Below, one piece after another: positions 1 through 64,000 of a DNA stretch of 64,000 nucleotides. Numbering within the stretch: the first letter of the stretch is position 1; each line of letters begins with the position of its first letter. The stretch covers positions 11,236,974-11,300,973 of the forward strand of contig OX419757.1 of the NCBI GenBank assembly GCA_948567375.1, in the 5' to 3' direction. The notes under the pieces were generated by a model. The model did not search any database, was not told where the DNA came from, and saw nothing but the letters and a program-made list of their open reading frames with translations. The DNA is from Lunularia cruciata (lineage: Eukaryota; Streptophyta; Marchantiopsida; Lunulariales; Lunulariaceae). Made by a program: the position numbers and the translations under genes.

Positions 1-1884
1 TGAACTTGTGTTGCCGTTTGTAAGTCACTTTCACGTTTCGGTAATCACCGACTTGTTCTTCGTCACCATTCCTGCATTACGTCTGCCGAAGAAGCGGTTT
101 CGGCAGCGGACACTGCCTAAAATATGGATGGAGAGATGCCCCGAGCCTTTGAGTCGAGCTTCACTTAGGTAGATAGATGTCACAGATAGAGTAAAACTGT
201 GTAAAGATGTACGGTCTGACCACAGAAGACGGTACTTGTGAGAGATGACGGTATGGTTTTGTCAAACACAAAACATAGTAAGAGAACCATAGATGAGAAA
301 TACTCACGGCCTTTACCTGTTTCTGTGGGGAGAAATGAGTGACTGCAAGTGATAGCTTACTAGTCAAAAGACTCCACAAAAGTAGATTGATCACTCGGTA
401 ACTGAACGAAACAGTCCATTTTCGTACATAAGTACTCGGACCGAGAACGGGCGAAGAATAGGCGACTTTAGAGTGCGGTGAAGTGTGAATTCTTCCCACC
501 AACGAGTTATTAGTGCTGAAATACGAAGACTACCGCAGAGGGAACTCGATATCTAGGAGAGTAATTCTCTCGATAAGTAAATGCAATGATTTTTGAGTCA
601 AGGCAAACCCTTCACGAGACTGAGTAGTGCACACAGGAAACTTGTCGCAAACTTGTTCTTGTAACACAGATAAGTTTTCCATACTCTCTAGTAAGAGCTT
701 CTCGTCTTAACGGGGCAGTGCTCACCAAGAAAGTTGATTAGTAGGCAAGGGAGGAGTCATAAATACTGAGTACTGAAATCGTGAAGCAAAAGATTTCAGC
801 CAAGGAGCTCGAACAAACGTCAGGGAGGTCTTCCCATTCGATATACAAGAACGATTTCACGTCGACTGATCCTTCAATAGACGGATACTGCACACAGGGA
901 AAAGGACAAGAGACCAAATGGGGGACCTTCGCCTTTTCTCAACTTCACGCAAATAAGCAACTGCGACGTGACTTATCCTTTTCGACGTCCCACTCTTCAC
1001 TTCTTATCAAGTTATACGCACAGAACCTAACCCTCTTCTCCGATGGTCAACCTAAGTATGTACAAACGTGGACCGGAGAAACTCCGGAACCGAAGGCCTG
1101 ACCAGGTTCAGACTAGTTGGACGTCCTCAACGACTTCCTACGGCCTGTGTACTAAGAGAAAATTTAATATACTCCCGGGTCGGTGAATGCATATTAAGTG
1201 ATATATCCATTAAATTCAACTTTCCTCTCATGTGCCTTCAATCTCTCTATATTCTTCCAAATCGGCGGAGCCAACCAAAGATGATGTGCTCTCCAGTCGG
1301 TTAACGAAGGCATTCTTGACAAACAGCTCAGAGAACTGTCATTAAAGGTCGGATACAATCAATCTGTTTCTGAATAAAGAAACAAAGAGATGATCAGTGC
1401 CGTCGCTTGCTTTCTGATGCCTACTGGAAAGCTGAAAATTAGAAACTCCGTAATCAAATTATGCACAAGTGGCCACGCCTGTGACGAAAGAACAAGGCGA
1501 TGGACAAAAGAGACATTATGCGATACCCATTTCCGAAATGAACTACAGAACAACCAAATCCCATCAAATACGTGACAACTAATTAGCGAGGTCCTTCTGG
1601 CTACTTCAGAGCACCTTACTGGTCTAACCTCAGAGTTCCAAATTACCTAAAATCGTGGAACAGCGGAATATAATACTGTAGAACTGGTTACAGGCTCAAG
1701 TCCCTGTCAAGATGACCTCCATTCGACAATTTGCCTCGGTAAACTAATCAGGGGTTCCCATGAATTTCAGATCGACCTCCTCAGAGCACTTCGCTTGGGC
1801 AATATTCAGCATATAGACCTGCATGTAAATGCATCAAGACCTTCAGAACTGATGAAGTTCTGCAAGATCTTCTACTCTGTCTAA
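1..1884. other. Downstream flank of NUA, no gene recognised
   Basis: This stretch lies beyond the stop codon of the minus-strand NUA gene. Open frames occur on both strands (for example 161-502 minus and 781-1101 plus), but none has a recognisable domain, a repeated coding pattern or a convincing start, and several begin at non-ATG codons. The part nearest the gene presumably holds the NUA 3' untranslated region. I see no transposon ends, RNA gene or strong repeat. Confidence 0.5.
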
Positions 1885-1890
1885 TTTATT
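1885..1890 (-). terminator. Candidate poly(A) signal of NUA
   Basis: AATAAA on the minus strand, about 86 bases beyond the TAA stop of NUA. The spacing suits a near-upstream polyadenylation element, but plant signals are degenerate and a six-base match is weak evidence. Confidence 0.3.
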
Positions 1891-1975
1891 GCACCTCCTC
1901 GAAATCTGCATAAAGATGTTTGCGAGGATCACCTTTCAAAATTGTTTGTGATCAGTAGGTGACCTTGTTGTACAA

Positions 1976-4900
1976 TTACTCTTCTCCTTCCCTTGGGGCA
2001 GCTTCCATGGAACTACTGGTTGGAGGGCTTGCTTGCGGATCTGACTGGCCAGCGGCACCATTACCACCTTGATTCACAGGCCTTGCACCTTCAGAACCCT
2101 GAGCTGGGGTACCACCTGCAGCATAATTACCATCAGAAGATTGCCAAGAAATTCAGCACTAACAAGTCAAGTCCCATGTGATTTATATCCATGCTAAAGA
2201 GTTCTGTATACTGAATGTGTAGTGTCATATGCTTGCGACAACCCTACTACCTGCTTGCCCTCGCCCTCGGACCCCCGTGGAAATAACTCGCCCACCTCCT
2301 CTCCCGCCTCCAGGAGCTCTCTGTGTAAAGATGCAACCGTTATTTATGACGCAATAAAATATGGAGCAACTGCCGATTCATACTGTATTGCTACATTGAT
2401 TCTTGAGTCCATTGACCGGTGTAACTCCTACGAACATCGACCAGAGCAACCCGAGCAAAAACAAATGCAAGCCAAATGCTGCTGCTGTCATATCAAGGAA
2501 ATGGGAGACATGACTAAATATTGGACAGAGTACAGGTGATAATGACACAAACCTTAGCACCTCTTGCTGTACGTCCTCGGCCTCTGGCTGCCGGTGATGG
2601 AGGATTGAGGCCTCCTCGCCGAAGTACAGCTCTCTCCTTTGCTCTCTCTGCCAGATGTATAGTCGTACTTTTGACTGCTGCCAATCGAGTGAGCATGGAG
2701 TGACCTCCGTCGGCCGCCTGTTCCACAGAGACTTTCTGCTCCTGGGCCCCCGTCTCTCCTGAGCCAATCACGTCACTGGCAACCTCTACAGAGCCAACTT
2801 GCACATCACTGGGTGGATGTTCTGCAGCTGTACCAGTAGTGTCTCTATTCTCACTGGTGGTCAAAGAAGCTCCCACATTTTGTTCACTAAGGGAAGAAGG
2901 TGCTATCTCTTGCACACTTATGTCCTCTCTCTGTGCGGCAGGCTTCTCCTGCACTACCCTTGTCTCGAGGACCTCCTCTGAGAATGTCTCAGTTCGAACC
3001 GTAGTCTCCGTTACCGTAGTCTCTACCACCATCTCTCCCTCTTCCATCTCACTTACATCCTGGGTTTCTTCCGTTACCAAGGTCTCAGAGAAGGTGGCGC
3101 TAGTTCGTTGGACCCCAGTATCACCAACGGCGATGTCAGGTTCAGTAGATTCACCGTATTCCACCCCACTTGTGTCAAAAGTCGAGGCTATTTGGACGTC
3201 GTCTTCAAAACCTGCCATGCGCTCATTCACGTCAACATCTATCCCACCTTGAGAGAGGGGTGCAACATCACCGGCATCCTGTGATACCTCGCCAACAATG
3301 TCAACCAGTGACACTGAAGCAGTCTTTGGTTGACCTTCATCCCCCAAAGTTTGGTCAACTTGTGCTGGAGCGTCTGTGAATTCTAGTTCAGTGGCTCCAA
3401 ACTCTGCTAACGTCTCCGTTGATCCTTTAGCCTCAGTTGCCACGTCTGACTCCCGATTTGGATCCTCGATGCTCTCGTCAACCTTCCCAACGTCGGACTT
3501 CTCAGCCTCTTGCATCTCCTCAACTCTTGGTACAGGCTCCTGTGGGAGTAACACGGCCTCCGGTCTAATAAAACGGGGCCTTTTCTGAGGTTGGGCATCC
3601 GATGACTCAGTGGCAGGCCGTTCTCTCTCACTATCAGGTATTATTGTTACAGCTGCAACAAGTTCCTCAGTTGATGCAAGAACTCCACTCAGTTCAGTAA
3701 GTACTTCCTGAGTTTCTTGACCAATCTCACTTGGCACCTTCGAACCAGCTACAGATGTGCTCGCAGAAGCGCCTCCTTCTTCAGCTACTAGTTCAGGCGT
3801 AATTTCAACTGGTCTGGGCCTTTTCTGAGGAGGTGCAGTTTCACTCTTCACCTCTTCCAGGGGGATCTCATCAGCAATGTTTAAATCTGAAGCCGTAGCA
3901 GATCGCTTACGAAGAGGAGGTACGGACACTGGAGGAAGGTTCACATTGATAGGAACAGCTGGTTGTGGCGTAGATTCCGTAACTAGGGCGGCAAGCTCTG
4001 ACACCTGTGAAGCTGTTCCAGATGTAGATGGGAGTTCGCCAGCATCATTTCCAACAACAGATAGTTTGGCTTGTTCGACAAACTCCATATCAGTTTCTTC
4101 GCCAGGAACTTCTCCTGTTATTTCACCAGCTTCAGATATGATCTCTTGCTGACCGGCAGGCTCAATCCTGGGACGAATCAATCTGCGACCTGACTTTCTA
4201 GCTTGAGACACGCTAACTGCTGCATTCCTCTGCAAAACAAGGAAGCAACGACGACAGGATGAAGAATAGACCTCGTTTTACAGCATAAATTTGGTACCTC
4301 TTTTCACGCTACTTAGTCTGGGAAAGTCCTCGTTTTAATAACGCGAGTTAGCGGCGTAATCAAATCTCCAGGGTCTCAGGATTCATATTCTGCAATAAGT
4401 ATGATCATACTTCTATTCCCGCCGAAAGATATCAATATCAGTTACAGTCCTCAGCTCTAGGAAAGAAGTAAAGGCAAAATACGAAACCTATTCCTCAAAT
4501 ATAAGTACGAAGTAACAGATGACTTTACGTGCAATCTACATGAATGGCAATCAAACTTTCGGGCAGGTTAAGAGGCCAGCTACTGCCTGATGAACTAAGA
4601 GTGAATCAATCAGAAGGACAACTCCATGTTTTACTCAAGTATATTGGCCGCACCTCCCGTTCTTCGATTGCCGCCCGCAACTGAAGGATTTCTTTCTCCC
4701 TCTGATCAGACACTGGTGCTTGAGCAGGAGGTGGTCTAAAGGGTGGACGAACGGATGCAGGCGGAGCATTCGGCAAATTTGTTCTAATTGCCTGACGAGG
4801 CCCAGAAGTAGTTGCTCCACTTGCAGTCAACCCAGTGGAGCTCGCACTTACTGCCCCTGAAGTTATGGTTATTCCAGTCGCCGGTACAGTATTTAGGGCA

Positions 4901-6038
4901 CCATCTATTGCTGGAGCACTAGTGTCTACCGGAGCAGGTTGAGGTGTGCTCTCATTGTTGATCATAACTATGGCTTGAGGTACCAGAGCAGTTCCCGATG
5001 AAAGAACAACTGCGCTTGACTGGGTAACAGGTTCTTGGACGCTTACGGGCAGCTCAGCCACAGGAGTGGCAACAGGTTCGACGCTAACAGCTCTTTCCTC
5101 GTTTTCAAGTAGAAGAGACGCATCAGAGCTGCTTGGATTGATAACCAGTGGCTGTAATACAAGCACACGGTTCCACGTTAGGGGAGATTATACATCTTCA
5201 CTCTTTCAACTGCTACATATATATACAGTGGATGCACTCAGATTCTCCAGGGTACAAAGCAGTTCTCATCTTCAATGCACCATAACTGTTAACCCAGCCA
5301 AAAATTGGTCCACTTCCGCCAGAAATCAATACAATTACAGTACCTCGACTGGCTGAACTCGCTTCAAAGCCTCCAGTTCGCTCTCGATTCTCTTATATTC
5401 CTGTCCAAGATTCAGAAACCGATCTGTAAGTATCTGTGAGAAGCAGACAGAAGCCCAAGATTCTACGGAGGGGGAATGGAAGTATTCCGATACTGTTACT
5501 AGGGAATGTGGTGGAAATTTGCCATGAAACAAAATAAGTCTAGCTAGATACCTCAAAAGACAATGGAGGGCATTTGTGTTTGTTATGAAAAGGATAAAAC
5601 GTCTCACGAGCAAACCAAAGTTAAGAAACATCGTTACCTGAGCTGCTTTTTGAGTCAAGTCCATGAAAGTTTTCTGATCCCGTTGTCGGAATGCTTTCTC
5701 TTTGCGTAAGGATTCCCTTTCTCTTTCCAGTATCTTCTCGAGTGTCTATGAACATACAACAGTTTAGTTAGTTTCATAGAATGTCACAAAAGGAAACCAC
5801 AATTGAACACAAGAATCCATTGAAATAATCAGCCAGACCTGTATTCTAGCATCTCGCTCCTTCAAAGTGGTTTCCTTCTCCTTGAGAATACTCTCTGCTT
5901 CCCTCTGGGCTTGTTCTTGACGAGCAGCAGCTTCTTGTCTCAAAGCAGCAGCTTCTTGTCTCAAAGCAGCAGCCTCTTGCCTCAAGGCAGCCTCTTGTCG
6001 TGCCGCTTCATGCCGTGACTCCATGGATGTCCGTTTAC
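1976..6038 (-). other. NUA: NUA exons 46-52 (C-terminal disordered tail)
   Basis: Exons: 5839-6038, 5638-5745, 5344-5433, 4654-5151, 2553-4229, 2251-2320, 1976-2115. Exon 49 (166 residues) is Pro/Ser/Thr/Ala-rich. Exon 50 is the largest (559 residues), opens with the conserved GRRLIRPRIEP type segment and then becomes highly acidic and rich in Glu, Thr, Val and Ser, ending near TTIHLAERAKERA, which matches the conserved C-terminal helix of plant NUA. Exon 51 encodes an Arg-Gly-rich segment (GGGRGGGR) and exon 52 a Gly/Gln/Pro tail to the TAA. RGG tails in this family are typical nucleic-acid-contact regions. Confidence 0.88.
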
Positions 6039-9000
6039 CTGTCTCAAGAGGGCAAGCAGATAAGTCTTCATACAAGCAAGCGACGAACAATCTAGTGTAA
6101 CTTTTCATGACAAAGTCAGGGAGTATCTTAGGCTTGGGTTTCACTTGCGTCACTAACCTGCGGTTGCTTTGAGCTCCTTTAGCTCTTCCGTTTGTTTGGT
6201 AAAATTCTCAATTTCCTTACTCAGTTCTTCCTTCTCTTTCAGAAGGTTCTCAATTTTGCGCTGCAAGAATTTAGCCACACTCATGCCAATTAGTTTCTGC
6301 ATAAAGAACGAAACCATCTTCGTAAGAGCATTGACGGGGTAAGATAAGGCCACACCAGTAGTACCTTCTGAAAATTAGCATGTCTCCTGTACCTATCCAG
6401 CTCTGATTTGACGGCCTGTCACAAACAAAGTCCATTGGGATGAAGAAAACGCAGCGGTTACGGGAAAGACCTGTGAAGGATTACGACTCACTTGGTTGTA
6501 CCAAATTACTCCTCCGTTTCCATCATGACAGCATAACAACACATCAAACCTCTTACTCTCAGAATCATGAATTTTGATTACCTCGCCTTCTTGAGCTTTC
6601 CTTTCCAACTCGCTTATCCTGCTGTCCTTCTCAGTGATCTCATTTTGCGACTTCTCGAACTTGTTACGCGCCACCTCGGATTCCTTTTTGGCAACTTCAA
6701 CCTCTTCTTTCGCTGCCTCGATTTCTATCTTTAGACTCTTTACAGACTCCTGTAAGCAGAACATTCACCTTTAGTTATGCTGCTTAGGACCAGTTGGTAT
6801 GCATGAACTAGGGTACATCTTGTGTATGGAATACAAAACCCGTTGCATACAACCCGGTTCCACACCCACGTCCCACAGGACTGACACATGATGGTAACCC
6901 AGTAAATATCGTCATAACTATCAATTACGTAGAGAGGTAAGAATGTGAGAGCCTGCATACAGAGGTTAGCATGATGTTTGACACATCGGAACCTGCAATA
7001 CACTGTGAGTGTGAGCAAGTGTGACGTTGAGAGCGAAGCATGACTTACTGACTGCATAAACTTGTTAGTGCATAGGACATGAACTGCCCGAATCTCAAGA
7101 AATTAGAGACGTCTCCGGTGCGTGCGTATGAGAACTGGGATAAACCCCTGCATGCTCTATGTCAGTATGAGTCTGTCAGTAGCAGTCTATTCAAAGCAAG
7201 TTTGCACCGAAACACCCACCACTTCGTCACGGCCCATGGGTGTCAAGATAGCTGGATGCATCCTGAGTTTATGTTCTTTCGAGTGCATTGGTTCTCCGTG
7301 GAAGTAGTGCCCAGAAGAATAAAACGAAGAGATGAGAGGGTAGGGAGGCAAGTATTAGCTGTAGCCTTCCCTTGACAAGAAAAACAAAAAACATTCATGC
7401 ACGGACTAGGGCACACACAAAACCCTTGCAATCCCACTCTCACTATTGCAGTATACAGGTGCAATAGCTTTCCTTTCCGTAGGCTTTGTCCCGGAACCTC
7501 ACAACTCCAACAAGCCTGCTACGAACTAGTAAGCAGATCGTAGGTCTAAAGAATTCGACATCGTCCCAAAATATATACGTGACTGACAGTGAGTGACTAA
7601 TATGATCATCGCACCGCAACCAACGAGTAGGACCAATAGTGAAGGCGAACAATATTGTGCGTAAGAGTAACGGCTTCATATCAAGTAGGTAAATTATAGG
7701 ATGCAAGTATATGCCAGAGGTAAGCTAGAGTTTTGTCGTAATCGCCTACTCGTTCCTAATTTCTCTAAGAGAAATTTGATTTTCAAAACCATACCTGAAC
7801 TTCGTCGAGTTCACTCTTCACCCGTTGGTAATCCTCCATATCGATTGCTTTGTACTTTTCTAACAACTGGAAAGGCAAAGCAATAAACAATCAGTAAGAA
7901 TCAATTCCTTTTATCTACTCAATATTCAGTGACAAAAACTTTCAAGACGAGCACCTTAGTAACTCTCGTCTGCCACCGTTGCGTTTCAGCCCTTTGCATT
8001 TCAAGTTCTTTCCCAGCAGATTCCAGCTCCACTTCCTTCTCCTTCAATCTTTTCTGCAGTGGCTCGAGTTCTAGTTGCGCTAGTCTCACCTTCTCACGGG
8101 ACTCCTGGAAAGTAGATTTAGGTGCTTTAGGCATATTCCGAACAATCGCTTACAAGAACTTGACATCGGACTTCTCATTCGTATTGTGTTCCAACGGGAA
8201 TTGATATGCAGCTTCCAGTTCGTGGGGTATTACATCCATTGAGAAAATCAAAACTCACCCTCGAGTCCTCAAAATTCCTGCGGTTTTCTTCCCTAAGTTG
8301 CGAGTTGCTCTCTCGCAATAGGTTGATCTCTCTGACCTGCAGACAGCGATGCTTTACTCAGATTTAAAAGGGAATAATCTAGTCGCGTAGTGTCGACACT
8401 TAAAAGCTGATGACTTATTCCGGATGGCGTTGCTGCTGACGTTTGCTAGTCTTCTCCCTGACAGCACACTAATTCAACCTTATTCACACCTGGAACCACG
8501 TCTTGGTTAGTAAGCGATCTAGTGTACTAAGATCGCTGTGAATATTTCCATCTGACGTAGTACTCACTCTCTCTCAAGCCTGCCAGCCTATCTTTGTCAA
8601 TTGCAAAATCTATGCCAACAGCTATGGGTATGGTAGAAAGGCAACGGAATGTTCTGAAGTGCCTTGTACAACCCGTCTTGATAGTTTAAGTAGACAAGAA
8701 GTAACTCCACCAAAAAATTTTAAGAAGCTGAGCGTATTCTTTAACAATCTCCAAGAATTACCTGAGCCTGCAAAGACTTGAGCTCCTCATCAGAGTAAAG
8801 GATGGTACGGGCATTCTCTTGATCGCGCCGTAATGTCGATCGAGCCTCCTCTGCAGCACGAAGTGCGGCGTCTAGCTGTGTATGTGAACGGGGAAGAGGA
8901 GTTTTAGACAGAGCAGTAATACAATATTACTTCGTGAAAAGAAGAGAATCTGGTAGGTTTATAGCTTATTAGTCAAAGTCAAGTGGTGCTGGGAAGACTC

Positions 9001-12000
9001 TGCAAACCATCATTTAAAGTTATGAGAAAGAGGCCCTAGCAAACAAGTAAAGAGCATACCTGTCTCTGCAATCGGAGACGTTCTTGCTTTAGAAGTGAAA
9101 CTTCGGTCTCAGCCTGGAAAACGATCAAGGATCCATATTATCAGAGATTCCAGTTTTTATTCATCACTTGCATTTTCAGGTACTAGTTTCCAGTCTGAGG
9201 GACCGATATCTCAAATGAAAGGTAGTATTTCAAGAATAAATTTACTGACCGTTTCTTTGGAGCGACGCAAATATCGGATGACATTTTGCAGATCAAGTTC
9301 ACCCTTGGTTTCAGCACTTTCGCTGTCTCCTGCCCCGCCGGACTCTTTGCGAGATTGTTCTGCTGAGGTAATGTGTATAGCTTCCAGGCGATCTAATAAT
9401 AGTCGATTCTACATCAAATACGGAATTTTAGTAGTTGCATGTCCCAGTGCTACACTCTCCACACAAAAAATCCTTCAGCTTCTGTCTTCAATGTATTGAG
9501 ATCTCCCGTTTCTTCTTATACCCATACAGCCGTTAAGCATAAGGGACATAAGGTCGTATCAGTGGCTAAATACAACTACGAGAGGTTTTCCAGAATATAG
9601 CAAAACGCAAGTAACATCAAATTAGCGAAATCTAGTGGGACGAGGCTGGAAAATAACTCAAGCTCCTACTCGGCATCACTGACTTCAGTCTTAATCTATT
9701 GGTTGCTATCTTCTCTCCGTTGGCACAAAAAAAGACTATCTCACCTGCTCCTCAAGTTCCTTGCACTTCTTCTCCGTCTCCACCTTCGCCGCGTCTAGGA
9801 ATGACTTCTCCACAGCCCATACAACTTGGGCTGACGCCTGTTCAAGAACGCCATTTTTACCATATACATTTCATTTTCAGTTGCTACGATCCTTCCATGT
9901 AGAACTAGAAATATCTTGGGAACAAGTCGCTTGCACTCGATACTGAAACAAAATCCTATCTGACGTGGGCCATATACAATTTAAAACGAACAAAGAGTTC
10001 AATCTGCACAAATCCATTCACTCATCAAAACCTGGAGTGATGAATACATTGAGAAATAGATCCCGTTCCTTAGGACAGGGTCCTATAACCATGTAGGTAT
10101 GGATAGGAACATTGTGAGCAAGGTATATGAAGTAAATCCCTCATCAATTATCTGCAAAGTTTTAAGTGATACAAGGGGCACCTAGTGAAAAACCCTTACC
10201 AGCTGAGTTTCTGCGGTTTCTGCCTGCTTCCTGAAAGTCGCTTCAGATTCTTCTAGCTTTGTGACTCTCTCTTCTGCTTGGGTCAGCTCCCTTATCGTAT
10301 CTGCTTGTTGAAGGATCTGCGAGACGATCACATTGGATCTCAATTACTGAAGATAAGAGAAACAGATTAGCCTGTTGACCTAAACCTTGCTGGAGCAAAA
10401 TTTAGTTAAACAACAGGACTTCACGACACTCCACAGCTTAGTGAAATTAGGAGGTGGAGGCAAACAAACATCGTGTCTGTACAGAGAGACCAACTTTGTT
10501 AGTTCTTACCTGTCTTTCGTAATTCCGTTGAGCTTCGCGCCACTGCTGGTGATACTTGTCAACTTCCTGCTTCAGAGTTTTAACTCTTTCATCTGCTTCT
10601 TGCAAAGATGCTCTAAGTGGAACACAAAAGTAAAACCTAGTGTAAGAGTGGCATTCGAGTAGAAACCACCTGCTAACTTGAGAGATCATATTAACTTCTT
10701 TGTTAGCACCATTCACATCCTACGTCAGCACTATTACTTTGGACTCATTTCCCCCACATCATTGAATGCATCTTCAGCACCTGCACAACCTAAAGTAGAG
10801 CTTCACAAAACAAATTCTTACTGAGTTGAGGAAAGAGATTCTTGAATGGTGGCTATTTCGCGACGAGCCTCCCGCAAGGCAACTTCTTTCTCGTCAACCT
10901 TTGAAGCATTGTTACTTTCCTTTTCAGCAAGTTCTGCTTCCAATTTTGCCATCTTCTCTCTCAGCCTTCTGACATCAGCTTCCATGACCTCTTTCATGTG
11001 CTCCACCTGCAATGCAGTCACTTCCGGAGTAAAACGCATAATCCTGCTACATACATGAGGGGTCTGAAAAATCGGTATTGCAAATCAAGAAGAGAACATG
11101 GAATTCGTAAACGTAAATTACATCTGTCTTATACTGATTATGGGCTGCCTCCAATTGCTTAAGAGCCTCCTCGTTGGCCTCAGCAATCCGCTTGTACTGC
11201 AACAAGAAGAGGCAAAAGGTAAGCTTATCCATGCAAAGTATCCTTCACCTCGACATGCATAATCTGAACCTGAGTTCCTCGGAAAACATCTAACCTGTTC
11301 CGTATGACCCTTGGACGCCATAAGGTCCTCTTTAACTAGTTCCAGCTCCTCTCTTGCTTCTTGTAGATTTGCAAGTATCTGTTGCACAGCACGACAATGA
11401 AACAGCAAATAAATAAATCCTTGTGCGGAAGTAAACTGAAGTTTCTAATCAATTGAAATACTTTTCAGCTATGCACTTGTTGCAGCTTTAAGCGAGACTT
11501 ATATTGCGGTCACTTTGATCTTGCAACGCAGAGTAAATGAACCAGCGTATTGAAGGAACACTTTCAACTCCACAGAAGATATCGACACAAAAGTCTATTG
11601 TGTAACTGTATGCAGAACCCGTTCTAAGACCTTGGTTTCCCGCGAAGGTGCCCGGATCGGATAGGACATGAGTCTGATCTTGTAATGTAGACATAAACTC
11701 TCTAAGTCACGTATGTCGAGAGTATATATAGGTATACGAGAACAGAAACCGTTCTGGGAACGGGTTATCCAGAACTCATGAAGTGCAAATGATCGGTAAG
11801 CAAGATGTACATAATTCACAATGCTAGAAATCCATAAGGTAGAATGCATCTGATCTTGTAATGTAGACATAAACTCTAAGTCACGTATGTCGAGGGTATA
11901 TATAGGTATACGAGAACAGAAGCCGTTCTGGGAATGGGTTATCCAGAACTCATGAAGTGCAAATGATCGGTAAGCAAGATGTACATAATTCACAATGCTA

Positions 12001-15000
12001 GAAATCCATAAGGTAGAATGCATCGAATGTAACTTGAAGCAAAGGCATAATTGAAACAATTTGAGAATAACATATGGCTAACAGACTAGTAAACCACCAT
12101 GAAATCGTGAACTCTATGCAAACAACTGCGAGAAATAGGTAACACTATGTAAAAGACTGACAGTAAGCAGTGCGTGAACGATAAAAATAAAAAACGTGGG
12201 CTGGAGTCGGGTAGGAACACTGTATACACAAGATGTCCCATGAATCAGGCAAAGTGCAAAGGAAAAATAATAGGGAGGGAATTAGCTGGGGAATGGAGGA
12301 GTGGAACAAAGTGAGAGCTATAGGATGGTGTGGCTGCAGAAACCTGTCGCAGTGTAACAGGGTAAAGAGAGCGAAGCGAAAAAGGACAGGATATGAAGTA
12401 TATCACAACAAGCACTATGGACGCTTGAATCCTGAGACGCTAAACAGCAAAGGGGAAGCAGAAGGCGGCCATAGTAAACCTTCACGAAAACACCTGCGAC
12501 TTCATCAGTGCCTCACGCAGTGCCGAAGTAGCTGAGCAATTGTCAGTACCCCTCATACTGAGTTTCTGCTCGAAAACTCATGAGTGTCAAGAGTATATAT
12601 GAATGCTTTGAACAATCCATACCTCCGCATCAATCTCTTCGATGCCCGGACCAGATAGAACATCATTTTGAAACCGAAATCTAGACATACACTGTAAGTC
12701 ACTTATGTCGAGAGTATGTATCTAAACTTTGAACAGTGCATACCTCTGCATCGATCTCTTCGGAGGACTTCTCCCCTGTGTCTGAACGTTTACCTCCAAT
12801 CAAGGCCATGGTAATCTGATATTGGAGCCAGTGTAATACCATAAAGGTGAACAACAGGCACATCGAAGCAGCTGAGAGTTAACTTCACAATGAGCTAATT
12901 CATTTTAACGCAAGCTGTTTGATGAGCATCATTGCAAAATCGTATGGCGGATTAAGAACATGTCGAGTCAGCTGAGCTACAAAAAACAGCTAATGAACCA
13001 CAGTTACCTTGTCATCAGCCTTCTTCAGGTTCGCCTCCAGCTCAGTACATCGAACCTGCAAAGAAAGAGATATAATTTAGCTTGGATCTCGCCCAATATG
13101 GAGCCCAGCAAGGAGATGATCCGACAACGCTAAAATGATAAGATTTTGCAACTTACCTCTGCAACTTGTGCCCTGGTTTCGGCAGCTGACATTGCCTTGA
13201 GAGCGTCTGCCAGCTCTTTTCCTACAACCTCCATGCGGTCCATCGCCTCCTTCACAGCCTTGTCTCGTGAGACTATCAAATCTCGAGAATGACTGCGCTC
13301 CAATTCCAACTCGCTTTTCCCCTCAGCCCACTCTTTCTGCAGGCCGTTCGGGATAATTGCAACTTACCAAACTTAGCAGGATCCAAATTCCTTAAGAAAG
13401 TTATTTTGAGTCTTCTCAAAGCACAACCAACCCAAAAAAGTGAAGTTCTTGATAGTGGCTAATATCGCATGAGTTGGAAGCTACTGCGCACTGAAAGTAA
13501 GACTCGCAATCTAGTCTATTCAGCAGAATAATATTTACTATGAACGAATGGTGCTTACTTGCATACTACTCCAGTCGTCCTGCAATTTCTTCATCTCTGT
13601 TGCCCTGACGCTCTGTAAATGAAACAAAGACAACCAAATATATTAGGACCACCCTAAGCAGATTAGCTGAATCCATTTTCCAGTAACCCCCGTATCGAAT
13701 TTTAGTATCGCTTAACAAGTGTCAGAGCTAAAAAATTGTTGAAACGATGGTAGTTAATATGTGGCGACGAACATAGCAGTACCGGAAAGTAAATACTAAA
13801 AGCGCTTAATGAAAGCAACTGAATGAGCAGGTTGTGTGATTCATCTTCTTATACCTCCCGTGCTTCTTCGACGCTTTGATAAGTGTCCAATGAAGCCTGT
13901 AACACAGATTATATTCAGTAAAACAACTTGACGCCAACACGAACAGATAGAACGAAAACGGAAACGGCTCCTATCTCTTGTTTTAAATTTGCAGAATTAC
14001 TTTAGATATAAACAACGCACCTGCAACCGATGTACGCGATCAGACAAAGTGGCAACTTCTTCAGAAGCTCTTTTCTCAGCAGCAGCAAGAAGCTCCTTCT
14101 CTTTTTCAAGAACTGAGGCCTTCATGAACAAAGAATCAGTGGAATTAACTTTGTTTACAACTGGCTAGAATGCTAAACATCCAGTAAAAATACGAAGTAA
14201 TCTGCTTCGCAAAGTAAAAGAATTTCTTCGGTAAATGAAGCGTCCAAAACACTTTGCTTAACCGCCCTAGCTTCCTTTACCTCAATTTGAAGTTTGTGGG
14301 CAAGCTCCTCAGCAGCTTGCATCTTCTGAGAACTCTCTCTCAGTCGCTGTTGATAATCGGTAATTGTTTGCGTGAACTCCATATTTCTAACTAATACTCC
14401 GTCCATTTCTCTACGCTGCAGGACAAATCAGCATGCAGAATCAGTGCACAGGATCCAACTCGTCGGACCTAGAATCTAGTTAAGCAGCTGATATAAAAGT
14501 AGACTTGAAAACATTGATGGTCATACCCGATTCTCGGCCTCTCTTGTCAAAGAGACCATTTGCTCCCTTGCAAGAGCAGCTTCTGCATCGACTCGAGCTC
14601 GCTCAACACGAGCGTTGGTCAACTCTTGCCTGATCACAAGCATGACACGATGTTCCTTGTTACAGGAATGCTGTATCCTATGTGCCACTCCTACTTAGTT
14701 AATTTGACAAACAAAATACTCCCTTCCACTGCAGGTCATGTGATTTACTCCTGACTCTCTGAATTGTATGAACGCGCTCCAAAGTCTAAGAAGCTACGAT
14801 TTATTAACCAAGAAATTGCTAAAATGAACTTCAAAGAGTAAATTTGTCTTCGAATCAAATTACAAATACGCTGCTGTAGACGGTGACCAAAACCTACTTT
14901 GCCTTGTTGAGGTCGTCTTCCAACTTTCTGATTCGCGTCTCAGATTCTTCACGTACTCTCCGAATTTCCTCCTGTATCACAACAACTCAGCTCTATAAAG

Positions 15001-18000
15001 ATATAAACTTTCCAACCTGACACAAGGCACACTAGTTATTCCAATCAATCTGTCAATATGACGTTGCAAACTGGAGATGTGACATGTATGACTTAGATTG
15101 CCGTACTATGACTTATAATACTGAGATGACTTAGATTCCGAGACTGATTAAGTCACGTATTACGTAATGAAATACAGAACCCGTTTTTTCATACCCACTC
15201 TGACATGGACTGCCTTGGCCATGACATGTGATGGTAAGCTAGTAAAGATCGTCATGACTATCAATTCCATAGGGCGGTAATCATGCTTAAGTCTGCACAC
15301 AGGGGTTAGTATGATGTTTTTGATGCTTGGGTACCTGCAGTACATATTGAGTGCGAGCAAGTGTACCCTTGAGAGAGAGAGACGTCTTTGAAGGAGGTGA
15401 TCGTACATAGGATTTTAAGTCATGTATATACCTGGGAAGTATGCATGAGTCTCCCATAATCTCTTCCATCTCCTTCTGAATTCAATCAGGCATAGGTTAA
15501 TTATCCTTTTTAAAACCTCATGTCTGCGCGCCCGAGTACCCAAATTTTCCTAAAATTTTAACAGGACTTTCTGGATGACAATTTACATACTGAGCCGATC
15601 TTACAAAATGCACGGCATTAACACCCCAACATTTGAGATTTGCTCCTGATGCCATAATGGTTACTTGCAGAAATGCATACAAACCTGTAGTAATTACGGT
15701 CGCCCCAGCGTTAATCTGCACTGAGGTGTATCGTGACTTCAGCTCCTCTTCATACAGTCTCCTGTACATGGCTACCTGGTGCAGCAAATAATATACCAAT
15801 GAAGTATGAGATATAGGAAATATGAGGACACAAGCCGTTCGAGGAACTTGGGATCCAGAACTCATTAAATGCATATGAAATGTAGATGAAATGAAAGCAG
15901 AACTGACTATAAAATATGCAAATAGGAGATGAAATCTAATTCATAAAAAGAGAAAAAGGCGACCACGTAGAACACATGAAGGATTCATGAAAGGCATGTA
16001 TCAGTATGAGATATGTTTAACCACTATCATAATAATTCGTAGAGAGAGCATTCACTTCCTCTAGACGTCAGGAGCGATGCAAGCTAATCCGCTGGTATCG
16101 ACAATCTGTAGGATCACTTTAACAGAGCAAATAGCACGTGTCTCCGACTGATGATGTCTCTGGATACAGAGAAGACAACTTTTCAACTGGCTACAGAATA
16201 AGCTGATCCGACAACCAATAATAAGTCTAGTACATGGACTGCTATGAATGCTTATCCTGCAAAGGAGATATCTCATCGATTTGTATCGTGGACACTTCAA
16301 TCTCTGTTTTTGCAGCCTTATCTGCAAACCAACTAACTTACACTTGCTTGAAGAGTTTCAATTATCTCTGTCTTCTCCTTGTATTGTTTCAGCGTCTCGG
16401 ACACCTTGCGAACCGCATCATCTGCTCGTCTTTTCAGCTCAGCAGAAAAAAGCTCCTGCATTGTGCAATTCATTTAAGTGGATATACGCTATCATAATTT
16501 AGAACTAAATAAATTCGCAGACGTTGATATGATCAGTTGTTTAGAGCAAACAGGGTCCTCATTGGGAACTTCTTGTGCAAGCGTTTCAGTCCGCGTTTGT
16601 TGCTCCATTAGATTGCGGATCTAGAAAATATCCAGAACGTACAAGTAAATCACGGGAACAGAGGCAAAATTATCACCAACCTTTAACTCAGACTCTTTCT
16701 GCTCACTTTCTTCAGCGAGATTCCTGACAAGCACACGCAGTTGACTGTTCTGCTCCACCATTCCTCGGATGTCTTTGAATGTCACCTATAATAGAAGTAC
16801 CAACAAACATAACCGAATTCTAAGAAATCATGCGGTTGAAACAGGGAAATGGATGACTGCATCTTAGAGGATCGGATCAGAACCACTGTAGTTTGTTCAC
16901 TTGTACAAGTAAACTGATAAGCATTAGGCCTTTTACGTTACACAAGCTGTCCAGCTATTTTCCGGCCAAAATTATCGAAGAGAGCATTGTTTCCTTCAGC
17001 TTGAATTCCAGGGACAGAACAAAATCGCAACTCACCAACTTCTCTGAAATTACAAGATCAGCAGCAGAATTGTCAGGCTCAGAAGTAGCGTAGAAGGGAA
17101 AAGCGTCTCCATTCGGATGCCAATCTCCAGCTTCATATCTTTGCTTGACTTCTGCACATTCTTTCAGTAAACCTGCAACCTGGATTCCAAAGGAGACGCT
17201 GTGTAAGCAAGCGTTGAGTCGGGTACGCACGAAACCCAAGATTCCGGAGAACCCAGCAAGGTAAACTTGTGATTTTAGCAAGCAGCTAAATGGTTGATAA
17301 CTACTTTCAAGTCAACAATAACTTAAGAAGGTGAGCTTACCACCTCTGGATAAAGAAAGAAAGGTTGTCAAGGACTGGCAAGTTGCAACTGTGAACTTAG
17401 AACTGCGAGCACTAAACATATTGGAAGAAAATGTTCTCGAATTTTCAAGCTTCCTGCGGCTAGAAGAGGCTTTATACCTGAGTCTGAAGATCGGAAATTT
17501 CCTTTTGAGCTCCCTTCACTTCCCGTTCCTTCTTTCTAAGATCGGCCTGTATGCAAGCTCCCACTGATTCAGTATCTTTTCCAAACGCAATGTTAATCGC
17601 AAATAACTTCTGATACATGAACCTCGTGGCACGACAGGTATGGTAGATCGATCGACGCTAACACATTGATTTGAAACCCTATGACGCAAGTACTTTCCAC
17701 ACCTTCAAGTCTTTTATAGTGTTCTCAAGCGTGCCCTGGTCTGCCATAGAATAATGAAGCTTTTCCTCCATCACGTGGTAAGCTTCAACCATCCTTGCAT
17801 GCTCGGCTGTTTGCAAACAAGGATGCGGTAGTAGCCGGTCAATACCCGAAGAGCTCAACATTTGGAGGATATGTGCAGATCAGATTAATATCACCAAGCA
17901 TCAAGACTAGTGCAGAATTAGTTGCTTATCCAACGAGTCTTACCTCTCTCATCGAAGATAACTTCTGCTTTCATCTCTATCTCCTGGAGAACCTGCACAG

Positions 18001-21000
18001 CGAAACCTATGTCAAAAAAGCAGATATGCCTCCCTAGCCCTTGGCACTCGGGTTTACTTGGCCATGAAATCATAAGCAATCACAAGAAGACTCATTTCGT
18101 GGAAATTCCTGTCCGGGAAAATTGAAGAGTGACACAAAAAAATATGTGATCTGCATCCAATAACAAGAAACGACAACGCACTCTCTCTAGCAATGCTTGT
18201 GAATGCTTCCGTTCGTGCTTCTCATGCCGCCATGCATCGACAGCCTCCTGGTACTTTGTATACATGGTCGATAACTGCACGCAAATAACCAATATTTAGC
18301 AGGAAGTTCGAGTTAATCCACTGTAATGAACTCGTGGCATCTCCCTACAACCGCATGGAACCTGTCGGTTGATTAGATCACGTGGTCACCAGTAATCGCT
18401 TGTAATATAGTGAAGAGCTGAGGACGAAAAATACTTACACTCCAGCCATCTCGCAAAAGAGCTGCCGCAAGGGCTGTTCCCGACACCCCTTTCCCAATGG
18501 AAGGAAGCATGGCTCCATCCCCGTGCAGCTCCAAGGTTAGATGCCTATCCCTGTTGGAGATATAAAGCTAACATCACTACCTTGGATGATAAAACGCAAT
18601 CGCAATAAAACCGTGGCCATGACAATGCCTTCAAAATAACCATGAAATAGAACCACTTCACATGCTGGTAAATGGTATAACAGTAGAAAGCTCAATAGGT
18701 TAAAAGTTAGTACGTGGACTCGGCCATCATCTTCACAGTATGGGCAGGAAGTGCAAGAGCATCTCCATCCCTATCAGTATCTGCATGACCTTCGGCAAGG
18801 GCCTTCTCCAACTTTTCTTTCAGCTCCAGTGACTCCTGAAAAATGAAAAGCATTCTTGTCATAAAGAGACAAACTATATCACCATGCAAACACAACGTAA
18901 GTACGGATCTCACTGGAGAAACAACAGCAAGAAAATATAAAAGCAGAGAATCTAAACATGGGGCAATGCGGTAACAGTGAATACTGCAAAACTCATGCAT
19001 CCTTGCATCATGTTCAGTACAAGCTTCGGCTACTGTACACAAAAGTACACCAAGAAGAGCAGTCAATAACCTACTTTGATAGCCGCTTCACGGGCTTGGA
19101 TCTCTTTGTTGAGCTTTTCTTGATAGTCAGCTTCCACCTGATTCAAGTGAGTCTGCCCACAGACCAAGATGCACAAGGTCTATAGATCGAAAAGTGCAGG
19201 GTAGATCGGCATGTGGAGCCAAGTCCACTATGATTTTACCACCTCTCTTCATAACCAAAATGAGACTTCCATGCAACCCAGCGGTCTAAACTGTTGCAAC
19301 AGCAGGCGCATCCTTTTTATTCTGGAAACGTAAGAGGTAGTAGTTTCTTGAACTGACCTCAAGAGCTTTAATTACACCCTCCAATTCATTGGACTTATTT
19401 GACCACTCATCGGAGCTCTGCTTGTACAGATCAGCAAGTTTCGTTGCCTGCATAACCGAAGAATCAACCTCAGTAATTTATGACCAACCGATGATGCAAT
19501 ATAGAACCAATTGAAATCCAGTTCTATACCTCAGTAATTTTGAGTATATGGTCCTTCGCTGTGTCCCTCCTAACTCGACTTCCTTCGTTCTCTAAATCTA
19601 ATTCGACAAACATCTCAAAAGTAGCCATAGGCCAACAGATGAAGCAGAAACCATCGATGAAAAGTAATCACTTCTAAAGGAGCTACAATTGTTCCAGTGT
19701 AAAGGCGTTGGTGTAGATAACAAGGGGGTAGATAACAAGATAACAAGGGGTAACAAGCCGGGTTAAGCGCCTGCTCACAGAGGAAAAGACCATACCGTTG
19801 TAATTTCAGTTGAAAGATGATTTTCTTGTAGAATAGCTTGTTCCTTCGTGAATCTTAACTCCTGCTCAAAATGTAGTAGATAAAGTAGACAACAGAGAAG
19901 CAAAACAGTTAGCGCAGATTGAAGGTGTAGGTTCCTTACCCCACAAGAATTTGAGATGACAACTGCAACCTAGGACTAGGTCTCTGCAAGCATATACAGG
20001 ATGGACAGATCAAACTATGATGTGCGACGTGACTACCTCTCTTGTTTGAGCGAGTTTTGCCTCCAGGTCTCCAATTCGATCGATACCCCTTTGAACTGAT
20101 TCCTTGGCTTCTTTGTAAGACCTCTCGGACTACATCTCAAACAGAATTAACCCACTGACAAGTGAGGCCCTTACACTTCAAACGGTTTCAAAGGCTTTTG
20201 ATCGCACTTTTGTAAGACAACACAACCGAGATAAAAGGAATTCAACAAAACTTGGCCGGAAGCAGAGAGAATGCCAGATGCAGCAGATTGTTCTCGTAAG
20301 GAGAACTAAATCAGGTTGAAAACTTCAATCGTCGAGTGTTCTTGCCATCATATACTGGACGCATTGAGCTCCGTTTGTAGTTTCTACAGATATCCAAAAG
20401 TTTTCCAGAGCTTCATTACGACTTATTATAGCAGACACCATACCTGCAGAATCCTAGACTGCAAATCAGCCTCCAGGTCCGCGCTGGCACGACGCTCTTC
20501 CATTAGCCCTTTAACTTTGACATTGAGCTCTTCGTTAAGCCACGCATTGTGCTGCTCCAGAAGCTCCTTCTCCTGGTAAACAAGAGAGATATGTGTATGC
20601 AGAATTTAAGTTATCTGACTATGGCATCCAGTTAGCAACTTGGTTGATATTCATGGGTGCTATTCATGATGGTATAACGATCCAAAAATCACCCAATAAG
20701 TTACTGGTATGGTTTCCAGAAACTAAGGAACCTTGACACAAGTTGATCATCCACATCAAGTAACTGTTAAGCATGGACTCAAATTGGGCGGTCTCTGCAA
20801 CCAGACTCCAGTGGTCATCCATCAGCCGCAGCTAACACCAGCACCCTATACATTTTCTGGAGGCAAAATCGTGGATTTTAGCAGGTATTGCTAAACAAAC
20901 ATACTTGTTGAAGCCGTGCTTGAACCGCGTGTGATCTTCCCATCTCTGCATCATGCTCCCGAACTTTTCCTTCTAAGACGCTCCGTTCATCTGTTAACGT

Positions 21001-22736
21001 AACCTGCAGAACATCATCTGCCATTAGGAGATGCCTAGAATCGGCCAGACATTCTGTTCAATGAAGAGTTTGTGGCAAGGCCTCAGGCGGCGATAGTCTA
21101 TCAAGTGATTCAGTCACTGTTCTGTCTTGGATGTCCTTGGCGGTCCTCCAGTCTAAAATGTGACAACGAATGAGGGCATACTAAATGAAAATGTTCATCT
21201 GCTTTTTACCACGCGAAGAGAACTACATCCAGAAAAGATCCGCAAATACTTCTTCAGACATTCATTAAAGCCTTGCTTCAATTGCCACATCAAAGCTTCA
21301 AATGCAGGAGAAAGTCCTCACTTTAAGTAAACTACTTGGAACCTTCTTCTCGTGAATTTTTTGGCAATTTACTTACTAAAGCCTGTTTAGACCATCATCG
21401 AGCATGCCTAGTACAAAACTTCATTCTCATTACTGTGCACGTTTCTTAGTACAGTTGCATGCACTCTTTGAGTACTATTCCAAAACTGCATCCCCTGGCC
21501 AGCCACGGTACAAAACTACTGTTCATATGCTTTTGACAATTCTTCCGCCCACTTTATACAGCGGGCGGAAGATCTATCTAACATTTCATTGTCCTTATTC
21601 GAAACAGTTTTGTCAGGCCTTACAGATCGTTTAGAAATGCACGTCCTACCAAAGATCAGGAGCTAAGCAGGAGCAGGAAAACTGAGGCACTTTGTGAAGA
21701 TAACTCAGAAAGTGGGAGCTTATACGTATGCCTGAACTCACAATTTTCTCGAGAAACGACTTTATAGATACGTTTTTCTCATCGAGCTCCGAGTTCTTCT
21801 GCTCCACCACGTCTAAAAGCTCCCTTTTGGATTTGCGCGCTTCACTAAGCTCGAATGACACTCGATCTAGATCGCATTGATGCTTTATCTGCCAAAAGAA
21901 TAACCAGAAAGTATATTGTTAGACAATCAATATTTCTACAGGTAGTATGTCTTCCTCGGGTATGCGAATCAAACCCTACCTAAAACCCCGGGGAGTCCGG
22001 AAGATTTAAGTATTGATTAAGACAACCTATTACATTCTAATACTCTATCAATCAAGTAGATCTTGAAACTTCCCATCAGATACCGGCTCGACAGTCTAGC
22101 AAAATCTGGCCAGAAATCAAAACGTGCGTTTCACTACGCTTGCACTAAAACAAGGAAAGCAAAAAACCAAAACCAGAATTTCATCCGGGACGGTCCTAGC
22201 AGGCGAGAGAATTCCCTCCTAGTAACAGGTACACCCTCTGAATTTATCTTAAAAGCTTTCGGAATTAAAATTTGGCATTCTTGTCTCTAAAGAGAAAACC
22301 ATCTTGTTTGTATTAAAGCAAGATGGTTTTTCAATCCAAGACTCACTCCACGTCAGCTCCCATTGCAAGTGCTCAGCCACCGAGCAATTTATTAACAGGC
22401 TCAACGGTAAATTTATTCCAAATTGAGAAAAGAATTCAAGCAACTCACGGCATCCAGCTCGAGCTTGTGTGCGTGACTCTGCGCCAGGGCTAGCTCGCCT
22501 GAGCGACGGTCCAAAGTGGCAACACTCTGCTGCTTCTCATGCTCCAGCTGAGCAAACTGAGAACTGAGAGAGAGAAACTTCTGCTCAATGAGCGCACATG
22601 TTTGTTCGGCATTGATAACTGCAGCATCGGCTCGCGCTTTATGAGTCTCCAATTGCTGTCTGAGCTCATGAACATATTCCACTACCTCCTCTCCAGCTCT
22701 CTGCTGCAGCTCATCGTCAGAGAGAAAAGGCGCCAT
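1976..22736 (-). CDS. NUA: Nuclear-pore anchor, plant Tpr/Mlp nucleoporin (52 exons)
   Basis: This is the nuclear-basket filament protein Tpr/Mlp, called NUA in plants; the family acts at the inner face of the nuclear pore in mRNA export, SUMO homeostasis and spindle-checkpoint tethering. I built the model by hand from AG/GT borders and reading phase: 52 exons, 7362 coding bases, 2453 residues, phases consistent throughout (Arabidopsis NUA is about 2090 residues, from memory). Signature stretches in family order include TCALIEQKFLSLS (exon 1), TALAAALLRDGWS (exon 11), KYQEAVDAWRHE (exon 12), VAMYRRLYEEE (exon 20), QWREAQRNYERQ (exon 34) and LLRESNSQLREEN (exon 40). Residues 1 to about 1660 are almost all coiled coil; the rest is a Pro/Ser/Thr-rich then acidic tail ending in an RGG-type segment. 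The ATG at 22734-22736 opens the conserved N terminus; the stop is TAA at 1976-1978. Weakest points are the GTTTGC donor of exon 18 and the acceptor of exon 7. Confidence 0.95.
5924..6001 (-). repeat. In-frame 21-bp repeat in NUA exon 46
   Basis: Three tandem 21-bp units (5924-5944, 5945-5965, 5966-5986) plus a partial fourth lie inside exon 46 and encode repeated LRQEAAA heptads. The first two units are identical at DNA level and the third differs at three sites, so this is a recent coding-repeat expansion. Each unit is one heptad, so copy-number change would keep both the reading frame and the coiled-coil phase. Confidence 0.85.
6830..7040. repeat. Dispersed intronic repeat, copy 1
   Basis: Lies in the NUA intron 6750-7794. 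It aligns over its whole length with 15170-15384 in another intron of the same gene, in the same orientation, sharing blocks such as CATGATGGTAA/CATGTGATGGTAA, ATCGTCAT, ACTATCAATT and GAGCAAGTGT. No coding capacity or clear ends were found; a short non-autonomous transposon or SINE-like repeat is possible. Confidence 0.7.
11674..12023. repeat. Tandem duplication of about 176 bp in a NUA intron
   Basis: Two head-to-tail units, 11674-11849 and 11850-12023, are nearly identical apart from a 2-bp length difference and a few substitutions. They lie in the longest intron (11379-12743). The unit contains the AAGTCACGTATGTCGAGAG motif also seen near 12690, linking it to the intronic repeat family. 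Confidence 0.9.
12588..12650 (-). repeat. Duplicated fragment of the 3' end of NUA exon 30
   Basis: About 118 bases downstream of exon 30 in transcription sense, the sequence repeats the last codons of exon 30 and its donor: the minus strand reads GAAGAGATTGATGCGGAG followed by GTATGG, against GAAGAGATCGATGCAGAG followed by GTATGC at the true exon end. The flanking intronic bases are also duplicated. It looks like a decaying tandem duplicate that still keeps a usable donor site. Confidence 0.7.
15170..15384. repeat. Dispersed intronic repeat, copy 2
   Basis: Second copy of the repeat at 6830-7040, in the NUA intron 14972-15431. Similarity is continuous from an AATACA-AACCCG start to the GAGCAAGTGT end, with scattered substitutions and small gaps. 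Related shorter stretches (AGAACCCGTTC, AAGTCACGTATGTCGAGAG) recur around 11600-12000, 12690 and 15830, so a family of related repeats has spread through introns of this gene. Confidence 0.7.
17036..22736 (-). other. NUA: NUA exons 1-16 (N-terminal coiled coil)
   Basis: Exons in transcription order: 22449-22736, 21742-21888, 20905-21003, 20444-20572, 20037-20129, 19796-19861, 19530-19589, 19358-19447, 19075-19152, 18714-18835, 18439-18550, 18182-18274, 17944-17992, 17703-17806, 17478-17546, 17036-17179. They encode about residues 1-581. Exon 10 ends after two bases of a codon and exon 11 completes it; exons 13 and 14 share another split codon. The small globular-looking insert with TALAAALLRDGWS in exon 11 is a strongly conserved plant Tpr landmark between the long helices. 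Confidence 0.9.
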
Positions 22737-23757
22737 AATTTACCACTTCCTCGCTATGAAGAACACCGATTCTGCATTCTTCCGCCCCGCAGTATCCACA
22801 ATATCCCCCGTCTTAAATCCTACCTCCCTTCCAGCCATCTCCCGCTCTGCATCATCCTTCAAGCTCTAAACCCTTCCTCCACCGATATACTCCCTCTTAA
22901 CCCCTCAACGCCACTTCCACAATCTCAAATAATTCAAACGCTCCTCTATACGCTACCAAACTTCCACCGCGCTCAATCGCTCTCGAGGTCGAATTGAACC
23001 TCCCTCCGTCACCCGCGATACCGTATTCCTACAACCTGTAAAGAAATTTCACTTTCTTATCCACCACTAACGCTCACAACCTCGCGACCTACCTCCACTA
23101 TCAGAATCCCACATTTCATTCTGTTCAGTGATCGATTCCGCCCCCGGAGCCAAACTCGCAGATCCTGCTGGATTTGCGTGAGGCGGTAACCACAACGACC
23201 CCCTGCTACTGCTGAAAGACCTTTCTTCGAGCCCCTTTACCGCCTTCGCTCTCGAGTCTCATCACGGCTCTTCCCCCCACGGCCTTCGTTAGAATGTTCA
23301 GTACGAAGGCCTCTCCATTCCACATTCATACCATCACGGGTGCATGGCATGGCAGGGTCATACATCGGACCATGCAGACCTGCTTACATGTTACTTCCCT
23401 GCCTTCAGGGTCATAAAGACCTTCTTAAATGTTAAACTATTTACCATCGTACATGCATGGGCACATAACGGACCATCAGGACCTGCTTAGTTGTGTCTGC
23501 CTCACGCTCATTCTGATCATCGAAACCCATGTTGGCCTCCGTAACTGTTATCTGCGTTTCCAGCGTGCTCCACATCGAAAGCATCCACTGGTTTCATGCA
23601 GCTGTCAAAATGGAGAGGACTAATGATTCGAAATTATGATTTCGATTAGGGTTTTGGCCATCATTTTGCGTGGAGAATGACTTCATGAGCTCCAGGATAG
23701 AAAACATTCCATGTCATTTCCGCAAACCAGTGACCTATGTATGCTTGCCTTCCTCTC
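22737..23757 (-). promoter_or_regulatory. NUA upstream region and 5' leader
   Basis: The 600 bases upstream of the NUA ATG are pyrimidine-rich on the plus strand with scattered CG dinucleotides, unlike the AT-rich DNA further out, which suits a 5' untranslated region and promoter. I cannot place the transcription start, and no clear TATA box stands out. Around 23340-23500 a short imperfect direct repeat with the core GGACCATGCAGACCTGCTTA / GGACCATCAGGACCTGCTTA occurs. Confidence 0.4.
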
Positions 23758-23811
23758 AAGACACCTGACATTTGTCTCTAACCGGTTAGAGAGACAAAGG
23801 TCAGGTGTCTT
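23758..23811. repeat. Near-perfect long hairpin without a loop
   Basis: The left arm starts AAGACACCTGAC and the right arm ends GTCAGGTGTCTT; about 26 bases pair through the central AACCGGTT with one mismatch and a 2-base bulge. There is effectively no loop. It may be a miniature inverted-repeat element or a structured RNA source. No target duplication is obvious. Confidence 0.75.
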
Positions 23812-26599
23812 GCAGCAGAATCACTTAACGAAACGAAACTGAGAAAGTGTATCCACTTGAACGACTAGCTACTCTCATCATTTTCCTTTTCAGAAATTTT
23901 AAACTTTCATCAATTTTCTTCTACGTTACTAGAATGCGAAGTTGTTAGATTCCATTACAATTATCCATATGCGAGATGGTATAGTGAATCTCATATTGTA
24001 TGCAATTAAAACAAGTAGTAATAAAGTTTCATAAATGAAATGGTTGTATCTCGATGACGAGGTTGAAGGATTTAAGCATAATACTTCTCCTTCAGAATGT
24101 TCTTTCCAGAAGTTCTTGTAATTTATTTGGAGAGCATAATACTTGCTCTTTGGGTTCATTGTTGGATATTTATTGAGTAATCTAGAGAATCGTCTTAAAA
24201 TCATTCACTTTCTTTCCATTCCAGGTTACGAAATATCAACTTTCCATTCATTTCTTTTAAATGAAGGAATGATATTCAAATTCAATGATTGGTTTGACAT
24301 ACTTTCTTCTTGTCCTTGAACGATACGAAGAAATAACTTATATTATTGGTGAATGTGCTTGACGTCGGGTTTGTACTGTGATGTAAACATTTTAGACATG
24401 ACTATGATATTAATAGTCTAATATAACATTAGGGGTTCTAATTGGCATATTACAAAATTCAGAATAGAACAAATTTTATGAGAGATGTCAGGAGGACTTC
24501 ATCAAATTTTAGAAATTGAGATCATTCGTATAAATTTCGCCTGTTTCTTTGTAAATTCTCCATATCGAGAGTTCTAGGAAAATTCTTTACATGATTCTTA
24601 GAATTCTTCAAATTTGGTATAAGACTGGTTTTGCGTGTACATTGTTCATAACTACGAAAGTCAATCCGTTCATATACCAATATAGTAAAGTCTTGAATTG
24701 AAAATCTTATTGTATTACGGTATTTAGACTAAATTACCTACCAGTTACGATGTTGTGCTAGTGAAGGTAAAGTAGAATGAATATGTCCTCTTACTTTCTA
24801 CTATTCGTATGTCCGAGATAATAACAAACTAACTAGAGTTTATCAAAACCAATATCTATAAAACATGTAGAAAGTAGTTATAAAATTAATAAAAGTTAGA
24901 AAAGTCTAAATCTGAGAATCCTAAAGAATAGGTTTAAAACTTTCTATGAAATTTTGGAGATCTATTGCACTACATTCATCCAAAATACTATAAAACGTAA
25001 AATACTCTCCATTGACATGTATATGTTAAATACCTTGTATCTATTATAAACTCCTAATTTTCCACTATGGACTTTAAATTCAGTGGTCTCCATATTCATC
25101 GAGGAGTTTTACTTACGCTTTTATGAAATTTAATAGTAATTTTATATAAATATTTAAAGATAATCTTATAACCTATTAAAGTTTCCATATCCTTTTATAA
25201 ATTTCTTACTTTTTACTACTTCATTTTGTATTCTTGTGTTATTTTTCTCCATCCTTCCTCTATATAAAATTAAACTATTAAGTAGACTTGTTATTTTGAG
25301 AAAATAATACTATTTAATTGATTTCTACTTGATTTCTATCCCAATTTCATAATTATAGTATATAGTCTCAAATAGAAACTCCATATTTAATACTTGTTTA
25401 TATTTGGTGAGGATGAGTATCATCTTGATGGACGGAGCACTAATTCTACTAATTTAGATGAAACTAAGTTTAAGATATATCATATTGTCACGAATACCAT
25501 ATCGGCTAAGAAAATTTAATATCAACTAAGAGACTTGTAGCTTATGTGTGAATATCTCACAACAAACATATTTATAGATTGAATCTTTACTTAATGAACA
25601 TGATTATAGTTAATGGTTAAGTTTATTGCAAATTAATCTACTATATTTTAAAATAAACTTGTTTCAACAAAAAGTGACTAAGTCTAGTTAATAAACAATA
25701 AAGGTTGATTTTAGGCTAAATCATGCCATAACTTACAAGTCAATAAGTCTTGTAAGTGAAATTCTATAGATATTTCTTGGTTTAACATTTTTGTTTATAT
25801 ATATATATATTATATTCTCATTGGAATTAAATTTTACCTTTCTAAATCACAAACACATTGGGGTTTTTTTAGGTTCTTGTTGTTGAGAGAAATGGTACAT
25901 TATGCGGAATTGGTAAACCCGTATTGCTCCTTTCGAGAAGCTCGGGAGGCTCTGTGGTAATGTAGAGTAACGCAATGCGGGTAGAGTACAACTCAAAAAG
26001 CAAAAGCCTATCTATAATGCACTCTAGGCACTGATCGGAATGAAGATGGGGAACCACCACTAACGTGCCAGTGCAAATAGTCCTGGTAGAAGAAGGTCGG
26101 AGCATTGTGCATGCGACCACGTCTTTTCCACTACTTGGAGAGACTACTACTGCGGGAGAGTGTGGAGACGGGAGAGGAGAGGGAGAGACGTGAGACAATA
26201 TTTATATTTTCTGAGGGTTCTCTAGCACATAGCACTCAAGGGAATAGTTGATTCTCTTTGTCTTTCAATTTTGGTTCCATTGGCACCCAGATTGAAGACT
26301 ATGGAGAATGGAGTAGAAAGTTATGAGGATTTTAAGTCTTTTTAGGGTTTAAGTGATCATTATATATTGAGAGTGATGGGTCTGGAATTTTCATTTCCAA
26401 TCTCTTGGTTTTCATGATTAAGTTCCATGGGGATTCAATTTGAAAACTTTGGAGATGGAAATTAAAAGTTAGGAGAGTTATAGATTTAAGGGTTTGGAGA
26501 GATTATTTTCTTATGTGAGTTGGATGTAAGGGATCGTGGTTTTGAAAATATGGGGAGATATGGAGAGGAGCAACATGTGTTACTATCATTATTCTTGTG
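23812..26599. other. AT-rich intergenic DNA
   Basis: Mostly 70 percent or more A+T by eye, no recognisable coding sequence, no LTR or inverted-repeat ends noticed. A short open frame at 25869-26198 (minus) is richer in G+C than its surroundings but has no recognisable domain. Confidence 0.6.
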
Positions 26600-27506
26600 C
26601 TAGCCATGGCTATACCTTCCCATGTGGGGTCGCCTAGAGCGAGTCGAGATACACCATGACCGGTGTGTCACCGACGCTTTACCTCGCAAGGTGTAAAGAC
26701 CCATGTGGGAAGGATGCACAAGGACTATGATTGGACCACGTGAGGCGAGCAACCACATCATTAGCATTGACACTCGGGATTACACACGCTTCTTTTATCG
26801 CTTTGTTGATCATTCTAGGGATACAAATCGAGTCGTGGGAGTAGTTAGCTTCTCAGGTTGCATTTAGGGGTTATTTGAGACTAGTTTTCCATGTCCACGT
26901 CTATTCCATAGGCTACCTTGCACACTTCATGATGAGGCTAGACATGCTTTTTGCCTACCACTTGATCGTTTGGCACGTGATCCCTTGGAAGAGTTAGCAT
27001 GGTTCATATTCTTCTTACTCCCTTGATGGTGTCTTCGTTATGCTAGAGGGGGACAAGTGAAGCATAAAGAGGTGGCTGTTAGATTTTATTGATTCTGAGT
27101 GGGGGATTGGGTAGCCCTTCAAGAGGAGTCTGTTAGGGCTACACAATTTAGGAGATAGGCAATGGCACAGGATATCACAGAGTCCACTCGATTACAACGA
27201 TGTAGGACATTGGGTCAAGTGGGAGAGTTTAGTAGAGCAGCACAAGCGCTACACCCTTTGTCTATAGTAAGTCCTACTGATAAGAGTATCTCTTCCCTAC
27301 GCTCACTACATCCTATAGTAGTAGAGATACTACCACTAGAGGTCTTAGATTATCAGCTTGAGTAGCCTCTATGTCTTGATAGGTCATTATTTGCACAAGC
27401 ATTGTGCACTGCTCCTCGCATTTCCTCAAGAGGCTTGTCAAGGATGGTTTATGAGCACTTTAGAGATTGCTTCTAGGCAAATAATCCTTCAAGTGCTTAT
27501 ACCAAG

Positions 27507-28300
27507 TTGTTCCAAGTGGTTGTAGCAGTAGCAAGAAGAGACATTCCTATGTCTATTAGTCGGGTGTTAGGTGCTAGTCTACTTCTTGTGATGGAGAAGG
27601 ACATGGGAGGCATTAGATTGATTGCTATTAGAGAGATCTTTTTGCGTTTGGTCAGTTGTACCATTGTCCTTCAACATTGTTCTCATTTTTTATAGCACCT
27701 TAGTCCACATCAGTTTGGAGTAGCTATACCTGGTGGATGTGAGGCTCTATCTCTAGGCATTAGAGCAATCCTAGATATCTATCTAGAGTGGATTATCCTA
27801 TAGGCGGATGTTGAGAACACTTTTAATATGGTCTCACGGGCATCCATCTTTAGAGAGCTTAGGGATGCTAGTGGATCCTTGTCAAGTCGCATTCCTTTTG
27901 TGCGGTCTTTTTATGGCTCTCGTACTTCCCTTTACTACCAGCATGGTGGTTCACAGGAAGGAGTCACCGTCTTGGAGTCAATTGTTAGTACACGTCAAGG
28001 GGATCCTTTGGGGAGCCCTTATTTGCCATGATTCACTTTAGAGCTCTTCTATCTACTACTTTGGCCATGTCAGGTTGTATATTTCACTCCTTGGCAGATG
28101 ATACACATATTGTAGGCCTTGTAGATTAGATTATGCAAGCCTTTGACTACTTGACTACCAAGCTACATCTATTAGGCTTGAGAGTCAAGGTGTAAAAGTG
28201 TAAGCCATGGTCCCCTTTAGGTATCCCTCCTTACCTTGAGCTTCCAAAGGGATGTAGCACATCCACCGATGGACTTTATGTTCTTGGAATGCCAATAAGA
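27507..28300 (+). pseudogene. Reverse transcriptase domain remnant
   Basis: In one frame from 27507 to about 28010 I read GIRLIAIREIFLRLV, then FGVAIPGGCEAL, then ADVENTFN (first catalytic Asp, 27807-27809), then STRQGDPLG. A frameshift near 28015 moves the frame so that LFAMIHFRALLS and then LADDTHIVG follow, the latter carrying the paired catalytic Asp residues (28097-28102) with Leu-Ala before them. Order and spacing fit the palm of a non-LTR-type polymerase. In-frame stops and the frameshift make it inactive. Confidence 0.75.
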
Positions 28301-29075
28301 TTGGAGGATTTTGTCACACTCTTCCTATATGCTGCCCTTGTAGAGTATATTCTCCATGTGGATGACCTTCCATTACTAGGAGATCCGCATGTGGTATTTT
28401 GTATACTCTCTTCTAGTATTGCTTGTTGATCATCCTACCTCGTCTATATAGTTCCTCCCTCACCGTCCTTCCTCTCACGTTTGGGAGCATATGGGAGTCT
28501 TTGGTGATATTATTGGACCCAGGACTTTTGAGTGTGTGACAAGAGATTTGGCACGTAGACAGATGGCTTTGCTGATCTCATGTGGTAGGGTTGGCTTGCT
28601 TTCTATGAAGGAGACACCACCTATAGCATTTTTGGGTAGTTGGGCTCTCTTGGCACCCCTACTTTCTTCCCATTTTGTGGTTGTTGATAGGCTATTTTTG
28701 GAGACTTATATGATGGAGGTGGAAGGAGGATCATATTCTCTCTAGATGTTACTATGGTAGACGAGAGATAATCTATCTCCTCGAGCACAAGAGGATTTCC
28801 CACCTTTTGCTTCACTATTATCATAGTAGACTAGAGGTTTATAATCTTCCTTGATGGAGTGACAATGTAAGCATATGCTACATTCTCTCTTAGTCAATGC
28901 ATCCATTCCTTAGGCTACTAGAGCACGTCCTTTCTCTTGCTCTTGCAAGGGTGCATGCTCTTGGATCCTAGCTCAATCGTACATTAGGGCATTCCAACTC
29001 GCACTAGCTACTTTCTTTATAGCGATGAGGTTTTGCTTAGGTTTGGTCCACCCATTTGCATCTTCGTTACTCACT

Positions 29076-29630
29076 TGTGAGTGTGGTTCTACACTAGATG
29101 CAACAGCGGTCTACTTGACACGGTGTCCTTTTGGAGGATAGAAGATAGCTACCCATAATGCCATTAGGGACATAGTGTTTGCTATGGCACGAGAGAGTGG
29201 ATACTTGGCTTTGAGAGAGCGTTTGTATGCTTTGCAGACAACACGTGTCAGGGTAGACTTATACTTGGTCCGAGATGATCAGGTGACAGTAGCAGATGTC
29301 ATGGTTATGGACCCTACACGTGATACAGTTTTGGAAGGAGTGATTACCCGTCCCCCTAAATGGGCAGCGAGTGCAACAGTAGGTAGTAAGATCTCCAAGT
29401 ATAGGGGCATGCAACAAGGTCACCTCTTTGTTCTTCTAGCCTTGGAGTTATATGGAGCAATGGACACGGCATTTGACACATTTGTTAGGGAGTGCGTGAG
29501 AGCTTATCATGTTAGGCGTAAGGGAGTACCACTCTCACTCCCATACTTTGTAGCATATTTTAGACAGCATTTGTCCATTGCTCTATATAGGGCAGTGGCT
29601 GGTGCAATCTATAGGAGAGCAATCACATAA
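29076..29630 (+). pseudogene. C-terminal Cys-rich and nuclease-like domain of the retroelement
   Basis: Frame continuous from 29076 except for one TAG at 29139-29141. It opens with CECG, then a CPFGG segment and THNAIRDIVFAMARESG, which resembles the small Cys/His region found after the polymerase in some non-LTR elements. It continues with VRVDLYLV, ADVMVMDPT and a Lys further on, a pattern reminiscent of PD-(D/E)XK nucleases, and ends with a helix (QHLSIALYRAVAGAIYRR). The nuclease reading is inference from motif spacing only. It is the longest undamaged piece of the element (about 150 residues). Confidence 0.5.
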
Positions 29631-31747
29631 GGTGATGTTTCTTTGGATGCTCCAGTTGTGTGTAGACCGTATGACTTGCATAGCTTGGATATCTTAGGTG
29701 CGGTAGGACAGATTTCTCATATAGACTCTATTGAGGCTTAGCCCCATGTTACCTTTTTGTCTCTCCTTTGTACGGCTTGATGGGGTCTTCACATCCTTAG
29801 TTTTTCCTATGTGGTCGTCTTTTTCTCATTGATGGGATAAGATCTTGTGATCTACACCAAAAGGTGTCAGACTTGAGCATCTGTGACTTGTACTATATCC
29901 TTTGCTTGGTAGATAGACTTACTAATTTATCTAAAATTATAAACTTTGGAATACTTTGGATGCATAAATTCAACTTCTTGATCCTTCAAATTAGCTTTAT
30001 TTAATTAACACACGTCTATTTATTTCCATATTCTTTGAGATGTTTAATTTCATTAGACTAATTGAAAATGCTTTTTTTAACAACTAGGTTGCAAAACATG
30101 ATTGTGAGCAAAAGTTAAAACTAATAACTAACCTCACTTTGAAGTTTATCATAGTTATCTATGTAGAATTTTCAAATAATCAGAAAGAGTTCATTAAATT
30201 TTTCACCAATATTCAAGGACATATATTTGTAGTATAAATTATAATAGATTGTGTTTTAGAACAATAAATATGCTTTCTACTTCTCTTTGATTCAGTTTTT
30301 TCTAAAAAGAGAACTCAAAGAAATATTTTATTTAGCTATAAACCAAAAGTTATGTTAATTTTATATTTTGCTAAATAATCATAATCAAATTTGTGTATCA
30401 TTTAAAAGATTGTTAGTTTTTAAATGTGTAATCTTAATCATTATATTGTATTATAAGTACAACTCATAAAAGATCTTGAGCCTCATATATCTAATTGATA
30501 TCAAGGTAGAAGTACAGTTGTTATAAAGGCAAGGTAGCATCACTATATCTATTGTACAATATTAGCACTGTTTTTTCATAGTAGCAAACCTAACTAAAAG
30601 GCATTTACATAAAATTCTACACACATATCCAAATATGCACCACTATGTATCTTATTTATCACTTAATCCATATAAATACAACCTCAAGTTAGCATTTGCT
30701 AGCCTTGTTGACAATCTGACAATCTAAATTTCTCTAACTAAAGCTAGTTAAACATTAATTCCCTTTTTAATATCTTGATTAACCTTGTTGACTCTAAATT
30801 AGCATTGTTAATGACTTTACATATTTCAAGTAAAACTTGCAATTTAGTTCATTGTCATCAAGGTTATTACTATTTTTTATCAATTGTTAAATGTATAAAT
30901 CACAATATCTTTGTAAAAATAATGTGTATTAACTAATCACTTTAAATAGAATACTCAATCTATTAAAAGTGAGGTAGAATTAACAAAAACCATTGCAGAT
31001 TTATACAAATAATGCATCTAATTTATTGAGTTTTATTTATATTGATAAATTTTAATATATTTGAAGGATATAATTTATTAGTTATAATATAGTTTCTATA
31101 CTAGTTACTTGAATGATATAATTTATGAATTTCTATAATAATGAATTAACATAAATCAGCTTTAGCTATCTTCACTCCCGCTAGTAGAGCCTACAAATAA
31201 TCAATTAAGCTTTAATTATAGCCATATCATAGTTAGTTCTTTTAAACTAAGGGGAATTTCTATATTTAAATTGAATAATTTATTGGATATAAACACAAAT
31301 TCAATGAGTTTGTTTATTTATCTTCATTAAGAAATTAGATACCAAACATTGCATGAAGCATGTACTCTCTTCTCTTGTAAACAATAATTGTTATAATTCT
31401 GATTTTGTAAATGTTAATAGTAAGTGATTTATTAAAATTGATCTATTCTATATTAGTAAATATATGGTATTAATTAGAAGAATAAGATATTAAAAAACCA
31501 TAATAGTGAATTGAAAGTATTTTGAGAAGTCAATTACTAATTTTATTTAAAAATGATACAACAAAGGAATTTATGGAGCTATTGTAATAATTAGAGCTAA
31601 CATTAATCAACCCAACTTTATTGTAATGTATCAAATTCCAATGTAAAGACATATCACCTACTAATTGTATTAGTTCTCAAATAAGATAGAATAAGATACC
31701 ATAGTCTTCTTTGTCTATATTGCTTACAATATAGTATTTAAATTTTT

Positions 31748-31887
31748 ACTATGACCAATAAAAAACCAAAAATTAATAATATGTATATTTTGAAGCAAAT
31801 CAATACATTATAGTAATTTAATTTAACTATGACCAGTACAAAACTAATCAATTAATATTATGTATATTTTGAAGCAAATCAATAAAC
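31748..31887. repeat. 78-bp tandem duplication
   Basis: Two units starting ACTATGACCA at 31748 and 31826 and each containing ATTTTGAAGCAAATCAATA. Copies differ at several positions, mostly in the A-rich middle. Confidence 0.75.
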
Positions 31888-32622
31888 AAGTAGATCATGT
31901 GTTTGCCATTGTCTATTTCCAAGTAAGTAACATTTAGCTCCAAGTAAATTATTGCTTAGGATTTCTAGAAAGGTAACTCTAAACAAGGATTTTTTTATCA
32001 GATACCGTATCTATAGGTATGTTTGAAATTCAATATTAACATCTCTTTCTAAATATTAAGCTTACTCAAATTTATTTCTTAAGCATCATATAAGTTGTTG
32101 GTGATTGATTATGTATGGCAGTATCAAATGTACTCAGAGCCACAAACAATTGAGAAAATAAAACAAAGTACTAAGTTCACTTATGTCAAATGAAGGATTA
32201 AGTATCAAACTTAGATCAGGGTTTCTACATTTAAAAGTTTCATACGGCAAATTTGAAGTTCAATTAGATTTAAAGTAATTTATAATGTTATCAATATATT
32301 TTAAGGTACTTAAGGAAATAAGAATTCATGGGTTAAAAAGCTCGACCTAATTTTAGAAATATAGTCTTTTAAATCCATTCAACAATTATAGACAATCTCT
32401 TCACTAAGTGTTTGTTTCATAAGAAAGCTTTTTGAATTTGATATTTACAACCTAAATTACCAAAGAAATACCCAAACATGGGAGTTATATGGAAATGATA
32501 TTTATATATTTATATACAATTTAACTTATAAAATTCATATTAACAAGTTCCAAGCCTTGAACTATGGCAATTAATGATTGCCATTGATTGCCTCAATTGA
32601 TGGAAAATAAAATATAACATTA

Positions 32623-32624
<2 letters not shown>

Positions 32625-32693
<69 letters not shown>
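32625..32693. repeat. AT dinucleotide microsatellite
   Basis: Uninterrupted alternating AT for 69 bases (about 34 units). Such runs extrude cruciforms easily and vary in length between individuals. Confidence 0.98.
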
Positions 32694-32695
<2 letters not shown>

Positions 32696-34599
32696 ACTTA
32701 AGAAGTAAACATTGTCTTTAATACCTTGTTTTATAACTCCAAGTTACACACCATGACATTTTATTAATAGGATACACTTAATAATATCTTTTAGCCTACA
32801 TTTGATCAATGATAAAATTATCTAAATAAATTTGTTATTTAATTTTAGAGTAATATACTTTGTGTTAATTTTAAGTTATTATTGTGGCATTTAGAAGCCT
32901 AACAAATTTCATCTCATGAGTGCAAAATAAAATAAAATTGAGCATAACTATAAAATTTACATGGGAATGAAATTTATTTTGTTTATGGTCTCCTTGATGT
33001 CTCATAACTTTATAATCAACAAATGCTGACATTCAATGAAAAAGGAGATGGAATGATTATTATACAACCCAAATGTACAAGTAATGCAATATTTGTTCAT
33101 ATATTTCAATTTTGGTAGCCATTTGCCAATTTTGGTAGCCATTATTACCTTCAAAAGGTTGTGTTTGCAAAAACTATTGGATTGTTGTATCCAATAAAAC
33201 CAAAAGTAGAAACAACATAGCACAAATGTACGAGTTAATTGCAATCTCTAAAATTCTCCCTTAGAATATTGATTAATCTAAACTTGTGACATTTATAAAT
33301 AAGAGCTCCTCTTTTATCATTTTTGAGTAAAAATATATGATGGAAATTGCTAAATTATTTTCTTCTTGATTTATAGTTGGTTTTTTTTTATCTATGTGTA
33401 AAATGGTTGGAGTAACATTCAAAACTTCTTAAAAAAATTCATTTGTTAAAAAAATAATGAAAACATAGATTATACATAGCCTACAATGTAATAGTTGTCA
33501 AAACACTTTCTTTCTTATAAACCTATTTTTAATGATTCCAAACTTGAAAATTATAACACTTAAGATTCAATTAATTGTGTAAGCTTATCTAATACCATCT
33601 TTAGTAATTGAAATGTATACTACAAATCTATATTCTATAAATTGAAATTTATGCTATAAATCTATATTGTTTATCTCTTACTTATAAAACTAGTTTTGAT
33701 TATTTTAGTAATTCTATGCAAAACTTCTTGGTTTTTTTCCATCTTGGTCCTCATATTTGTAATAACCCACCTTTTCCTTATTAGAGCACAAATATATATT
33801 TTATTTAGTTTTATATAATAATAATAATACAAGGTAGTATATTAGGTGGGAAAAAATCAACAAATGTTCATTGATTGTTAGACAAGACTATAACATGGAT
33901 AGGACGCAAAATTAAAAAAAGGAATACCTTGGAGATGAGTCCATTAAAGAACCATATAAAGGCAATAGGATTTGTGCTCATGACCATGACCTCCTTGTGT
34001 AACTCAAGACATATCATCACTACAAACCTTACGACCTTTGTAATAACAAGCATAACTTAACAATTTCACTACCTTAAAAATACAAACAACCATTGTCATC
34101 AGTTTGTACAATCAAGTTCCAACATGATCGTGCCGCAAAATAATAGAAATTTTGATTGTTTATATTGATTGAAAGGCAAGACAATGACCCTTCACCAAAT
34201 GGCACAACCATCAAATGTTGGAATGGTTTACCCCAACTATAAAGCAAGGACTCTTGTAGGCAATGTGGATCTTTTTGCATTTCAAAATCTCAATGTTTTC
34301 TATAGACACCTTGGTCTCACCCATGAAGGAGGTTTATTGGTCAACATTATGAGTCTAAAGACACAAGAGTTCATGAGAGAATAAGTTTTGTGTAGGGTCC
34401 TTGATATATTGGTTTAACCCATGAGTGTAGTGATAGCCATGGAGTCAAGGGACGAGAGGAGAAAAGGAGAACACCCAAATTCATCATCAAAACTCCCAAG
34501 ATATCTAAGTAGGACCTACATCTTAGAGATGAGCATATCCATAATAGAAAATTTGGATTTCTTGTTGTGAGAGTATGGTTTTTTGGACTCATCCTTATT

Positions 34600-35000
34600 A
34601 AGCCCTTGGGACTTGAGAGGAAGTCTTAATTTTTGGACCAAAGATCATTGGCAATAGGTTCCTAGACTTAAAATCTAACATTTTGGACAAAATTTCATAG
34701 ACATATCACAAAAGTTGTAGTAAGAAATAGAAGGCCAAGATACCCAATTTCTTTGACAAAGAAACTATTTATGGCTATCATGTAGACTCCCTTAAAGATA
34801 CCACAAAAAGAATCATTACCAAAAAAAATATGAAACTCTTCAAATCAAAACAAATTACTTTTGTCAACCTCAACCAAGCAATTTTCTTTCAAATTCTTCA
34901 CAAAGGCAAACCAATGAGCTAGGCAAAAAAAATTTCTAACCATGTTGCCAAGCTAGCATAGGATGTGACTAAGAAGGGAGGTATCAAGATCATATTGCAC
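34600..35000 (+). other. Left part of a coding-like segment interrupted by element A
   Basis: Decayed coding-like sequence of unknown family. Its last codons before element A read GGIKIILH (ending CACs at 35000). If element A is removed, the frame continues directly into 52738 onwards for about 32 more codons without a stop, suggesting that a once-continuous sequence was split. Stops further upstream show it was already a pseudogene or never coding. Confidence 0.35.
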
Positions 35001-35457
35001 GTTATCTTTGTCACGCCATTTGTAGTTCCGCATCTAGATGCTCGGACACTGGAGTTCCAATGATGGTAGTTAGAGTTATTCTAGCTATTTCACAGGGACT
35101 ACTTTCTGATGGTTAGATTTTGTGTTCGGGGTACTGACTTCACGGTGGGGCCCACCGTCACTTTGCACCGTTTGCACCATCGAGTGTGCCGTCAGCGGGA
35201 CCGTTAGGGTTTCAGGGCTAGCTCAAGTCCAGGGGGTATAGTTTCAAAGTGAGCTCCAGAGAGCTCACTTCTCTGATGTTGAGCCTTCGAGTTCCTGGCT
35301 ATGGTGGACAGAGGCCGGCGAGCGTCACCTGGATTCTCTATGCTTGAGTGGGTGTGGCTTGACTGTAATCAGTGCCCAGTTGTTGGCAGTTTATAGAGTG
35401 ACAGATCAAGTACTGATCTGAGTTGAGTTGAGTTGAAAGTGTTAAGCAATCTGATTA
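35001..35457 (+). repeat. Left LTR of element A, first 101 bp missing
   Basis: From the TGTCACGCC at 35009 to CTGATTA at 35457 it matches 52187-52635 base for base in length (449). The first eight bases (35001-35008) are a diverged match to GATAGC at 52181-52186. The upstream 101 bases of the LTR (52080-52180) are absent here. After CTGATTA the sequence continues ACATCAGAGAAGTG, which keeps an ATCAGAG core of a tRNA-Met type primer-binding site but is otherwise degenerate. Confidence 0.88.
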
Positions 35458-36903
35458 CATCAGAGAAGTGAAGTCAGGGGGAAATCGGGTGCAGGAACGT
35501 TGAGTGTTGGTGGTATCTCCAAGCTCGGTGGATCGTGGTAGCTTGATTCAGGTTCTATGTTTCCCTAGTGTGCAGAAGCTCGTGTAGTTGATGCAAATTT
35601 GGCAGTTAGGCGGACGGTGTGCGGAAGCGCTGGCCAAATTTTGAGCAAAGAAGGAGCAATTTTTGAGCAATGTTGTGATTTTGAGCTCAGGAGGTGAAGG
35701 CAGGACCAATTTGCTGCGAGTTGGGCTCAGAAAGTGAAATTGAAGGTGGAGTTGGAAAGCTCTTCTCATGAAATTGTGATTTGGAAAAACCCGTTTTGTC
35801 AATTTGGCTCGAGTGGAAAGTTAGCGGGGGATTTGGCGGACATCCATCTTTAGGGTTTATGTCAGGGTTTACGTCAGATTTATGGCCAGAATTGGAGGAG
35901 TTTGCTGTTTGGCCAGATTTGGAGAAGTTTTGCTAGTTTGGAGGAGTTTTGCAAATTTGGAGAAGTTTTGCCAATTTTGGAGAAGGTTCAAAGTGGCAAC
36001 AAGAAAGGCCTCATTTGGCTGAATTTCGGCGTTTCAAGGCTTCGAGGTCTGTGGGCTATGAGAGGCTACGAAGGCCTAGAAGGGCCAGCAAGCCAGCTTG
36101 CTGGCGTGAGGCTAGCTAGTTTAGTGTAGATCTTGGTCATTGGTTGGCAAAATCTGCCTTTCTTGCTAGATTGTGTGCAACAGGGTTTGACCCCTAGATC
36201 TCTTGTTCCTAGACTGGTGCCCTAGCCAACTGGTCCACCCTCACTTGTTGTCATAGTGACTGTGCCACTGTTATCTATACACATGTAGCTTTGGCTAGGA
36301 GAGGCAGTTTGATCCCATTCTTGGTGATCCTGGTAGCTTAGGACTTAGATACGAACTACTCTTATGTCAAATGCCAAATGGTGGCAGAGTCAGTCCCGTG
36401 TTGTGTTATGAGATGGAGGGTTTTCGTTTAGATTTCTTGTGATTGGATCCCCTCCATTCTCTACTTCCTGTTTGTGCACCACGTTTGTGTGAGGTGCCTT
36501 GACTTTTGAGCGTTGGTGCTCTGGTGTGCTCTCGGTGGTGAGGCTGGAGTGATGACCTGTCAGACTACCTTTGTTTCTCTCCGGTGAGGCAGGAAGTGAT
36601 GACCTACAGACCGTGAGAGTGCGTGTTATGATGGCAGGTTACAGGTTGCCCTTCCCCTAGTGTAGTTATCTCGGTAGAGTTACATTAGTGGGTGGTGTTT
36701 AGTTGGTGTTGGCACGTGGTGGTGTTGGCACTTGGTGGGGCACTTGCAGTTGCGACTTGCGGTTGCAATTGGTGGTTCGGGTTTGCTGCTGCAGTTACGT
36801 GGTCACGACGGAGATCTTTGGAGATTCCAGAGGAGTTAGCCCTGCAGTACGCAGTGGGTTTACTCGGAGTGGTACTCGGTATCCGTTTGTATCTCAGGTC
36901 CCA
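35458..36903 (+). other. Element A leader
   Basis: Non-coding leader between the left LTR and the gag start. Includes a Gly/Val-coding-like G+T-rich stretch and a short palindrome around AGCCAGCTTGCTGGC (36090). A diverged version (54192-55190) is present in the second copy, so it belongs to the element. Confidence 0.6.
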
Positions 36904-37475
36904 GTGAGGGAAGAGATTGACTCTAAGTTGGAGTTTGACACAGGAGCTGATTCAATTGAGAGTGCACTTGGTGTGTCCGCACCGTTGTTGTGGGACATGG
37001 ACAAGATTTATGGGGCCTCCAAAGGCCCTAGGCGTTACTCTGATACAGTGGGTACCATTGAGTTGGATGACTTCATCCAGGAGTTCGATAGTTGGTGTGA
37101 TCTGCAGTAGATGCGGAACCCGACTTTGTTCACACCCTTCATGGCATGGAAGGGGTTGTTTCAGCACTTGGTGGGTCCACCGATGGACGACTACCATGAG
37201 TTCAGGAGAGCTCATTTGGAGGAGATTGAGTTATGGAGACAGTATTGGTCTCCACACTATGTCTCCATCACTTCAGGTTTGGTGGCCAGGAGTAGGTCGG
37301 CTGTACCTACGAGTTCTAGCTCGAGTAGTGTTGGTGGAGCTAGTGGAGGTGCACTAGCTGGAGATAGTGCTACTACGAGTGGAGGTACCGCTGCAGGAGG
37401 TGGTGTGGTACCGGGGTTTAACCCCATGGTGGAGTTCTTCCTATGTTTGAGGCAGAACTACCAGGGAGTGCGGAC

Positions 37476-38154
37476 TGTGAGCCGGCCTGTCTCTCACTCA
37501 GGATAAACCTCTGATGGCTATTATGGTAGCGCACCATGGACTAAGAAGGCAAGGAACCCCAACTCCATCATACTCCTCCAAGGCTAACACTCCAAGACTC
37601 AAGACATTGCTCACTAGAGAACTCAATGAGAGAGAGATAGTTGCAAATGAAAGGATGATGAGTACCTCCTCACTCCTTGTTTATATACTTGTGAAATAGT
37701 TACGTACCAAAGTTACTAATTACCGTAGTAACTCAAGTTACTAGACTAAAAGTCAAGTAAAGTCAAAAAGTAGAAAGGAATATCCATTCACATGGGCATA
37801 TTCCCCTTATCTTGACCCAACCACTAAAGCAAGGATTCCTTCACATGGGCTATCCTTGGACTAAAGAAGAATCCAAAACAAAAAGGCTTGTGGGCCCAAG
37901 AGTTCTCAACTCTTTCCCCAAAGCCAAACACCTAGGAATAATACCAAGTCAACACACTAAAATCCAAAATAGTGGTGCTCATCTTTTCTACTTCCTCTAA
38001 AGTAAGGTCCCATCTATCTTAGCTATGACTAACTTTAGCTAACCATGACTAATATAGAACCATCCTTTATCTCTATATAAATAATATCTCTTAAGTACTT
38101 GTAATACCAAGCTAAATATCACAATACCACACACATGCACAAATGGGTGTTACA
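37476..38154 (-). repeat. 3' LTR of element B
   Basis: 679 bp, left copy on the plus strand. Contains a short open frame also found in the other LTR, so that frame is not a gene. Confidence 0.96.
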
Positions 38155-38168
38155 TTTACCCCCGGACT
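38155..38168 (-). promoter_or_regulatory. Polypurine tract of element B
   Basis: The minus strand reads AGTCCGGGGGTAAA directly before the 3' LTR start TGTAAC, the expected place for plus-strand priming. Confidence 0.65.
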
Positions 38169-38202
38169 AAGTTTTCACTTTGTCCTCAAAGTGAAGGTCT
38201 CT

Positions 38203-41200
38203 CTACCTTCTATGGTACATCTTCAACTTATCATGGTTAATCCTATCAAAGTGTCTTCCTCCCAACTCCTTGAGATCATAGGTGTAATTGCCCCACACCT
38301 TCTCTACTATGAAAGGTCCAAAGTACTTAGGCAAAAACTTCTTTTGCACTCTCTTGAATCGAATGGAATCAAACAACATTACCCAATCACCTTCTTTGAA
38401 AGGCTCCACCTTCTTCTTGCCTTGCCTCTTGTCATAGCTCTCCTTTTGTTTCCTTTGGGCTTGCTCCACTCGAACCATAGCAACTGCTCTTGCCTCTTCC
38501 AACTCCATGAGTTGATCCTTCCTTGACTTCCCTGCATCACTTCCTTGTGCTTTCTTCAATCTCCTATGAATGCTTTGGAAGGTAGGAAGATCAAAGTGAA
38601 TAGGTAAGGTAGACTCAATACCATACACAAATTGGAATGGAGAATATCCAGTGGAAGTCTTCATGGTTGTCCTATACTCCCACAAAACTGCATGAATCCT
38701 CTTGTCCCAATGATGTTTAGCCCCCTCCATTTCTGCATCTTTGGCCAACATCATGCACAAGGTCTGATTGGTTCTCTCTGCCAAGCCATTGGAATTGGGC
38801 TTATAGGATGTAGTTACTCTATGTGTGATAGAGAAATGTCGTAGCATGGCTGTAGTAATGCTTCCTGTAAACTCTCCTCCTCTATCAGAAACCAACTCCA
38901 AAGGGCATCCAAACCTAGTGATAATGTGTTCATAAAGAAATCTACCCACTTCATCTTCATTCTTGTCCCTCAATGGTCTAGCCTCAACCCACTTGGTAAG
39001 GTAATCAGTAACTACCACAATGTACCGATTGTTCCTTGGGGTTCTATTGAGAGGTCCTACAAAATCAATTCCCCACTTCTCAAAAGGTCCTAGCAATGGA
39101 ATTGATCTAAGTGGTGGAGTGGATGTAGACTTTCTAGCAAAAGCTTGACAAACATGACAAGTTTTGCAATAATCAAGACAATCCTTGAAAATCCCTCTCC
39201 AATGGTAACCTGCATCTAGAATCTTGAAAGCAGTCACCTTTCCTGCAAAGTGTCCTCCACATACTAAACCTTCATGAAACTCCTTTATGAGTAGGATAGA
39301 CTCTTCCTTACCCACTGCTCTTCGAAGTAGACCATCTGCTCCTTGGTGAAAAAGAATATCCTCCACCATTGTGTAAGGTCTAGATCTTGCTGCAAGGGCC
39401 TTCCTCTCCCTAGCATGCATCCCTTCTGGATAGTTACCTCTTGTCACAAAATCCACAATCTCCTTGTACTCCATTGGAATCTCTTGAGTGACTGAGATTG
39501 TCATGAGCTCCTCATCCGGGAAGGAATCATCTACTGGCTCATCTCCATCATGATCATAGGCTCTAGATAACAAATCAGCATTTGCATGTTTCTTTCCTGG
39601 CCTATCCTCAATTGTGTAGTCATACTCAGACAAGAGTATCATCCACCTTGCTAGTCTCCCTTCAACATTAGGCTTGTTGAAGATGTACTTCAAAGCCTTG
39701 TGATCCGTGACAATTGTGGCTTTCCCTCCAATCAAGTAGTGTCTAAACTTCTTGAGACCAAAGATCACTGCCAACCCTTCTCTCTCTGTGACAGAGTAGT
39801 TCTTCTCTGCTGAAACCATCTGCCTACTAGCATAAGCTATTGGATGATCATGCCCATCTTGGTCTAATTGACTAAGAGTGCATCCTATAGCTACATTAGA
39901 AGCATCAGTGTAGAGGATGAAAGGCTTACTCCAATCAGGTTTAGCAAGAATTGGAGCTACAACAAGGGATTGCTTGAGCTCCTCAAAAGCTTTGAGAGCC
40001 TCCTTGTCTTCCAAAATCACCATGTAATCTACACCCTTCTTCATATAGATGGTCAATGCATAAGCCTTGTTGGAAAATGAGAAGATGAACCTCCTATAGT
40101 ACCCAACCATTCCCAAGAATTGGCGTAACTTTGTCAAGCTTGAAGGGAATGGAAGGTCTGAGATTTTTCTCACCTTCTCAGGATCAACTGCTATTCCATC
40201 CTTGGAGATGATGTGCCCCAAAAGTAGACCTTCTTCACATCCAAAAATGCACTTCTCTGGGTTGAGTGATGCATTTGCCTCATCCAAGCGTTGCAAGACT
40301 TTGATTAGGTGCTCAAAGTGCTCCTCCTTGCTCCCATAGACACAAAAGTCATCAATGAAATCTCTCACAAATTTCCCAATGAAAGGTTCAAATACCTTGT
40401 TCATGAACCGTTGGAATGTGGCTGGAGCATTGCAAAGCCCAAAAGGCATGACCTTGAAAGCGTAAGTTCCCCAAGGTGTGGTGAATGTGGTGAGTTGTTG
40501 ATGCTCTGGTGCAATCTTTATTTGGTTATATCCACTATAACCATCTCCAAAACTGTACCTCTCATGACCTGCAACCTCCTCCAAGATCTCATCAATGAAT
40601 GGCAATGGGTAGTAGTCCTTCTTGGTAACAGCATTAAGCTTCTTGTAATCCACACATACCCGAAGCTTGCCATTCTTTTTCTTCACAATGACAATTGGAG
40701 ACACCCATTCTGAATTCTCCACCTCAAAGATAAATCCAGCCTCCTTGAGCTTATCAATCTCCTCCTTCACAACCAAAGATATTGGTGGGCTAATGCGACG
40801 TTGCTTTTGGCGGATTGGTCTTGCATGTGACTCCACCTCTATCTTGTGCTCCTCCAAGGTGACTTCCTTCAAATCCTTGTAACTAAAAGCAAACACATGG
40901 ATGAACTTGCGGAAAATCTCCTCAAATCTCACCTTCTCCTCCTTGGTAACATTTGGGCCATACTTGAGGGTAGATAACCTTCTCTCTACCTCCTCAAGTG
41001 TCAATGGTGATTTATCTGGGTCCTTCAAAACCTCTGGCTTAGGTGCAAAATCCATAGCACACAAGGGATACACATCTGAATCAGATTCAGATTCATCTTC
41101 CTCCGTGGAAGTCTCCTCTTCCATGCTTGTGTCCACACCTGAAGCTCCTTCTTCAGAATCTGATTCACAATAATTAGAAGATGGGGTATCTGAATGTGAA

Positions 41201-43029
41201 GTGTTGGTGGTGTTAGTCACAGGGACAGTGACTCTATGGTTTGATGGCCCAATCCTCAAGTACCCTTTGTGCCATCGATCAGTTGTGCGTGCTGCTCTCA
41301 ACCATGGCCTCCCAAGAAGTAAGTCATAGCTTGAATCCTTCAAGACTTGGAAAGTCATGAGATTTTGAACTCCCATAACTGAAACTACCACCTTATCCAT
41401 CACCCCTACTGGTCGAACTTGTTGCTTGTTTGCCATGCTCACCACAAATGTTGAAGGTCTTGAGGGTATCATACCCAACTTCTTCATCAACCTTTCTGAC
41501 ATGGCATTCACTGCTGATCCTCCATCAACCAATGCATCCTTGATGTTGTGACCATTCACTCTCACATCAATCTTGGAGGCATATTCACAAGCCTCCCATG
41601 GTGCTGGCTTGGCATCCACCACCCCCATTGATACTGGAACTTTTGCCTTCTTCTTCTTTTTGCTCCTTGTAGAACTCAAACCACCTCTAAGCTCCTTTCT
41701 CAAGGTAGGGTTCAAAGCAATTAATTGGCCCACTGTGATGTTAGCCTTGTGACTACCAACATCCTCCAACACATTGTAGTTCCATTGTTGCTTTGAGATC
41801 AAGAAGTCCTCCATCCCCAACTTCTTCCTTGGAGTCTTTGTTGTTGATGGTGTTGAGGTGCGAGTGCTCCTAGTAGACATAGGAGTATCCTTGCTTGAAG
41901 TAAATCCTTGAGAAGAGTGAACATCCTCTGCAAAACGAGCTCTCTTCTTCTCTTGTGCCAAAAGCTCCAAATTAAGACCCTTGGAGTTTGAGCACTCTCC
42001 CTTCTCATACTTGCTCTCAACCACATCTATGGATGCTATCCCCTTACCTTTGTTGGGATTAGGAGCCACTTGGGTTTCACTACCTCCCTCTTTCCCTCTA
42101 TTGGCTCCCTCATAACCCCTTCCTCCATGGTAAGTGGAATTTGGGCAATTCCTTTGGATATGGCCTCTTCCTCCACAACCAAAACAATTTCTATCATTGA
42201 AATTGTTGGCTGGTTGGCCTCCTCTATATGGATAGTTTCCATAACTCCTAGGTCCTCTCCCTACATTCTGATCCACCTCTCTCTTCTCCCATAGTTGCAC
42301 CACATTGATCTTGAGATCCGCAAGTTGTTCTGTGATGGTTTGGAGTGGATCTTTTGGTGGAGGTGCAAGAATTGGAGCAACTACTACTTGTGGTGCAACC
42401 CTTGTCACCAAAGTATCAGAAGTTCCACCATACTTGTAGCCTTGAGGAGGATGCACAACCTCCTTCACCACCAAATCACTCTCATCCCCTTCCAAACTCT
42501 CCTCCATACGAATTGCGATCTTGATAGCTTCAACCTTGGAAGAAGGTTTCTCATATCTCACCTTGCTTCTAATTTGTGGTCTCAATCCTCCCACAAAATT
42601 CTTGGTGAGCATGGCCCCTATGCCAATCATTGTAGTCTCCACATCATCCCCACCCTTCCTCAACACTATGCGAAATCTGGACTCCAACTTTTCCACTCTT
42701 TCCACATAGACCCTCACTTTCTCTCCATCTCCTTGCTTGAGAAATGTAACCTCACTCATCAATCTCTCATAACTCTCATCAGGAAGAAAGTTCTCAATGA
42801 GTGCTGAAGTCAAAGTCTCCCAAGACTCCTCTTCCCCCTCTCTCCTCTCTCTCTTTTGGTATTCTGACTCATACCATGTAAGTGCTGCATCCTCAAAGAA
42901 ATCTGGTAATAATGAGGCCCACTCATTCTTCCTCCTCTCATTGTTTCCTATGCAAGCTCTCTTGAAGTCTCTCACAAAGGCCTCCACATCTTCTCCATCC
43001 TTGCCAAAGAAAACCGGAAGTTTCCCCAT
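38203..43029 (-). CDS. Element B gag-pol polyprotein, intact
   Basis: Single 1608-residue frame from an ATG at 43029. Gag with a retrotransposon capsid fold region (about 1-190); one CCHC zinc knuckle, CFGCGGRGHIQRNC (282-295); protease with ALVDGGSAVNAM (Asp 502; D-G-G instead of D-S/T-G) and LLLGRPWL (571-578); reverse transcriptase with FIDD (891-894); RNase H with YTDASN (Asp 1042) and VTDHKAL; integrase with H1252, H1260, C1291, C1294 and a catalytic triad D1322, D1382, E1418 (spacing 59 and 35). The C terminus is an SH3-like module with no chromodomain. All catalytic residues are present. Gag and pol share one frame with no frameshift, so Gag excess must be produced another way. Confidence 0.95.
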   Translation of the reverse strand: MGKLPVFFGKDGEDVEAFVRDFKRACIGNNERRKNEWASLLPDFFEDAALTWYESEYQKRERREGEEESWETLTSALIENFLPDESYERLMSEVTFLKQGDGEKVRVYVERVEKLESRFRIVLRKGGDDVETTMIGIGAMLTKNFVGGLRPQIRSKVRYEKPSSKVEAIKIAIRMEESLEGDESDLVVKEVVHPPQGYKYGGTSDTLVTRVAPQVVVAPILAPPPKDPLQTITEQLADLKINVVQLWEKREVDQNVGRGPRSYGNYPYRGGQPANNFNDRNCFGCGGRGHIQRNCPNSTYHGGRGYEGANRGKEGGSETQVAPNPNKGKGIASIDVVESKYEKGECSNSKGLNLELLAQEKKRARFAEDVHSSQGFTSSKDTPMSTRSTRTSTPSTTKTPRKKLGMEDFLISKQQWNYNVLEDVGSHKANITVGQLIALNPTLRKELRGGLSSTRSKKKKKAKVPVSMGVVDAKPAPWEACEYASKIDVRVNGHNIKDALVDGGSAVNAMSERLMKKLGMIPSRPSTFVVSMANKQQVRPVGVMDKVVVSVMGVQNLMTFQVLKDSSYDLLLGRPWLRAARTTDRWHKGYLRIGPSNHRVTVPVTNTTNTSHSDTPSSNYCESDSEEGASGVDTSMEEETSTEEDESESDSDVYPLCAMDFAPKPEVLKDPDKSPLTLEEVERRLSTLKYGPNVTKEEKVRFEEIFRKFIHVFAFSYKDLKEVTLEEHKIEVESHARPIRQKQRRISPPISLVVKEEIDKLKEAGFIFEVENSEWVSPIVIVKKKNGKLRVCVDYKKLNAVTKKDYYPLPFIDEILEEVAGHERYSFGDGYSGYNQIKIAPEHQQLTTFTTPWGTYAFKVMPFGLCNAPATFQRFMNKVFEPFIGKFVRDFIDDFCVYGSKEEHFEHLIKVLQRLDEANASLNPEKCIFGCEEGLLLGHIISKDGIAVDPEKVRKISDLPFPSSLTKLRQFLGMVGYYRRFIFSFSNKAYALTIYMKKGVDYMVILEDKEALKAFEELKQSLVVAPILAKPDWSKPFILYTDASNVAIGCTLSQLDQDGHDHPIAYASRQMVSAEKNYSVTEREGLAVIFGLKKFRHYLIGGKATIVTDHKALKYIFNKPNVEGRLARWMILLSEYDYTIEDRPGKKHANADLLSRAYDHDGDEPVDDSFPDEELMTISVTQEIPMEYKEIVDFVTRGNYPEGMHARERKALAARSRPYTMVEDILFHQGADGLLRRAVGKEESILLIKEFHEGLVCGGHFAGKVTAFKILDAGYHWRGIFKDCLDYCKTCHVCQAFARKSTSTPPLRSIPLLGPFEKWGIDFVGPLNRTPRNNRYIVVVTDYLTKWVEARPLRDKNEDEVGRFLYEHIITRFGCPLELVSDRGGEFTGSITTAMLRHFSITHRVTTSYKPNSNGLAERTNQTLCMMLAKDAEMEGAKHHWDKRIHAVLWEYRTTMKTSTGYSPFQFVYGIESTLPIHFDLPTFQSIHRRLKKAQGSDAGKSRKDQLMELEEARAVAMVRVEQAQRKQKESYDKRQGKKKVEPFKEGDWVMLFDSIRFKRVQKKFLPKYFGPFIVEKVWGNYTYDLKELGGRHFDRINHDKLKMYHRR

Positions 43030-43300
43030 CTTAACCCCTCACTATCTTTCTTTTCTCTTAATTTTTTTTTTCTCTTTTCTTTTCTCTCACTCTATTACTA
43101 ATAGAGTATATACATGACTAACACCATCTGAGAATAATCCACTCTAGGGAACACAAAAGGTTCAGGTTGCTCCAAGATTTCTATAGCAACATCAAATCCT
43201 AGAGTGCATATTAATCTAACTCTCATGGATAGTTTATCCATAAGTTGAAAGATTATCTCCATCACTAATCTTGAGAACTAGCTGATGAAGGTGGTAGTAT

Positions 43301-43762
43301 TTATGTAGCTGTACTAAGACTCTCTCCAAGATCCTTCACCAAAGTTTCCAAAAGTGCTTTTACTCCACTACACTCATGTCCTTTTGGAAGTCCTTCAACT
43401 CCACAAACCTCACACAACTCCTTGGTCTTAGATCTTCTCCCTCCCAATCTTGGTGAAGAAGGTCCAACATGCAAACCCAAGTCAAGTAAGCCTCTCCTTT
43501 CCCTCAATCTCTTGCTCTCAAAGGTTAATGGACATGAACTTGCCTTATGTCCCTTCTCTCCACATAGAAAGCACTTAGACTCACTCTTTCCTCCAAGTGG
43601 TGTAGGTTTTTGGATCCTCTCAACACTCTCTTCAAATTCTATTGTAAACTCTCTTTTCCTCAAATCCACCCCTACAATCACCTGAAACCCTTGGGGAACC
43701 TTGCATAATCTCAATTTCCACTCTTGATGACCCTCCATGTTCCCAAAGATGAATCTAAACAC
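43301..43762 (-). CDS. Element B upstream ORF with zinc-binding motifs
   Basis: 153-residue frame between the 5' LTR and gag-pol, same strand. A perfect zinc knuckle C-x2-C-x4-H-x4-C lies at 64-77 (CFLCGEKGHKASSC) and a second cluster C-x2-C-x8-H-x-C at 117-131. The N-terminal 50 residues look like a small beta-rich fold. Further upstream frames (43711-43899, 44124-44357) overlap it and also look coding, so the true product may be longer, joined by splicing or a frameshift. I do not recognise the family. An extra Gag-like or nucleic-acid-binding protein is the simplest reading. Confidence 0.5.
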   Translation of the reverse strand: MFRFIFGNMEGHQEWKLRLCKVPQGFQVIVGVDLRKREFTIEFEESVERIQKPTPLGGKSESKCFLCGEKGHKASSCPLTFESKRLRERRGLLDLGLHVGPSSPRLGGRRSKTKELCEVCGVEGLPKGHECSGVKALLETLVKDLGESLSTAT

Positions 43763-44577
43763 TCAAACATGCTTTTTGTTGATCTCAAACTTCTCATGCA
43801 TGAGATCTCCACTCTGCAGAATTGACCCTTCCTCACAATGTCACTCAAATCTCCCAACGAATATGTCACAGTCCTCTGAAATTTTCCACACCTGATCACA
43901 ACTCTAGGGCATCCCTCCCTGCAAAATTTTAGATCTTTTCATTGAGCCATTTGGCCTAGACACGTTTCTATTCAGCACCCATATTTCAGATTTGGTCTGA
44001 AAACCACCCCCCTCACTTCAAAAACTCATAACGCACTGCGAAAAAATGATCTCTCTCTAATTTTTGTGGCACCAGGTAGGATACAATGCACTGAATTTTC
44101 TTGGAAATTTTCAGGACAATTCACTAAAAATTGAAGAAATGGCAGACTCTGTACAATTTTCCAGAGAGCATGCAGTTGCGGGAGCACTTTACCCTATCAA
44201 CTTTCAAAAATTCTAGCCCAGTGCGCATAGAAGCTCTCTCAATAATTTCAAGTGTGCTAACTGAAAGATAACCCAAGCTATCATGTGTAGAAATCTCAAG
44301 TCCAGATCTCAAACTTGAGATTTTGCCCAAAATCACCTTAATCCCCAAAATCTGCAATCCACCTCACACAATCTCTCCAATTCCTCTCATGTGTACAAGA
44401 TGTACAAAATCACCTCAAAGACATCATAATGAACTACAGGGTATACAAATGGATCTTGGTTCTCTAACATAAGTTCAGCCCTCTCCTCTCCTAATGTTCT
44501 CTCCAAGTGAGCTCTCATAGCCTCCTTCTGCCTAATGTAGAATTGGACGCGGAACATTATCTTGCCTTCTAGAGAGG
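43763..44577 (-). other. Element B leader
   Basis: Region between the primer-binding site and the upstream ORF. Several short minus-strand frames are open, including one reading from the LTR edge through EKIMFR-like sequence to 44387. No domain recognised. Confidence 0.4.
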
Positions 44578-44598
44578 TCCCGGCAACGGAACCAAAAA
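44578..44598 (-). promoter_or_regulatory. Primer-binding site of element B
   Basis: Directly after the 5' LTR the minus strand reads TTTTTGGTTCCGTTGCCGGG, resembling the TTTGGCGCCGTTGCCGGGGA-type sites used by several plant Ty3/gypsy groups. The matching tRNA is not assigned here. Confidence 0.6.
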
Positions 44599-45277
44599 TG
44601 TGAGCCGGCCTGTCTCTCACTCAGGATAAACCTCTGATGGCTATTATGGTAGCGCACCATGGACTAAGAAGGCAAGGAACCCCAACTCCATCATACTCCT
44701 CCAAGGCTAACACTCCAAGACTCAAGACATTGCTCACTAGAGAACTCAATGAGAGAGAGATAGTTGCAAATGAAAGGATGATGAGTACCTCCTCACTCCT
44801 TGTTTATATACTTGTGAAATAGTTACGTACCAAAGTTACTAATTACCGTAGTAACTCAAGTTACTAGACTAAAAGTCAAGTAAAGTCAAAAAGTAGAAAG
44901 GAATATCCATTCACATGGGCATATTCCCCTTATCTTGACCCAACCACTAAAGCAAGGATTCCTTCACATGGGCTATCCTTGGACTAAAGAAGAATCCAAA
45001 ACAAAAAGGCTTGCGGGCCCAAGAGTTCTCAACTCTTTCCCCAAAGCCAAACACCTAGGAATAATACCAAGTCAACACACTAAAATCCAAAATAGTGGTG
45101 CTCATCTTTTCTACTTCCTCTAAAGTAAGGTCCCATCTATCTTAGCTATGACTAACTTTAGCTAACCATGACTAATATAGAACCATCCTTTATCTCTATA
45201 TAAATAATATCTCTTAAGTACTTGTAATACCAAGCTAAATATCACAATACCACACACATGCACAAATGGGTGTTACA
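44599..45277 (-). repeat. 5' LTR of element B
   Basis: 679 bp, right copy on the plus strand, essentially identical to 37476-38154. Acts as promoter for the minus-strand transcript. Confidence 0.96.
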
Positions 45278-45281
45278 GGAC

Positions 45282-46650
45282 TGACAAGCTGAGGAGCTTG
45301 CTGGAGTTCCAGCGGAAGGCTGGAGAGAGCCTACGCGAGGCATACACTCGCATGAGGCGGCTGATCAGTTTCACTCAGGGAGTTACTGAGGCCCAGGCAG
45401 TCCAGTTTTGGTATGGGATATTGGACAGGGAGTTGCGACGTAGAGTTCTTGATGCTACGTTGTTGCAAGCTACTTCACCCACTTTGGCAGTAGTCTTTGG
45501 TTTGGCTGAGCGTATTGAGCTCAACATGGTGGAGGAGAGAGTGGTGACAGCTGGATTTGGTAGAGAGACCTCATCCACGGTTGTGACTTCTTCTAGAGTG
45601 CAGCAGAGTGCACCACGCCCAGTTGGTTTTCGAGGACAGGGTGGACAGCCCAGATCCTATGGAGCGAGTGGAGGGCCTAGTGGAGTTAGACCCTTACCCT
45701 CATTTTTGGGTCAATAGCAGCCAGTGAGTGGTGGTGTTGCTTGTTGGACTTGTGGTGGACCTCACCATAGGAGAGAGTGTACTCAGGGCAGCGGACCTGA
45801 TACCTCTGGTGCATCACAGCTAGTACAGAGGCAGTGTGAGCACTGCCATAGATTTGGTCATACTAGTGACCGGTGTTTTGACCTACACCCGGAGTTACGG
45901 AGTGGTAGGGCTGCTATGGCAGGTAGTAGAGGAGCTCCAATTCATGGAGGACGAGGTGGTAGAGGTGGTGGTAGAGGATCTACACCTAGTAGGGGTGCAG
46001 TACCTGCCCTTACTTCTGACACAGCTATGGCTACTCGGATTGAGCAGTTGGAGCAGAGATTGGCTAGTATGGCTATTGCTCATAGGAGATCAGATTCGGG
46101 TGCTGAGGCTTCCACCTCATATGCTGGTGATAGAGATGCTTTGGACTTCATGTGCGGAGCAGCACAGGTGGATGCATCTGCAGCAGTGACTAGGAGTGCA
46201 GTACGTGCTCCAGAGCCTAGAGGAGCATCAGTGGAGTTGGACCCACAGAGAGGAGAGGTTGGGAGACAGGTCAGACTTCCCCAGTCTTTCACGCTATCTG
46301 AGGCATTGCAGACGACATCCATGGTTCCTAGACGTCCCAGTGCAAGTGTAGTAGGTGGTGATGGAGTACCTGATGGAGTACCTGCTAGTCAGCCACCTGC
46401 TACTACACAGACTGAGTCTAGCATGATGTTGGGGGCGGCTCAGCTGATTATGCGGCATCCTTTATTTTCAACCAGTGACATGTTTACATTGGGAGTTGAC
46501 CCAGCCCCAGTGTTCCGGTTGGCTGCCACGTTGTGTGAGAGTAGGGATGGTGCAGTTCCTACTACTAGAGCAGAGGTGGTTGGTAGTAGAGCTGACTTGG
46601 TTGAGGAGCATGGGATCCGTTCAGCGACCAGTGGTTTATGGCAGGCAGCA
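45282..46650 (+). pseudogene. Element A gag, right part, with two zinc knuckles
   Basis: Continues the gag begun at 36904-37475. A capsid-type helical segment (AYTRMRRLISFTQGVTE, then QFWYGILDRELRR) is followed by a Gly/Arg-rich linker and two CCHC knuckles: CWTCGGPHHRREC at 45742-45780 and CEHCHRFGHTSDRC at 45835-45876. Next come an RGG-like patch and a short coiled coil (RIEQLEQRLASMAIAH). Double knuckles bind genomic RNA in Ty3/gypsy Gag. The TAG at 45715 lies just before the first knuckle. Confidence 0.85.
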
Positions 46651-46699
46651 GCGGCTAGACTGGAGGAGTTGCCAGCTAGACCGGCCTTTGAGAGAGCGC

Positions 46700-47150
46700 G
46701 GTTTACACCTGGTGTTGTCCTATTGGATAACCAAAGGGGGATCTTTCGTTTGGTGGGACCTTCAGGGAAGGTCTATACACCACAGAGAGTCTTGTTAGAC
46801 TCTGGTGCGCAGCCTCTTATGTTGGGGAAGGCTGCCGTTGTTGGTCTGGAGTTACGGAAGACCGATGTGGAGAGGTGTCCATTTCAGATCCAGACATCTC
46901 TAGGTGGTGGTTCGACACAGTACATCACACGTGAGGAGCTTGTTGTCCAGGTTCAGCCTGGTCATCCGACTGATAGCTCGGTGGTGAGAGCTCAAGCTAT
47001 TGCGACGATAGCTGAGTCCTATGATGTGCTAGTTGGGAGAGCAGTGTTATACTCTATGGGTTTCAGTATTGACTATTGGGAGGAGACAGCCTCTTATAGA
47101 CCTGGTTGGCAGTCTGGTGAGGGACGAGTATGTCGCCTACCAGTACGTTT
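46700..47150 (+). pseudogene. Element A retropepsin-like protease
   Basis: Active-site motif VLLDSGAQPLML with the catalytic Asp codon at 46798-46800 (D-S-G). The second hallmark follows about 80 residues later as YDVLVGRAVLYSMGFSIDYW, equivalent to the ILG turn of retropepsins. Cleaves the polyprotein in active relatives. This part has no stop in the present copy. Confidence 0.85.
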
Positions 47151-47499
47151 CAGTAGTGGCAGTCTTGGCTCACTACAGTCCGGGACCATGGCAGCATCAG
47201 TTTTAGCTTTCAGCGGTGCAGTTACTTGGCCTAGTGACTTGTTGGAGGGGAACGCCCATGCAGAGGATACTCCAGTACCAGAGGAGATCACTCGGCTATG
47301 GAGTACGAGTGGGATTGTTCCATCCACCTTGGATGTTCCATTGTGGAGTTCAGAGGAGGCATTGTAGCAGCATGCAGATCAGTTGGTGCAGCAGGCTTGG
47401 AGTGGAGCCTTCGTACCATCAGGGGATGAGTGTGAGGATGAGCCTCCAGAGGCGATTGCTTTGACACCTCTGGATACCACACTCATTGCTTGGCAGTAT

Positions 47500-48465
47500 C
47501 CAGTAGAGGGGATATGTCTATTAGAGTTGTTTGGTGGGATCAACACCGGACTAGCTGCGGTGTTACAAGCGGGTATCCGAGTACAGAGGTACTTGTATGT
47601 AGAGAGAGATGAGACTGCTAGGCGAGTCTCTCTACATCATGTGGCACACTTGGCCTATCGGTATCCGGAGTTATTACCGATGTCAGCAGTCAGAGGTTAC
47701 CAGAAGGCCTTACCAGGAGACATTTCCTTACTGGGGGCGCATGACCTAGAGAGACATGGGCCTATTCACTTGGTGATTTCTGGATGGCCATGTTAGGGAC
47801 ACACACGTGCGGGCCGCGGTTTGGGTCTTCAGGATCCTTGTTCTGGTGTGTTTTGGGAGATGTTACGGATACTACGACATCTCCAGGTTCATCAGTCTGT
47901 TTCTCCAGCTTACCTTTTGGAGAACGTTCCATTGATGGGTGATTCTCGCACTAGAGTGGTGGCAAGTACACATCAGGTCTATTCATGGATGGGACCTGCT
48001 GTATTGTTAGATGCAGCCAAAGTGGGATCACGGGCTCATCGTCTTCGTCTTTGGTGGACAAACCTCTTACCCAGAGAGGTTCTACAACGTGCTTATGATG
48101 GGATTCAGCGACTGGACCACATTCTTGTTGATGATATCTTGGATGTTGGGCGTCAGTCTCAGACAGTGGTAGTGGCTGATAGGTCACCCATGGCAGTGGT
48201 GAACCTAGTTGGACAGCCTAGAGCTGCATTTCCCACACTCATGAGTTTCCCTGGCTCTCATGCTTTTTGAGAGGGAGGACCTGGACTTGTTTGGGACTCA
48301 TAGTTACAGCAGTTGGTGGAGCCCAATGCTGATGAAAGAGAGCGGGTGATGGGTTTTCGCACCGGTATTACCGCTGTTCCAATAGTGTTAGAGGCATCCA
48401 GGCGTCAGGTGTTAGGTCAGGCTATGGACTTGAACTGTTTGACCTGGATTGTGAGCCTTGGTTTG
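47500..48465 (+). pseudogene. Cytosine-C5 DNA methyltransferase domain inside gag-pol
   Basis: Motifs in canonical order: motif I LLELFGGINTGLAAVL (47518-47565, AdoMet binding); an acidic motif II-like YLYVERDETARR; motif IV GWPC followed by a TAG where Gln is usual (catalytic Cys codon 47791-47793), then GHTRAGRGLGL and DPCSGVFWE; motif VI ENV (47920-47928, catalytic Glu); motif VIII-like RAHRLRLWW (48031-48057); and a late region ERERVMGFRTG (48334-48366) then QVLGQAMDLNCLTWI (48406-48450), resembling motifs IX-X. The order is not permuted. It sits between protease and RT in the same frame. Stops at 47794, 48268 and 48301 kill this copy. If active it would methylate DNA, plausibly the element's own cDNA or host chromatin; that role is inference. 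Confidence 0.9.
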
Positions 48466-48819
48466 GCAGAGCAGCGTAGGATGCGCTTGATAGGCATCAC
48501 CACTCGATCACTTGTGAGCCCTGTGCCTATCGAGACGATTCAGGCACATGCTGGGGGTGATGGACCGAGTGGACATGGTATTCTTGGGACACATCCAGTA
48601 GCTACTAGGGAGAGTGGTCTACTTGGAGTCCATCCAGGTGAGCGTGGGCTACTTGGATTACACTCTTGGCCCACATGGGATGCAGCCAGAGGACGTATGG
48701 AGCTTGCAGCCAGAGTGGAGGGAGTTTTTCACACAGAGGTTGGGACCTCTAGTGGTCGGGAGCATGACACCATTGCTCCCAAGGGCCCAGTGTAGCAGCC
48801 AGTCAGTATGTCTTCCACT

Positions 48820-49690
48820 CCTACTACAGTTACAGAGGATACTTGGGAGCCAGATCTTGGACCCAAGCTTACTGGAGAGGAAAGACGGAGGGTTTGGAGG
48901 TTCTTGAGGAGTCACACGAGTTGTTTTGCCTTCAGTATGAAGGATTTGGGTGCTCTGAAGGGACCTGGTATACGGATTGAGCTGACTAGCGACACACCTG
49001 TTTTCTGACGTCCTTATCGATATAGTGAGATGGAGAGGACATTGATTCAGAGCCGGAGTAGTGACCTTTTTGAGGCTGGTTTGGTGGAGATTTCACATGG
49101 AGAGTATGCATCAGCGACAGTGATGCCAGCCAAGAAGGTTATGCATGGCAACTATACAGATAGGCGGATGTGTGGAGGTTACCGTCCTATCAACCGACAA
49201 ACCAGGGCTGATCGGTATGCCATGCCTACACCGGAGGAGATTTTTGATGCGATTGGGCATGCAAAGGTCTTCAGTACTTTGGATCTACGAGCGGGATATC
49301 ATCAGTTGCCGATCAGGGAGGAGGATAAGTCCAAGACAGCATTTTGGGCTATTGATCCTCACGACAAGGATGTGTTATATCAGTGGAGGTTCTTACCATT
49401 TGGGTTGAAGAACGCTCCTGCTGAGTTCCAGAGGGTCATGGATAGGATCTTAGCTGGACTGGATTTTGCTCGGTGCTATATTGATGACATTTTGGTGTAT
49501 AGCACTACTGTGGAGGAGCATGAGAGACAGTTGTTGGAGGTGTTTGAGAGGTTGAGATCTCATGGACTCAAATTACATCCTGGGAAGTGTAGGTTCTTCC
49601 ATGAGCAGGTTGAGTATTTGGGTCACACTATCTACCCCGGAGGACTTGGTGTCCAGCAGACCAAGGTGGAGGCTATTGCACACGTGTTCC
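48820..49690 (+). pseudogene. Element A reverse transcriptase
   Basis: After a short link (LTGEERRRVWRFLRSH) and the TPVF / RPYRYS entry segment split by a TGA at 49006, the fingers and palm follow: CGGYRPINRQT, FSTLDLRAGYHQLPI with the first catalytic Asp, FLPFGLKNAPAEFQRVMD, and YIDD at 49477-49488. The order matches Ty3/gypsy polymerases. A frameshift near 49685, by the segment KVEAIAHV, displaces the downstream frame. Confidence 0.92.
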
Positions 49691-50300
49691 TCGGCCTACG
49701 GATGTGAGCAGAGTGCGAGCATTCCTTGGGTTGGCGAACTTCTATCGCCGCTATGTTAGAGGATTTAGCACCATTGCCAAGGCCTTGACAAAGCTGACCA
49801 AGCTTACACATGAGTGGTGTTGGGGAGATGAGCAGGAGAGAGCTTTTGTAGAGCTCAAGGAGAGGTTGACATCTGCTCCTATTTTGAGGAGACCGATCAG
49901 GGGACGACCATTTCAGGTTCACACTGATTGGAGTATGTTGGGGCTTGGAGCGGTGCTCACCCAACATGATGATGAGGAGAAGGAGTTTGTGGTGGCCTAT
50001 GCTAGTCGCTCCAACAATTCAGCGGAGGCGAAGTATAGTTCATATGAGGGAGAGTGCTTGGCAGCAGTTTGGGCAGTAGCACATTTCCGATGTTACCTAT
50101 TTGGTAACCCCTTCACTCTCATCACTGATCATCAGCCGCTGAAGTGGTTGATGGAGTCCGACAAGCTTTCAGGGAAGCTTGCACGATGGGCTCTGATTTT
50201 ACAGGAGTATGATTTCACGGTTGTTCACAGACCTGGAGTGGTGAACCGTGATGCAGATGGGTTGAGTAGAAACCCATGTCCCAACCAGCAGGATCAGACC
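49691..50300 (+). pseudogene. Element A RNase H
   Basis: Starts with the RT-RNase H connection RAFLGLANFYRRYV, then VHTDWSMLGLGAVL with the first catalytic Asp (codon 49926-49928), YSSYEGECLAAVWA with the catalytic Glu, and ITDHQPLKWLM with a further Asp. Ends with the GVVNRDADGLSR segment common to gypsy RNase H. Confidence 0.9.
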
Positions 50301-50639
50301 GGAGCACGTTGGCATGGTGAGACAGATGAGGAGATGGTGCCAGGTTGGCATGCATCGGCCTTTTTGTGTATATTTGCAGAGACCTTGGTGGTATCTCTCT
50401 CAGCGCATACAGGAGGAGTTATTGAGGTCACAGATCCAGAGAGTGAAGATATTGGTACAGTTTAGCGAGACATTCATGATGATGTCTTAGTGATGGACTA
50501 TCTTCGCACTGGTGTTGTGGGTGGCACAATTGGGGCCAAGGAGAGAGACCGTGTTCTTCAGCGAGCCAAACGGTTCAGATTGGAGGGTAGACACCTTTTG
50601 CGTGTATGGGAGGATGGTAGAGTGCGAGTAGTACCACTT

Positions 50640-51720
50640 CCATCACAGAGACCATAGTTGGTCCGTCATGCTCATGAGGAGCTAGGACATTTTGGAGTAA
50701 AGCGTACATATAGCTTACTCCAGAGTCATTATTGGTGGTGCAATATGCAGACCGAGGTACAGCAGTTTGTTGCCAGATGTGTGGTTTGTGACCGAGTTAG
50801 AGCATCATTCAATGCTCCTACGCCACATTTACACCCATTACCTATCATGGGATTGGGTTACCGTTGGAGTTTGGACTTCGCCGGACCTTTACCGCTGACT
50901 GTAAGACATCATCGGTATGTTTTGGTGATGGTGGAGCACTTCTCCAAGTGGATTGAGTTGGTGGCACTTCCTGACAAGTCTAGTGAAGGGACAGCTTACT
51001 CGTTCCTGGATCGAGTTCTTAGTCATTTTGGTGCACCAGCTGAGGTTTTGACTGATCAGGGTACAGAGTTCTTGGGAGAGTTTCAGGTCTTGTGTGACAA
51101 GGCTTTGATTGATCATCGTACTACATCCCGAGATCACCCTGAGGCAGATGGCTTAGCAGAGAGAGTGGTTCAGACGGTGAAGAGAGGATTGCGAAAGTAT
51201 GGTTTGCAGAGAGGCCACTTGGGAGATTGGGATCTCCAGTTACCTTGGTTGGCCATGGGCTATCGGTTGAGCCGGCAAGCCTCCTTAGCATCCTTCTCTC
51301 CATACTTTCTACTCTATGGACAAGATCTAGATTTACCTACAGCCATTCATCGAGATGCTACTGTAGTTTTGGACTTGGATGACCCTGATGTATGGATGAG
51401 CGCATGTTCTCAGCGGGCAGAGATCTTTTGGAGAGTGATGCCAATGGCCTTCGAGAACTTGGCGATTGCTCAGCATAGAGATACTTTACGCTATGCTACC
51501 ATTCAAGGAGGAGGTTATAGACCCTTGATCCGTCGATTTCATCCAGGCAACTATGTATATCTACAGCAGACAACACCGACGACACTTGATGTTTCTACAA
51601 GCCGCACTATCTTGAGAGTGCGCAAGGTTTTGCCATCTGGAGTCCTTGTGTTAGAAGGACGTGATGGTGTTGTTTGGAAGGATCATGTGCGCAATTGTGC
51701 GCCATGCCACCTCCCAAACA
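50640..51720 (+). pseudogene. Element A integrase
   Basis: HHCC zinc-binding domain (HEELGHFG ... CVVC, 50670-50792) is followed by the catalytic core with D in SLDFAGPL, D in LTDQGTEF 60 residues later, and E in DGLAERV 35 residues after that. A C-terminal SH3-like module (GNYVYLQQ, then VRKVLPSGVLVLEGRDG) replaces the usual chromodomain position. The TAG at 50655 sits just before the zinc domain. Confidence 0.9.
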
Positions 51721-51767
51721 TTGATGGTACTATGGACCCAAGCTTGGCACTTGTACGTGCAGGCTTG

Positions 51768-51910
51768 AGGTGTATGTTATGTGGCTCTTCTGGTGGAGCT
51801 GCTACTATGTTAGTGTGTGATAGCTGTTCGAGAGGATGGCATATGGCATGTATGACTCCTTCCGCACGGTGGTTCCTCAGGGACAGTGGTTATGTCCTAG
51901 ATGTACTTGA
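51768..51910 (+). pseudogene. PHD finger at the end of element A pol
   Basis: C4HC3 pattern: CMLC (51771-51782), then CDSC (51816-51827), H and C in GWHMAC (to 51851), and after a one-base frameshift near 51862 the final pair in QWLCPRC (51884-51904), immediately followed by TGA. The Trp two residues before the seventh Cys is the PHD hallmark. PHD fingers read histone H3 tails, so the likely role is steering integration, as chromodomains do in chromoviruses; this is inference. Confidence 0.85.
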
Positions 51911-52068
51911 CCTATAGCTAGTTCATTCTTTATATGGTATAGATTGCAGACAGGCGACTAACGATGGGGCTCCATAGCACCCGGCCTCCTGATCTTTGCC
52001 CATTAGAGGGTATACCATATACTTAGAGTAGATGGCTATCTGGAGTTAGAGGGACCTAACCGCCAGCT
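51911..52068 (+). other. Element A trailer
   Basis: Short non-coding stretch between the pol stop and the polypurine tract. Contains an inverted pair TATGGTATA / TATACCATA about 75 bases apart (51934 and 52011), otherwise unremarkable. Confidence 0.6.
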
Positions 52069-52079
52069 AGGGGGGCGAT
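52069..52079 (+). promoter_or_regulatory. Polypurine tract of element A
   Basis: AGGGGGGCGAT immediately precedes TGTGGCAC, the proposed start of the right LTR. Its position is the main argument that the LTR begins here and not at the later TGTCACGCC. Confidence 0.7.
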
Positions 52080-52636
52080 TGTGGCACTTTAGAGTCTATG
52101 TATGACTTATGTGTGAGTTGTGCTTTTATAGTGTATGATGTTGACAGCGATGTATGTTGTGTAGCGATGTATATACGCACGATAGCTGTCACGCCATTTG
52201 TAGTTCCGCATCTAGATGCTCGGACACTGGAGTTCCAGTGATGGTAGTTAGAGTTATTCTAGCTGTTTCTCAGGGACTACTTTCCGATGGTTAGATTTCG
52301 TGTTTGGGGTACTGACTTCACGGTGGGGCCCAGTGTCACTTTGCACCATTTGCACCGTCAAGTGTGCCGTCAGTGGGACCGTTAGGGTTTCAGGGCTAGC
52401 TTGAGTCCAGGGGGTATAGTTTCGAAGTGAGCTCCAGAGAGCTCACTTCTCTGATGTTGAGCCTTCGAGTTCCTGGCTATGGTGGACAGAGGCCGGCGAG
52501 TGTCACCTGGATTCTCTATGCTTGAGTGGGTGTGGCTTGAATGTAATCAGTGCCCAATTGTTGGCAGTTTATAGAGTGACAGATCAAGTACTGATCTGAG
52601 TTGAGTTGAGTTGAAAGTGTTAAGCAATCTGATTAT
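52080..52636 (+). repeat. Right LTR of element A, complete
   Basis: Begins TGTGGCACTTTAG after the polypurine tract and ends at CTGATTA(T), 557 bases. Positions from 52187 match the left LTR; the first 101 bases have no counterpart on the left but are repeated at 52637-52737. Confidence 0.82.
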
Positions 52637-52737
52637 TGTGGCACTTTAGAGTCTATGTATGATTTATGTGTGAGTTGTGCTTTTATAGTGTATGATGTTG
52701 ACAGCGATGTATGTTGTGTAGCGATGTATATACGCAC
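52637..52737 (+). repeat. Extra copy of the first 101 bp of the element A LTR
   Basis: Repeats 52080-52180 with one substitution noticed, directly abutting the end of the right LTR, and stops at ATATACGCAC. The next base is unrelated flank (AACATCTTAC). Confidence 0.9.
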
Positions 52738-53721
52738 AACATCTTACACTTTTACATAGGATTGGAACTCCTTAGAAAAGGGGAAAGAAAAACAACCACT
52801 TCCATCTTCCAAAATACCTTACCAAACACCCAGATATAACTAAGAAAGTAGAGAAATACATGATAAAAAACAAGGAGCATGCACACATGAAGAAATTTGT
52901 GCTTGTGGATGACTCTTGCAACATTAAAAACTATTGCACAACCCAAGGTCATACCTTTAAGACATGGAAAAAATATCCCAAGTAAGTCTTCAAGTGAAAG
53001 TGAAAGTAAAGACAACCACAAAAATGAAGTGAAAGATGATAACTGGAACAAAGTAAAGCACTTAAGATCACAAATTGCATTGGGTCAAGGAAAGGTAACT
53101 TTGGTGAATCTTGAAGGATTAAAGAGTGAAGATTCCTTTACTCTCTAAGAGATAACATCACCCATAATAGATACCAAGGTGGACATTGGGAATACTTACA
53201 ACAAAGCATAGTTGTTTCAACAAGCAAACAAAGATGAGGACAAGGATAGATCTTTGGCCAAAGAGAAGTCAATGATGGAAGATGAATTGGAAGCTTTTAT
53301 TTCCAAATTGAAGAAGGCATCCATGAAAGTAGCCACAATCACTAACTTCATCATAGATGCCAATGACAATGAAGCTAGATTGTCATGAATGAAGCAAGTT
53401 TACCAAGCTAAAAAAGATGAGCATAGTCACATTAATGAAGAGTGCCATATAGATACCAAACCACCCATAAATGAAGAAGTCCTCAAAATGAAGGATAAAG
53501 ATCCATATGAGGACTACTATGCAACATATCCGTAGTTGAAGGATATGCAAATGTGGCCATTGATACAATCATAACTCACAAGGTCATAAACTCTTAAAGA
53601 GGTGAGAGAAGATTGTAGTGACTAGCCTATAGATCCACAACTAGAAGATGATGCAGAAGTGAGAGGCAATGATGATATGGAAGACATTCTTCATTGATTA
53701 AAGTACAAATGTAACTCACTC
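52738..53721 (+). other. Right part of the segment interrupted by element A, unclassified
   Basis: Starts NILHFYIGLELLRKGE in the frame that ends at 35000, then stops after about 32 codons. Further on, 52897-53148 is open and rich in Lys, Glu and Ser, and 53160-53700 has broken Asp/Glu/Lys-rich sequence such as EKSMMEDELEAFISKLKKA. It resembles a decayed Gag-like or coiled-coil protein of another element, but no family is recognised. Confidence 0.35.
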
Positions 53722-54191
53722 TTGTGGTTGATGATAATATACACTATGTCATGCAATTTGTAGCATCACATCTAGATTGCTTGGACTTTGAAGTAGCAAG
53801 GTTGGTTGTTAGAAGTATTTTGGAAGCAACTCATAGACTACTTGTTGACTGTTTGATTCTTGTTTGGAGTACTGATTATATGGTATGGCTCATTGTCACT
53901 TGCACTATTCACCTCATTGGATGTGCTATTAGTGGGACCATTAGGGTTTGAGTCTAGGTCAAATCAGAGGTTTACCTTGAAAGTGCAGCTCCAAGTAGCT
54001 CACTTCTTTGATATGGAGCCTTCAAGTTCCTAGCTAGAGTGGGTAAAGAGCCAATAAGCATCACCTAGAGTCTCTTAACTAGAGTAGGTGTGGCTTGATT
54101 ATAATCAGTGCCCAATTGTTAGTAGATTGTTAAGTGATAGATCAAAGATTGATATGATTGAATGTGATTTGAGTTGTGAATGAACTTATTA
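53722..54191 (+). repeat. LTR remnant of the second copy
   Basis: Matches the element A LTR with many substitutions. It includes GATGATAATATACAC just before TGTCATGC, equivalent to GATGTATATACGCAC in the part of the LTR that is missing from the left LTR of element A. This supports the LTR start proposed upstream of TGTCACGCC. An internal deletion seems to have removed most of the first 80 bases. Confidence 0.7.
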
Positions 54192-55190
54192 CATCAAAGA
54201 AGTGAGTCACAAGGAAATCGAGTGTAAGAACTGAGGGTATTGGTATCTTTAAGCCTGATGGAAGTTAGTACCTTGATCATAGTTTAGGTTTCCTTGAGAG
54301 TGATCATGTGTAGAAGTGCTAGCCATATGTGGAGCCATAGAGAGTCAATTTCAAGCAATAGTGTTTGTTTTGAGCTCAAGAAATGAAAGTAGGACCAATT
54401 TGGTGCAAATTGAGCTTTAAAGGCAAAATTGAAGGAAGAATTGGGAACCCATTCCCATGAATTAGAGATTTGAAGATCCATAACTTCTAATTTGGCTTGA
54501 GTGAAAATTTAGTAGAGGATTTGGCGGTCAACAAACTCTAGGAGCTACATCAAATTCTACGTAAGATTTAAAGCTAAATTTTGTGGTGGGATTTCATCAA
54601 CTTTGGCAAGAGAAAGTTTCATCTCATTCTTTATGATCCTTGTAGCTTATGAAGTAGATAGATAACTCCTATTATATCAAATGCTAGATAATGGTAGAGT
54701 TAGTCTGATGTTGATTTATGAGATAGATTGTTTTTGTTTAGCCTTCTTGTGATTGGATCCCCTCCATTCTCTACTTTCTTTTTGTGGATCATGTTTGTAT
54801 GAGGTGCCCTAAATTAAGAGCATTGGTGCTCTTGTGTGGAATAGCACTCAATAGCAAGGTTGGAGTGATGACCTGTCAAACTAATTGTGTTTCGTTTCGG
54901 TGAGGCAAGAAGTAATGACTTGCACATCATGAGAGTGCATGTTGTGGTGGCAAGTTACAAGTTGCCCATTCCCTTAGTGTAGTTATTGTAGTTAGAGCTA
55001 CATTAGTGGATGATGTGTGGTTGGTGGTGTTGGCACTTAGTAGATACTTGTGGTGGTTACAGTTGTGGTTTGCAATTTTTGGTTACTTTGTCACAATGGA
55101 GTCCTTTGGGGATTTTAGAGGAGATAACATTGTATTACGTAGTGGTTTCCTTAGAGTGGCGCTTAGTATGAGCATGCATCTTAGGTCCCA
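54192..55190 (+). other. Leader of the second copy
   Basis: Diverged version of the element A leader, with shared blocks such as TTGTGATTGGATCCCCTCCA and GTTGGAGTGATGACCTGTCA type sequence. Non-coding. Confidence 0.65.
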
Positions 55191-57227
55191 ATGAGGGAGG
55201 AGATTGACTCTAAGTTGGAGTTTGACACATGATCTTATTCAATTAAGAGTGCACATGGTGTGTCCGCACAATTGTTGTGGGATATGGATGAGATTTATGG
55301 GGCCTCCAAAGGCCTTAGGCATTACTTCGGTATAATAGGTATCATTGAGTTGGATGACTTCATTTAGGAGGTTGACAGTTGATGTGATTTGCAATAGATG
55401 TGGAACTTGACTTTGTTCATACCTTTCATAGAAAGGGTTTTTTAGCACTTGGAAGGCCCACCAATTGGGGACTACCATGAGTTCAAGAGAGCTCACTTGG
55501 AAGAGATTGAGCTAATGTTCACTAAGTTCACCAATGGACACAATATTGATCTCCGAACTATGTTTCTATCCTTTGAGACTTGGTTTCTAGAGGTAGATTG
55601 GCAATACCCATGAGTTTTAACTCTAATAGTGTTGGTGGATCTCTTGGAGATGGTGCTATTATGAGTGGAGGTACTTCTACAAGAGGTCGTGTAGTATTAG
55701 GGTTTAATCTTATGGTGGAGTTCCTCCAATGTTTGAGGCAAAACTACCAAGGAGTACAAACTAACAAGTTAAGAAGGCTTGCAAGAGTTCCATCAAAAGA
55801 TTGGAGAGAGCCTATGCAAGGCATACAATTGCATGAGATGACTGATCAGTTTAACTCAAGGAGTTATTGAGGCCTAAGTAGTCTAGTTTTGGTATGGGAG
55901 ATTAACAAGAGAGTTGTGACATAAAGTCTGTGATGCTACATTGTTACATGCTACTTCACCTACTTTGGCAATGGTCTTTGATTTGGTTGAGAGTATTGAG
56001 CTCAACATGGTGGAAGAGAGAGAGTGGTAACATTTGGATTTGGTAAGGAGACCTCATCTATAGTTGTTACTTCTTCCAAAGTGTAGTAGAGTGCACCATG
56101 CCATGTTGGATTTCAAGGACAAGATGGGCAGCCTAGATCCTTACCGTCATTTTTGGTTGAACAATAGTTAGTGAGTGGTGGTGTTGCTTGTTGGACTTGT
56201 GGTGGACCTCACAAAAAGAGAGAATGCATTTAGGGAAACAGACCTGGTACCTTTGGTGCAACACAACCAACACAAAGATAGTGTGAACATTCCAACAAAT
56301 TTAGTCATACTAGTGACTAATGCTTTGACCTACACTTGGAGTTATGGAGTGGTAGAGGAGCTCCAAGTCATGGAAGATGAGGTGGTGGAGGATCCACACC
56401 TAGTAGGGATGCAATACCTACCCTCACTTCTAATACAACTATGGCTACTTGCATTAAACAAGTGGATCAGAGATTGGCTAGCATGGTCATAGCTTTAAGG
56501 AGATCAAATTTGGGTGTTGAGGCTTCCACCTCATATGTTGGTGATGGAGGTATCTTGGACTTCATGTGTAGAGTAGCATAGGTAGATTCATCTACCATAA
56601 TGACTACAAGTGCAATATGTGCACCAGAGCCTAGAGGAGCACCAATGGAGTTGGACCCATAGAGAGGAGAGGTTGGCAGACAAGTGAGACTTCCCTAATC
56701 TTTTACAATCTCTATGGTACTACAAATGGCATCCATGGCTCCTAGATGTCCTAGTGTAGGTGTGGTAGGTGGTGATGAGATGTATGATAGACTACCTATT
56801 AGTCTATCAACTACTTCTACACATATTGAGTCTAGCATGATGTTAGAGGTGGCTTAGTTGATTTTTCACTTTCCATTATTCTTAACTAGTGACATGTTTA
56901 CATTGAGAGTTGACCCAACCCTAGTGTTCCAGTTGGCTGCCATGCTTTGTAACAATAGGGATGATGTGGTTCCTACTTGTAGAGTAGAAGTGGTTGATAG
57001 TGGAGCTAACTTGGTTGAGAAGCATGGGATCCACTCAACAACAAGTGGTTTGTGGCAAGCATCAATGACTAGATTAGGGAAGTTACCAACTAGATCGGCC
57101 TTTGAGCAAGTGTGGTTTACACTTAAGGTTGTCCTCTTGGATAACTAAAGGGAGATCTTTTGTTTAGTGAGACCTTTAGGGAAGTTCTATACACCATAGA
57201 GGGTCTTAATAGATTTTGGTGTGTAGC
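55191..57227 (+). pseudogene. gag and protease start of the second copy
   Basis: Begins with ATG at 55191 where element A has GTG. The gag stop after DLQ is shared with element A (CAATAG here, CAGTAG there), as is the TAG before the first zinc knuckle (CAATAG at both). ACWTCGGPHKKREC is still readable near 56190, and the second knuckle is damaged. Breaks off inside the protease active-site region (IDFGV in place of LDSGA) at the GTAGC target site. Confidence 0.85.
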
Positions 57228-57463
57228 TATAATACCAAGAGCTAGCCATATGATCTAGATATGAAATTTGGTTTGGTAACATCTAGAATGATGTTATACA
57301 TGATTGTCAAAATAGATCAGATAGAAGTATCACCAAAAAAGTACTTCTACTAATAGGGTTGTAAAAGACCAAGATTGAGGAGAGAAATAAGACAACGGAA
57401 ACTCACATTGGGACACTTGAATGAGAGAAAACTCCGAATGCCTAGCATGAGCTTTGGCTTTGG

Positions 57464-57471
57464 TATTTATA
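57464..57471 (-). promoter_or_regulatory. TATA box in the chromovirus LTR
   Basis: TATAAATA on the minus strand, conserved in the other LTR at 62687-62694. It lies 22 bases downstream (in transcription sense) of the nearest GAAnnTTC site. Confidence 0.7.
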
Positions 57472-57492
57472 AGTAGCATACAAGGCCCTTTA

Positions 57493-57715
57493 GAAGCTTC
57501 TCAAGAAGCTTCCTCAAGCCACTTTCTTTGAGTGCAAGCTAAGTTAACTAGGAAGCTTCTCAAGAAGTTTCTTTCTAGAAGCCGCCTACTTGACATGCAA
57601 GCTAAGCTAGTTGGAAGCTTCTAGAAGCTTCCTTTTAGAAGCTACTTACTTGCGGTGCAAGCAAAGCTAGCCGCAAAGCTTCCCAAGAAGCTTCTTAGAT
57701 ACTTCTGGAATATTC
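57493..57715 (-). promoter_or_regulatory. Array of heat-shock-element-like GAAnnTTC sites
   Basis: At least eight GAAnnTTC sites (57493, 57505, 57552, 57564, 57614, 57624, 57687, 57708), including the contiguous GAAGCTTCTAGAAGCTTC at 57614-57631, which satisfies the multi-unit nGAAnnTTCn heat-shock-factor consensus. A partly decayed version lies at 62716-62937 in the other LTR. The location upstream of the TATA box fits an enhancer in U3. Confidence 0.65.
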
Positions 57716-57820
57716 TAGGCTAATTTGTCTTATGTGCTACTTCGTAAGTCCGACTAACTTTGTTGCTAAACTCCATATTGTTACATATTCCCCCACCGCT
57801 AGTTGGTGATGTCCTCATCG

Positions 57821-59980
57821 CTAGTGAAGATTTGAATTCTTGGATGGCTGTTGATGCATTCTAGAAGTGAGAAAGAAGTTCCTATGTGGCATCATGAAGG
57901 AGATACCCTTTCCAAAGAACCTTGTACTCCATATGTTGGCAATGGCTTTGTTGAATATGGTGACGTGCAAGGATACGATCAACTTTGTACTCCTCATGAT
58001 CATTGATAGGGACAAGAAGAGGGGTTGGACTCGAGAGGAAAAAGAAGAGGGGTTAGGAACAAAGGGTTTCAACTTGGAAACATGAAAGACAAGATGGATA
58101 CACATATGACAAGGCAAGGCAAGTTGATAAGCAACAAGAGAGAAAATTTGGGTGATATCAAAGGGTCCTATCCAATTAGGTGCAAGTTTACAAACTTGGG
58201 TATCAAGTGGGAGAGGGAGGTTACTAGAGGATAGCATGACTTTATCACTAACTTCAAAGGTGAGATCACGACGATGGTGGTCCGCATATTGTTTTTGGCG
58301 ATTCGGAGCAACAAGGAGGTGAGACTTGGCTTGTTGGAGAAAGTGGGATATAGTGGTTAAGAATGTGGAAGTATGAGGAACTTGAGATGGAGGGGGAGCA
58401 AGAAGAGAATCTAGAACAAGTGGATCTTGGCCAAAATTAAGAAAGAAAGGAGAAAATCCAGTGCTTGCCTGTTTGGAATTGTTATAGGCAAATTCTACAA
58501 TTGCAAAACATTCATCCCAATTAATATGTTGGACATTGACAAAGACATGCAGCATATTCTCCAATGTACAATTTGCACGTTTGGTTTGTCCATCAGTTTG
58601 AGGATGATAGGCCATGGACAAAGCAAGCTTGGTGCCAAGTATCTGGAAGAGTGCTTGCCAAAACTTCCTAGTAAATCAAGGATCACGGTCTAAGATGAGT
58701 ACATGTGGCATCCTATGATGCCTGAAGACATTGTCAAAGTAGATTTGCATTAAGGTTGGAGCATCCACGGTATCACAGATTGGTGTCAAGTGGATTTGCT
58801 TACTAAGCTTATCCACAAACACCACGATTGTGGTGTGTCCTTGTTTTGTCTTTGGCAAAGATGTGATGAGATCCAAGCTCACATGCTCCCAGTGAGTGGA
58901 TGGAATGGTGAGTGGTTGAAGGAGTCTACTCGGCTTTTGGTTGTTGGCCGTGTTACGTTGGCAACTCTCACACAATCAGAAAAATTCTTGAACATCTCAT
59001 GTCATGTTGGGCCACCACCATTGACGTTGGAGTGTACCCAAGGTCTTGTCCACACCCATGTGACAAGTGATGGGTAAATCATGGGCTTCTTGAAGGTGCA
59101 CAAGTCAAAGATCACCTTTAGCTAAAACATAGATCCGGTCCTCATGGAATAAAAGGCCCTCCTTGATGGAGAAGGTGTTGTACTCCTCATCGCATACCGT
59201 AAGGTAACCATGTACCATTTGGAAGAAAGGATCTTGGTGTAGAGCTAATTGAAACTCATTTTAGACTTTGGAGTCAACTCACACCATTGAAATTGCCCTT
59301 GTGATGAGAAGAAGAGACTTCAAATTAGGTCATTGTGATAAAGCATCAAGGATGACATGGAACCGACCTAGTTTGTACTCAAGTTTGATGTCATACAGTT
59401 AGAGTTGTTCATCCCATCGATGATGTTGACTCTTCATGTATTCCAAGTGTAAGGTCTGCAACAATGGTTTGTGATCAGTTTGCATGATCACTTGTTTCTC
59501 TAATAGGTAATGCCTCCATACCTTGGTAGCATATACCATTGCAAGTTGTTCTCAATCTCAAGTAGAGTAGTTTTGTTCAGCCGTATTGAGTCGGTGAGAC
59601 ACAAAGGTAATGGGATTTAGTCCATTTGGGAATTCTTGTTGCAACACGACTCCAATTGCAAAGTTAGAAGCATCAAAATCAACCACACAAGGTAGTTGAG
59701 GATCATATGGTTGAAGAATGGGTCTTGAAGACACCATATGCTTTAATTTCTAGAATGCTTATTCATACTTGGTGGTCCATTGGAAACTCAAGTTCTTTCC
59801 CAAGAGGTCAGTCAATGGTGCAACCACATGAGCACAATAATGGATGAACCGTTGGTAAAAACTGGCCAATCCATTGAATGCCCGTACTTCTATAGCATCC
59901 TTTTGGGTAGGACAATCAATAATGGCCTTGATTTTCTCTTCTTTCATCTTGATCCCCTCTGATGAGATCTTATGACCCAA
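57821..59980 (-). pseudogene. Chromovirus RNase H, integrase and chromodomain remnants
   Basis: The integrase C-terminal half is open at 57821-58621 (YHPQTDGQTKRAN near the start, later GPFDITQIFSLVAYQLALP). The core start is open at 58676-58975 (CESCQRN, then HVSLDLITSLPKTKQG). A chromodomain is readable in another frame at about 57860-58001 (EYKVDRIL, then EYKVLWKGY, then HDAT with TAG in place of the usual Trp codon). RT tail and RNase H start at 59759-59980 (RAFNGLASFYQRFIH). Several stops and shifts. Confidence 0.85.
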
Positions 59981-60046
59981 GAAGGTAACCTCCTTTTGCC
60001 AAAAGACACACTTTGACTTCTTGTAGTAAAATTTCCATTGTTATAG

Positions 60047-61390
60047 TCATCTTAGGGCTTCTCGCACATGATTTACATGTTTTGCTTTTGTCTTACTATA
60101 AATTAAGATATCATCCAAGAACACCACTACGGACCAATCCAATAGTCCATCCAACACCCGATGCATCTGATCCATGAAGACTGTTGGACCATAAGTGAGT
60201 CTTAAAGGTAGAACTCTCCACTCAAAATGCCCATACCTTGTACAAAAGGCAGTCTTTTGCACATCCTCTCTATCAATAGGAATTTTCCAATAGCCACTAC
60301 AAAGATCCAACTTGGAAAAGTGGCGTGCTCTACTTAGTTGATCAAGCAAGTCATTGATCCAAGGCAAGGGATATGCATTCTTCATGGTTTGCTTATTGAG
60401 CCCACGGTAATCAATACAAAAATGAAGTCATCCATCCTTCTTTGGAACAAATAGTATCCGTGCTCCCCAAGGAGAGGTACTATGTTGTATGAAGTCCTTC
60501 TCCAACAACTCTATAAGTGTTGTTTGCAACTCCTCCAACTCCTTTGGTGAGAGCCGATAGATCGCTACTCACTGGAGTACTCCCTAGCAATAACTTGATC
60601 TTGAAGGGCATACCTTGATTGGAGGGTAATCCGTTTGGTAGATCATCCAAAAACACGTCTACAAACTTATGAACTATCTGATCAACCATTGCTTGATAAG
60701 GCTCTTGGCCCTCCTCTGATTGTTTTTGTGTAGTTGGCTTGATCCACACCGCAAATACACACTTATATTTCTCCAAAGCTTGCTCTATGGCTGCTTTACT
60801 AACCAAATTCCCTTCCAAGGACTCATCTCTATTCCAAGCTTTCTCCATGGTTGCCTTCTTGGCAAACTTCTCATCTTGGGACGCCACTCCCTTCAAGGTT
60901 TGCTCTATGGCTACCTTCTTGACAAACTTCTCATCTTGGGACTGACTTTTCTTAGGTGTCTTACTCAAAGGTGTCAAATAACCTAATTGGAAATTCATAC
61001 CTTGGTGTTGTACTTGAATTTGGCATCGGGTCCAATCAAATTGAACCTTATGATGTTCAAGCCAAGGTAGACCCATAATGGTATCATAATGTAGAGGTGC
61101 CACTACAAACATCATAGACTCCAAATACTCCTTCCCAATCTTGAAGGTAACAAGATGCAAGGTGCGGAATGTAGAACACTTTCTACCATCTGCCATCATC
61201 AAATTACTTCCAATCACTAGCTTGATAGGAATACCCAATTCCTTTACTACTTGCATAAACATGCAATTCTTTGAAGTTCCAAAATGAACCAAAATCCTAC
61301 AACCCCGATTAGATATCGTACCTTGCAAGTGCAGCAAACTTGCATAGGTTGAGCCTTCAATCCCATTGGAACTAATCAAGCTCCCAATAG
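60047..61390 (-). pseudogene. Chromovirus protease and reverse transcriptase remnants
   Basis: The open frame 60480-61379 has a protease-like segment (CRILVHFGTSKNCM, where the catalytic Asp is changed to His) and TIMGLPWLEHH. A threefold repeat of about 22 residues around SQDEKF-KK-IEQ follows, then the RT entry (DLPNGLPSNQG). RT continues at 60047-60385 with YPLPWINDLLDQL, FSKLDLCSGYWKIPI and FLDD. Stops and a frame change separate the parts. Confidence 0.85.
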
Positions 61391-62570
61391 GCGGCTCAAA
61401 ATCTCTTACTGGGATTCTTTGTTTCCTTGATCATTTGGTTCCACAAACTCCATCTGGGCAACTTGTTGAGGTTGCTCATTCCTAAGTTAACATTCAGCAA
61501 TGCAATGTCCAACTTGGCGACAATAAAAAAAACCTCCATTTTGTCACAATTGTTCTCTATCTACTACACCAAGTGGCCTTTGTTGGATAGCATCAATCTC
61601 CATTGGTGCTGGTTCTTCTACCCATGCATATTGTATTAGTAAGCTAAGTGTAAGTTGAGGTCAAGACCAAGTTGTCGCAACCAAGGAATCAAAGCACTCA
61701 ACCAATTGCATGGCTTTTTCTACATTTTGTGGTTCCTGCAAGGTCACCTCCAATTTGGTTCATGAGTTCAATCCTCATACAAATTGACCCGGAACTTCTC
61801 CTTCTTGTTTATTTGGAATTTGCATGATGATGTTCTGAAATTGTGTGATGTAACCTCTTATTGAGCCAATCTGCTTCAACTTTGCCAATTTATCTTATGC
61901 GGCTTGGGTGGTATTTATAGTTTGAAATCGACCAAGTATTGCATCCTTGAATTTAGTCTATATCAAGATTGGTGCAACAATTTGTGGTTCAGCTTGCTCC
62001 ATTCAAAATCACCACCAAAGTTTTGCCAAACCATCTAATTGGTTAGAAGCCAAGAGAATCTATTTTAGTTCATCTTGAAGATTGGTAACTTCAAAGTAAC
62101 GTTCGTAATCAAACACAAAATTCTCCACTATGCCCAAAAGATTCTTGCTTTCAAACACCTTCAGTTTAGGAAATCAAATACAATCTTCTCCATCTTGGAC
62201 CGACGCTCTCTTTATATGTTCTTGTTGTTGTTGGTCTTGCTCATCGAACAATCAAGTTAGGTGCTCGATTTGTTACTGCATCGCAAGGATAACGTCTATT
62301 ATTGCCGCCATAGCTACTACTCTATCCTATTACTCCCAATTTATCTAATTGATTAACACATAGATACAACACATCCACCTTTCTCCATAAGTGACAACCG
62401 GAAGTATCAAGGGTTCCTTAGACACGGTGATCATATGTAGAAAATCTTGCCCAAAGTGTGAGGTGATGAATTGTGTGAAATGGTGCTTGGGTAATATCTG
62501 GACATGAAAATCCCCATGGTTTGGCAGAAGTGGATTTGGTGGTCCATAAATTCCATCCATCCCATTCCTA
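61391..62570 (-). pseudogene. Chromovirus gag region, heavily decayed
   Basis: Minus-strand sequence between primer-binding site and protease. A damaged zinc knuckle (CRQVGHCIAEC) is readable near 61490-61530. Elsewhere frames are short and broken; capsid-like helices can be guessed but not proved. Confidence 0.5.
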
Positions 62571-62582
62571 CTCTGATACCAA
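62571..62582 (-). promoter_or_regulatory. Primer-binding site of the chromovirus
   Basis: The minus strand reads TTGGTATCAGAG directly after the 5' LTR, matching the 3' end of plant initiator tRNA-Met (TGGTATCAGAGC-type site). Confidence 0.85.
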
Positions 62583-63007
62583 TGTAAAAGACCGAGACCG
62601 AGGAGAGAAATAGGAGAATGGAAACTCACATTGAGACACTTGAATGAGGGAAAACTCCAAATGCCTAGCATGAGCTTTGTCTTTGGTATTTATAGGTAGC
62701 ATATAAGATCCTTGAGAAGCTTCTCAAGAAATTCCTCAAGCCTCTTTCTTAGAGTGCAAGCCAAGCTAACTAGGAAGTTTCTCAAGAAGCTTCCTTCTAA
62801 AAGCCGCCTACTTGACATGCAAGCTAAGCTAGTTGGAAGCTTTTAGAAGCTTCATTCTAGAAGCTACTTACTTGTAATGCAAGCTAAACTAGCCGGAAAG
62901 CTTCCCAAGAAGCTTCCTAGATACTTCTGGAATATTCTAGGCTAATTCGTCTTATGTGCTACTTCATAAGTCCAACTTACTTTATTGCTAAACTCCATAT
63001 TGTTACA
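62583..63007 (-). repeat. 5' LTR of the chromovirus
   Basis: 425 bp, matching 57360-57785 with scattered substitutions. Contains the second TATA box (62687-62694) and the second GAAnnTTC array (62716-62937); some sites here have lost the consensus. Confidence 0.92.
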
Positions 63008-63012
63008 AGGGT

Positions 63013-63528
63013 AGAAATTGAAATAGACTTGAGAACCTTAGAACCAATAGCTAGACATATGAGTTAAAGAATTGGTTTTGTCACATCTGGAAGGATATTA
63101 CACATGATGGACTTAACAAATCAGAAAGAAGTATCACCAAAAGGAGACTTCTACTAATAGAGTAAGAACAAAAATATCCCTGAAATCTTTGAAGGCAATT
63201 TTGGAGGCCTAAATGGATGAATTAGGCCTTGAAAATGTGTGGACCCCCCCCTCCCAATAAAAGAATAGTTGGCCTTCTCTCCTCCTTGCTTTGTCTCATT
63301 GAGAGCTTTCCAATGGTACCTTACTCATGTGATTTTGAGATTTCTACAGGAAGATTCCTTAAAAGAATCCATTTGGTCAAAGCTTGTTTGACCAACCAGA
63401 TAGGACCTAGACTAGACATGTCACCCATCCAAGTGAGTAATCCAAGGGTAGAGCTTGCTGACACATCACCTATCTGTGTGCCTAATCCTATGGTGGAGCT
63501 TCCTTGGAGGAGATCCTCTTTGTCTATA
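63013..63528. other. Right body of the inverted-end insertion
   Basis: Non-coding. The first 150 bases repeat the left end of the same insertion; the rest shows no recognisable feature. Confidence 0.5.
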
Positions 63529-63571
63529 TAATAAAGAGAAGGTGCTCCTTTGGGGCACCTTCTCTTTATTA
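63529..63571. repeat. Perfect 17-bp hairpin
   Basis: Arms TAATAAAGAGAAGGTGC (63529-63545) and its exact reverse complement (63555-63571) around a 9-base loop, near the right end of the inverted-end insertion. Confidence 0.9.
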
Positions 63572-63619
63572 ATATAGTAATCTATGTTTTCTCTCTTCTC
63601 TTGTCCTCTAAGTATTATA

Positions 63620-63977
63620 GTAGCCCCTTATGTTTGAGAAGGCTGCAATTATTGATATGGAGTTATGGAAGACCAACATGGAGAGTGTCCATTTTAGATC
63701 TAGACATCTCTGGGGGTAGTTCTACACAATACATCACATGTGGAGAACTTGTTGCTTGGTTATCTGATTGATAGCTTTGTGGCAAGAGCTTAGGCTATTA
63801 TGATTTTAGTTGAGTCATATGATGTGTTATAATTGGGAGAGCAATGTTATACCCCATGTGTTTCACTATTGACTATTGGGAGGAGACAACCTCTTATAGA
63901 CCAAGTTGGCAATCAAGTGAGGGATAGGTTTATCACCTACTAGTACGCTTCAATAATGGCAATCTTGGCTCACTATA
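63620..63977 (+). pseudogene. Protease part of the second copy, right of the insertions
   Basis: Resumes exactly where 57227 broke off: after the duplicated GTAGC it reads CCCTTATGTTTGAGAAGGCT against CCTCTTATGTTGGGGAAGGC in element A (46812). Continues to the equivalent of 47180, with several stops and small deletions. Confidence 0.85.
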
Positions 63978-64000
63978 GCCAATCCAATAGTCCCTCCAAC
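63978..64000 (-). mobile_element. Possible start of another chromovirus fragment
   Basis: The last 23 bases contain CCAATCCAATAGTCC and TCCAAC, almost the same as 60134-60155 inside the chromovirus RT, and no longer match element A. The second copy of element A may therefore be broken again here. Too short to be sure. Confidence 0.3.

What the first reader, a model, noticed from the sequence alone, without database searches (positions are those of the whole stretch)
47500..48465. A Ty3/gypsy retrotransposon carries a cytosine-C5 DNA methyltransferase between protease and reverse transcriptase
Seen directly: motif I (LELFGGINTG), GWPC, ENV, an Arg-rich RLRLWW motif and a late ERERVMGF region follow in canonical order, in the same frame as protease before and RT after. 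Retrotransposons with captured methyltransferases have, to my memory, been reported in dinoflagellates and a charophyte alga; a copy beside a clear land-plant-type NUA gene would widen this. Inference: the enzyme could methylate element DNA or host chromatin, either silencing copies after insertion or shielding new cDNA.
Basis: partly seen in the sequence, partly recalled or inferred. Interest (0 to 1): 0.92.

Follow-up and report, generated by a model that had tools for sequence, protein, structure and literature searches.

The report
DNA-methylating jumping gene of mosses, liverworts
A retrotransposon found at about 2500 places in this plant genome carries its own DNA-methylating enzyme, the kind of enzyme that plants use to silence such elements; relatives in liverworts, mosses and green algae carry it too, so it looks like an old working part of the element and not an accident.

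Summary
Confirmed and enlarged. Window 47500-48465 encodes a DNMT3-type cytosine-C5 methyltransferase (MTase) inside a Ty3/gypsy element spanning 35009-52741, split by a younger Gypsy insertion. This copy is decayed, but the domain is a family feature: a 23-base motif-IV pattern occurs at 2532 places in the 566-Mb genome, and other copies have uninterrupted frames. ORF1 is Gag-protease-MTase (1428 aa in L009). It ends at a near-fixed UAG (99 of the 100 listed places) in the tobamovirus-type readthrough context UAG-CARYYA; an in-frame RT-RNaseH-integrase-PHD ORF follows. A relative about 50% identical has the same UAG with a different CARYYA hexamer. Terminal repeats are split (A-internal-B-A-B), with TG...CA ends and 4-bp target duplications. 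Relatives occur in Marchantia, Calypogeia, Sphagnum, Closterium, Klebsormidium and Monoraphidium; metagenome relatives carry the MTase between RNase H and integrase. Variants shared among copies lean synonymous, as expected if the MTase is selected. Closest known: KnitGypsy-Dnmt3 of the alga Klebsormidium. New here: land-plant distribution, abundance, Gag-side readthrough layout, PHD finger, alternative domain order. Enzyme activity and host identity were not established. Most likely role (inferred): methylating the element's cDNA before integration.

The parts
35009..52741 (+). Whole MTase-bearing Ty3/gypsy element of the window (interrupted by a nested element at 37476-45277); flanking 4-bp duplication TCTT at 35005-35008 and 52742-52745
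   Evidence: repeat dissection and reading of the sequence; same ends in genomic copies
35009..35457 (+). repeat A1 (left terminal repeat, starts TGTCACG)
36703..37476 (+). first part of ORF1 (258 codons, N-terminal part with start of gag), before the nested insertion
   Evidence: tblastn of natural copy L009 ORF1, 94% identity
37476..45277 (-). younger nested Ty3/gypsy element without MTase, inserted in gag; LTRs 678 of 679 identical; target duplication GGAC; one 1611-aa open frame
45278..46780 (+). rest of gag with a CCHC knuckle and a near-CCHC motif
   Evidence: reading; tblastn
46780..47370 (+). protease region (LLDSGAQ) and linker
   Evidence: motif; aspartyl-protease Pfam matches only in relatives L057, P0170, P0208
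47461..48495 (+). DNMT3-type cytosine-C5 methyltransferase domain (motifs I, IV, VI, VIII and C-terminal conserved region); in this copy broken by decay stops at 47794, 48268 and 48301
48793..48801 (+). family-wide UAG stop followed by CAGCCA (UAG-CARYYA readthrough context)
   Evidence: readthrough itself not measured
48796..51860 (+). ORF2: reverse transcriptase, RNase H, DDE integrase, C-terminal PHD finger (decayed here, frameshift near 49685)
52069..52078 (+). polypurine-like tract AGGGGGGCGA just before repeat B1
   Evidence: reading of the sequence
52079..52184 (+). repeat B1
52187..52635 (+). repeat A2
52636..52741 (+). repeat B2 (right terminal repeat)

Best explanation
It is a Ty3/gypsy retrotransposon family in which a DNMT3-type cytosine methyltransferase is the C-terminal domain of the Gag-protease ORF. 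Shown: the domain is in all 28 copies read, intact copies keep its catalytic motifs, and a near-fixed UAG in a tobamovirus-type readthrough context separates it from RT-RNaseH-integrase-PHD. Inferred: most translation ends at the UAG, so the MTase is made at Gag level and goes into the particle, while occasional readthrough yields the RT-integrase-PHD extension. In the particle the MTase methylates cytosines of the cDNA before integration, and the PHD finger steers the integrase towards a histone mark. A copy that arrives methylated looks like ordinary silent chromatin, escapes sensing as bare foreign DNA and does little harm until methylation is relaxed in reproductive cells. The host then maintains CG and CHG methylation on inserted copies, which slowly destroys them by C-to-T decay.
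For: Family-wide domain. DNMT3 kinship. Motif PCQ kept in uninterrupted copies and in 76 of the 100 places listed (the other 24 have TAG). Shared variants lean synonymous in MTase (3 N: 10 S) against singletons (26: 17), Fisher p 0.027, as in Gag-PR (p 1e-4) and RT (p 0.002). UAG with CAGCCA in 27 of 28 copies by exact pattern and TAG in the 28th; 99 of 100 listed places have TAG; CAATCA in the divergent relative L057; the motif rule is from PMC5382211 passages. PHD finger 7.4e-10 at the end of ORF2. Singleton C-to-T per site 0.35 in CG, 0.30 in CHG, 0.06 in CHH. DNMT domains of SymbioDIRS retrotransposons methylate CG in yeast (PMC5890265 section 10).
Against: No activity, expression, translation or methylation data exist here. 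In the published yeast assay the KnitGypsy-Dnmt3 domain gave no methylation (called inconclusive there). With CG/CHG decay variants included the MTase selection contrast is not significant (61:34 vs 21:22, p 0.096), and copies were chosen for high MTase identity or long frames. The element's CG o/e (about 0.5) is higher than that of the nested Gypsy without MTase (0.14) and of the old relative (0.21), so there is no sign of extra self-methylation in its composition. CHG decay points to host enzymes as well. Architecture-b relatives and the Klebsormidium and Closterium proteins lack a stop between MTase and RT, so Gag-level dosage is not general. P0014, a metagenome relative, has PY in place of PC in motif IV.
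Confidence: 0.5

Rival explanations
1. Self-restraint: the MTase acts after integration on the element and nearby chromatin, seeding silencing that limits copy number and keeps host and element alive.
For: Copies show the mutational footprint of CG and CHG methylation; the discussion of PMC5890265 raises this idea.
Against: About 2500 places in one genome is not a restrained family. The MTase seems under purifying selection within propagating lineages, which favours a benefit to the copy that makes it. CHG decay is expected from host enzymes alone.
Confidence: 0.2
2. The MTase domain no longer methylates DNA: it serves as a nucleic-acid-binding or structural part of the particle, or methylates RNA.
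For: Sequence identity to DNMT3 is only about 20-23% in the fold comparison; the related KnitGypsy domain was inactive in yeast.
Against: Motifs I, IV (PCQ), VI (ENV) and the arginine motif are kept across many relatives and the model resembles DNMT3 closely; DNMT2 is a far weaker match.
Confidence: 0.15
3. No readthrough: ORF2 is expressed from a spliced or separately initiated transcript and the UAG is an ordinary stop.
For: No expression data. Some Marchantia gene models run from MTase into RT (P0124, P0129), perhaps through predicted introns.
Against: ORF2 is in frame 0 with ORF1 in this family and in L057. The CARYYA hexamer is kept in the two members whose DNA was seen, with different bases.
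Confidence: 0.15
4. Passenger: the MTase was picked up by chance and persists by hitch-hiking.
For: Many copies are broken in the domain: 24 of 100 listed places have TAG at the catalytic loop.
Against: It is retained in Marchantia, Sphagnum, Calypogeia, Closterium and Klebsormidium at 34-75% identity to the queries with catalytic motifs kept, and shared variants lean synonymous.
Confidence: 0.04

Closest known systems
KnitGypsy-Dnmt3 of Klebsormidium nitens (de Mendoza et al. 2018, PMC5890265; parts 1-2, sections 10-11 and passages read)
   Same: Gypsy domain content with a Dnmt3-type MTase in the polyprotein; repeats laid out like DIRS (Fig. 4 legend); purifying selection on the MTase. The K. 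nitens protein P0207, probably this element (the link is mine), has MTase before RT.
   Different: Here in a plant genome at about 2500 places; MTase at the end of the Gag-protease ORF before a fixed UAG-CARYYA; PHD finger on the integrase (no PHD match in the partial P0207, and PHD is not mentioned in the main text); 4-bp target duplications documented.
SymbioDIRS-Dnmt3 and SymbioLINE-Dnmt of dinoflagellates (PMC5890265)
   Same: Retrotransposons that encode C5 methyltransferases.
   Different: Other element classes (tyrosine-recombinase DIRS, LINE), independent captures according to that paper.
Orchid Ty3/Gypsy elements with an m6A RNA demethylase domain (PMC9289625; title and abstract start seen in a search listing only)
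   Same: A Gypsy element with a captured enzyme that acts on a nucleic-acid methyl mark.
   Different: Demethylase of RNA, recent and confined to orchids by its title; here a DNA methylase spread over bryophytes and algae.
Type-I stop-codon readthrough of tobamoviruses (PMC5382211 passages)
   Same: UAG followed by CARYYA, used to make a minor C-terminally extended polymerase protein.
   Different: Here in a retrotransposon and placed after an MTase; function not measured.

Membership tests
Ty3/gypsy LTR retrotransposon | Pol order RT-RNaseH-integrase with a DDE (rve) integrase and H2C2 zinc domain | tested here: met
   Pfam on ORF2 of copy L023
Ty3/gypsy LTR retrotransposon | integrase-type insertion: TG...CA ends and short target duplication | tested here: met
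   4-bp duplications in 15 of 18 copies with both ends by script, a 16th (L020) by eye, L023 and L024 not
Ty3/gypsy LTR retrotransposon | two full direct LTRs at the ends | tested here: not met
   repeats are split A-internal-B-A-B in 15 of 20 copies, A-internal-B in 2, incomplete in 3; so it works like a Gypsy element but is not a standard LTR element
DIRS-type retrotransposon | tyrosine recombinase instead of DDE integrase, no target duplication (recalled) | tested here: not met
   rve integrase and 4-bp duplications, although the repeat layout is DIRS-like
DNMT3 family of C5 methyltransferases | best match among C5 methyltransferase classes with solved structures | tested here: met
   DNMT3A ahead of HaeIII, DRM2, HhaI and DNMT2 by sequence and all 50 listed fold hits DNMT3
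DNMT3 family of C5 methyltransferases | place inside the DNMT3 clade in a rooted tree | tested here: inconclusive
   only a partial host DNMT3 (28% of columns) was at hand as outgroup
DNMT3 family of C5 methyltransferases | de novo methylation of DNA | not testable with these tools
   needs an enzyme assay
KnitGypsy-Dnmt3 | MTase in a Gypsy polyprotein with DIRS-like repeat layout | tested here: met
   published layout in the legend read
KnitGypsy-Dnmt3 | closest kinship to the K. nitens element in RT and MTase trees | tested here: not met
   K. nitens P0207 is separate from the bryophyte group in both trees; it is a relative of the same kind, not the same clade
UAG-CARYYA (type I) readthrough cassette | UAG followed by CARYYA between two in-frame ORFs, kept between divergent members | tested here: met
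   27 of 28 own copies by exact pattern, TAG in the 28th; L057
UAG-CARYYA (type I) readthrough cassette | measurable readthrough | not testable with these tools
   needs a reporter or ribosome profiling

The most novel reading that the evidence does not exclude
One old capture of a DNMT3-type enzyme founded a green-lineage family of PHD-bearing Gypsy elements that has kept the enzyme from algae to bryophytes, moved it once between two polyprotein sites, in bryophytes doses it at Gag level through tobamovirus-type readthrough, and integrates from a circular DNA opened at a palindromic site inside the repeat (GACA-GC-TGTC), so that its ends are cyclically shifted against its primer-defined LTR. 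Each new insertion would be pre-methylated by the element's own enzyme.
Probability: 0.25. Interest if true: 0.88.

Novelty: new variant of a known kind. Interest (0 to 1): 0.75.

Why it matters
Plants silence transposons by cytosine methylation, yet here a very successful transposon brings its own DNMT3-type enzyme. A 2019 article (PMC6338049, passages read) states that methylase-bearing transposons are not present in land plants, such as tracheophytes; the Marchantia, Calypogeia and Sphagnum proteins contradict this for bryophytes. Because Marchantia polymorpha is a laboratory plant, the open question of why a transposon would encode a methyltransferase becomes testable there. The UAG layout gives a concrete prediction about protein dosage, and split repeats with 4-bp duplications raise a question about how such elements integrate.

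Tried and rejected
Rejected: one-off insertion. Rejected: the scattered TAGs as a changed genetic code; other copies have CAG at the motif-IV site. Rejected: the UAG at 48793 as decay; it is near-fixed. That pattern fixed the hexamer, so one search tests the stop codon and not the hexamer. Bacterial or phage origin of this family: not supported, not excluded. Viral contigs gave no relative among 28 pattern matches; genome contigs gave 1 relative among 15 pattern matches, a contig filed under a cyanobacterial MAG that carries protease-MTase-RT and so is most likely misfiled eukaryotic DNA. PHROG phage families match the MTase (phrog_116 9e-18), so a viral root of the enzyme itself stays possible. 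Rooting the MTase tree on the host DNMT3 fragment L050 failed (28% of columns, branch 3.26), so one or several captures stays undecided. For the second MTase tree the host row, P0174, P0211 and P0215 were dropped; order was known for 40 of its 85 rows. In the RT tree P0215 (RT-MT order) falls next to the outgroup and is flagged as a long-branch join. Domain rows with too little coverage were dropped before trees: 145 MTase rows passed and 89 remained after thinning near-identical ones. Not obtained: the RT-motif count. 'Not in print for land plants' rests on nine searches of the held library and no more. Papers: PMC5890265 parts 1-2, sections 10-11 and passages read; PMC6338049, PMC12344493, PMC9033089 and PMC5382211 passages only; all others search listings only. 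Corrections to my notebook: entry 6 says 16 of 18 target duplications by script, the script gave 15; entry 1 counts 8 TAG, one search counts 7 in the coding frames.

Full report
What is there. The window's element runs from 35009 to 52741 on the + strand and is flanked by TCTT on both sides (sequence). A younger Gypsy element on the - strand (37476-45277; LTRs 678 of 679 identical, target duplication GGAC; 1611-aa open frame) sits inside its gag. Without that insert the copy is about 9.9 kb, like many other copies. The methyltransferase (MTase) region 47461-48495 lies between the protease motif DSGA and RT, all in one frame. The copy is dead: its coding frames from 45280 to 51850 hold 7 TAG and 2 TGA, of which one TAG is the family's own stop, and the frame shifts near 49685.

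The domain belongs to the family. A search of the host assembly (566 Mb, 74 contigs) with the first 142 aa gave 9531 candidates, of which the best 150 were scored, all 96-100% identical. A 23-base motif-IV pattern with at most one mismatch occurs at 2532 places, the reversed control at none. If all were full length this would be about 25 Mb, or 4-5% of the genome (my arithmetic; many are probably fragments). I read 27 copies besides the window's: 20 of 10 kb (L009-L028) and 7 of 3.4 kb (L002-L008), chosen for high MTase identity or long frames. All 28 cover over 70% of the MTase. Copy L009 has an uninterrupted 1428-aa ORF1; copy L023 has an uninterrupted 1037-aa ORF2.

Kind of enzyme. In several natural copies motif IV reads SGWPCQGH, where the window copy has PC followed by TAG. 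The domain matches PF00145 over the curated cut-off (29.9 bits against 22) and, in the PDB, DNMT3A at E 9e-12, HaeIII at 5e-4, DRM2 at 0.003 and HhaI at 0.013. A profile of 37 relatives gives DNMT3A 4e-22, a plant DRM-type enzyme 1e-10, HaeIII 4e-7 and DNMT2 5e-5. An AlphaFold model of the relative P0001 (75% identical to L009's domain; pLDDT 81, pTM 0.85) has DNMT3A, 3B or 3C structures as all 50 listed Foldseek hits. The host's own MTase exons read as DNMT3-like (L050, L053), DRM-type (L051, L055) and a CMT/MET-like fragment (L052), by my reading of their motifs; L054 and L056 are element copies.

ORF layout and readthrough. ORF1 (Gag, knuckles, protease, MTase) ends at a TAG in every copy read: the exact context is found in 27 of 28, and the miss, L003, also has TAG there. 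Genome-wide the context occurs at 1724 places with at most one mismatch; of the 100 listed, 99 have TAG, one GAG and none CAG. By contrast the motif-IV glutamine codon is CAG in 76 and TAG in 24 of the 100 places listed, which is decay. After the TAG comes CAGCCA, which fits UAG-CARYYA, the type-I readthrough motif of tobamoviruses (PMC5382211 passages). L057, a public contig 50% identical to P0001 in the MTase, has one open frame from before the protease into RT, broken only by TAG followed by CAATCA, again CARYYA but with different bases. ORF1 ends at a similar distance after the MTase in several relatives: P0021, P0132, P0136 and P0137 end in the same ALSATK as L057, and Marchantia P0121 ends 97 residues after the last motif against 126 here. 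Predicted proteins of Klebsormidium (P0207) and Closterium (P0170, P0197) run through without a stop; gene models may hide introns. Readthrough itself is inferred, not measured.

ORF2 encodes RT, RNase H, DDE integrase and a C-terminal PHD finger (7.4e-10). The PHD finger recurs in architecture-b relatives (3 of the 3 scanned; also listed for many others). It was not found in the Closterium and Klebsormidium proteins scanned, several of them partial.

Split repeats. Fifteen of 20 copies are A1-internal-B1-A2-B2, two (L014, L016) are A-internal-B, three are incomplete; L009 has an extra piece of A inside. Ends are TGTCAC...GACA with 4-bp target duplications (15 of 18 by script, L020 also by eye, L023 and L024 not). 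Repeat B1 follows a polypurine-like tract, and the B1|A2 joint reads GACAGCTGTC, i.e. right end, GC, left end, in 9 of the 12 joints read; L018 and the window have GATAGCTGTC and L028 GACACCTGTC. The A2|B2 joint is CTGATTA|TTGTGG in most copies, with one extra A in L022 and L026. Canonical reverse transcription would give LTR = B-A, whereas the integrated ends lie at the B|A joint (inference from the positions). A circular DNA opened at the palindrome would explain A-internal-B (one-LTR circle) and A-internal-B-A-B (two-LTR circle). It does not explain why the other possible form, A-B-A-internal-B, was not seen in the 20. The legend of Fig. 4 in PMC5890265 reports a DIRS-like repeat layout for KnitGypsy-Dnmt3.

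Relatives. Named hits: Marchantia polymorpha, M. paleacea, Riccia sorocarpa, Calypogeia fissa, Sphagnum troendelagicum, S. tenellum and S. fallax, Closterium strains, Klebsormidium nitens and Monoraphidium neglectum. The Riccia and M. paleacea proteins are short and show no other retroelement domain; the Marchantia polymorpha, Sphagnum and Calypogeia sets include proteins with protease motif or RT beside the MTase. Two architectures occur: (a) MTase before RT in bryophytes, Closterium and Klebsormidium; (b) RT-RNaseH-MTase-integrase-PHD in metagenome proteins and, as far as its partial record shows, MTase after RNase H in Monoraphidium. On the RT tree and on the second MTase tree the domain order needs one change (quick trees, SH-aLRT only). 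In the RT tree this element groups with Marchantia (100), the b-type forms one group (99) apart from P0215, which lies next to the outgroup, and the a-type is one side of a branch with support 79. In the first MTase tree 27 metagenome rows that include the b-type ones are one side of a 95 branch. So RT and MTase seem to have travelled together for a long time; one capture is the simplest reading, but without full DNMT3 outgroups repeated capture or horizontal transfer is not excluded.

Selection and decay. Leaving out CG/CHG decay, singleton variants (mostly after insertion) are 26 nonsynonymous or stop to 17 synonymous in the MTase, variants in three or more copies 3 to 10 (Fisher p 0.027; 28 copies). 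Gag-PR: 94:42 against 12:25 (p 1e-4; 21 copies). First 900 bases of ORF2: 31:11 against 1:7 (p 0.002; 20 copies). With decay variants included: MTase 61:34 against 21:22 (p 0.096), ORF2 p 0.010, Gag-PR p 3e-6. Variants in exactly two copies were left out. Singleton C-to-T changes per site are 0.35 in CG, 0.30 in CHG and 0.06 in CHH, the pattern expected of CG and CHG methylation of inserted copies. CG o/e of the element is about 0.5, against 0.14 for the nested Gypsy, so composition gives no sign of extra self-methylation. A1 and A2 differ at 2-9 of 319-458 sites in ten copies and at 18 of 449 in the window copy, so many of the copies read are recent. Yet the old, decayed relative from 53744 on already had the MTase, just beyond the window's end.

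How it most likely works. Most ribosomes stop at the UAG and make Gag-protease-MTase, so the enzyme is packaged at Gag level; a minority read through to make RT, integrase and PHD (inferred from anatomy). The enzyme methylates the cDNA before integration and the PHD finger helps to choose the site (inferred; the DNMT domains of SymbioDIRS elements were active on DNA in yeast, that of KnitGypsy was not). A pre-methylated insertion is tolerated and later kept silent by the host, which would explain abundance together with heavy decay. Odds: anatomy nearly certain, readthrough about 0.85, cDNA methylation about 0.5.

Known and new. DNMT-bearing retrotransposons, including a Gypsy in Klebsormidium, are published (PMC5890265). 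In the nine searches named under Tried and rejected I found no report of them in land plants, and one article states their absence there (PMC6338049). New here, as far as those searches go: bryophyte distribution, some 2500 places in one genome, Gag-side placement with a conserved readthrough signal, PHD finger, two domain orders, and the end structure with target duplications.

Noticed in passing
window 37476-45277 (- strand): A young Ty3/gypsy element without MTase, one 1611-aa open frame, LTRs 678 of 679 identical, target duplication GGAC, inserted in the gag of the MTase element.
   Followed up: partly
window 53744-64000 and on to L029: An older, about 70-80% similar relative of the MTase element, itself interrupted by another Gypsy-like insertion on the - strand; its MTase remnant lies just beyond the window (L029:4396-5415).
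   Followed up: partly
L057 (CADCWO010000201.1) and P0022: Protease-MTase-RT sequence filed under a cyanobacterial MAG and an MTase filed under an Obscuribacterales MAG; most likely misfiled eukaryotic DNA.
   Followed up: partly
P0145-P0169, P0110, P0212: A second architecture, RT-RNaseH-MTase-integrase-PHD, in metagenome proteins and partly in Monoraphidium.
   Followed up: partly
genomic copies L014 and L016: Insertions of the form A-internal-B with matching 4-bp duplications, as a one-LTR circle would give.
   Followed up: partly
genome C7:31989637-31990454 (L050), C1:48269396 (L051), C6:13140046 (L055): Host DNMT3-like and DRM-type methyltransferase exons.
   Followed up: no
window 30001-34000: Stretch of very low G+C (0.235-0.249) just left of the element, against 0.39-0.52 in most of the window.
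   Followed up: no
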